NCBI GenBank assembly: GCA_002731275.1 | Contig: PCBK01000053.1 | Coordinates: 1-32,206, forward strand | DNA: 32,206 nucleotides | From: Deltaproteobacteria bacterium | GTDB taxonomy: Bacteria; Myxococcota_C; UBA6777 | Reading direction: 5' to 3' | Shown: positions 1 through 32,206 of the stretch, one piece after another | Position numbering within the stretch: position 1 is the stretch's first letter | How the letters are laid out: each line of letters begins with the position of its first letter | Made by a program: the position numbers and the translations under genes | The notes under the pieces: model-generated | The model's input: only the letters and a program-made list of their open reading frames with translations | What the model was told of the DNA's origin: nothing | The model's database searches: none

Positions 1-13
1 AGGATGGAGAGGA

Positions 14-428
14 AGGGGGAAGGCCGGAGGCCAGGGGGATGGAGAGGTTTGTAGAAGGGGTGGTTGCAAAGTGGCCTCGCAAATGACAACCGCTGCAAGT
101 TCGCGAGCAATCGAGCGTTAGGAGGATGTCGCTTGCGACATTCGTATGATCATGAGAGATTGTGTCGTATATTCGGGTGCACTTTGCGAAGACACAAGTG
201 CAACTGCGCCTGGATCAGATAGGGGGAAGGCCGAAGGCCAGGGGGATGGAGAGGTTTGTCGAAGGGGTGGTTGCAAAGTGAATGAAGCAAATGACAACCG
301 CATATGTTTCCTGAGTAATCGAGCGTTAGGAGGATGTCGCTTGCGACATACGTATGATCATGAGGGATTGTATCGTATGTTTGGGTGCACTTTGTGAAGA
401 CACAAGTGCAACTACCCCTGGATCAAAG
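14..428. repeat. Diverged tandem duplication, two copies of about 207 bp
   Basis: Copy 1 (about 14-220) and copy 2 (about 221-428) align along their whole length with a period of 207-208 bp and scattered substitutions. Each begins with a G-rich stretch (AGGGGGAAGGCC) and ends with CTGGATCA. Each carries the inverted repeat ATGTCGC-TT-GCGACAT (126-141 and 334-349), followed by a TATGATCATGA block with a GATC palindrome. Bases 1-13 resemble an internal part of the unit, so the array may continue to the left of the window. Short plus-strand frames here look non-coding. It lies downstream of the lipoprotein gene ending at 450. Confidence 0.85.
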
Positions 429-449
429 TGTCACTCCCTCCTAAGACTT

Positions 450-2450
450 CTATTTCTTGAGGTTTGTATGGTTGATGAGGCGGAAGTCAACGTGTTGTTT
501 GAGGTTTGCCTGGCTATTTGCACCATCTTCGATCAACAACGTATACGTTTGTTTGGCCTGAAGTTCTGCGTTGATCGTCGCGAGAATGTCTCCTGGGATG
601 ATGTCTGTAGCGAACAGGTTGAGCTTCCATGCACCAGAGATGACCGCTTTAAACCCACTTGATGCTGATTGACCGAGACTCTGGACAAATTTCAATCCAC
701 GCTCCGTCTTAACATTGAGAATGCTACCAAGTGAAGATAGGTTGACGACGCGAATCAAGGCTTCATCCTCTTGTGCTGGAGGCTTGGGACTGTCTTCGAT
801 CGTTTTCAGTTGGAATCCACTCAATGTTTCAGCGATAAAGACACTGTGGGCCTTACGTGATGTCAATTGAAGCGTTGTTTTGGCGAGTGTTTCGGTCCTC
901 GCTTCGTTTGTGAGGGTGATCTCGTGTGTACCACGTGCGAGCGCTTTGATGATTGCACCTGAGGTCTTGTCAAACGTCGTCTCCACCTTTCCGTCGATGA
1001 GCAACTTCGCGTTGGTCATCGCTTCACTATGGAAGGTCATGAGCGTCGGGACAATACGACTCTTTTCGTTCATTGTCAGGATGCGCTTGAGGACACCTTT
1101 GTCGTCATCTTCAAAGAGGTACACTTGCAGATCTTTCTTGCTCTCTCCACGCCAGTCACCACGCAAAACGATGGTATACAGCTTGTTTTTTTCAAGAGTC
1201 ATTGCATCAAAGATCGCGGTGAATGCTGCTTTACCTTCTGCGACAAAGTTGAGCGTGAACGTATTTGGGTTGAGCGTCTGGTACGCTGTCATGGTGTTGT
1301 TTTTGGCGACACCAAAGCTCGCAAACAACGCATCACTTGAACGGACTTGAAAGCTCTCTGTACCCTTCACTGTCTGGAGAATACGCAGCTTTGGTTTCTC
1401 TTTGTTCGGTGTCTCAGTCTGTACATTTGTAAGTAACTCTGCGCCTGTTTTGCTGTTTACGACAAAGAGGTCGTACTTTTGGTCTTTTTTGAGATCCATC
1501 TCTTTGGTCGCGAGGAGCTGACCTGTCACGCGATTGCGCAAGGCGACTGTGTGCTGACCTGTTGCGATGTCGAGGAACCCTGTTGTGGTGTCTGCGTTGA
1601 TGTCTGCTTTGACTGTACCATCGACTTGAAGCTCGATAGGTTCTGTGATTGCGGACGCCATATGGCTGACTCGTAAAGAGGCTTTTGCGCCGATTTGAAC
1701 GCTAATATCAACTTCTGCCTTGATCGTGGCTTCCAGTCGTCCGTCACCTTCGTCTTGGAACAAGCTCGCTTTGATGTTGGCGTTATCTGTCTCCTGGAGT
1801 TGTCCATCAAGGATCAAGGTGTACGCCTTCCCTTTTTCGAGAATAGGTGTCTCGATGGTGGCTTCGACTTTGTACTGTCCGTCCTGAACGAGGGTGAGTG
1901 TTCGTTTCCCTGAGAGGATATCTTCGTATGTGGAGATGTCTTTGTACGTGAGGTTGGCGAAGAGTGTACTGTCCTTATCTTCGCTTCTGTAGACATCAAC
2001 ATCACTTTTCGCGCGTGTCGCCATCACGACCCGTAGCTTTGTGTTGTCTTTGTCGACCTCGCCTTGGATATCGTTGGCAAGTGTCGCTTGTAAACTGTTC
2101 TCTCCACGGAACACGATCCAGGAGCTCTTCTCTTGCTCCTTTACGTCGATGACTTGTGTCAGTGACGCGACGGCTTCACCGTTGGCGTATGCTTTTATCG
2201 TGTACGTACCAGGTGTCAGTTGGATGTATCCTGAGCTCTTACCGTAGGGGAGTTGTGTTCGCGTGTCTCCGTTGATTTCGATACGAAGTTGTGAGTTCTT
2301 CTCACCCATATGCATCACACGAAGGGAGGATTTGTTTGTCTGTGTGTCGATCTCTGGATTGGCACAACCTGTCATCCAAAAGAGCGAAATGAGCGCAATA
2401 AAGGGGGCAAATAAATAACGAATAGGATATGCATGCGTTTTGGGTCTCAT
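450..2450 (-). CDS. Lipoprotein with six DUF4397-like beta-sandwich repeats
   Basis: A 666-residue exported protein of unknown function. The chosen ATG at 2450 has an AAGGAG ribosome site 7-8 nt upstream and opens a signal peptide whose hydrophobic stretch ends in a lipobox (WMTGC), with the lipidated Cys at residue 29. The longer frame to 2537 lacks these signals. From about residue 43 the protein consists of roughly 100-residue units starting LRVMHM, LRVVMA, LRVSHM, LRILQT, a fifth unit near MTFHSEA and a sixth starting IRVVNL. Each contains a short 'dG' turn and an 'xxLxxGxhtl' hairpin, as in DUF4397 (PF14344), which usually occurs as one or two copies in surface or periplasmic proteins. 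It probably sits on an envelope membrane. No enzyme motif is visible. It may follow mscS on the same strand, but the 319-bp gap suggests its own promoter. Confidence 0.88.
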   Translation of the reverse strand: MRPKTHAYPIRYLFAPFIALISLFWMTGCANPEIDTQTNKSSLRVMHMGEKNSQLRIEINGDTRTQLPYGKSSGYIQLTPGTYTIKAYANGEAVASLTQVIDVKEQEKSSWIVFRGENSLQATLANDIQGEVDKDNTKLRVVMATRAKSDVDVYRSEDKDSTLFANLTYKDISTYEDILSGKRTLTLVQDGQYKVEATIETPILEKGKAYTLILDGQLQETDNANIKASLFQDEGDGRLEATIKAEVDISVQIGAKASLRVSHMASAITEPIELQVDGTVKADINADTTTGFLDIATGQHTVALRNRVTGQLLATKEMDLKKDQKYDLFVVNSKTGAELLTNVQTETPNKEKPKLRILQTVKGTESFQVRSSDALFASFGVAKNNTMTAYQTLNPNTFTLNFVAEGKAAFTAIFDAMTLEKNKLYTIVLRGDWRGESKKDLQVYLFEDDDKGVLKRILTMNEKSRIVPTLMTFHSEAMTNAKLLIDGKVETTFDKTSGAIIKALARGTHEITLTNEARTETLAKTTLQLTSRKAHSVFIAETLSGFQLKTIEDSPKPPAQEDEALIRVVNLSSLGSILNVKTERGLKFVQSLGQSASSGFKAVISGAWKLNLFATDIIPGDILATINAELQAKQTYTLLIEDGANSQANLKQHVDFRLINHTNLKK

Positions 2451-2657
2451 CAATATACTCCTTTTCACAACCAGGTTCCGATGTTTCGAAGATGACAGGA
2501 GGCATGTGGGGCTGTCATGTGTTTCTTTTTCCTGCACTCTTTTTTCTTGGAGCAGTTTTGTATGTCGCTACATCGAATCGTGATTTTCTATATACAATGC
2601 CTCATTTTGTGTTTTTTCTTGAAGTCGCCTTGTGTCATCCAACGACCTTCACTTGGC

Positions 2658-2773
2658 CTAAGTGGTCCTCTCGCGAAAAGGACATACAACATCGAGGTCG
2701 GACACAAGGCCCGACCCTACGGGGGAAATGCAATATCATGCTCATGCGCTTACTTCGTGAGAGGACCACTTAG
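2658..2773. mobile_element. MITE-like element with 20-bp terminal inverted repeats
   Basis: The left end 2658-2677 (CTAAGTGGTCCTCTCGCGAA) and the right end 2754-2773 are inverted copies with one mismatch, 76 bp apart, and encode nothing. Both ends carry TA just inside the tip (2659-2660 and 2771-2772), which would fit a TA target duplication as in IS630/Tc1-type elements, leaving a core of about 110 bp. Inside is a second palindrome, GGTCGG-N9-CCGACC (2696-2716), of the REP type. The right end supplies the stop codon of the mscS-like gene. It could instead be a long transcription-stopping hairpin, but no T-run follows it. Confidence 0.6.
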
Positions 2774-3717
2774 ATGGTGTCGTGCTCTGCGGTACTTCTC
2801 CGTGAGGTTTGTGACGTCCCATTTGTAGGCTGTGTGTGTCTTTCAATGGGGAGCGGTTCACTCCATGTCAGCGTTCTGTGTGGGAAGGGGATTTCAATTC
2901 CAGCTTCATCAAATGCGGCCTTGATCGCTGTGATGACCTCATCGCGACTCGTGCGGATCTCTTTTGGTGTGGCGCGTGTCCACCAAAGCACCTTGATGTT
3001 GACGCTGCTACTGTCGAGGGCTTCGACTGCGATCTCTACGTCTCGATATGTGTTCACTGAAGAGAGTTGTCCCATCGTCTCGCGGATGAGCTCTTTTGCA
3101 TGTGTCACGTCTTCGTTGTATGCGATCCCTACGACGGCTGATGTCCTTCGTACATCGAGACTTGTGACGACATTTACGGCCTGGGTAAAGAGTTGGGCGT
3201 TGGGAACGATCACGAGCTGTCCATCGACCTGACGGATGAGCGTATTTCGGATCGTAATTTTGTCGATTTTACCGAATACATCACCACATCGAATGAAGTC
3301 TCCCTGTTCAAATGGGAAGCCCCACAAGATGATGATACCCGCGAAGAAGTTTTCGAAGATGTTTTTGAAAGCAAAACCCACAGCGACAGATGAAAGACCG
3401 AGCGCAGCAACCATCTTCCCTGGCGTGAGTGTCGGGAAGACGACGATCGCGGCGGTCAACAATCCGGCAAACCAAATGAAGATGGAGACAAATTGTCCAA
3501 TCAGGTTACGCAAGGAGCGCCTCATTTTGGAGCGACTCAAGAGCCATCTCGCCAGATGACGCGCGCTCAGAGCCAATCCCCACGTCACCGCAATCACAAT
3601 CGCGGCGATCGCTATCTGTGGTAAAGCCTTTAGGAATCCCTTGTAGAGTCCCAATACTTTGTTCCAAACGATTTTTTGTTCGGCGACTTGTGCCGCGGTG
3701 TACAACAACGAGTACAT
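2770..3717 (-). CDS. MscS-family mechanosensitive ion channel
   Basis: A 315-residue inner-membrane channel expected to open under membrane tension and release osmolytes during hypo-osmotic shock. Hydrophobic segments lie at about residues 35-55 and 72-95. A Gly/Ala-rich pore-lining helix at about 103-132 (AALGLSSVAVGFAFKNI) is followed by the MscS beta-domain signature (GDFIRCGDVFGKIDKI, then IVPNAQL). Length and order match the minimal MscS class (E. coli MscS has 286 residues). The ATG at 3717 has AAGGAG about 7 nt upstream. The C-terminal tail after about residue 290 is polar and unlike the core. Its stop codon (2770-2772) lies in the right inverted repeat of the small element at 2658-2773, so the present C-terminus may have been set by that insertion. 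Dps lies upstream on the same strand, 57 bp away. Confidence 0.95.
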   Translation of the reverse strand: MYSLLYTAAQVAEQKIVWNKVLGLYKGFLKALPQIAIAAIVIAVTWGLALSARHLARWLLSRSKMRRSLRNLIGQFVSIFIWFAGLLTAAIVVFPTLTPGKMVAALGLSSVAVGFAFKNIFENFFAGIIILWGFPFEQGDFIRCGDVFGKIDKITIRNTLIRQVDGQLVIVPNAQLFTQAVNVVTSLDVRRTSAVVGIAYNEDVTHAKELIRETMGQLSSVNTYRDVEIAVEALDSSSVNIKVLWWTRATPKEIRTSRDEVITAIKAAFDEAGIEIPFPHRTLTWSEPLPIERHTQPTNGTSQTSRRSTAEHDTI

Positions 3718-3774
3718 ACTATATGCTCCTTCTTTTGGTCATCAATCACTGTCGGTTGTGGGGAAATATTGTGA

Positions 3775-4365
3775 TTATAGTTTGACGGAGCTGCCACCGA
3801 GCAGGCTGGAGAACATCCAGAGATACTTCTCATGATGTTGCAAAAAGGCAGTCAACAGGTCGGCTGTTCCTGGGTCTTTCGCTTCTTCTGCGGCTTCGAT
3901 TCCATCTTTGAAGCGGCTCACCACGAAGTCGATGTCCCGTGTCAGGTGTTCGATCATCTCTTTGGCTGTCTGTGCTTCTTCATCAAAGCTCAAAATGGAG
4001 AGCGAGTCATACGTCTTAAAGTTCGCTGGCGCGAAAAACTTCTTCATTCTGATTCGTTCGGCCAATTCGTCAATGTCTCCATCAAGAACTGTGTAGTACT
4101 CCTCAGTCATCTTGTGGATGGAGTCAAACAGTGGACCTTCAACATTCCAGTGGATCTCCTGGACTTTGAGTCGTAAGAGGTAATTGTCTGCGAGGATTCC
4201 CGCGAGCACACGGCTGATTTGCTTGTCTAGCTCGCTCGCGCCTTCTGGCAGTGATTGGGGAGGGATGACTGAACGTGTATCACCTACGTGCTCAACGCGC
4301 TTTTGTGCATGGTTTTTGTTGCGTGTGTTTGTGTTCGTTCGTTCGTTCGTTTGGTAAATAGCCAT
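3775..4365 (-). CDS. dps: Dps-family ferritin-like DNA-protection protein
   Basis: A 196-residue member of the Dps family, which forms a hollow 12-mer that oxidises Fe(II) with peroxide, stores the iron and can coat DNA in stress. The intersubunit ferroxidase ligands have the family spacing: H72 (in IHWNVEGP), H84, E88, D99 and E103 (in DIDELAERI). E88 replaces the more common Asp. The N-terminal tail of about 45 residues is long and rich in Asn, Thr, Arg and Lys, a composition used by other Dps proteins for DNA binding. Its first codons contain four tandem GTTC tetranucleotides (4333-4348). The ATG at 4365 has AAGGAG 8 nt upstream. A partly palindromic site at 4419-4436 may be an operator. 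It could be co-transcribed with the mscS-like gene, suggesting a shared stress role. Confidence 0.95.
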   Translation of the reverse strand: MAIYQTNERTNTNTRNKNHAQKRVEHVGDTRSVIPPQSLPEGASELDKQISRVLAGILADNYLLRLKVQEIHWNVEGPLFDSIHKMTEEYYTVLDGDIDELAERIRMKKFFAPANFKTYDSLSILSFDEEAQTAKEMIEHLTRDIDFVVSRFKDGIEAAEEAKDPGTADLLTAFLQHHEKYLWMFSSLLGGSSVKL

Positions 4366-4418
4366 CAGGCAGCTCCTTCTATGTTCGTGTGGTCTTTTGT
4401 TTCATGTCACGACCCCTA

Positions 4419-4436
4419 CATAGAGCATGAACTATG
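4419..4436. promoter_or_regulatory. Imperfect palindrome upstream of dps (candidate operator)
   Basis: CATAGAGCATGAACTATG has 14 of 18 positions in dyad symmetry and lies 54-71 nt upstream of the dps start. The ATAG/CTAT half-sites recall OxyR sites, but the spacing is 8 rather than the OxyR 7, so the regulator is not identified. Confidence 0.3.
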
Positions 4437-4661
4437 CCATTGGATGTTTTCGTTATTTGTTTCAGTTGCTTATGTGTGGATTTGTGCCTTAGAGGGAATG
4501 ATGCTGTGGGTGTTTTGTTTCCCTTTTTGAGCTGAGGTGTGTTGTGTGTGTTCCCGTTTTTGTTCTTTTGGGCTGCGGAATGTTTGTTTTTGGGAGTTTT
4601 TGTTTTCTTGAGATGTGTTTTTCCCGTTTTTTACAACAAGTCATCTCATTTTCCCTGCTGG

Positions 4662-4687
4662 TGACACGCTTGGGGCTTGGCGTGACA
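4662..4687. promoter_or_regulatory. Inverted repeat, candidate enhancer-binding-protein site
   Basis: TGACACGC-N10-GCGTGACA has 7 of 8 paired positions. Its centre is about 119 bp upstream of the start predicted from the sigma-54 promoter at 4768, within the usual range for NtrC-type activators. An AT-rich stretch (4711-4740) lies between the two and could help DNA bending. No clear IHF consensus was found. Confidence 0.45.
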
Positions 4688-4767
4688 GGTGCGATGTGCG
4701 AAGAGGGGCCTATTATATAATGATAATGCCATTGAAAAAACTCTTTTGATACAGGGTTCTCTTAAGC

Positions 4768-4783
4768 TGGCATGTGTCTTGCT
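4768..4783 (+). promoter_or_regulatory. Sigma-54 (RpoN) promoter
   Basis: TGGCATG-TGTC-TTGCT matches the -24/-12 consensus (TGGCACG-N4-TTGCW) with a single change. The invariant GG (4769-4770) and GC (4781-4782) have the obligatory 10-nt spacing, and the preceding base is the preferred pyrimidine. It predicts a start near 4794 and a leader of about 99 nt for the gene at 4893. A full match of this quality is expected by chance well under once in a window this size (rough estimate from base frequencies). Confidence 0.75.
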
Positions 4784-4817
4784 CATATATCGGGGCGACT
4801 GATGCAGAACATAACAT

Positions 4818-4884
4818 GACCTTCACGGAAGAAGGTCAAAACAACCTCTTCACGGATTGAAGAGGGATACACACACAAAAGGAG
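4818..4884 (+). promoter_or_regulatory. 5' leader with two GGA-loop hairpins, CsrA/RsmE-like target
   Basis: Hairpin 1 is GACCTTC-ACGGAA-GAAGGTC (4818-4837). Hairpin 2 is CCTCTTCA-CGGAT-TGAAGAGG (4845-4865). Both stems are perfect and both present CTTCACGGA with the GGA in the loop. UCACGGAAGA in hairpin 1 fits the published CsrA/RsmE consensus (A/U)CANGGANG(U/A) completely, and hairpin 2 misses one position. A third GGA is the Shine-Dalgarno itself (AAGGAG, 4879-4884). The three GGA motifs start at 4827, 4854 and 4881, exactly 27 nt apart. This suggests translational control by a CsrA-type dimer, but binding is inferred. Confidence 0.6.
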
Positions 4885-4892
4885 AACAAGAT

Positions 4893-5165
4893 ATGGAAAA
4901 GCGTATGTTTGATAAAACAAGACGTCAGATTGAGATGGAACGTGATTATTTGAAACTTCGTATGCACTTGATGAAGCAGGACGCCAAAGACGAGTGGGAG
5001 AAGCTCGAAGGCAAGTGGGGTGAGTTGGAAGACTCCATGCGTTTGATGAAGTACGATGCCGAGAAGACCGGCGAAAAAGTCACAGAGTCCCTTGGTGAAG
5101 CGGCTGAAGAGTTGAAGAAGGGATACGAGAAGTTCCGTGAACGATTGACCAAGCCGCTCAAATAA
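4893..5165 (+). CDS. Small highly charged coiled-coil protein
   Basis: A 90-residue soluble protein with no signal peptide. It is almost entirely predicted helix, with dense Lys/Glu/Asp and heptad-spaced Leu, Met and Trp (for example YLKLRMHLMKQDAKDEWEKL), and an internal near-repeat of the type 'LrMhLMKqDAkdEWEKL / MRLMKYDAEKTGEKV'. This indicates an amphipathic helical hairpin or oligomeric coiled coil. I do not recognise a family. The ATG at 4893 has AAGGAG 8 nt upstream and was chosen over a TTG at 4857, which lies inside a leader hairpin. It sits alone behind a sigma-54 promoter and a GGA-hairpin leader, so expression is probably conditional (stress, envelope or developmental signal). 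Its last 8 nt overlap the 3' end of the convergent LRR gene. Confidence 0.85.
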   Translation: MEKRMFDKTRRQIEMERDYLKLRMHLMKQDAKDEWEKLEGKWGELEDSMRLMKYDAEKTGEKVTESLGEAAEELKKGYEKFRERLTKPLK

Positions 5166-6681
5166 TCGACTTCTCTGTCAGAGGGGAGCGTGTCTGCGCG
5201 AGAAGCTCGATGAGCGCGTGTTGATGCCTTTCAACAGGGAGTCCGCGACGACGGGCTTCCTGTTGTAGCGTATCCATACGAAGATTCCACAGATGTTTTT
5301 TACGTAACTCCGGCGCGAGATGGGGAGATGTGCCGAGTATGCGATGACCTTCCTGACTGATTTCATTTTGCATAACATTGAACTGTTGAAGTTGCGAGAG
5401 GTTCGCTGCATGAGCGAGCTGCCAAGCACCTTCGTCACTGAGTCCACACTGATCGAGTGAGAGGGTCCGAAGTGAACGCGCTTGTGGTGCGTTTACGAGT
5501 TGGAATACCCCTTCATCTCCGAGTGGACATCCTGTGAGGTATAACCGCTGTAATTGTTTGATGTGGGGTGAGTGGAGGAGTGTACCAAGCGCCTCTGCGT
5601 CGATCTGACAACCTGCCAAAGAGAGCGAGCGCAATTGTGACATGTGGGGAGATTGTGCGAGCGCTTTTAGCCCATCTGGCCCAATATGACATCCACTTAC
5701 ATCGAGATGTTGGAGTCGCTTCATCGTAGGCGAAAAGGCGAGCACCTCCAGCGCACCATCCCAAATTCCAGGGTTCAATCCGAGGTCGAGCTGTGTGAGC
5801 TGCGTCATATTGCGAGCGTGTGCGAGCGCTTCGACCCCATCGAGACCAATGCGATTGCATTTGATATGTAGTGTGTTGATCTGTGTAAGGTGAGGCGAAC
5901 GTGTCAGGGCGATCAGGCCGTGGTCTTTGATATTGTTAAAGGCGAGCTGGAGTGTGCGCAAAGAGCCCATATGTTCTGCTTGCGAGATGGCTTCCATTCC
6001 GTGAGAACGGATGTGACATCCATCGAGCTGAAGCCGTGTGAGACGGTTCAGGTAGGGAGATGTCGCGAGCTGATGGGCACCCTCAGGACCCATTCGGTTG
6101 TCCTCTACGTTCAACTCTTCAAGTGATGAAAAGGCTGGGTTTTGTGCAATACTCGCGAGCCCCTCTGCGCTGAGCTTGCAGTGTCGAAGGGAGAGCTGTG
6201 TGAGCGCGTGGAGGGTTGTGTCTGTGAAGAGCACATCAAGTCCTCTGTCGCCAAGTGGATTGTTGTTCAGATTGAGTTGTTTGAGTGATGAGAGGTGGGG
6301 GGAGTGTGTGAAGAATTGAAGATGGGAAGGGTCAAGTCCAGAGGCTTCGAGGTTGAGTCGTATGAGTGATGAGAGGTGGGGGGACTGTGCGACATGTCGG
6401 GCCTGCTGCCCATCCAGACTCTTGTAACTCGCTTGCAGGTGTCTGACGAGTCGCAGCGTGGGGGGCGGCTGCTTGGGGTGTCGCCCCGGCCAGACGTGAC
6501 GAATGGAGGCGAGCCGGTCGTGGTCCTCCCACGAGTCCAGATGTGCGAGTATGTAAGGCAAGACATGTTCGTGATGTTGCCATCGTCGCAAGAGCGGGAA
6601 GAGTTGACCAAAATGTGCCTTTGAAGGGACACTGAGCAATCTACGTAATTGTGCAAAAAGTTCCAGATCTTCGTTGTTCAT
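5158..6681 (-). CDS. Leucine-rich-repeat protein B (ribonuclease-inhibitor type)
   Basis: A 507-residue protein without a signal peptide. An N-terminal helical region (about 1-90) is followed by roughly 13-14 LRRs of 24-28 residues (pattern LxxLxLxxNxIgdeGxxaLaxSPH), which form a curved protein-binding scaffold. The tail (LRMDTLQQEARRRGLPVER, then ALIELLAQ) resembles the SAP helix-turn-helix fold ('L..E...RGLP...K..LI..L'), which in other proteins binds nucleic acid. The start ATG overlaps the stop of the upstream paralog by 4 nt (ATGA), and no good ribosome site precedes it, so translation is probably coupled. It is about the same length as that paralog, with homologous N- and C-terminal regions, indicating gene duplication. 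The partner is unknown. Confidence 0.88.
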   Translation of the reverse strand: MNNEDLELFAQLRRLLSVPSKAHFGQLFPLLRRWQHHEHVLPYILAHLDSWEDHDRLASIRHVWPGRHPKQPPPTLRLVRHLQASYKSLDGQQARHVAQSPHLSSLIRLNLEASGLDPSHLQFFTHSPHLSSLKQLNLNNNPLGDRGLDVLFTDTTLHALTQLSLRHCKLSAEGLASIAQNPAFSSLEELNVEDNRMGPEGAHQLATSPYLNRLTRLQLDGCHIRSHGMEAISQAEHMGSLRTLQLAFNNIKDHGLIALTRSPHLTQINTLHIKCNRIGLDGVEALAHARNMTQLTQLDLGLNPGIWDGALEVLAFSPTMKRLQHLDVSGCHIGPDGLKALAQSPHMSQLRSLSLAGCQIDAEALGTLLHSPHIKQLQRLYLTGCPLGDEGVFQLVNAPQARSLRTLSLDQCGLSDEGAWQLAHAANLSQLQQFNVMQNEISQEGHRILGTSPHLAPELRKKHLWNLRMDTLQQEARRRGLPVERHQHALIELLAQTRSPLTEKSII

Positions 6682-8219
6682 GTCGATATCTCGTCGAGTA
6701 GTGCTGCGATGATTTCGTCTGTCTCTACGTTTGGATCAATGGAGAGCCCTTTGTCTTGTGCCGCCTGCAACAGGTCATGTTGTGTACACTGTGCAAGGCA
6801 CTGTCGTCGAATATGTCGAGGGAGTTGTTCAGCATTGGCCAAGCCCAAGTAGCCCCTTGGGCCGATGCGACAATGCTGGAGTTGTAATGTCCGAAGCTGC
6901 CCAAGATGGGGAGCGCGCGCGAGCTGTAATGCACCTTCGTCTCCGAGCGGGTTGGACATGAGGTTGAGTGTGTGAAGTTGTCCGAGCAGGGGAGATGTTG
7001 CGAGCGCTCCTATCCCCTCCGCGTCCAACTCTGTCCGTTCGAGTGAGAGAGTGTGAAGCTGTGGTAGCTGTGATGTCTGCAAGAGCGCAGACACACCTGT
7101 ATTCTCAAGTGGATTGAAGGATACATCCAGTCTCTCCAACTGCGCAAAGGACTTGGGTGTGTGAAAGTGTTGTATACTCTCCGCTGAGAGCTGATTATCC
7201 CGAAGAGTGAGTGAGGTGAGTTGTGGAGAGAGTGTGCTCTCACTCAGCGCTGAGAGTCCATGCGTGGAGAGGCGAGTCCGTGAGAGGTTGAGTTCTCGAA
7301 GAGCAGGTAGTGTCGTGCATTGTGCGAGTGTGAAAAGACCTTCATCGAGCAATGGGTTGTTGGCCAATGAGAGGGTCTGTAATTGCGCGAGATGAGGGGA
7401 GCGTGTGAGTAGCGCGATACCTTTGGGGGTGAGCTCGTTGTCTTCGAGAGAGAGCGATGTCATCTGCGCCATCGAGGGGGCGCTCACTAAAGAGCGAAGC
7501 CCCGCGTCACCGAGCGTGTTGCGACTGAGATCCAACGCTCGTAATCCAGTCAAAAAGAAGGAGCTGCTGAGGGCGACGAGACCTTCAACGCCGATACGGT
7601 TGGCCGCAAGATCGAGCCGTGTCAATGCCGTCATATAGGGAGAATCTGCGATCGCGATCGCGCCTTCGTCCTGGATATTGTTTTTGGCGAGCGAGAGCGT
7701 TGTCAGTGAGGCGAGACTCTCTGCCTCCATCAACACGGTGGTGCCGTCTGGACCGAGCAGGTTGTTGTCGAGTCTGAGTGCTTGAGGTGCGGGAGCGCTC
7801 GGTGCGTGAAAGAGGCGCTTGATTTTCTCTATATTTTGTTTGCTTGTACCATGTTGTCGACTCCGGGCACGCAAATCCAACGTGGTGATGTCTTGCAAAT
7901 AGGTGGATTGCACGAGTTGGTCGATGTCTTCTGACGAGAATGTCGCCAAATCGAAGGAGAGTGTCCGCACCAGGGAGAAAGGGGGCTGTGACGGACCTTC
8001 TGGATAGTCTGGCCAGCACGAAGAGAGATCGAAGAAGCGGATCGTATCGCTCCATCCTTCGAGGTGGTCTCGTGCGTAGAGCAACCCAACCTCTCTCGAT
8101 TTTGGTTCGTCCCAGTGACGAAAGAGACGAAGGACCTGAGCAAAATGTTTGCGTGTGGGAGGTTGCGCAAGTAACTCTCTTAGTTTGGAGAGGTAACCTT
8201 GTACGTGATTGTGTTCCAT
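6678..8219 (-). CDS. Leucine-rich-repeat protein A (ribonuclease-inhibitor type)
   Basis: A 513-residue paralog of the downstream LRR protein. It has an N-terminal region of about 95 residues (LRELLAQPPTRKHFAQVLRL; the paralog has LRRLLSVPSKAHFGQLF), then about 13-14 LRRs such as LTSLSLEDNELTPKGIALL, then a SAP-like tail (QHDLLQAAQDKGLSID, then DEIIAALL). No secretion signal is visible, so a cytoplasmic scaffold or regulator is likely. The ATG at 8219 has GGAG 11 nt upstream, a rather long spacing. It is the first gene of a two-gene operon. The 440 bp upstream contains an A-rich stretch (minus-strand sense, 8373-8396) but no promoter I can define. The biochemical role is not known. Confidence 0.88.
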   Translation of the reverse strand: MEHNHVQGYLSKLRELLAQPPTRKHFAQVLRLFRHWDEPKSREVGLLYARDHLEGWSDTIRFFDLSSCWPDYPEGPSQPPFSLVRTLSFDLATFSSEDIDQLVQSTYLQDITTLDLRARSRQHGTSKQNIEKIKRLFHAPSAPAPQALRLDNNLLGPDGTTVLMEAESLASLTTLSLAKNNIQDEGAIAIADSPYMTALTRLDLAANRIGVEGLVALSSSFFLTGLRALDLSRNTLGDAGLRSLVSAPSMAQMTSLSLEDNELTPKGIALLTRSPHLAQLQTLSLANNPLLDEGLFTLAQCTTLPALRELNLSRTRLSTHGLSALSESTLSPQLTSLTLRDNQLSAESIQHFHTPKSFAQLERLDVSFNPLENTGVSALLQTSQLPQLHTLSLERTELDAEGIGALATSPLLGQLHTLNLMSNPLGDEGALQLARAPHLGQLRTLQLQHCRIGPRGYLGLANAEQLPRHIRRQCLAQCTQHDLLQAAQDKGLSIDPNVETDEIIAALLDEIST

Positions 8220-8661
8220 ATCCGAGTCAACTCCAACGTGTCAGGATGTTCTCCTTACGGTGAGCTTGGACCAGTCTTCTTCTTGGATACCTGCGATCTT
8301 ATGTGATCGACAAAGGATAGACATGTGTGTTCCCAAGGTAACGTATTGGGGCAGTCCAAATCAAAGAAATGACTCAATATTTTTCGATTTTTTTTAAGGT
8401 GCGATACGCTGGGAGAGTGGGAGGTCCGTATCAAACAGGAGGAGCGGGAGAGGAGGACATCTTTTTTTCGGGGCGTCTGCACCGCCCTAATCGTCGGAGA
8501 AAGAGGCCATAAGGACAAAGGAAGAGATGGGCGGTGTTTTGTTTGTGGAGCCAATGTGCTGATGGGGGAGGATTGTGTGGCGTCCTTGCTATTTGTCTGG
8601 TAAGTGCGCGGGTCGGATGAGTTGTTCCAAGCTTTTTTGTGTAGACTCACAAAGCACAGTC
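8220..8661. other. Intergenic region without a supported gene
   Basis: This 442-bp stretch lies between the small gene ending at 8662 and the first LRR gene. A minus-strand open frame (8255-8650) encodes a Ser/Pro-rich sequence with no domain and no ribosome site, and is judged spurious. A homopolymeric T/A stretch at 8373-8396 could act as an UP-like element for the LRR operon. No clear -35/-10 pair or terminator was seen. Confidence 0.5.
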
Positions 8662-8835
8662 TTATCGCTTTGTGGGAGAGAAGATCTGAGAGAGGACGTT
8701 GTGCAGATATCGGGCGCGGACGGAGAGTCGAAACACCGTCACCTGTTGGTGGGTTTGTGTGAGTTGATTCAGCACACGGAGGCTCTTTTTGAGGTGTCCT
8801 TGTTTGTAAAGTGTCTCTGCAAGATCGACCTTCAT
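8662..8835 (-). CDS. Small TPR-like helical protein (57 aa)
   Basis: The frame starts MKVDLAETLYKQGHLKKSL and continues as RVLNQLTQTHQQ. It matches one tetratricopeptide-type helical hairpin (A-E-x-Y-x-K-Q-G-H-x-x-K-A/S-L), followed by an Arg-rich helix and a stop at 8662. The ATG at 8835 overlaps by 4 nt (ATGA) the end of a 24-codon frame. There is no strong ribosome site, so translation would have to be coupled. It lies on the same strand as the response regulator gene and 168 bp past its end. It may be an intact small gene or the 3' part of a decayed gene whose earlier part is scattered over 8832-9009. Confidence 0.5.
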   Translation of the reverse strand: MKVDLAETLYKQGHLKKSLRVLNQLTQTHQQVTVFRLSVRARYLHNVLSQIFSPTKR

Positions 8836-9009
8836 ACCGATGGAGATGCGTCGTGATGAACAGTGCCTACACCAATGTGTTCTGGTGAAAAAGATTGGTT
8901 TTCCATCAGTCTCTCTGTGTCCAATGTGTACGAAAAGATATCGTACTTTTGAATGTTATGTATCGGTGATGACGATGTCTGGGGGAAAGTCGCAGACGTT
9001 CTCTAACAT
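8832..9009 (-). pseudogene. Short coupled frames or decayed gene after the response regulator
   Basis: An ATG at 9009 overlaps the regulator stop (ATGTTAG) and opens a 17-codon frame, MLENVCDFPPDIVITDT, whose 'PDIVITD' recalls the phosphorylation-site strand of a receiver domain. It ends at TAA 8956-8958. Protein-like sequence then continues one frame over (KYDIFSYTLDTERLMENQ and onward to TGA 8832-8834), and after that in the first frame as the 57-residue TPR-like protein. Two compensating indels would join all three into one protein of about 115 residues. Alternatives are real leader-type peptides or sequencing error. Confidence 0.35.
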
Positions 9010-10718
9010 CGTAATCGGTTTTTGATATGAAGGATCAATTGATCGTCCTCTATGTCCTTTCGGAGCAATTGGTCCACACCGGCCCTTGCAGCAGAGCGGC
9101 GCAGCGCCTCTTGGGGGCGTTCTACAAGTAAAAAGTAGGGGAGATTACGCCAGTCTGGGGTGGCTCGTAAGATACGACAAAGATCCAACCCATTGATCGC
9201 TGACAGCTCAAAATCTACGACCAATGCGTCTGGCGCGATGTTTTCTAATTCGTCGAGCAGGTGGCTTGGTGAGACTGCCGTGTAGGTGTCGAGGTCCGAT
9301 GATGAAAATCCCGGACGCAAGGTCCCTATGCTCCCTTTGTCTTGGGTTAAAAATAGGACTCTTGGACGCTTTTTGCACATCGAGACGATCTTGGAGACGG
9401 TCTCTTCAAAGGAGGAAAAGAGGGTCTCTTGTTTGACAAAGAACGCCTGTTTGATGTGTGACGCGAGCAGCCGCTGTGTCAAAGGGATCTCTTTGCCGAA
9501 GAAAATGATCGGTTTGGAGGGGTATTTTTTGCGCAGTCTTTGCCCCATCAAGATCGCAATAGGGACGACATGAAGAGGATATGTCGTGGGATCTTTAGGG
9601 GGGTGAGACCGCTCATTGTCTGCGCTCGTGAAGTGGACAAGGACCAACTCTGCGTCGTCGAGGGCTGTGGACTTAAGTACTTCTTTTTGCAGTGGAGCGT
9701 AGCGCAGCGAGAGTGTTTGATGTGTGCAGATCTGGTTGAGCTGCGTTTCAATATCTTTGTCATCGCTCAACACAAACGCTTTTTGGATCTGTGTCTCAGC
9801 GCGCTCCCTTGGCTTCTCTGGAGCCTTTGTGTTTTCCTCTGTGTGGCTCTTTTGCAGTCGTTGAAGGGAGTGTTTGATGTGACTGTGAACTCTTTTTAAA
9901 ACGTCCCCTGCTTGTGTCTCATCGACATCTGGCAGTGTCGTGAGAAGAGTCTCTATCAGTCCGCCTCGATCACTGATCTCAGAGAATCCAAACGAGCCTG
10001 CGTTTGCGTGCAGTTGATGGGCGATGTTCAACGCCTCTGTGTGGGCTGCTGTGTCTTTGTTTGTTTTTAACGCAGAGAGCTGCTTCTGCAGGTGTTGAAG
10101 CAGTGAGACAAGTCGCGCGGCGTGGTCTTCTTTGAGCTCTTCAAACAGTCGGGACGCCTGCTGTGTTGTGGAGTGATTGGCGAACGCCGGGTTTGTCATC
10201 ATTGGGGTGGATTGGTGTAACAAAGGAAGTTTGGATTTGAGTGTATCGAGTACAAAGGGGGTTTTGTGTTGTACGAGTGGCTGGATGTTTTGTGGGACTT
10301 TCTTTTGTAAAGTCTGTTTGGGGAGAGGTGTTGTTGTGTGGGTGTCTGTGCGCAGCTGTTGATCGATGAGTATACCGATCTCATGGCTCGTGGCAGGCTT
10401 ATGGAGCAACTGCAAGTTTGTGGCGAGCTGCTTGGGGAAGGGGGTCGCCTTGGTCTGCTTGTTATTGGAGAGGAAGATGAGCTTTGTGTCGGGATTTTGC
10501 GCGCGTATCTCTTCGACAAAGAGAGGACCTTCGTCATTTGGTAGTTGGTCACTGACGATGATCATTTCGAAGTTGAGCTGTGCCGTTAGCATATGTGCTT
10601 GCTTACGCTGTGTGACAGTCAAGACCTCGTATCCTCGCTGCATCAGAAACGAGGCGAGTTGGTCTCGAAAGGTCAACTCACTTTCAATTATCAATATCCT
10701 GGATTTGAGCTGTATCAC
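9003..10718 (-). CDS. Phosphorelay response regulator, REC-Hpt-pseudoREC-REC
   Basis: A 571-residue cytoplasmic signalling protein. REC1 spans about residues 6-122, with acidic residues E12/E14, phosphoacceptor D57 (IIVSDQLP), S84 and K107. A Thr/Pro/Gln-rich linker follows. An Hpt domain at about 190-290 carries the motif AHQLHANAGSFGF with phosphoacceptor H234. Residues about 310-440 look like a receiver that has lost its Asp (ELVLVHFTSAD). REC2 at about 449-571 has D502 (ALVVDFELSAINGLDL) and K554. It has no kinase and no DNA-binding or enzymatic output domain, so it probably shuttles phosphoryl groups or controls by protein contact, as such hybrids do in myxobacteria. The start is GTG at 10718, supported by AAGGAT about 7 nt upstream. 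No cognate kinase is nearby (orphan). Confidence 0.9.
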   Translation of the reverse strand: MIQLKSRILIIESELTFRDQLASFLMQRGYEVLTVTQRKQAHMLTAQLNFEMIIVSDQLPNDEGPLFVEEIRAQNPDTKLIFLSNNKQTKATPFPKQLATNLQLLHKPATSHEIGILIDQQLRTDTHTTTPLPKQTLQKKVPQNIQPLVQHKTPFVLDTLKSKLPLLHQSTPMMTNPAFANHSTTQQASRLFEELKEDHAARLVSLLQHLQKQLSALKTNKDTAAHTEALNIAHQLHANAGSFGFSEISDRGGLIETLLTTLPDVDETQAGDVLKRVHSHIKHSLQRLQKSHTEENTKAPEKPRERAETQIQKAFVLSDDKDIETQLNQICTHQTLSLRYAPLQKEVLKSTALDDAELVLVHFTSADNERSHPPKDPTTYPLHVVPIAILMGQRLRKKYPSKPIIFFGKEIPLTQRLLASHIKQAFFVKQETLFSSFEETVSKIVSMCKKRPRVLFLTQDKGSIGTLRPGFSSSDLDTYTAVSPSHLLDELENIAPDALVVDFELSAINGLDLCRILRATPDWRNLPYFLLVERPQEALRRSAARAGVDQLLRKDIEDDQLILHIKNRLRC

Positions 10719-10946
10719 TGGAACATCCTTGTCACAAAAAACTGATCACCGCAGTCTGTCAGTCCAAAGCACTGCCTTTTATAGTTCAGTGCACACTTCG
10801 GAGAGGATATCTCAAATTTTTTTGGAAAAAGAAAGTGTATGCAGAAATCCGTCACTCAAAGTCCCAATGAAGGGGACGAATGGTTCGTCGACTTTGCTTT
10901 TTGCTTTACTGTGATAGGGGGAGGGAGGCTTTGGGGTGGAATACAC

Positions 10947-10969
10947 GAAAAGAGTGAACTGGATTCACT
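10947..10969 (-). terminator. Weak intrinsic terminator of the VWA gene
   Basis: On the minus strand, AGTGAA-TCCAG-TTCACT forms a 6-bp stem (10953-10969) followed by CTCTTTTCG. The upstream arm includes the stop codon of the VWA/MopE gene (10965-10967). The stem is short and AT-rich, so efficiency is uncertain. Confidence 0.4.
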
Positions 10970-13670
10970 TTCGTTTGAGAGTGACAGGCAAGAGACAGAG
11001 CCATAGCAGCAGGAACAACATAGAGGCGGGCAGTGGTTGTGTGTCGCTGCTACATGTACATCCGGGGCTGCGTTTTGGGGGATTCGATGTACCACCTCCG
11101 TCTTGTGTTGTGATGTTTTCTTGCCCGTTGGGATTTGTGGTGTTCTCCGTCCCGTTTGTAAGCTCGCTGTTGTTCACCTGTTCGCTGTTTGTGGGTTCAC
11201 TGGAGGTGGACTCGGTGTCACCGCCTTCTGTATCGTTGGGCTCAGTGCTGTTGAGCTTGATACAACGACCTTGCTGGCAGAACAGTCCATCGGGGCAGCC
11301 TTCTGTCTCGCATGTTTTTTGGACGCAGATCCCTTCTTGACATCCCCACTGTGGTGGGCAACTGACGGATGCACAAGCATCGATACACTGACCGGCCTTA
11401 CACGTCGCACCTTGTGGGCAATGGACACGTAGACAAGGATCGTCTTCACATGTTCCATTTTTGGGCAAGCAGAGTTTGCCTTTGTCACAGGTGACAGTCT
11501 TGCAAGGATCGTCCATACATGTTCCTGCGTCACAGTATTGCCCTGTTTTGCACTGTACGCCAGCGCAAGCGTCCGCAGCGCACTTCCCTTTGGTGCAAGA
11601 TTGTCCTTGTGGGCATTGGACCGCAAAGCACGAATCGACACATGTACCATCTTCACATTGCTGACCGGTGGCGCATTGTTTATTGGCACAAGCGTCGGCA
11701 ACACACTTACCGGATTTACAGTACATACCGTCGCTACAGCCGGTGTTGTAACAATTGTCTTCGACACATGTCCCTTTGAGGCAGACTTGCCCTGCGGTGC
11801 ATTTTTTGGTCTTGCAGGGATCGGTGCATGTGCCGGACTGACAGACTTCGTTGCCAGGGCAGTGGACACCTGTACATGGTGGGTCTACACATTCTCCGGC
11901 GACACAAGTACGTCCCTTGGGGCATGAGAGAGAGGGGCAGGGGTCATCCTGACAGCTCCCTTGTAGACAGATCTTGCCGGCATTGCAGCTCACATTGGCG
12001 CATGGGTCTTTGATACATTGTCCGGCTGTACAGGATTGTCCTGCAGGGCAGGTGACAGTGGCACAGGATGCTTCACAGCGGCCTTCGCGACAGACTTCGC
12101 CTTGGGCACATGTCTGTGAGGCGCATGGATCGGCGATACATACACCCTGTACACAGAGTGTACCGGAGGGACAACCGAAGGCATAACAATCTGCTTGGAT
12201 ACACTTGCCGGCGGTACAACTTTGTCCATCAGGACAGACTTTCAGGCTACAGAGATCGACACATTGTCCACCTACACAGGTTTGTCCTGTGGGGCAGGCT
12301 GCCGGACAGGTGTCTTTGGGATGACAGAATCCATTTTTGCAGAGGGCATCGACAGTACATTCACCACTGGTACAGGGGGACAGACAGCTCCCTTCGACAC
12401 AGGGAGCGTTGTCCGGGCAGGTGACATTGGTGTCGATGTTTCCATCACAATCATTATCGATCCCATCGCACACTTCTTGTTCGGGTTTTTGTGCGTTACA
12501 GGTGCTCCATGTGCCTTGCTGACAGCGCTCAACACCCTCACCACATTTGCTTTTGCAGGTACGGACGAGTTGTTCGTCGATTTGACCATCGCAGTCGTTG
12601 TCTTTTCCATCACAGACTTCGGGGGTTGGGAGAACGTCGGGGATACATGGTTGCCAGGAATCATTTTTACAGGACTGTTTGCCTCGACCACATGCAGTGG
12701 CGCAGGTTTGCGTTTCGCCTTCTTTGCAGGTCTTGTTGCAGCCATCATCGATTGTGCCATCGCAGTTTTCGTCTTTTCCGTTGTCACAGATCTCCGCTTT
12801 GGGCAAGACTTGGTTTTGACAGGTCTTGCTCCAAGCGCCTGCTTGACAGGTTTGTACACCATCCCGACACAGGCCTTTTTTGCGGGTGTCTTTGGGGCCT
12901 GTGTAGCACGCTCTTGTCTGTCCAGGGAGACACTGACATGTGATGCCATCGTCGATTTTACCGTTACAGTCGTTATCTTTTCCGTCACAGACTTCCGCTG
13001 TGGCTTGCAGCGCGATCTTGTTGAGCGCGTTTTTGAGCGATGTTTTGTTGTCCGCCTGGTAATACTTACTGGTCCCACCTGCTTTTGCCATGCTTGTCAG
13101 CTCCGTTGGATTCACACCCTGTCCAAAGCCTACCACGTACGTTTTGACTGTGTACGTCTTCCCTTTGACGGGGATCGAACGAAGCGCTTTTACGTTGGCT
13201 GTCCCCGAACCGTCTGTGGAGCGGCCATCTGTCACAAAGAGGACAAAGTTACCTCTCGGTTGTTTTGGATCGTTGGGGATGAGGTCCGTGCGGAAATACT
13301 CTCGAACAATCTCCATCGTTTTGCGGATCGGTGTGCCGTAGCAGAGCTTTGTAGGGAGCTTGTTGATAATCTTGCCGTTGCTGGTGTTCGTGATTTTCTG
13401 CTTGATGACGACACCATCACCTTTCTTGTTTCCACAAAATGTCACAAGACCAAAGCGTAGCGACTTTGAGAAGTTGTTGACGATGTATTTGATCGCGGCA
13501 TTAGCATCTGCGAGCTTGTTGTTTTTCTTCATGCTGTTGGAGTTGTCGAGGACGATCAACATGTTGGGCTTGTCGCAGCTTTGTGCGTGTGCTGTCGAAA
13601 TGGATGCACACCATCCCACTAAGCACAGGGCGAGAACCATCAAGGGGTTGAGGAGACGGACATTCTTCAT
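10965..13670 (-). CDS. Secreted VWA / MopE-motif / cysteine-repeat protein, MYXO-CTERM-like tail
   Basis: A 901-residue surface protein. A signal peptide (cleavage likely after AHA29) is followed by a von Willebrand A domain (about 33-215) with an intact MIDAS, D42-N-S44-N-S46, for a divalent metal. Four MopE-like metal-binding motifs follow (CDGKDNDCNGKIDDG, CDNGKDENCDGTIDDG, CDGKDNDCDGQIDE, CDGIDNDCDGNID), separated by Cys-bridged segments that include a CYTGP module shared with the WD40 lipoprotein at 15168. Next come about 18 short Cys-rich units of about 26 residues (CxxxxCxxGxxCxxGxC), then a Ser/Thr/Asn linker, and a tail with GCTCSS, a hydrophobic segment and LKRK. That tail is like the MYXO-CTERM surface-sorting signal. 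A role in adhesion or matrix assembly is inferred. Antisense open frames in this region are composition artefacts. Confidence 0.92.
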   Translation of the reverse strand: MKNVRLLNPLMVLALCLVGWCASISTAHAQSCDKPNMLIVLDNSNSMKKNNKLADANAAIKYIVNNFSKSLRFGLVTFCGNKKGDGVVIKQKITNTSNGKIINKLPTKLCYGTPIRKTMEIVREYFRTDLIPNDPKQPRGNFVLFVTDGRSTDGSGTANVKALRSIPVKGKTYTVKTYVVGFGQGVNPTELTSMAKAGGTSKYYQADNKTSLKNALNKIALQATAEVCDGKDNDCNGKIDDGITCQCLPGQTRACYTGPKDTRKKGLCRDGVQTCQAGAWSKTCQNQVLPKAEICDNGKDENCDGTIDDGCNKTCKEGETQTCATACGRGKQSCKNDSWQPCIPDVLPTPEVCDGKDNDCDGQIDEQLVRTCKSKCGEGVERCQQGTWSTCNAQKPEQEVCDGIDNDCDGNIDTNVTCPDNAPCVEGSCLSPCTSGECTVDALCKNGFCHPKDTCPAACPTGQTCVGGQCVDLCSLKVCPDGQSCTAGKCIQADCYAFGCPSGTLCVQGVCIADPCASQTCAQGEVCREGRCEASCATVTCPAGQSCTAGQCIKDPCANVSCNAGKICLQGSCQDDPCPSLSCPKGRTCVAGECVDPPCTGVHCPGNEVCQSGTCTDPCKTKKCTAGQVCLKGTCVEDNCYNTGCSDGMYCKSGKCVADACANKQCATGQQCEDGTCVDSCFAVQCPQGQSCTKGKCAADACAGVQCKTGQYCDAGTCMDDPCKTVTCDKGKLCLPKNGTCEDDPCLRVHCPQGATCKAGQCIDACASVSCPPQWGCQEGICVQKTCETEGCPDGLFCQQGRCIKLNSTEPNDTEGGDTESTSSEPTNSEQVNNSELTNGTENTTNPNGQENITTQDGGGTSNPPKRSPGCTCSSDTQPLPASMLFLLLWLCLLPVTLKRK

Positions 13671-13973
13671 CGTTCAAAAGACCTTTCGTGTTGCTGCGAA
13701 TGTGGAGACTCTCTGCCGGAAATAGGCAAGTCGATGCTTTTCTTCATCATATCTATCTTCGGGTGGAGCTGTACAGAAGTTTCCTCTTCTGTCTCATATC
13801 TGGACACCTGTCTGTCTCCATGTTGGACACGCCTCCTGTGTTAAAGCGTCTTGAAATGGGTATTGTTTTGTTTTTGTAGGGGATTTTGTTGTTTGTGATG
13901 TCTGGTGTGCGCCTTGAACTAGAGCGGGGCAAGAACCAACGAAACACAAACACAGATAACAGGAGAAAAGACG
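13671..13973. other. Divergent promoter region
   Basis: A 303-bp region between the VWA gene (minus) and the Arg/Asp-rich outer-membrane gene (plus). No gene is supported. TTGAAA at 13851 has no convincing -10 at the right distance. The only firm signal is the AGGAG ribosome site just before 13974. Confidence 0.5.
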
Positions 13974-15056
13974 ATGAAAACACAAATCACAACACAAGCT
14001 GCAAACCCCGCTCACACTTCTTTGGGACGTATGGCCCGTCTCTTTGGCGCCGCAACGCTCTCACTCACCTTGCTCTTTGGCGCTGCACCTGCTGTCTACG
14101 CTGATTCCGATTCTTCTGATAAGCAGATGAGCAAAGAACAACAGCTCAAACAAAAACTCGAAACACTACGCAAACAATACGAAGAGCTCCAACGAAACAA
14201 GCGCCGCAAGACCGAACGGCGTTCAGCTCCACCTCGCAAAACACGTCAACAACCCCCTCAAAGTCGCCAACGTCGCTATCGCGACGACCGCAATGACAAT
14301 CGTCGCTACCGTGATAACCGCAGAGATAAACGACGTTATCAAGACAACCGCAGAAATGAACGACGCTACCGTGATGACCGCAACGAGAATCGTCGTCGCT
14401 ATCGTGATGACCGCAACGATAATCGTCGAAATGAACGCCCTCGTTACAAATCACTTCGCGACAAGCGCAACTACGAGCGCCGTGATGTACGACGCCATGA
14501 CCGAAGACGTGATGATCGACGTCGTGACAACCGTCGCCTGGGATACAGCGGTCGTCGTGACCATCGTGAGATGAGAATGGAGAAAAAGGTGCCCATGTTC
14601 CGTCCTAGCACACGACGCTTTGTCCTCGATGTCGGTGTGGGTGGGTCGATGGGATTCATTTCGAGTCCAGCGCTTCTTGTCACAGGTAGCTTGTTGTTTG
14701 GAGCGCACCTCGGTAAAGAAGGAAAAGGCCTCGGTTTGGGAGGTTCGATCGACCTCTTCAAGAACACAGGGAGCAGCAAGGTTCTCGTTCAGACATTGTT
14801 CCACGGCTGGTGGAGCTTGCACATCAAAGGTGGCTTCTACATCGCACCCTACGTCGCGCTTGGTTTTACTTGGCTTGAGAGGAGCGCTGGTTCCTTTGAT
14901 GGTCTCTTCGAAACACAGCTCGGTGTCGATTTGAAATTTGTCTTCAACAACCGCTTCTACTTGAAAGTCCGTCCTGTCTCACTTGATATTATCTTTGACA
15001 GCAGCAGCCCTCTTGTTCGCTACGCAGGCTCCGCAGCCTTCGGTGTGACATTCTAA
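13974..15056 (+). CDS. Outer-membrane barrel protein with long Arg/Asp/Asn-rich linker
   Basis: A 360-residue exported protein in three parts. A Sec signal (hydrophobic core about 23-42, cleavage likely after VYA43) leads to a Gln/Lys/Glu coiled coil (about 50-83) and then to about 100 residues of low-complexity Arg/Asp/Asn/Tyr sequence (repeats of RRYRDDRNDN, about 99-205). The C-terminal 150 residues have alternating hydrophobic Gly-rich strands (VLDVGVGGSMGFIS, LFGAHLG, LHIKGGFYIAPYVALGF) and end in Phe, as outer-membrane barrels do. The ATG at 13974 has AGGAG 9-10 nt upstream. The coding DNA of the linker is itself a degenerate tandem repeat (about 14265-14570), so its length may vary between strains. 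The basic/acidic linker could bind LPS, peptidoglycan or nucleic acid. No family recognised. Confidence 0.85.
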   Translation: MKTQITTQAANPAHTSLGRMARLFGAATLSLTLLFGAAPAVYADSDSSDKQMSKEQQLKQKLETLRKQYEELQRNKRRKTERRSAPPRKTRQQPPQSRQRRYRDDRNDNRRYRDNRRDKRRYQDNRRNERRYRDDRNENRRRYRDDRNDNRRNERPRYKSLRDKRNYERRDVRRHDRRRDDRRRDNRRLGYSGRRDHREMRMEKKVPMFRPSTRRFVLDVGVGGSMGFISSPALLVTGSLLFGAHLGKEGKGLGLGGSIDLFKNTGSSKVLVQTLFHGWWSLHIKGGFYIAPYVALGFTWLERSAGSFDGLFETQLGVDLKFVFNNRFYLKVRPVSLDIIFDSSSPLVRYAGSAAFGVTF

Positions 15057-15167
15057 GGACACGCTAACAACCCTCAACCTCTTCGACCTCTTCTTCCCAC
15101 CTCTTCCCCTTCAATGACTTTCCTTTCAACTCTTCCCCTTGACTCCGGCTTTGTACTCCACTCCAGC

Positions 15168-17675
15168 TTAATCGATACTTCCATCACAATCGTTATCGAG
15201 ACCGTCTTGTTTTTCGGGGTAGGGGAGGGTCTCTTTGCGACAGACTCCCCAATCACCTCGACTTGTGCAGGTGCGTGTCCCCGTTTTACAGACACCTCGC
15301 CCTTGTGTCCCAACTGGACCGGTGTAGCAAGGCTCTGTTGTTCCGGGTTGACAACGACATTGCCAGAGTCTGATCAGGCCAGGGGTGTTACTCGCGAGCT
15401 GATCGCCTGCTCCCCAGACGATCTGGTGGGCGTCGCTCTTGAATGTGTGCATGTGTTTTCCGAGATACAGATCCCAAAAGCGTATGGTGCCGTCCTTGGA
15501 AGCGGAGCTTAGATAGTGTTTGGAGGGGTGGAAGGAGAGATGGAGGACTTCGTCTGTGTGTCCTGTGAGGACGAATTTTGTGGTGTGATTTGTCAATGTC
15601 CAGATGCGGAGTTCTTTATCTTTCCCACCGGAGGCCAGGAGTTCTCCGTCATGAGAGAGGGCGACACTGATGATCTCTCCACTGTGTCCTCGGAGGGTTT
15701 GTTCGAGTGTGCCTGTTTGGATATCCCAGATCTTGATCAGAGTGTCCGATGAAGCTGTGATGAGACGTTTGCCATCAGGGTGAAAGAGCGCGGCGTTGAT
15801 GCGTTTGGTGTGTCCATTTTTGATGGTTTGGATGAGGGTGCCTTTGACGGGGTCCCAGATCTTCACGTCACCGTTTTGTTCGACAGAGACGAGTTGTTTG
15901 CCATCCTTGCTGTACGCGAGGCTGGCGAGGAAGGTGTTCTTGAGCAGGATCAGCCGTGGTTTGTTGCTCCCTGCATCGTAGAGGAGGAGGCCTTCTGCGC
16001 CGTGGCTTTGGTTTGCGACGGCGAGCCCTGTTGCGTCCTCTGTCAGCGCGACTGCGGGCGTCGGATAGCCTCGGAAGGATGGGCGTAGCTCGATCCGTTT
16101 GACGTGTTTGTGGGTGCTGGTCTCCCACAGATCACAGTGGGCGCTGTAGCAGGTGAGCAGCCACTTGCCATTTTTGGTGAGGACCATGCTTTTGACACCT
16201 GTATGTGGACTGTGTCCTGGAAAGACTGTGTATTCAGGTTGGTGTGTTTGGTGATTCCAGACACGTACGTTGTGTCCACCTGTTGCGAGGACAAGGCGTC
16301 TCTTTGGATCGAAGGCGACTTGGGAGGTATCAGCGCGCAGTGAGGTGATGTATTTTCCTGTCGAAAGCTCCCACAGCTCCAATTGTGTGGTGCCGATCGC
16401 GAGGGTTAGATTGTCAGGAGAGAAGAAGAGATAGCGCGCGAAGCTGACCTTTGGTTGGATGGAGCGGACCTTTTTGAGTGTCGTGAGATCCCAGACCTCG
16501 ACGGGGGTGCGATCGTTGAAGTTTGTAAACGCGAGCCAACGACCATTTGGGCTTAGTGCTATGCTCGTCCCAGTGTTGTTGTACGATTTGATGATCCTCT
16601 TGAGGCGTTGTGTGGAAAGCTCCCACTGTTTGATCTGGTGGGTCGCGATAAACATGTCTTTGCCATCTGGTGTAAAGGCCATACCTCCTATGTTCGCTGG
16701 GTAGGGGTAGCCCGGAAGAGGTGTTTGGCTTTGACCTGTGAGGATATCCCAAAAGCGCAGGCGGTAGGAGCCAGAGGCGAGCGTCCGACCATCAGGATGA
16801 AGCGCGAGGTGGAACGCCGGCTGCACATGTCCCTTGAGATCGCGCGTCAACTGCGCGGTCTGTGCGTCCCAGACTTTGACCATATTGTCACCTGAAGAGG
16901 CCGTAATGATCGTCTTTCCATTGGGCGCGAGGATCATACTGTGGATGCGACCTGTGTGCCCTTTGAATTGCCTCAAAAGTTCACCCGTTGCGACCGCGCG
17001 TGCTTGTATCTCGTTGTCTTTGCCAAAGTAGATCGTCTTGCCATCTTGACTAAACGAGATCCCTGCGACTGAGCGGGCGTCTCCAATTAAATCATCGAGG
17101 ACCACAGGCATACATGGCGCGCAGCCTTCGTTGATTTGGCCATCACAGTCGTTGTCCTTGTCGTCACACAATTCTTTTGATGGGAGTATCTGTTGTGTAC
17201 ACGCTGACCACGTCCCATCCGGTTGACAGCGTTGAACGCCTGCCTGACACGCACCCACGTCTTTTGTTCCTGTGGGACCTGTGTAACATACGCGCTCCTG
17301 GCCGGAGACACACTCCGTCTCTGGGAGCGATGGTTCTGGGCCGGGAGGTTCTGGACGCAGCTCGGTGGTGGGCGCTGGCTCTGTGGGGGGTTCTTCTGGT
17401 GTGGCTTCGTTGGCGTCTTGTGTCGGTTGTTCGGGTGTTGTCGTGGGTTTGGGTTTGGTGCAGTTGCCGTCGATACAGATCATGCCTGTGGGGCACTCCG
17501 TGTTGTCGATACAAGGCCACTCATCTGGCATAAACCAGATGTATGATGAGCACCCAAAGACCGAGAATATGAGATAGAAAGACAGCACAATGGGGAACCA
17601 TTGGCCAGCTCTTTTTTTCTTCTCGTGGTTTGGGGGTGGAGAGAGAGACGTTCTTTGTTTTGATGTATCACGCAT
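15168..17675 (-). CDS. WD40-repeat lipoprotein flanked by MopE-type modules
   Basis: An 835-residue protein starting at ATG 17675. A basic N-terminus and a hydrophobic segment end in FSVFGC, giving a likely lipidated Cys42. Then come a small Cys-rich segment (CIDNTECPTGMICIDGNC), a Pro/Glu/Thr linker of about 50 residues, and a MopE-type module (CYTGP, later CDDKDNDCDGQINEGC). About a dozen WD40 repeats (for example GHTGRIHSMILAPNGKTI, VKVWDAQTAQL) probably form one or two propellers for protein binding. The C-terminus carries a second CYTGP module that stops within the metal motif (GLDNDCDGSID), with no following Cys. A TTG start 14 codons upstream is possible, but neither start has a strong ribosome site. 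Propellers on lipoproteins usually act as envelope scaffolds. The partner is unknown. Confidence 0.88.
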   Translation of the reverse strand: MRDTSKQRTSLSPPPNHEKKKRAGQWFPIVLSFYLIFSVFGCSSYIWFMPDEWPCIDNTECPTGMICIDGNCTKPKPTTTPEQPTQDANEATPEEPPTEPAPTTELRPEPPGPEPSLPETECVSGQERVCYTGPTGTKDVGACQAGVQRCQPDGTWSACTQQILPSKELCDDKDNDCDGQINEGCAPCMPVVLDDLIGDARSVAGISFSQDGKTIYFGKDNEIQARAVATGELLRQFKGHTGRIHSMILAPNGKTIITASSGDNMVKVWDAQTAQLTRDLKGHVQPAFHLALHPDGRTLASGSYRLRFWDILTGQSQTPLPGYPYPANIGGMAFTPDGKDMFIATHQIKQWELSTQRLKRIIKSYNNTGTSIALSPNGRWLAFTNFNDRTPVEVWDLTTLKKVRSIQPKVSFARYLFFSPDNLTLAIGTTQLELWELSTGKYITSLRADTSQVAFDPKRRLVLATGGHNVRVWNHQTHQPEYTVFPGHSPHTGVKSMVLTKNGKWLLTCYSAHCDLWETSTHKHVKRIELRPSFRGYPTPAVALTEDATGLAVANQSHGAEGLLLYDAGSNKPRLILLKNTFLASLAYSKDGKQLVSVEQNGDVKIWDPVKGTLIQTIKNGHTKRINAALFHPDGKRLITASSDTLIKIWDIQTGTLEQTLRGHSGEIISVALSHDGELLASGGKDKELRIWTLTNHTTKFVLTGHTDEVLHLSFHPSKHYLSSASKDGTIRFWDLYLGKHMHTFKSDAHQIVWGAGDQLASNTPGLIRLWQCRCQPGTTEPCYTGPVGTQGRGVCKTGTRTCTSRGDWGVCRKETLPYPEKQDGLDNDCDGSID

Positions 17676-17844
17676 GGTGTGTCCCGATCTGTGTCTCGTG
17701 TCTTTTGGCCGGTGCAAATCGCGCCTGTTTGTTGTATGTAACAGAAACGTTAGGCCATCGTATCACAGCACGACAAAAGAAAAAAGAACGAACACAAGGC
17801 GATACGTATTTGTATGAGGTCAACCCGAACGAAGAGAGGACGTG

Positions 17845-18954
17845 ATGAAAGATTTTTCCTTTGAGCCTGTACTCGCAAAAGCCAAGACGATCCCTTCGAG
17901 TTGGTACACTGATGCGGCGATGTTGTCCCTCGAACAAGCGCAGATCTTTCGCCGGACATGGCAGCTTGTCGCACATATCTCACAGCTCCAAGAGGTCGGA
18001 GATTTTTTCACATGTGATGTCGCAGGGGAGCCGATCGTGCTGGTGCGTTCACAAGATGGACAGCTCCGAGGTTTCTTCAACGTGTGTAAGCATCGAGCGG
18101 GCCCCGTCGCGAGGGACTGTGGAAGGCGCAAGTCGTTGCAGTGCTTTTATCACGGGTGGACTTACAGCCTTGAAGGTGAGCTGCTCCGCGCACCTGAGTT
18201 TGAAGGCGTCGCATGTTTTGACCAAAAAGACTTCGCTCTCGATCCCGTAAGGGTCGAGCAGTGGGGACCATTCCTGTTTGCCAATCTCGATCCAGACGCG
18301 CCTCCTTTGCGCGAATATCTGGGCGATATCCCTGCGGAGACCGCACATATCCCGTTGATGGAGATGGGACATTACAAGCGCGTCGATTACTATATTGACT
18401 GCAACTGGAAGGTCTACGTCGACAATTACCTCGAAGGCTATCACATCCCAACTGCCCACCCCGGCTTGTTTAAAGAGGTCGATTACAAACAGTACTTTGT
18501 CGAGACACAGCGCTACTACTCCAAACAACACTCACCGATCCGCAACCCCAACTCACTGTACCGACGGGACTTGCCATCGGATAAAGAGCCCGAGGCGCTA
18601 TACTATTGGCTCTTTCCGAATGTGATGCTCAATTTTTACCCCGATAACTTGCAGACCAACGTGATTCTCCCTCTTGGGCACGATAAGACCGTCACGATCT
18701 TCGAGTGGTACGTGCTCAACCCCGACAAGGAAGGCTGGAAGGAGCGCTTCGCAGACTCTTTTGCGTTCAGTAACCAGGTGCAGGCCGAGGACATCGAGAT
18801 CTGTGAGTACGTTCAGCGCGGTCTGCGCTCGCGCTCATATGACCAGGGCCGCTTCTCGGTCAAACGCGAGAATGGCGTTCACCATTTCCACGGTCTGTTA
18901 TGTGAGTTTTTACAAGAGGGAGAGGGCGTCTTGGCAGACAAAAGCAAGCCCTGA
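17845..18954 (+). CDS. Rieske non-heme iron oxygenase (alpha-subunit type)
   Basis: A 369-residue oxygenase. The Rieske [2Fe-2S] motif is C81-K-H83 followed by C100-F-Y-H103. The mononuclear Fe(II) site is in NWKVYVDNYLEGYHIPTAH, with H200 and H205 plus an Asp in the later EDIEICEYV region as likely third ligand, and D193 as the bridging Asp. The NWK..DNYLEGYH..T.H pattern is characteristic of the choline monooxygenase / glycine-betaine demethylase (GbcA) / ring-hydroxylating group, so an O2-dependent N-demethylation or hydroxylation is likely. The substrate cannot be read from the sequence. No reductase or ferredoxin partner lies beside it. ATG 17845 was chosen over GTG 17842 because GAGAGGA is correctly spaced only for the ATG. 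Divergent from the WD40 gene. Confidence 0.93.
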   Translation: MKDFSFEPVLAKAKTIPSSWYTDAAMLSLEQAQIFRRTWQLVAHISQLQEVGDFFTCDVAGEPIVLVRSQDGQLRGFFNVCKHRAGPVARDCGRRKSLQCFYHGWTYSLEGELLRAPEFEGVACFDQKDFALDPVRVEQWGPFLFANLDPDAPPLREYLGDIPAETAHIPLMEMGHYKRVDYYIDCNWKVYVDNYLEGYHIPTAHPGLFKEVDYKQYFVETQRYYSKQHSPIRNPNSLYRRDLPSDKEPEALYYWLFPNVMLNFYPDNLQTNVILPLGHDKTVTIFEWYVLNPDKEGWKERFADSFAFSNQVQAEDIEICEYVQRGLRSRSYDQGRFSVKRENGVHHFHGLLCEFLQEGEGVLADKSKP

Positions 18955-18968
18955 GTGGACGAGCTGTG

Positions 18969-18997
18969 TTGTGCTCTGCTGTACTTTTGAGTACAAA
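18969..18997 (+). promoter_or_regulatory. Possible sigma-70 promoter for the TerC/SDR pair
   Basis: TTGTGC (18969-18974), 17 nt, then TACAAA (18992-18997) is a moderate match, in the 103-bp gap before the TerC gene. It overlaps a small hairpin, GTACT-TTTG-AGTAC (18981-18994). Confidence 0.25.
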
Positions 18998-19057
18998 TAC
19001 ACCCTCGACAAGAAAGTAAAGAATGTCCCATTGTCCCCCGAGAAAAAGAGGTACATC

Positions 19058-19867
19058 ATGTTTGGTGATTTTGCCGCGCTATTTACTGTTTCTGGCCTGT
19101 TTACCCTGTTCATGTTGATCTTATTACAGGCTGTCTTAGGCTTTGACAACCTGCTCTATATCTCCCTTGAGTCCAAACGTGCACCCGCCGAAGAGCAGCA
19201 ACGTGTCCGGCGACTCGGTATTGGGATCGCGATCGGTCTGCGACTTGTGCTGTTGTTCGTATTGCTCCAGGCGGTCAGCTACTTTCAAGGCAAACTCTTT
19301 AGCATTGACTTTGGCAACGCTGCACAGGGGACTTTTAATGGACACAGCTTGATCGTGTTGTTTGGTGGTGGATTTATCCTCTACACAGCGGTCAAGGAGA
19401 TCCTACACATGGCAGCGTCCCAAGAGTTTGGTGAGCACGAAAACAAGGACAAAAAGTCCGCCGCTGAGGTCATCACCTGGATCGTCGTGATGAACCTGAT
19501 CTTCTCCTTTGACTCGATCTTGAGCGCGATGGCACTCACAAAGAACTTTTGGGTTATGGCGACCGCGATCGTCGTCAGTGGGATTATGATGATCGTGCTC
19601 GCAGATACAGTCTCAAACTTCTTGAAGAAGAATCGTATGTACGAAGTGCTCGGTCTGTTTATCTTGTTTGTTGTTGGCGTGATGCTGATCTCTGAAGGCG
19701 GACACCTCGCTCATCTCAAGTTCTTTGGACATCCTGTTGAGCCGATGACAAAGAGCACCTTCTATTTTGTTATTGGTATTCTCATCGTGATCGATATTGT
19801 CCAGGGTCGATACCAAAAGAAGCTGTTGGCCGAGAAGAGCGCGACCAACAAAAAAATCAAGAAGTAA
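19058..19867 (+). CDS. TerC-family integral membrane protein
   Basis: A 269-residue inner-membrane protein with about seven hydrophobic helices. Two family hallmarks are present: the first-helix motif VLGFDNLLYISLESKR and the internal counterpart IFSFDSILSAMAL, each with the membrane-embedded Asp thought to handle divalent cations. TerC/Alx/YkoY relatives are linked to tellurite resistance, manganese export and metallation of exported proteins. Manganese or metal homeostasis is therefore the best guess, not shown here. The ATG at 19058 has AGAGG 8 nt upstream. The longer open frame reaching back into the Rieske gene is a shadow. The SDR gene follows 19 bp later and is probably co-transcribed. 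Confidence 0.92.
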   Translation: MFGDFAALFTVSGLFTLFMLILLQAVLGFDNLLYISLESKRAPAEEQQRVRRLGIGIAIGLRLVLLFVLLQAVSYFQGKLFSIDFGNAAQGTFNGHSLIVLFGGGFILYTAVKEILHMAASQEFGEHENKDKKSAAEVITWIVVMNLIFSFDSILSAMALTKNFWVMATAIVVSGIMMIVLADTVSNFLKKNRMYEVLGLFILFVVGVMLISEGGHLAHLKFFGHPVEPMTKSTFYFVIGILIVIDIVQGRYQKKLLAEKSATNKKIKK

Positions 19868-19886
19868 ACCCCACAAAGGAGCAGAT

Positions 19887-20765
19887 ATGGAGACATCCAA
19901 TCGTTACCAGAGTGTGTTGTGCCCCGGTTTGTTCGCCGGTCAGCTGCACATTGTGACCGGAGGAGGCAGCGGGATCGGTCGTTGCACGGCCCATGAGTTG
20001 GCCTCCTTGGGGGCCGAAGTGGTGTTGATCGGTCGTAAAATCGAGAAGCTCAAGCGCGTACAGGAAGAGATCGCCGACGCCGAAGGTGTCGCGCACATTT
20101 ACTCTCTCGATATTCGCGATGAGGATGGTGTTCGGGAGACTGTCGAGATGATCGTCAAGACACATGGTGTGATCCACGGGCTGGTCAACAACGCAGGTGG
20201 GCAATATCCCGCACCGCTCGCGACCATCAACAAAAAAGGGTTCGACGCTGTTGTCGCGACCAATCTCACTGGCGGCTTCTTGATGTCCCGCGAGGTGTTT
20301 TTGCAGTCGATGTCCGACCACGGTGGTGCGATCGTCAATATCGTCGCTGATATGTGGAATGGGATGCCTGGGATGGGCCACTCTGGTGCGGCACGTGCGG
20401 GGATGGTCAATTTGACGAAGACGGCGGCCTTTGAGTGGGCCTCTTCAGGTGTCCGGGTCAACGCGATCGCGCCGGGCTGGATCGCGTCGAGTGGTTTGGA
20501 TACCTACGATGAGACCACCAAATCCATGATCCTTGGCCTCAAACAACACGTCCCACTACGTCGTCTCGGCGAAGAAGCCGAAGTCAGCGCTGCGATTTGT
20601 TTCTTGCTCAGTCCTGCCGCGGCCTTCATTACAGGCGTGACGCTCTCCGTCGATGGTGGCGCACCTCTCGGTAGCCCCGCTTTTCCCTCTTTTGATCACG
20701 ATCGCTCCGAAGCCTTCCAAGGGTTCCACCTCGCAACACCCCCGGATGCCCTCAAGTCAAAGTGA
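19887..20765 (+). CDS. SDR-family oxidoreductase, PECR-like enoyl-CoA reductase type
   Basis: A 292-residue Rossmann enzyme. The cofactor motif TGGGSGIG lies at residues 24-31, R50 after strand 2 (IGRK) favours NADPH, and NNAG is at 101-104. The catalytic YxxxK is absent. The site reads HSGAARAG (165-172), exactly the arrangement of peroxisomal trans-2-enoyl-CoA reductase (PECR) and its 2,4-dienoyl-CoA reductase relatives, and the following NLTK..AFEWASSGVRVN and FLLSPAAAFITG also fit. Reduction of an enoyl-CoA in fatty-acid metabolism is the likely reaction. An AAAGGAG ribosome site precedes the ATG at 19887. It follows the TerC gene closely, but the functional link is unclear. Confidence 0.9.
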   Translation: METSNRYQSVLCPGLFAGQLHIVTGGGSGIGRCTAHELASLGAEVVLIGRKIEKLKRVQEEIADAEGVAHIYSLDIRDEDGVRETVEMIVKTHGVIHGLVNNAGGQYPAPLATINKKGFDAVVATNLTGGFLMSREVFLQSMSDHGGAIVNIVADMWNGMPGMGHSGAARAGMVNLTKTAAFEWASSGVRVNAIAPGWIASSGLDTYDETTKSMILGLKQHVPLRRLGEEAEVSAAICFLLSPAAAFITGVTLSVDGGAPLGSPAFPSFDHDRSEAFQGFHLATPPDALKSK

Positions 20766-20797
20766 ATGTCAACGGAAATGGGTCTCGTGGGGAGAGC

Positions 20798-21781
20798 TCA
20801 GATTCGAGTGGGGTAGTTGGTGATGACCAATTCATTTTTGCGACCGCGTTTGGCGAAGTTGGAGTTGATCTTGCGCAGCGCTGAGACTCGTCTGATCGCG
20901 AAGCCATCGTAAAGTGTGTCGAAGAAGTCGTCTTCGGGATCTTCGTTGGTCGGGTCGGAGTTGCTGAGCATCAGAGACGCTCCTTGTGCGTCGAGCTGCC
21001 GAAAGATCGCCGCGAGCTCTCTCTGATCGTTGTCGTTGAAACCCGGACCGTAATAACCTGTAAAGTGGGAGGTCGCGTTGAGTGGCCTGTAGGGGGGATC
21101 GAAGTACACAAAGCAGCCATCATCCATCTTTTCGATCGGAAACTCCCGGAATCCTGCGACTGTGAGCTGTGCGTGTTGTAGCAACTGTGAAACATGTCTG
21201 AGATTCAACTCATCGAGGATCTGTGGTTTTTTGTGTTTCCCCCAAGGGACGTTAAAGAATCCCTTCTTGTTGACCCTGAACATCCCACCATATCCGCACT
21301 TGTTGAGAAAGATAAATTGCGCAGCGCGCTCGATGCTCTGGGTGGAACATTCCGTGTAGCAGAAGTCTTCGGGAGGTTGGTTGAACGCATCACGTACATC
21401 TTGATACAGGGCTGCTTGTTCGTCGGCTGCTGCGCCATGATAACGTTGTGTGTAGTCTTCGAGGATGCCGATCAGAGCCTCCACGTCTTGTTTGACGGCT
21501 CTATACGTCAGGATCAAATTGGGGTTGATGTCTGAGAGCAAGATCCGTTCAAAAGGGATGTGGCTGGTGAGTGAGAGAAAGATCGCGCCACCACCGAGGA
21601 AAGGTTCTGCGTAGGTGTGGTAGCGGTGTTGGTAGAGGGCGTCCGGGTAAAGGGACTGGAATTGTTCGTGGTGGAGACGTTTTCCACCAACCCACTTGAT
21701 AAAGGGTTGGGCTGTTCGATCTGGAAAAGCGTTAGAGGCTTGGGGTGTGGTTTCTTCTACCGTGGAAAGGCTGGCGTTCAT
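20798..21781 (-). CDS. Orphan DNA adenine-N6 methyltransferase, DpnII/MboI/Dam type
   Basis: A 327-residue alpha-class (D12) adenine methyltransferase. The SAM-binding motifs are FIKWVGGKR (27-35) and AEPFLGGGAIF. The acidic SDINPNL motif, the CGYGGMFRVNKKGFFNVPWG stretch typical of GATC enzymes, and the catalytic DPPY (VYFDPPYRPL) all follow in order. The C-terminal RKINSNFAKRGRKNELVITNY region is like M.DpnII/M.MboI, so G-m6A-TC methylation is expected. No restriction gene is adjacent, which makes it solitary and regulatory (replication, repair or gene switching) or a remnant of a lost restriction system. The ATG at 21781 has only a weak ribosome site. An upstream start at 21835 would overlap the palindrome at 21818-21836, and the added residues do not look like protein. 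The porin-like gene lies 125 bp upstream. Confidence 0.93.
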   Translation of the reverse strand: MNASLSTVEETTPQASNAFPDRTAQPFIKWVGGKRLHHEQFQSLYPDALYQHRYHTYAEPFLGGGAIFLSLTSHIPFERILLSDINPNLILTYRAVKQDVEALIGILEDYTQRYHGAAADEQAALYQDVRDAFNQPPEDFCYTECSTQSIERAAQFIFLNKCGYGGMFRVNKKGFFNVPWGKHKKPQILDELNLRHVSQLLQHAQLTVAGFREFPIEKMDDGCFVYFDPPYRPLNATSHFTGYYGPGFNDNDQRELAAIFRQLDAQGASLMLSNSDPTNEDPEDDFFDTLYDGFAIRRVSALRKINSNFAKRGRKNELVITNYPTRI

Positions 21782-21817
21782 ATTGTGTCTCACTGCTGGT
21801 CGGTGTCTTCGTAGGCT

Positions 21818-21836
21818 TATGTGTACTGTACACATA
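21818..21836. promoter_or_regulatory. Perfect 19-bp palindrome upstream of the methyltransferase
   Basis: TATGTGTACTGTACACATA has 9-bp arms around a central T, 37-55 bp upstream of the methyltransferase start and just past the porin-like gene. It lacks a GC-rich stem or T-run, so a repressor operator (possibly controlling the methyltransferase) is more likely than a terminator. It does not match the E. coli LexA box. Confidence 0.5.
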
Positions 21837-21906
21837 GGCACCTGATGGGAGCGACATGATAGCAAGAACGATATCTTCACGCAAGGAATCCACCATCCCT
21901 CCGATC

Positions 21907-22914
21907 TCAAAAGCGACAAATCACCTTTGCACCGACGAGATGACGTTGCAAAGCGAAGTCGACAAAATCGACGCGATATTCCAGCATCGCAGTCCAGCCA
22001 TCCCACGGTTTAGAGAGGAAGGCGACACTGACCTCGTCTTGGTCTGCACCCAGATCGGAGATCTTTCCGGGGTCAGAGACGCGACCATATCGCACTGTAA
22101 ACCCGATATAGCGAGAAGGCATGTAGTGTGCTGTCACCTGTCCAACGTAGAAAAATTGGCCTGAGCTGATGACAGCGAGTGTACCTTCAGCAGCGATCTT
22201 AAGACGATCGGAGAGCAACGACAAGGTCAGCTGAAGATCCAGCAAGGTCAGTCGTTCATCCTGATACGCCGATGAGACAGCAGAGGGCTCTCGTCCATTG
22301 GTGACAGAGGTGTGTAGCAAGAGCGCGCCCAACTGGAAGCTCATCGCGAGCCCAAAGGTCGGGTGCAGATCGATATCTTCGATCAGATCCCAGCCATTTG
22401 AGATAAACCCAAAGAGTTCAAAACGATCGGTCTTGATGCCCAGCTTCAATCCGGTCAGTGTGTTGGGGGTGACATTGTTCGCAAAGCTCGCCGTGATCTG
22501 GTACCGATCGACTGTGTTGACCGCGTCCCAACCTTGTGGCGCAAAGAATTTCCCGACAGTGACGTAACCTTGCAGCTGTTTGGACAGCGCGAAGGTGTGT
22601 GAGACAAAGGCCTCCTGCAAGAGTTTGTCCACAAGCATCCATGAAAAGTCCGGTGTCGTCGCATCCTGCAAGAAGTGCACTGAGAAGCGCACTTGTGTGT
22701 GTTTGTGGGGTGTTGCGTCGATGGAGAATTCGATCTCGTTGAGACGCCAGCTGAAATTGGTCTGGTCGTTTTGCGGTGTATGTGTGAACAGACTCCCGGC
22801 GTCGACAAATCCCTCTAATTTGAGCTGTTTGTTGAGCGTTGCGGCTTGACTCACTGACACAAAGGAGACGGACAACAAAAAGCATGCACATAGGATGAAA
22901 AGTGTTCGGAACAT
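21907..22914 (-). CDS. Outer-membrane beta-barrel, porin-like protein
   Basis: A 335-residue protein. Its signal peptide (MFRTLFILCACFLLSVSF, cleavage probably after SQA) is followed by many alternating-hydrophobicity strands (KLEGFVDAGSLF, EIEFSIDA, QVRFSVHFL, QGYVTVGKFFAPQGWDAVNT) and a terminal Phe (KVICRF), the usual barrel-assembly signal. The GKFFAPQGWDA region resembles the putative porin families in which a 'G.f..p.G.e' loop follows early strands. A channel for small solutes is inferred. ATG 22914 was chosen because it begins the signal peptide. Its ribosome site is weak (AAAGAAG). It lies 67 bp downstream of a second outer-membrane gene on the same strand, so the two are probably one operon. 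Confidence 0.85.
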   Translation of the reverse strand: MFRTLFILCACFLLSVSFVSVSQAATLNKQLKLEGFVDAGSLFTHTPQNDQTNFSWRLNEIEFSIDATPHKHTQVRFSVHFLQDATTPDFSWMLVDKLLQEAFVSHTFALSKQLQGYVTVGKFFAPQGWDAVNTVDRYQITASFANNVTPNTLTGLKLGIKTDRFELFGFISNGWDLIEDIDLHPTFGLAMSFQLGALLLHTSVTNGREPSAVSSAYQDERLTLLDLQLTLSLLSDRLKIAAEGTLAVISSGQFFYVGQVTAHYMPSRYIGFTVRYGRVSDPGKISDLGADQDEVSVAFLSKPWDGWTAMLEYRVDFVDFALQRHLVGAKVICRF

Positions 22915-22981
22915 ATTGATCTTCTTTCTTTTATGCGATTGAGGTGAGGTCATAACATGCAAAAGAGGGCCTGAGCTGTGT

Positions 22982-23755
22982 TCAGGATCGTTTGATGCGT
23001 GTGTCGAAGATGTACGCGAGTGAGAAGACAAACACAAACGCTCTCCTGTCTGGCTGTGGGTGGAAGGCATCAAGCTCCACACCAAGGGTCAAAGTCGTGT
23101 TCAAAGGAAAGTTGATGTTGGCTGCGAGCGCAAAGACCCCCCTTTGTGTCAGCCCCTGGCTGAGCTGCCATGTGTGTGACCACTCTGCGAGTAATTGGAA
23201 GATGCCAGGGACAACTTCGTATCCAACTCCCACATCGTAACGTCCACCCCATGAGAGGTCCGTTTCGTGAAAGAGCGCAGGTGTCACGCTCATATCGACC
23301 ATCCATTGAGAATGAGGTCGCCACGTCGCAACAAAACCCGCATCGAGCAACCACGCCTTACTGTAAATTGGAACCTGTACACCACCATAGACTGAGAGCT
23401 GCCATGTAGAATGGGTCAACACATTCCACTTTGTGCCGATTCCTATATTTTCGAGAAATGTATTGGCACTTTTTTGTGTGATTTGGTTGAAAAAGGGAAT
23501 GTTAAAACCCAATTCAAGTGAGCGTGAGAGTCCGATCGTCAATCGATGGGAAAACTCGATCATTTGCGCGACGCGTTTGTATTGGTCTTGAGTATCGAAG
23601 ATGTGTCCGCTCTTGAAGGTCGGAGAGTATTCGAGATGTTGCTCTTGTAAAACACCTGCTGAGGGGACATTGAGGAGCGCGTTACTGATACCTTCTGTCG
23701 CTTGCGCGTAAGAGGGAAACAAGACACACAAAAGGATCATGACAAACCGTTTCAA
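22982..23755 (-). CDS. Outer-membrane beta-barrel protein of unknown function
   Basis: A 257-residue protein with a short signal peptide (n-region KRF, core VMILLCVLF, cleavage after AQA), then barrel-like strands (LEYSPTFKSGHIF, LTIGLSRSLELGFNIPFF, WQLSVYGGVQVPIY, DVGVGYEVVPGIFQLLAEW). The C-terminal strand is FVFVFSLAYIFDTRIKRS. It resembles small 'transporter/MetA-pathway of phenol degradation'-type barrels in length and layout, but no specific function can be assigned. The start is taken as TTG 23755 because AGGAG sits 6 nt upstream and because it supplies the positively charged n-region; ATG 23740 would give a signal lacking it. It is probably co-transcribed with the porin-like gene that follows. 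Confidence 0.82.
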   Translation of the reverse strand: MKRFVMILLCVLFPSYAQATEGISNALLNVPSAGVLQEQHLEYSPTFKSGHIFDTQDQYKRVAQMIEFSHRLTIGLSRSLELGFNIPFFNQITQKSANTFLENIGIGTKWNVLTHSTWQLSVYGGVQVPIYSKAWLLDAGFVATWRPHSQWMVDMSVTPALFHETDLSWGGRYDVGVGYEVVPGIFQLLAEWSHTWQLSQGLTQRGVFALAANINFPLNTTLTLGVELDAFHPQPDRRAFVFVFSLAYIFDTRIKRS

Positions 23756-23761
23756 AGCGAA

Positions 23762-23766
23762 CTCCT
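23762..23766 (-). promoter_or_regulatory. Ribosome-binding site fixing a TTG start
   Basis: AGGAG on the minus strand, 6 nt before TTG at 23755. The alternative ATG at 23740 is 21 nt away from it, too far for this site. Confidence 0.65.
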
Positions 23767-23900
23767 GTTGATACGTAGTGGGGGCACATTCTCCAAACGT
23801 GTTTTTTGCAAGAAGTGATCCGTGTATTCGTCTCTTCAGAGATGGGATATGGGGAGAGTGGTCTATCATTAAAAATAGGTGGGTTGTTACGTCGGAGAGC

Positions 23901-23953
23901 TGTTTCAGCCTGCGGGTGATATTTCAGTTGAAACATGTGAAACATGTGAAACA
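23901..23953. promoter_or_regulatory. Iterated TGAAACA sites, candidate activator-binding region
   Basis: Three direct copies of TGAAACA start at 23929, 23938 and 23947 (9-bp period, TGAAACATG units), and an inverted copy (TGTTTCA) lies at 23901-23907. The first direct copy also forms TTTCA-GT-TGAAA. The direct array is centred about 120 bp upstream of the start predicted by the sigma-54-like site at 24036, a normal distance for an enhancer-binding protein. Confidence 0.5.
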
Positions 23954-24035
23954 GTGGTCATGTGAGGTCGCAAAAAAGAATGGTGTGAGGGCTTTTCATC
24001 TTGTCAGTAAAGGGCATTTCTCACATTTGTTGCCC

Positions 24036-24051
24036 TGGTCCAAAATTTGCT
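24036..24051 (+). promoter_or_regulatory. Candidate sigma-54 promoter for the ligase operon
   Basis: TGGTCCA-AAAT-TTGCT keeps GG (24037-24038) and GC (24049-24050) 10 nt apart and the full TTGCT, but departs from the TGGCACG half at three positions. Taken alone, this quality of match could occur by chance in a window of this size. The iterated sites about 120 bp upstream raise the likelihood. It predicts a start near 24062 and a leader of about 100 nt. Confidence 0.4.
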
Positions 24052-24162
24052 TAAGGGGGGAGCGGAGCAAGGATGTCACTGTGAGAGGTGGCACTTGCCA
24101 AAGACATTCGCTCTATTCTTTTTATGTTTCCTGTGTCCACGGACACGACGCCGGAGAAAACA

Positions 24163-25653
24163 ATGACTCTCGATCAAACGAAAAACGCTGAAGCATCCCA
24201 GAGCACTCAAGTTGCAGCACCTACGAAACAAGTCAAGCCTTTTGAGCCTGGCTCGTACGAGATGCAAAATCACTTCTATCCACGTGTTCTCAATGCCCAG
24301 ATCCACCCACTCGTGCGCTTCTTTATGAACCTGGGCAATGAGCGGATCGCGCAGCGTTACTGTCACCTTCACCCGGAGACTCCCTATGAGGATATCCTCG
24401 CGGTGTTGCAAAAAGAGTCGAGATTCTTTCGTTGGGGGGGCGCAGACCTCTTCCAGACAACAACCGACAAAGGGATTCGTCAGACTGTTGTCATTGAGAC
24501 AAACTCTAGCCCCTCCGGTCAAAAATCCATGCCCTTGTTGGAAGAAGGGCAAGAGCAAGCAGGTTACAGAAAGCTCCTTGAGCGCTCCTTCTTGCCAGCC
24601 GTACGCAAGAAGAAATCCCTCAAAGGTGTGCTCGCTGTCCTCCACGACAAAAACCCTATGGAGACAGAGGGATACGCGTCGACACTGGCGGACCTTGCAG
24701 GTGAGACTGTGTACCACGTCCCTTTCTACGTCAACGATCCCAATCCACCCGCGCGCTTTGTCGACGGGATCCTGGAGATCTACGTCAAAGGTGATTGGGT
24801 CCCCGTCCGCGGCGCGCTCAAGTACGTGACACAGCGCCCCTGGACACGCATCCCGCCTATCACCAAGACCCTGATCTTCAACCCGGTCTTGTGTTGCCTC
24901 GCTGGCGGACGTAACAAATTGTTGGCGGCCAAAGCATACGACATGTTTAACGCCAACCACCAAGAGTCCGGTTTTCAGATCCATGCACCTGAGACCATCT
25001 GGGATGTGTCCCACAGAGAGATCCCTTTTTGGGTTGAACGTATGGGCGGCTTTGCGGTCGTGAAAAACCCCTACAGTAACGCTGGACAGGGAGTTTGGAC
25101 CATCACAAACCAGGACGAGTTGGACGCTTTCATGGCGCTGGAGCAACGCTACGATCAATTTATCGTGCAGGCGCTGATCGGTAACCGCAACTGGAGCTCA
25201 CGTGGTAGCCACGGTTCGCTGTATCACCTCGGCACGATCCCCAACAAGAAAAAGAACTTGTTTGTTGTGGACTTTCGCTTCATGGTCGGCAGCAGCCCCG
25301 AAGGTTTCTTCCCTGTCGCGATCTATGCACGCCGCGCACGTAAGCCGTTGGCCAAAGATCTTGACGGCTCTGTACATTCGTGGGAGATGTTGGGGACGAA
25401 CCTCTCAGTCAAAAAAGAAGATGGCAGTTGGGACACAGAGAGTCATCGCTTGTTGTTGATGGACTCACGGGACTTTAACGCGCTTGGTTTGGGTGTCGAT
25501 GACCTCGTTGAGGCCTACATCCAGTCTGTTCTTGCGGTCTCCGCGATCGAAGATATGTCTGCCCGTCTGGTCACCCAGAAAGGCAAATTCCGCAGACGTT
25601 TGTTCCAATCCTTGAACCCTGATGCCTCTTTGGTCGAGGAAATTTGCGAATGA
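24163..25653 (+). CDS. ATP-grasp-like protein (unassigned family), first gene of ligase operon
   Basis: A 496-residue soluble protein. I do not recognise a named family. Two stretches look like ATP-grasp features: VVIETNSSPSGQKSMPLL (about 108-125), reminiscent of the metal-binding E-x-N strand, and AVVKNPYSNAGQGVWTI (about 325-340), like a nucleotide-binding Lys strand with a Gly-rich loop. FRFMVGSSPEGFFPVAIYARR also fits the core. The order may be circularly permuted, as in glutathionylspermidine-synthetase-like ATP-grasps. If correct, it forms an amide bond between a carboxylate and an amine at the cost of ATP. ATG 24163 has GGAG 7 nt upstream and was preferred over ATG 24124 and GTG 24088. 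Its stop overlaps the next start (ATGA), implying coupled expression. The antisense frame here is a shadow. Confidence 0.8.
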   Translation: MTLDQTKNAEASQSTQVAAPTKQVKPFEPGSYEMQNHFYPRVLNAQIHPLVRFFMNLGNERIAQRYCHLHPETPYEDILAVLQKESRFFRWGGADLFQTTTDKGIRQTVVIETNSSPSGQKSMPLLEEGQEQAGYRKLLERSFLPAVRKKKSLKGVLAVLHDKNPMETEGYASTLADLAGETVYHVPFYVNDPNPPARFVDGILEIYVKGDWVPVRGALKYVTQRPWTRIPPITKTLIFNPVLCCLAGGRNKLLAAKAYDMFNANHQESGFQIHAPETIWDVSHREIPFWVERMGGFAVVKNPYSNAGQGVWTITNQDELDAFMALEQRYDQFIVQALIGNRNWSSRGSHGSLYHLGTIPNKKKNLFVVDFRFMVGSSPEGFFPVAIYARRARKPLAKDLDGSVHSWEMLGTNLSVKKEDGSWDTESHRLLLMDSRDFNALGLGVDDLVEAYIQSVLAVSAIEDMSARLVTQKGKFRRRLFQSLNPDASLVEEICE

Positions 25654-26708
25654 TAGAATGGATTGAAGGTGCCGGAAAAGTCCGATGCACAGAAGCTTTA
25701 GAGCTGGATGATCTGCCAAAAGGGACCGTCTCAAGGTTGCTCGTCGAGATCGCACGCGACGCACTTGGTGCGCCGATCTGGGCACCTGTCCTCGTTGCAC
25801 GAGGCGAAAAACCCGGACCTGTCTTTGGGATGACCTCGGCTCTGCACGGTAACGAGCTCAATGGTGTGCCCGTTATCCATCGCGTGATCAACGATTTGCA
25901 GCTGCGCGCGCTTCGTGGAACAGTCGTCGGGGTCGTGATCGCGAACGTCCCGAGCTATCTTCGAGAGCAGCGACGATTTCCTGATGGGACAGACCTCAAC
26001 CACATCATGCCTGGTCGACATGATGGAAACGTCGCAGAGATTTTCGCCTATCGTCTCGTGCACAGGATCTTGAAGACGTTCAACTACCACGTCGATCTGC
26101 ACACGGCGAGCTTTGGTCGGATCAACTCATTGTATGTTCGCGCAGACATGAAAGATCCGACCACATCACAGATGGCGTATCTACAACGACCACAGATCAT
26201 CCTGCACAACCCGGCGTCAGACCATACGTTTCGGGGGACGGCGATGGAGTTAGGGATCCCTTCGGTCACACTGGAGATTGGAAACCCTCATCGCTTTCAG
26301 CCTGAGTATGTCAAGCGCTCGATCGTAGGGATGCGTGCAATCCTCGCTGAGTCGGGGATGGTCGCCAAGCGCCCACTGTCGATGAAAGAGCCACCTGTTT
26401 TGTGCTCCTCTTCAAAGTGGATATACACTGACGCAGGCGGGTTTTTGGAAGTTCTTCCTGGCGTCACTGAGCGACTCCAAGAAGGGCAGGTGATGGCGCG
26501 ATTGACAAACGCCTTTGGTGACATCATTCGCGAGTATAAAGCGCCCTTTGATGGGATCGTGATTGGAAAAAATGTCAACCCTGCTGCACAGACAGGCGCG
26601 CGGATCTTACACCTCGGTGTGCCTGCAGACGCCAAAGAGCACGGGTTTCAAGAGAGGCGCGAGTGGAAACGTCCAAAAGCTCGCAAGCCCAAGGATACAG
26701 AGAGATGA
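25650..26708 (+). CDS. AstE/aspartoacylase-family zinc hydrolase
   Basis: A 352-residue M14-like metallo-hydrolase. The zinc ligands are H66 and E69 (SALHGNELNG) and H151 (DLHTASFG). The expected catalytic Glu is E209 (VTLEIGNPHRF), and DLNHIMPG (115-122) corresponds to the family's D-[LM]-N-R-x-[FM]-P-G segment. The C-terminal about 90 residues (GGFLEVLPGVTERLQEGQ, later APFDGIVIG) form the usual barrel-sandwich domain. Relatives remove an acyl group from N-acyl amino acids (succinylglutamate, acetylaspartate, acetyl-diaminobutyrate). The substrate here is unknown. It overlaps both neighbours by 4 nt (ATGA), so it is made in step with two ligase-like proteins. It may therefore trim or recycle their N-acylated or peptide product. 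Confidence 0.9.
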   Translation: MIEWIEGAGKVRCTEALELDDLPKGTVSRLLVEIARDALGAPIWAPVLVARGEKPGPVFGMTSALHGNELNGVPVIHRVINDLQLRALRGTVVGVVIANVPSYLREQRRFPDGTDLNHIMPGRHDGNVAEIFAYRLVHRILKTFNYHVDLHTASFGRINSLYVRADMKDPTTSQMAYLQRPQIILHNPASDHTFRGTAMELGIPSVTLEIGNPHRFQPEYVKRSIVGMRAILAESGMVAKRPLSMKEPPVLCSSSKWIYTDAGGFLEVLPGVTERLQEGQVMARLTNAFGDIIREYKAPFDGIVIGKNVNPAAQTGARILHLGVPADAKEHGFQERREWKRPKARKPKDTER

Positions 26709-27691
26709 AGTTTTCATTCTTGGTCAACGAATTTAAGACCCTCGTCGCCAGCCAGACCACCGCCATGTTGATGGAAGCTGCGGTCGTCAAAGGGCACGAT
26801 ATCTACGTCTTTGGCGTCGCAGACCTCGGTCTCACCCCCGAAGGCCAAATCGTCGCCGCTGCTCGTCATTGTCCTGCCGGGCAGCTCGAAGGGGTCGCTG
26901 AGTGTGTTGCCTTCCTCAAGGAAGCGACACCCCAAACCCTTGACCTGTCTGCCTCGGACGTCGTGTTGTTGCGGACCAACCCCGCACGTGACAAAGAACG
27001 CCAATGGGCCCACGACACTGCGATGTCATTCATGAGAATGTTACGGGATCGTGGTACGCCTGTGCTCAACGATCCTGATGGCCTGATCCGGGCGAGCAAT
27101 AAGCTCTACCTCGGGATGTTTCCCCCCGAAGTTTACCCACGGACCATGGTCAGCTGTCAGCCCAAAGAGATCCACGAATTTGTCACCTCGATGGATGAGA
27201 CCTGTGTGCTCAAACCATTGCAGGGGACGCGCGGTCGGGATGTGTTCTTTGTGCACCCTGGCAAATACGAAAATCTTAATCAAATTATCGATGTGTTAAC
27301 GAGGGATGGATTCGCGATGGTGCAATCCTTCCTTCCCGAAGCTGTGCGTGGTGACATCCGTGTCGTTACGATGGATGGGAAGATCCTCGAAGTAGATGGA
27401 AAACCTGCGGCGGTCGCACGTGTCCCTAAGACAGGTGACCTTCGCAGCAACATTCACGCAGGAGGGAAAGCCGAACCACCAAAGATTACGGATGCGATCC
27501 GCGAAGTCGTCTCTGTGATCGGTCCTCGACTCGTCGAGGATGGGATCTTTTTAGCCGGTCTCGACTTTATTGGGAACAAGGTCGTCGAGATCAACGTCTT
27601 TAGTACCGGTGGCTTCCGTGATGCCGAAAAGTTCACGGGGATTCCATTTAGCGAATTGGTCATTGAGGAGCTCGAAGCACGCTTCGGCTAG
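26705..27691 (+). CDS. Glutathione synthetase (GshB)-like ATP-grasp ligase
   Basis: A 328-residue ATP-grasp ligase. The GshB layout is clear: an N-terminal Rossmann-like domain, LNDPDGLIRASNKLYLGMFP (121-140; GshB has 'NDP..LR..NEK'), the ATP-binding K170 in VLKPLQGTRGRDV, a glycine loop RSNIHAGGKAEP, and the metal-binding end DFIGNKVVEINVF (GshB 'EINVTSP'). The 'TSPTG' of true GshB is replaced by FSTGG, and no gshA-type ligase is in the window, so the product may not be glutathione. The starting ATG overlaps the upstream stop (ATGA). It probably joins a second amino acid to an acyl or peptidyl substrate in the same pathway as the two upstream genes. Confidence 0.88.
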   Translation: MKFSFLVNEFKTLVASQTTAMLMEAAVVKGHDIYVFGVADLGLTPEGQIVAAARHCPAGQLEGVAECVAFLKEATPQTLDLSASDVVLLRTNPARDKERQWAHDTAMSFMRMLRDRGTPVLNDPDGLIRASNKLYLGMFPPEVYPRTMVSCQPKEIHEFVTSMDETCVLKPLQGTRGRDVFFVHPGKYENLNQIIDVLTRDGFAMVQSFLPEAVRGDIRVVTMDGKILEVDGKPAAVARVPKTGDLRSNIHAGGKAEPPKITDAIREVVSVIGPRLVEDGIFLAGLDFIGNKVVEINVFSTGGFRDAEKFTGIPFSELVIEELEARFG

Positions 27692-27713
27692 GCCAATATC
27701 AGGAGACAACGCC

Positions 27714-28130
27714 ATGATTGGACGTCATCAAATTGTTGAAGAACTTGCAAGCCTCTACAGAGAAGAAGGTTACCCCACCTTCAAACGCACCGAATTTGAT
27801 GGGCTTTACCCCGACCTTCGGGTCGGTGAAAAGCTACGACATGCGCTGGTGATCAAGGTCGAGACCTATCGCCAGCTCGATTCTCCCCGCATCCAGGAAG
27901 ACTGGTGGCGGTTTGACCAAAATTATAAGGAGTGGTTCCTCTGTGTTCATAATGACCACTGGAACGACGCCGAAGACCTCTGTGATATGTGGGGCATCAA
28001 GAACGCCACGATCTTCGCCTGGGAAGAAGATGATGATGGTGAGATCTGGTTCCACGACGCGCCTTTCCTTGAAGAAGCGCCGATCGCGGTCCCCTACAAA
28101 GCGCCTTCCCTCCAAACTGCACGTCGCTAA
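27714..28130 (+). CDS. Small acidic protein ending the ligase operon
   Basis: A 138-residue cytoplasmic protein of unknown function, rich in Trp and Asp/Glu (RIQEDWWRFDQNYKEWFLCV, FAWEEDDDGEIWFHDA). The first half (VEELASLYREEGYPTF, then LYPDLRVGEK, then ALVIKVETYR) has the layout of small PD-(D/E)xK-fold proteins, but the catalytic E-x-K reads K-V-E, so nuclease activity is doubtful. AGGAG lies 8 nt before the ATG. It follows the GshB-like gene by 22 bp on the same strand, so it is the likely fourth gene of the operon. Alternatives are a binding or carrier partner of the ligases. It lacks the C-terminal EDWGE-type Glu of LysW-like amino-group carriers. Confidence 0.8.
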   Translation: MIGRHQIVEELASLYREEGYPTFKRTEFDGLYPDLRVGEKLRHALVIKVETYRQLDSPRIQEDWWRFDQNYKEWFLCVHNDHWNDAEDLCDMWGIKNATIFAWEEDDDGEIWFHDAPFLEEAPIAVPYKAPSLQTARR

Positions 28131-28170
28131 GTCTTTCCCCGTTCCTTATCCCTCTTTCCCCTCAACAAAC

Positions 28171-29745
28171 TCACTCAAAGATCGCAATGGGTGGCTTTGT
28201 ATCCCACTCTCCGTACAGCAGCTCCACACGGTACTTTCCAAAGTGAGGGGGGCGTGTATCCTTAAACGAAAAGGTTCGTGATTGTCCCGAGCGCATTGGG
28301 CTCATCGAGAAGTGACGTTTGGCAACTGTGCGACCATTTTTCAGATACACCACGCGGAATTTCAGCTTCTTGAGTCCCCACTTTGCATAGTTTTTCACTC
28401 TCCCCTTTAACCTGAATGTCCGTCTCAACAACATCTGTGTCGTGCGGCCGAATAGATCCGTGTACTTCACGAAGGGTTTGATGTCAGCCGCTCGGTTTTT
28501 GCGTTGTGGTTGGGGGTGAAGCAAGATCTGGCCCTTCTCGTGATCGAGCGTAAACAAGAAGCGTCGAAGGACATTCAACCCAAGCAGGCCGGAGAGACCA
28601 CGTTGTCTGTCTGCGCACGCGTTGCACACGACAAACGCTACGTTCCTGAGCGTGTATCCTCCGAGTGTCAGTTGGGAGAGCAGCCCGACAGGTGCGCGGA
28701 CGCGGCCATTTGCAGTTTGGAGCGTCAGCGATGGGGCGTTGTGAGGGACCCGGATGCGCAGTTGGTTGACGCGGTGACTGGAGAGTGTGAGGAAAGACGC
28801 GCCTGTGTCGAGTAAGAGTTTGCTCTTTGCGTGCATCAACTCCACAGGGATGATCAGGGATGAGCCTTGTTTTTCGAAGCTCAATCGTATCGTCTTGGCT
28901 GTTCCTGTATTCTTGGGCCGCGCTGGTTTGAGCTGTGGGAGCTTCTTGGGACGCAGGGGCGGGATGAAGCGTGGTGATTTGCGAAAAATGGGGGGGGTAT
29001 TTCGGGACAAAAACGAGCGCAGTGGTTGGAGAATACGTCGTCCAAGGGGGATCGCCTCTCGTTGTGGTGGTTTGGTCTCCGTCGGGGGCGGACGTCGCTC
29101 TATTTGTCTCTCAACGGGGGGTGTGGCTGTGGGTCTTCTTGCTTCGGGGCTGTTGTCTGGCTGTGTATTGGTCTGCTCAGGCGGTGTGGTCCTGCTTGTC
29201 TTGGGTTTGAGCTGACGCTTGAGGAAGCGCTTGGAGAGTACGAGTGTTGGGTTTTCACTCTCCATTTCGAGCAGGTAGGCGATGCGTTTGACGAACTGAC
29301 GGCCTCGGCGGAAGGCGACGTGTTGTTCGCTGACCTGGAGAAAGGTGGCGACCTCTTTGCTAAAGGGCCAATGACCGCTTTGTTTGAGGGCTTGTGAGGT
29401 GAGGGCGGGGGCGAGGACGACGAGCGCGAGTAAGCCGAGGGTGTTAAACAACAACATCACATGTGCGAAGGTGTCCTTGAAGCGAGCTCTTTTGTTCCAT
29501 CGTTGTCGCAACCATGTGAAGGAACTGTTGAGGATCATGGCTGGGATGAAGGCACAGGCCAGACCTACAGCGAGCATGATCGCCGGCGACTGCCAGCTCG
29601 TGACGTGTGCGACGAGGCTTCCGACAAAGAGGACTGAGATAGTGGCGAGTGAAAGACTGGCCAGACTCAACAATAGCCATGCGATACACCCCCATCCTGT
29701 CATGGGTTTGCGCCGCTGTGGTTCGTAATCAGGGTGTGTTCTCAA
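28171..29745 (-). CDS. Membrane-anchored retropepsin-like aspartic protease
   Basis: A 524-residue protein. Three hydrophobic segments near the N-terminus (about 16-42, 48-66, 88-110) are followed by a long Pro/Arg/Thr-rich linker (about 180-290). A retropepsin-like domain contains the active-site motif LLLDTGASFLTL (D313) and the downstream GLSGLLGLNVLRRFLFTLD strand typical of the TIGR02281/gag-asp-protease group. One Asp per chain means it should act as a dimer. The last 100 residues look like a beta-rich add-on (KLKFRVVYLKNGRTVAKRHF). The TTG at 29745 is taken as start because AGGAG is 8 nt upstream; ATG 29703 is the alternative. The start overlaps the end of a possible small upstream gene. 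Substrates are unknown, with envelope proteins plausible. Confidence 0.85.
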   Translation of the reverse strand: MRTHPDYEPQRRKPMTGWGCIAWLLLSLASLSLATISVLFVGSLVAHVTSWQSPAIMLAVGLACAFIPAMILNSSFTWLRQRWNKRARFKDTFAHVMLLFNTLGLLALVVLAPALTSQALKQSGHWPFSKEVATFLQVSEQHVAFRRGRQFVKRIAYLLEMESENPTLVLSKRFLKRQLKPKTSRTTPPEQTNTQPDNSPEARRPTATPPVERQIERRPPPTETKPPQREAIPLGRRILQPLRSFLSRNTPPIFRKSPRFIPPLRPKKLPQLKPARPKNTGTAKTIRLSFEKQGSSLIIPVELMHAKSKLLLDTGASFLTLSSHRVNQLRIRVPHNAPSLTLQTANGRVRAPVGLLSQLTLGGYTLRNVAFVVCNACADRQRGLSGLLGLNVLRRFLFTLDHEKGQILLHPQPQRKNRAADIKPFVKYTDLFGRTTQMLLRRTFRLKGRVKNYAKWGLKKLKFRVVYLKNGRTVAKRHFSMSPMRSGQSRTFSFKDTRPPHFGKYRVELLYGEWDTKPPIAIFE

Positions 29746-29929
29746 GCCTACTTCTCCTTTTACTCGGCCAGATGCACAAAACGTAACCATCCGGAGTATC
29801 GGTCGCGGGCATATTGTCATCGGGGCTTCTCTCTTCAAAGAGAAGATAAGACGTCCCATTGTATGACACAATCCACGGTGGGCATTCTATTCCCAAAGCC
29901 GACACTCCAAGACCGCGTTTTTCTTCCAT
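29729..29929 (-). CDS. Possible small protein upstream of the protease
   Basis: A 66-codon frame with protein-like composition (PPWIVSYNGTSYLLFEE, RSPDDNMPATDTPDGYVLCI). It runs into the protease gene and stops 17 nt past its TTG start, with the protease ribosome site inside its last codons. That arrangement would couple the two. There is no clear ribosome site before its ATG and no known family. A plus-strand frame covers the same DNA but looks less protein-like. Confidence 0.38.
   Translation of the reverse strand: MEEKRGLGVSALGIECPPWIVSYNGTSYLLFEERSPDDNMPATDTPDGYVLCIWPSKRRSRLENTP
29754..29758 (-). promoter_or_regulatory. Ribosome-binding site fixing a TTG start of the protease
   Basis: AGGAG (within AAAGGAG) on the minus strand, 8 nt before TTG at 29745. 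No comparable site precedes the ATG at 29703. Confidence 0.6.
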
Positions 29930-30173
29930 TCGTGAAGAACATACTCACACATATTCCTCACCTGGACGGTAGTTTAGGATGTTTGTGGATCCTGGGCAAG
30001 TTTCTGGGCACATTCTCCGTAGACCGTCTTCTTGGATAGACCCTTGCCTTGTAGGTGATATTCATCTGCTCCTTGTCTTTCCTGCTGACTTGCCTACACT
30101 GTCTCGGATATGAAGCTCCACATGGATCTTCTACGAGTAGATTGGCGTACATCGATGATAGACAAGGTGAGTG

Positions 30174-31217
30174 ATGGCGAAGAAGAGCGCGTTCAAGGGA
30201 AAAGATGTCCTCAACCAAGTACGCAAGGGGCAGGATCTGTCGCCTGTGTACTATATCTGTGGTGATGATCCGTATCTTATCAGCGAGATCATCGAGTCAC
30301 TTAAAGGGCGTATCCTTCCACAGTTTAAGGACTTCAACTTGCATCATGTCACGGCTGGCGAGGTCGAAGGCGACAAAATCGCTTCGTTGGCCATGCAACT
30401 GCCTGTGATGGATGCCTGCACGATGGTCTTTGTCCGCGAGGCACAGCTACTCAAAAAGGCCGATTGGGAAGGGCTCGCCAGATACCTCGAAGATCCTTCA
30501 CCGACGACCTGTCTGGTGTTGTTGGATCCCAATGACTCTCCACAGATCGACAAGCGCACGAAGGCCGGCAAGCTCATCGCCAAGTACACCGTTGGTTGTC
30601 GCAAGCCGTACGACAACCAGATGCCTCGCTGGGTCGAAGATCGTGCGCGCATCCATAAACTTCGTCTTGGGCCTGATGTCGCCTACCGTTTACTCGAATT
30701 GCTCGGCAATGACCTCGCCTCTCTCAACAACGCGCTCGAACGCATCGCGCTCTATCTCGGTGGCAAGGGTGACGTCAGCATCGATCTGGTCAACGAGCAG
30801 GTCGCGGAGAACCGTACGTACAATCTCTTCGAGTTGTCTGGTTTGATAGGGGATCGCAATTTACAGGGGGCGCTTCATCTCTTGCGTGGTTTGATGGAGA
30901 CAGGTGAGCACCCACTCAAGCTGCTCGTCTTGATGGCGAAGGCCTTTCGCTCCCTCCTGAAGGCACGTGTCGCATACGATCAGGGGGCACGACTTCACGA
31001 TATGGATGCCTTTGTCAATCCAAGAATCCGCTACAAACGAGATGAGAAGGTGCGCGAATTGTTTCAACAAGTCAAACGCTTCACAACACCTGAGTTGATC
31101 AAGGCGATCTCACTCATGCAAGAGGCGGATTTTTCGTTCAAGTCGACCTCAGGATTGACCCCTGAGTTGTTGATGGAACGGTTGGTGATCGAGCTTTGTC
31201 AATTGCGGGTGTCCTGA
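30174..31217 (+). CDS. holA: DNA polymerase III, delta subunit
   Basis: A 347-residue HolA protein, which opens the beta sliding clamp and loads it on DNA as part of the clamp-loader complex. The AAA+-like N-terminal domain begins with SPVYYICGDDPYLISEI, the degenerate nucleotide site typical of delta (no Walker A lysine). The middle has LLELLGNDLASLNNALERI and TYNLFELSGLIGDRN. The C-terminal collar helices contain GEHPLKLLVLMAKAFRSLL. Length and order match the family. ATG 30174 has AAGG 6 nt upstream; GTG 30171 is less well spaced. The stop overlaps the start of the next gene (TGATG), so the two are translationally coupled. Housekeeping gene. Confidence 0.95.
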   Translation: MAKKSAFKGKDVLNQVRKGQDLSPVYYICGDDPYLISEIIESLKGRILPQFKDFNLHHVTAGEVEGDKIASLAMQLPVMDACTMVFVREAQLLKKADWEGLARYLEDPSPTTCLVLLDPNDSPQIDKRTKAGKLIAKYTVGCRKPYDNQMPRWVEDRARIHKLRLGPDVAYRLLELLGNDLASLNNALERIALYLGGKGDVSIDLVNEQVAENRTYNLFELSGLIGDRNLQGALHLLRGLMETGEHPLKLLVLMAKAFRSLLKARVAYDQGARLHDMDAFVNPRIRYKRDEKVRELFQQVKRFTTPELIKAISLMQEADFSFKSTSGLTPELLMERLVIELCQLRVS

Positions 31218-31957
31218 TGAGTGAACAACAGATCGAAGCACAAACATTATATAAGCGTCTACTTGCTCGTCTGGATCGAAGAAAAGAGGCCGTCGCGCTG
31301 TTACTTCGTCATCCCGAACATTGTAAGGGGGCACCTCCTCCTGAGTTGTTGACCGCCTTGAAGCGTTACGCACATGATCCTGCGGAGACGATTACATCGT
31401 TGGCGAAGGCGTGGGAACGAGCACCTTTGTGTGACGATCTGCTTGGGCGCTTTTTGGCGACTCGTGTACCCAAGGCGCGTGAGGAGTGGGCGTCGTTGCT
31501 GCCGATTGCGCCATCCCACCATGCTTGGGAGACGATCTACGAGGTGGCCGCGAGGCCATTTGAGATTGTCGAGGTGAAGCGGTATATGTTCGAGGCGCTT
31601 GGTGGATTGCTTGATGATGGGTTGTTGTCGTGGGATGAGTTGGGAGAGCTTTTGGAGGAAGCATCGACACATTCGAATCCAAGGATCAGGGCGGTCGTCG
31701 CGACACTGCTTGGAAAGTGCTCCCCCACACATCCTCAGCTCGTGTTGTTGTGTCACATGCTCGATGATGCGAATCCTTGGGTTCTCGCGGCTGGACTTGA
31801 TGCCGTCTCGGTGTTGGGGGCACATCCAACATTGGCACATATGACCTTCTTGCGCTTTGAGAGACTTCGACTGCTCGAAGAGTGGCGTGAGATCCAAAAG
31901 AAACGCCATTCACTCCTGACACACCCACATCCTGTCGTGCGCGCCTCTGTTGGGTAG
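31217..31957 (+). CDS. HEAT-like helical-repeat protein coupled to holA
   Basis: A 246-residue cytoplasmic protein, all helical. Paired helices look like HEAT/ARM repeats, for example NPRIRAVVATLLGKC, NPWVLAAGLDAVSVLG and HPHPVVRASVG, each with the Asn/His-Pro-x-[VI]-Arg turn. Such repeats bind other proteins. There is no catalytic motif. The ATG at 31217 overlaps the holA stop (TGATG), which argues for co-expression with the clamp-loader subunit, although a functional link is not established. It ends at a repeat-type position, so the C-terminus may be an incomplete repeat. Confidence 0.82.
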   Translation: MSEQQIEAQTLYKRLLARLDRRKEAVALLLRHPEHCKGAPPPELLTALKRYAHDPAETITSLAKAWERAPLCDDLLGRFLATRVPKAREEWASLLPIAPSHHAWETIYEVAARPFEIVEVKRYMFEALGGLLDDGLLSWDELGELLEEASTHSNPRIRAVVATLLGKCSPTHPQLVLLCHMLDDANPWVLAAGLDAVSVLGAHPTLAHMTFLRFERLRLLEEWREIQKKRHSLLTHPHPVVRASVG

Positions 31958-32002
31958 TTCGATCTTGGGCTGATTGCTACCTGCTGACGCGGTCTTTGGG
32001 TC

Positions 32003-32144
32003 GGGCAAGTTGCTACTTTAGGGAGCAGGGCGAGTTGCTACTTTAGGGAGCAGGGCGAGTTGCCACTTTAGGGAGCAGGGCGAGTTGCCACTCACAGGGA
32101 GCAGGGCAAGTTGCCACTCACAGGGAGCAGGGCAAGTTGCCACT
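32003..32144. repeat. 25/26-bp minisatellite (six units)
   Basis: Six GTTGC cores start at 32009, 32034, 32059, 32084, 32110 and 32136, giving periods of 25, 25, 25, 26 and 26. The unit is GGGC[A/G]AGTTGC[T/C]AC + TTTA or TCACA + GGGAGCA. The 5' units have TTTA and the 3' units TCACA, and the change in period coincides with that switch. No spacers are present, so it is not a CRISPR array. It starts 46 bp after the HEAT-like gene. Confidence 0.9.
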
Positions 32145-32206
32145 CGCCCTTACGACTGCCGCGCTCTGCTTGGCATAGTGGGCTCGCTGCCCACACCCGC
32201 TCGGGG

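Follow-up and report, generated by a model that had tools for sequence, protein, structure and literature searches.

The window analysed here, a stretch of 32,206 nucleotides, comes from a 10.75-Mb draft genome whose phylum is represented in the searched set by five genomes of a single family. Two divergently oriented genes, one for a Dps/ferritin-like protein and one for a small charged protein, are separated by an intergenic region with putative elements of transcriptional and translational control:

3775 to 4365, minus strand: Dps/ferritin-like gene (Pfam Ferritin, E = 4.5e-23; NCBIfam Dps below the equivalog cut-off)
4424 to 4439, minus strand: sigma-54-like promoter TGGCATAGTTCATGCT of the Dps gene, with one mismatch to the consensus and GGGGT at the start-site position
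4662 to 4687, no strand assigned: inverted repeat TGACACGC-N10-GCGTGACA, paired at 7 of 8 positions; candidate upstream activating site
4768 to 4783, plus strand: sigma-54 -24/-12 promoter TGGCATGTGTCTTGCT, an exact match to TGGCAN6TTGCW
4792 to 4796, plus strand: GGGGC motif where transcription is expected to begin, at about 4794
4817 to 4838, plus strand: hairpin 1, an 8-bp stem with an ACGGAA hexaloop; candidate CsrA/RsmE-type high-affinity site
4845 to 4865, plus strand: hairpin 2, with the same CTTCACGGA; its loop reads ACGGAUU, or CGGAU if closed by an A-U pair; second candidate CsrA-type site
4880 to 4884, plus strand: Shine-Dalgarno sequence AGGAG, single-stranded in the predicted fold; third GGA (AAAGGA)
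4893 to 5165, plus strand: gene for a 90-aa charged, coiled-coil-like protein with weak likeness to the sll1863 stress-response family

The 90-aa product is probably a coiled-coil protein. Its score against the NCBIfam model NF052504 (E = 0.0059, 16.8 bits) lies below the cut-off of 35, which leaves it outside the sll1863 family proper; in Synechocystis, several stresses are listed as inducers of sll1863 (PMC6789579). A single homologue was found, with 40% identity, in a Planctomycetales MAG. A paralogue that resembles sll1863 (L043) lacks the hairpins but does have a sigma-54 promoter. Elsewhere in the window, a near-repeat lies at the left edge (64-397), where overlapping ORFs read NRALGGCRLRH(S/T)YDHE twice, and two adjoining ORFs of about 510 aa occupy 5158-8219, the first of which matches many leucine-rich-repeat models and the second of which is similar by eye.

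Sigma-54-type promoter and upstream elements

The -24/-12 element at 4768-4783 contains GG-N10-GC within TGGCAY-N5-TTGCW, and rpoN is present in the genome. The genome as a whole is enriched in the motif TGGCAYN5TTGC, which occurs at 50 sites; the reversed control occurs at 19. At six of 24 perfect sigma-54 sites, including that at 4768-4783, RGGGC follows TTGCW at a distance of 7-8 bases, compared to a background of 0.0014 per position. The inverted repeat at 4662-4687 precedes the -24 element by 81-106 bp and is plausible as a sigma-54 activator site; no other site in the genome matches TGACACGCN10GCGTGWCA without a mismatch, the pattern having been derived from this same site. On the basis of the perfect -24/-12 element, the presence of rpoN, the enrichment of the consensus, the start-site motif and the inverted repeat, sigma-54 control of the 90-aa gene, and perhaps also of the Dps gene, is therefore likely. 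The sigma-54 transcription proposed in the earlier note is thus supported by a perfect promoter, by rpoN and by a start-site motif common to other sigma-54 sites.

An extra motif, roughly TTGCTCTATGTGYGGGGCGWGAAC with RGGGC where the start is expected, is frequent at these promoters; it is observed at 4792-4796 and at loci L069, L073, L077, L083, L097, L116, L136, L204 and L211, and may mark a sub-class of the sigma-54-type promoters of this genome. Long inverted repeats are also found about 95-100 bp upstream of the sigma-54 sites of L204 (GTCCCTCCCA..TGAGAGGGAC) and L211 (TCGATTTTAGAC..GTCCAAAATCGA), and look like activator sites from their sequence. The inverted repeat at 4662-4687, placed between the Dps-like and 90-aa genes, could be a shared enhancer. 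The sequence TTGGCGTGACAGGTGC (about 4676-4692) was considered as a second -24/-12 element and dropped; it is read as half of the inverted repeat.

Leader hairpins and their similarity to Csr/Rsm sites

Read directly from the sequence, hairpin 1 is TGACCTTC-ACGGAA-GAAGGTCA and hairpin 2 is CCTCTTCA-CGGAT-TGAAGAGG, the latter with seven pairs and the A-U closing pair; both are perfect and each displays CTTCACGGA. The GGA motifs start at 4827, 4854 and 4881, giving two spacings of 27 nt each, and the third is the Shine-Dalgarno sequence, within AAAGGAG (4878-4884) and followed by the ATG at 4893. These positions agree with the earlier description of three equally spaced GGA motifs, two of them in perfect hairpin loops and the third provided by the Shine-Dalgarno sequence. 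As the third GGA is simply the Shine-Dalgarno sequence, the identical value of the two spacings is probably a coincidence that carries no meaning; the relevant point is that both are within a workable bridging range. Bridging of two sites by one CsrA dimer has been reported for distances of 10-63 nt, with an optimum above 18 (PMC7652899), and the 27-nt spacing falls inside this range.

Neither the loop nor the CUUC/GAAG upper stem varies between the two hairpins, whereas the three outer pairs adjoining the latter are changed on both sides with pairing kept (G-C/C-G, A-U/C-G and C-G/U-A). Such a pattern is expected if the protein recognizes no more than the loop and the upper stem, and it favours the view that selection acts on an RNA site with protein contacts ending at the upper stem. 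The compensatory differences are an internal counterpart of the covariation test suggested earlier, and no substitute for a comparison between species.

The leader RNA has a predicted folding energy of -26.2 kcal/mol, compared to a shuffle mean of -13.2 (z = -5.72; 0 of 200 shuffles as good), and for its 76-nt core z = -5.89. Both hairpins, each predicted at about -11 kcal/mol by itself, are present in the MFE and centroid structures, in which the Shine-Dalgarno sequence is unpaired. When the 100-nt leader was shuffled with its dinucleotides preserved, two separate GGA-loop hairpins scoring at least 6 pairs arose in one of 50,000 trials. A 2.41-Mb sample of the genome has 127 ANGGA-loop hairpins and a single tandem pair, which is this leader; for each of seven further loop triplets, the number of tandem pairs in the scan was 0 or 1. 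The hairpins are far beyond chance expectation.

According to the published rule, Csr/Rsm sites of high affinity consist of an ANGGAX hexaloop set directly on a stem (PMC4005645); hairpin 1 conforms to it exactly and hairpin 2 with one extra loop base. The core of hairpin 1, CUUCACGGAAGAAG (CUUC-ACGGAA-GAAG), shares 13 of 14 bases with the core GGGCUUCACGGAUGAAGCCC of the hcnA SD RNA, the ligand in the RsmE structure 2jpp (PMC13287468; PMC11882435); the single difference from the hcnA SD RNA core CUUCACGGAUGAAG is one looped-out base. Hairpin 2, with CUUCACGGAUUGAAG, has a U that the hcnA RNA lacks. Loop insertions reduce RsmE affinity (PMC4005645), and by analogy the extra U may lower the affinity of hairpin 2. 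Most CsrA hairpins selected by SELEX have four or fewer pairs (PMC7652899).

A search for csrA, as the earlier note had advised, identified a single copy in the genome (E = 4.7e-22), on contig C21, with a canonical sequence. Its 84-aa product keeps L4 and R44, and its best match among solved structures is RsmE (2jpp). The gene is also present in all four relatives, with one csrA per genome across the five genomes of the phylum (G000-G004). None of the five has FliW, a protein known to antagonize CsrA. An ANGGA hairpin loop, a GGA overlapping the Shine-Dalgarno sequence and a csrA with RNA-binding residues, as expected of a CsrA/RsmE-regulated leader, are thus all found. The earlier assignment of the loops to the CsrA/RsmE consensus holds for the hexaloop on its stem and for the core shared with the hcnA ligand, and the reading of the hairpins as CsrA/RsmE sites is well supported in silico.

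Distribution of the leader

When searched with a covariance model, the whole 10.75-Mb genome contains no match other than the leader itself, and the four relatives contain none. The 90-aa gene is absent from these four relatives, and the Planctomycetales homologue does not have such a leader. A scan with the TTCANGGA-hairpin pattern yielded 91 matches against 61 for the control, and at the 30 loci looked at most of the matches had no long stem; none of the sigma-54 leaders inspected has the hairpin pair. No Rfam family reaches its gathering score in the window; the best weak match of the leader is to an unrelated RNA (E = 0.45), and the CsrB/RsmZ-type and TwoAYGGAY families are absent from the match list up to E = 10. 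No relative was found in viral contigs. In the sampled genome, hairpins with an ANGGA loop are not clearly enriched upstream of genes (8/117, compared to 287/6148 for all triplets), and consequently no wider Csr regulon is visible by this strict criterion.

Proposed translational control and alternative readings

We consider it likely that the leader serves translational repression by CsrA of a sigma-54-transcribed, stress-type gene; the binding, the sign of the regulation and the start site are what we infer. Sigma-54 RNA polymerase would initiate transcription at about 4794, and the resulting leader of about 99 nt would fold into two stable hairpins presenting ACGGA loops. A CsrA dimer would bind hairpin 1 and/or hairpin 2 with high affinity; from there it would bridge either to the remaining hairpin or to the GGA of the Shine-Dalgarno sequence, a weak, single-stranded site, so that ribosomes are blocked. 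Titration or scarcity of CsrA would allow the small stress-type protein to be produced. Of the two layers of control suggested in the earlier note, the transcriptional layer is supported by the promoter and rpoN, and the translational layer is supported in silico by the sites and csrA, with binding as its conjectural step. Several observations speak against a role for CsrA: the leader is not conserved across species, no Csr regulon is visible, the loop of hairpin 2 has an extra base, the stems selected by SELEX are mostly of four pairs or fewer, the third site is merely the Shine-Dalgarno sequence, and the L043 paralogue lacks these hairpins.

The lack of conservation in relatives, together with the absence of a clear enrichment of GGA-loop hairpins upstream of genes, would also fit generic 5' hairpins that stabilize the transcript or tune translation, with GGA loops unrelated to CsrA. 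We regard this as rather unlikely, as it leaves unexplained why identical loops and upper stems that match the RsmE ligand are combined with differing outer stems. Alternatively, the inverted repeats of the leader could be DNA operators for a transcription factor, and a repressor could act at their location, which follows the inferred start by about 23-71 bp. However, the palindrome arms are unlike between the two copies, the part in common is an asymmetric loop with 4-bp upper arms, which is the pattern of an RNA site, and the genome has no other tandem copy; this alternative is very improbable.

The earlier note had also suggested that the leader could be a decoy similar to RsmZ. If this were its main role, as for RsmZ or McaS, an abundant sigma-54 transcript would titrate CsrA off other mRNAs. 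Two strong candidate sites are present on one short RNA, and, with FliW absent from all five genomes, another antagonist, perhaps an RNA, would be needed. Beyond the sites themselves we found nothing independent in favour of this idea, and the sites are two or three only, carried by an mRNA leader that has its own Shine-Dalgarno sequence and precedes a translated gene; moreover, no terminator-like stem with a T run occurs between the hairpins and the start codon, and the hairpin enrichment scan of the sampled genome did not reveal many other CsrA targets. A primary decoy function is therefore improbable. Still less do we expect a dual role, in which this sigma-54-driven leader, through its two hcnA-grade sites, would repress its own stress gene and also antagonize CsrA as an RNA, in a little-known phylum with CsrA and no FliW.

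Repression by CsrA through the leader would be a type of control that is already known, of which this locus is a further example. Repeated hairpins with AYGGA loops characterize the TwoAYGGAY motif and occur in the CsrB/RsmZ-type RNAs; in contrast to these, the present hairpins belong to a protein-coding leader, are only two in number and have no Rfam match at gathering score. Like glgC and similar CsrA-repressed leaders of E. coli, in which an upstream GGA in a hairpin loop is paired with a GGA at the Shine-Dalgarno sequence, the leader has both elements, though with two near-identical strong candidate hairpins and a promoter of the sigma-54 rather than the sigma-70 type. In both cases the two GGAs would be reachable by one CsrA dimer (distance rule, PMC7652899). 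The hairpin core CUUC-ACGGA-N-GAAG recurs in the 5' leader of hcnA of Pseudomonas fluorescens/protegens, which is regulated by RsmE (PDB 2jpp), carries several GGA sites and controls translation at the ribosome-binding site. Its best hairpin holds the Shine-Dalgarno sequence, whereas both hairpins here are upstream of a Shine-Dalgarno sequence predicted to be single-stranded, in a host from another phylum.

If CsrA does bind this leader, the RsmE rule established for pseudomonads (ANGGAX hexaloop, C-G/U-A upper stem) would apply almost to the letter in a distant phylum. We know of no CsrA target in the FliW-less lineage of the present host, for which the leader is a ready test target. Should the coupling to sigma-54 also be true, a stress-type gene would be controlled in its transcription as well as in its translation.

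On contig C69, a loop of this type is also presented by the hairpin AAACCAT-ACGGAC-ATGGTTT (L199:15308-15327). It is flanked by a sigma-54-like site at 15223 and by a lipoprotein-like ORF with its start near 15419, and is a possible second CsrA target.

Follow-up and report, generated by a model that had tools for sequence, protein, structure and literature searches.

Could a compact operon that carries a GshB-like ligase be devoted to a product other than glutathione? This question is raised by four genes on a deltaproteobacterial contig (PCBK01000053.1), of which the whole stretch of 32,206 nucleotides that was analysed is termed the window here. A reading made from the sequence only had described these genes as one compact operon, and suggested that they cooperate in making and trimming a small peptide.

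Organization of the locus

The four ORFs, designated A to D, are all on the + strand and span 24163-28130 of the window (Table 1). The 4-nt sequence ATGA is common to the A/B junction and the B/C junction, and the coordinates confirm the compact arrangement of four genes, with two overlaps and a short gap before the last gene, that had been proposed. Since A-D are flanked on both sides by - strand genes, the four genes stand alone as one unit.

Table 1. Coordinates of the four genes and of other features in the window
Feature	Position	Strand	Description
Gene A	24163-25653	+	496 aa, predicted ATP-grasp ligase of an undescribed family
Gene B	25650-26708	+	352 aa, AstE/AspA-family zinc deacylase
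Gene C	26705-27691	+	328 aa, GshB-like ATP-grasp ligase, PRK12458 type
C-D gap	27692-27713	+	22 bp, with AGGAG as ribosome-binding site
Gene D	27714-28130	+	138 aa, PD-(D/E)XK-like small protein
Upstream flank	22982-23869	-	
Downstream flank	28171-29871	-	Larger protein containing a retropepsin-like aspartyl protease domain, convergent with the operon
Neighbour	20798-22006	-	D12-class adenine DNA methyltransferase
Neighbour	15168-17717	-	Large WD40-repeat protein, 849 aa
Neighbour	10965-13670	-	VWA-domain protein with MopE-type metal-binding motifs
Neighbour	5158-8219	-	Two leucine-rich-repeat proteins in succession, 4-nt overlap

As for the methyltransferase listed in Table 1, the scanned neighbours include no obvious restriction partner.

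Gene A, a putative ATP-grasp ligase

Gene A has no match in Pfam at E<1, none of its homologues has one at E<0.1, and nothing significant was found among the PDB sequences, while NCBIfam gave no more than a faint RimK match (E=0.018). The family is absent from Pfam and NCBIfam. By hhalign, the profile built from six sequences matches the GshB-type ATP-grasp at residues 233-318 (E=1.2e-5, probability 81%), a region that takes in VVKNPYSNAGQGV. The AlphaFold model, with six sequences behind it, is of moderate confidence (mean pLDDT 68.8). Its top Foldseek matches are eukaryotic glutathione synthetases (GSS, E 8.9e-9), and the comparisons with ATP-grasp ligases by VIA-align give Z of about 9-14. 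The first rank is occupied by 3k1t (Z 13.7, 326 aligned residues, rmsd 4.8), which shares 14% identity with gene A in the structural alignment. This putative gamma-glutamylcysteine synthetase, the closest solved fold to gene A, is presumably of the PF08886 type (T. ferrooxidans-type glutamate-cysteine ligase), to which we assign it from family knowledge. Both the fold and the ATP-binding lysine with the G-rich loop were recognized by the profile and in the predicted structure, which support gene A as a putative ATP-grasp ligase and bear out, by the fold search, the ATP-grasp likeness already suspected for the first protein. It should be noted that residues 1-26 are not common to the homologues, therefore the start of gene A is uncertain.

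The order of the motifs was also considered. In GshB, as in gene C, the E-x-N metal motif (EINVFS) closes the ATP-grasp; in gene A, ETNSSPSG at residues 112-119 precedes the ATP-site lysines K252 and K301. The motifs of gene A are kept by homologues that are 53-58% identical, and D95, E112 and N114, in their N-terminal position, are invariant in six homologues; these three residues may correspond to the D..ExN metal motif of ATP-grasp enzymes, as judged from the model and one short motif match. The PF08886 proteins carry D-x-N-x-FPAG near the N-terminus, and its best match in gene A is the E-x-N fragment, with a score that was reached by 0 of 150 column shuffles. When the rotated profile of gene A was re-run in hhalign, the local score was the same and the global scores were insignificant. 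Taken together, the order of the motifs, the structural match and the motif test, itself weak, make a circular permutation of gene A probable and suggest that it may be the one seen in PF08886. As judged by sequence, gene A lies outside PF08886: the PF08886 profile gives no match at E<1, short of the family cut-off, and the full gene A family compared with the full PF08886 family by hhalign reaches a probability of 2.5%. A profile search of the window genome found no PF08886 member.

Gene B, a zinc acyl-hydrolase

Gene B scores 102.5 bits against PF24827 (cut-off 25), and the residues H66 and E69 (HxxE), H151 and E209, previously noted as intact zinc ligands, are indeed invariant in seven homologues. 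Consequently, gene B shows both hallmarks of an AstE/AspA zinc hydrolase, a PF24827 score above the cut-off and the HxxE...H ligands, and its assignment as a zinc acyl-hydrolase is supported; this zinc enzyme probably cuts amide bonds. The nearest solved structures are those of DoeB-type deacetylases. With scores far under the cut-offs of the equivalogs, that is, 54.6 for DoeB (cut-off 402.7), 28.8 for AstE (305.65) and 19.2 for AspA (180), and with the arginine of the LNR motif replaced, gene B is not AstE, AspA or DoeB proper. In this superfamily, for example in aspartoacylase and carboxypeptidase A, the LNR arginine binds the substrate carboxylate. The arginine is present in all of the six compared relatives and its place is taken by H118 in gene B, which hints at an altered specificity.

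Gene C and glutathione

Gene C resembles GshB along its whole length, and its match to PF02955, the GshB-type ATP-grasp (E=3.9e-45), agrees with the GshB-like ligase first seen in the operon. The best family is PRK12458 (NF009110), with 317.2 bits under a cut-off of 408, and the scores against the glutathione synthase models also lie under their cut-offs (TIGR01380, 190.5 against 299.05; NF003573, 206.9 against 272). In a quick tree, gene C clusters with six PRK12458 proteins (SH-aLRT 80), to which it is 37-42% identical, compared with 29% identity to the gshB of its own genome. The ending EINVFSTGG, which had been taken for an altered one, is one version of EINVFSPGG, the signature of PRK12458.

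The canonical gshB of the window genome is located on contig C179 (450 bits, cut-off 299), and gene C was rejected as the glutathione synthase of this genome on that ground. A second GshB-like gene, on contig C120 (L015:8881-9831), is divergent, with a very long branch in the tree (2.4). Three GCS2-family genes are also present, and the best gshA candidate, on contig C3, reaches 232 bits (cut-off 463). With a separate canonical gshB and GCS2 genes in the genome, gene C is free for another task, and is probably needless for glutathione. Therefore, the sequence-only reading that gene C does not serve ordinary glutathione synthesis is strengthened by the separate gshB, but its argument from the absence of gshA holds within the window and fails at the genome level.

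In three genomes and three plasmids, the PRK12458 gene follows the genes for an N-formylglutamate amidohydrolase (FGase) and a QEGLA/MATCAP protein. These are not the partners of gene C, which are A and B, and a profile search of the window genome found no match to MATCAP (PF08014). In Photobacterium damselae at low salinity, the genes annotated as GshB (RS17020) and QEGLA (RS17025), which have neighbouring locus tags, were up 38-fold and 27-fold, respectively; they were among the most induced genes, and their response was attributed to glutathione metabolism (PMC10308900). Based on the order of the locus tags, these two genes probably belong to the FGase/QEGLA/PRK12458 operon, and consequently the role of this operon may be osmotic.

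Gene D, a probable bystander

A fold search had been called for in the case of the 138-residue protein. The model, from a deeper alignment, has a pLDDT of 83, and its fold is PD-(D/E)XK-like, with SfsA found by Foldseek and several nucleases at a VIA Z of about 8; such a fold is supported as a prediction. D34, E50, T51 and W64 are invariant, and the motif of gene D reads KVET, compared with EVET in most family members. The family has no Pfam model, its members are present in 12 of 386 genomes, and none was found in plasmids, phages or viral contigs. The neighbours, where read, are NAD kinase/prfB, leuS-like, glycogen-phosphorylase-like (adjoining a family member in three genomes) and other unrelated genes. 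Since the family sits in such unrelated contexts, gene D was rejected as a peptide substrate or a part of the pathway, and is probably a bystander neighbour.

Recurrence of the gene combination

Gene A has homologues, at 53-58% identity, in G002 and G004, which belong to the same family as the window genome, in G037, which belongs to another phylum, and in Paraliomyxa miuraensis and a Kofleriaceae MAG. Among the 386 genomes, five have a match, one of them weak and partial; the weak matches in L010 and G179 were set aside as too short, and a search of plasmids found no match to gene A. In G037, gene A (53% identity) adjoins an AstE-type gene (39-40% identity to B), with stop and start touching, so that the A-B linkage is present in two phyla. 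This pair has no C or D beside it; the next gene encodes a protein kinase (L013:9925-10671) and has an ATGA overlap with B. At the other four homologous loci gene A stands without B or C: no homologue of either lies near it in Paraliomyxa or the Kofleriaceae MAG, and an M20 peptidase gene is located downstream of it in G002 (about 220 bp) and similarly in G004. The combinations A+B+C and A+B+C+D were found in the window genome only. The ligase/hydrolase theme recurs, also as RimB-RimK-AstE in Phaeobacter, but the combination A+B+C is seen once. Co-occurrence in the surveyed neighbourhoods is thin, and one conserved pathway of all four genes is not supported: A+B occurs once elsewhere, A lacks B and C in four other genomes, the D family is found in unrelated contexts and the subfamily of C has an operon of its own.

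What the operon may make

Then, what could be the product of these genes? The best reading, which the evidence supports, is a unit of ligases and a hydrolase whose target is a peptide-like amide. In the scheme that we propose, gene A would probably activate a carboxylate as an acyl-phosphate and join it to an amine, giving a dipeptide or an acyl-amino acid, gene C would add a second unit by the same chemistry, and gene B would take off an acyl or aminoacyl cap, whether in maturation or in turnover; gene D is dispensable for it. Two amide ligations in succession with deacylation or trimming are the most likely activity of the operon, and a short peptide other than glutathione is probably made or edited. 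The data show the families and folds, the catalytic residues, the overlaps between the genes and the linkage of A and B in two phyla; from these we infer the successive action of A and C on one product, the order of the steps and the role of B.

That A, B and C form one unit for the synthesis and editing of a short peptide-like amide is, in our estimate, evenly poised. The two ATGA overlaps and the isolation from other genes count for it, as do the A-AstE linkage that recurs in G037 and the hydrolases that PRK12458 genes also adjoin; the loci where A stands without B or C and the moderate confidence of its model count against it. Because A+B+C was found in one genome only, the products of A and C may be separate. 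More tentative is the fuller proposal that gene A founds an undescribed, circularly permuted ATP-grasp family and makes, with B and C, an undescribed tripeptide-like metabolite other than glutathione.

Enzymes of these kinds also modify the ends or side chains of proteins, such as RimK/RimB on S6 and TTL/MATCAP on tubulin. Accordingly, A and/or C might add amino acids to a protein or another macromolecule, from which B, or the MATCAP or RimB enzyme in sister operons, would remove them. This rival is real, since the subfamily of gene C is paired with MATCAP-type proteins in the PRK12458 operons, and the RimB-RimK-AstE operon of Phaeobacter and the protein kinase gene that overlaps the A+B pair in G037 point in the same direction. 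However, the window operon has no obvious protein substrate, the family of D, with its nuclease fold, occurs in unrelated contexts, and the window genome gave no MATCAP match; on balance, we regard protein modification as unlikely, though deserving of serious attention. The eukaryotic MATCAP members are tubulin carboxypeptidases (PMC10499314).

An accessory route to glutathione or homoglutathione, with A as a divergent GshA, C as a second GshB and B as a deacylase in turnover, would be in keeping with 3k1t as the nearest solved structure to A and with the full-length likeness of C to GshB. Nevertheless, gene A falls short of PF08886 by sequence and the genome has no PF08886 member, gene C scores 190 where glutathione synthase requires 299, and a canonical gshB is present elsewhere, all of which make this route improbable. 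Slightly more improbable still is a loose assembly, in which A+B is a small ligase-deacylase pair to which C and D were added later with no common product, as the solitary A+B pair of G037, the four loci of A without B or C and the single occurrence of A+B+C+D would have it, whereas the 4-nt B/C overlap suggests coupled translation.

If the reading of a unit that builds and edits a peptide-like amide is true, a ligase family new to Pfam and NCBIfam and a new set of partners for PRK12458 ligases would be added. Genome annotation labels PRK12458 ligases 'glutathione synthase', probably wrongly for the subfamily as a whole, and a defined product would lead to the correction of many annotations.

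Comparison with known systems

Gene B shares its catalytic domain and zinc ligands with the AstE, aspartoacylase and DoeB deacylases, and differs from them in lying far under their cut-offs and in carrying H118 for the LNR arginine. The PF08886 GshA (3k1t) is like gene A in that an acidic-x-N-x-x-P-x-G motif near the N-terminus lies ahead of the ATP lysine. It often adjoins gshB, a common layout for glutathione according to the coordinates in several genomes, which offers a parallel for A+C; however, it has no Pfam-level sequence match to gene A.

In Phaeobacter inhibens (pP78_a), an AstE homologue adjoins RimK in a RimB-RimK-AstE operon, so that an ATP-grasp ligase is next to an AstE/AspA-family enzyme as in the window operon. 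Here, the AstE-like member is 27% identical to B, RimK is a standard unpermuted ATP-grasp, and the RimB-like protein has no counterpart in the window operon. The PRK12458 operon resembles gene C and its neighbours in the EINVFSPGG-type end and in the ligase gene adjoining hydrolase genes. Gene C differs in scoring below the family cut-off and in its lack of the C-terminal extension, and the partners are FGase and QEGLA/MATCAP in the PRK12458 operon, compared with A and an AstE-type enzyme for gene C.
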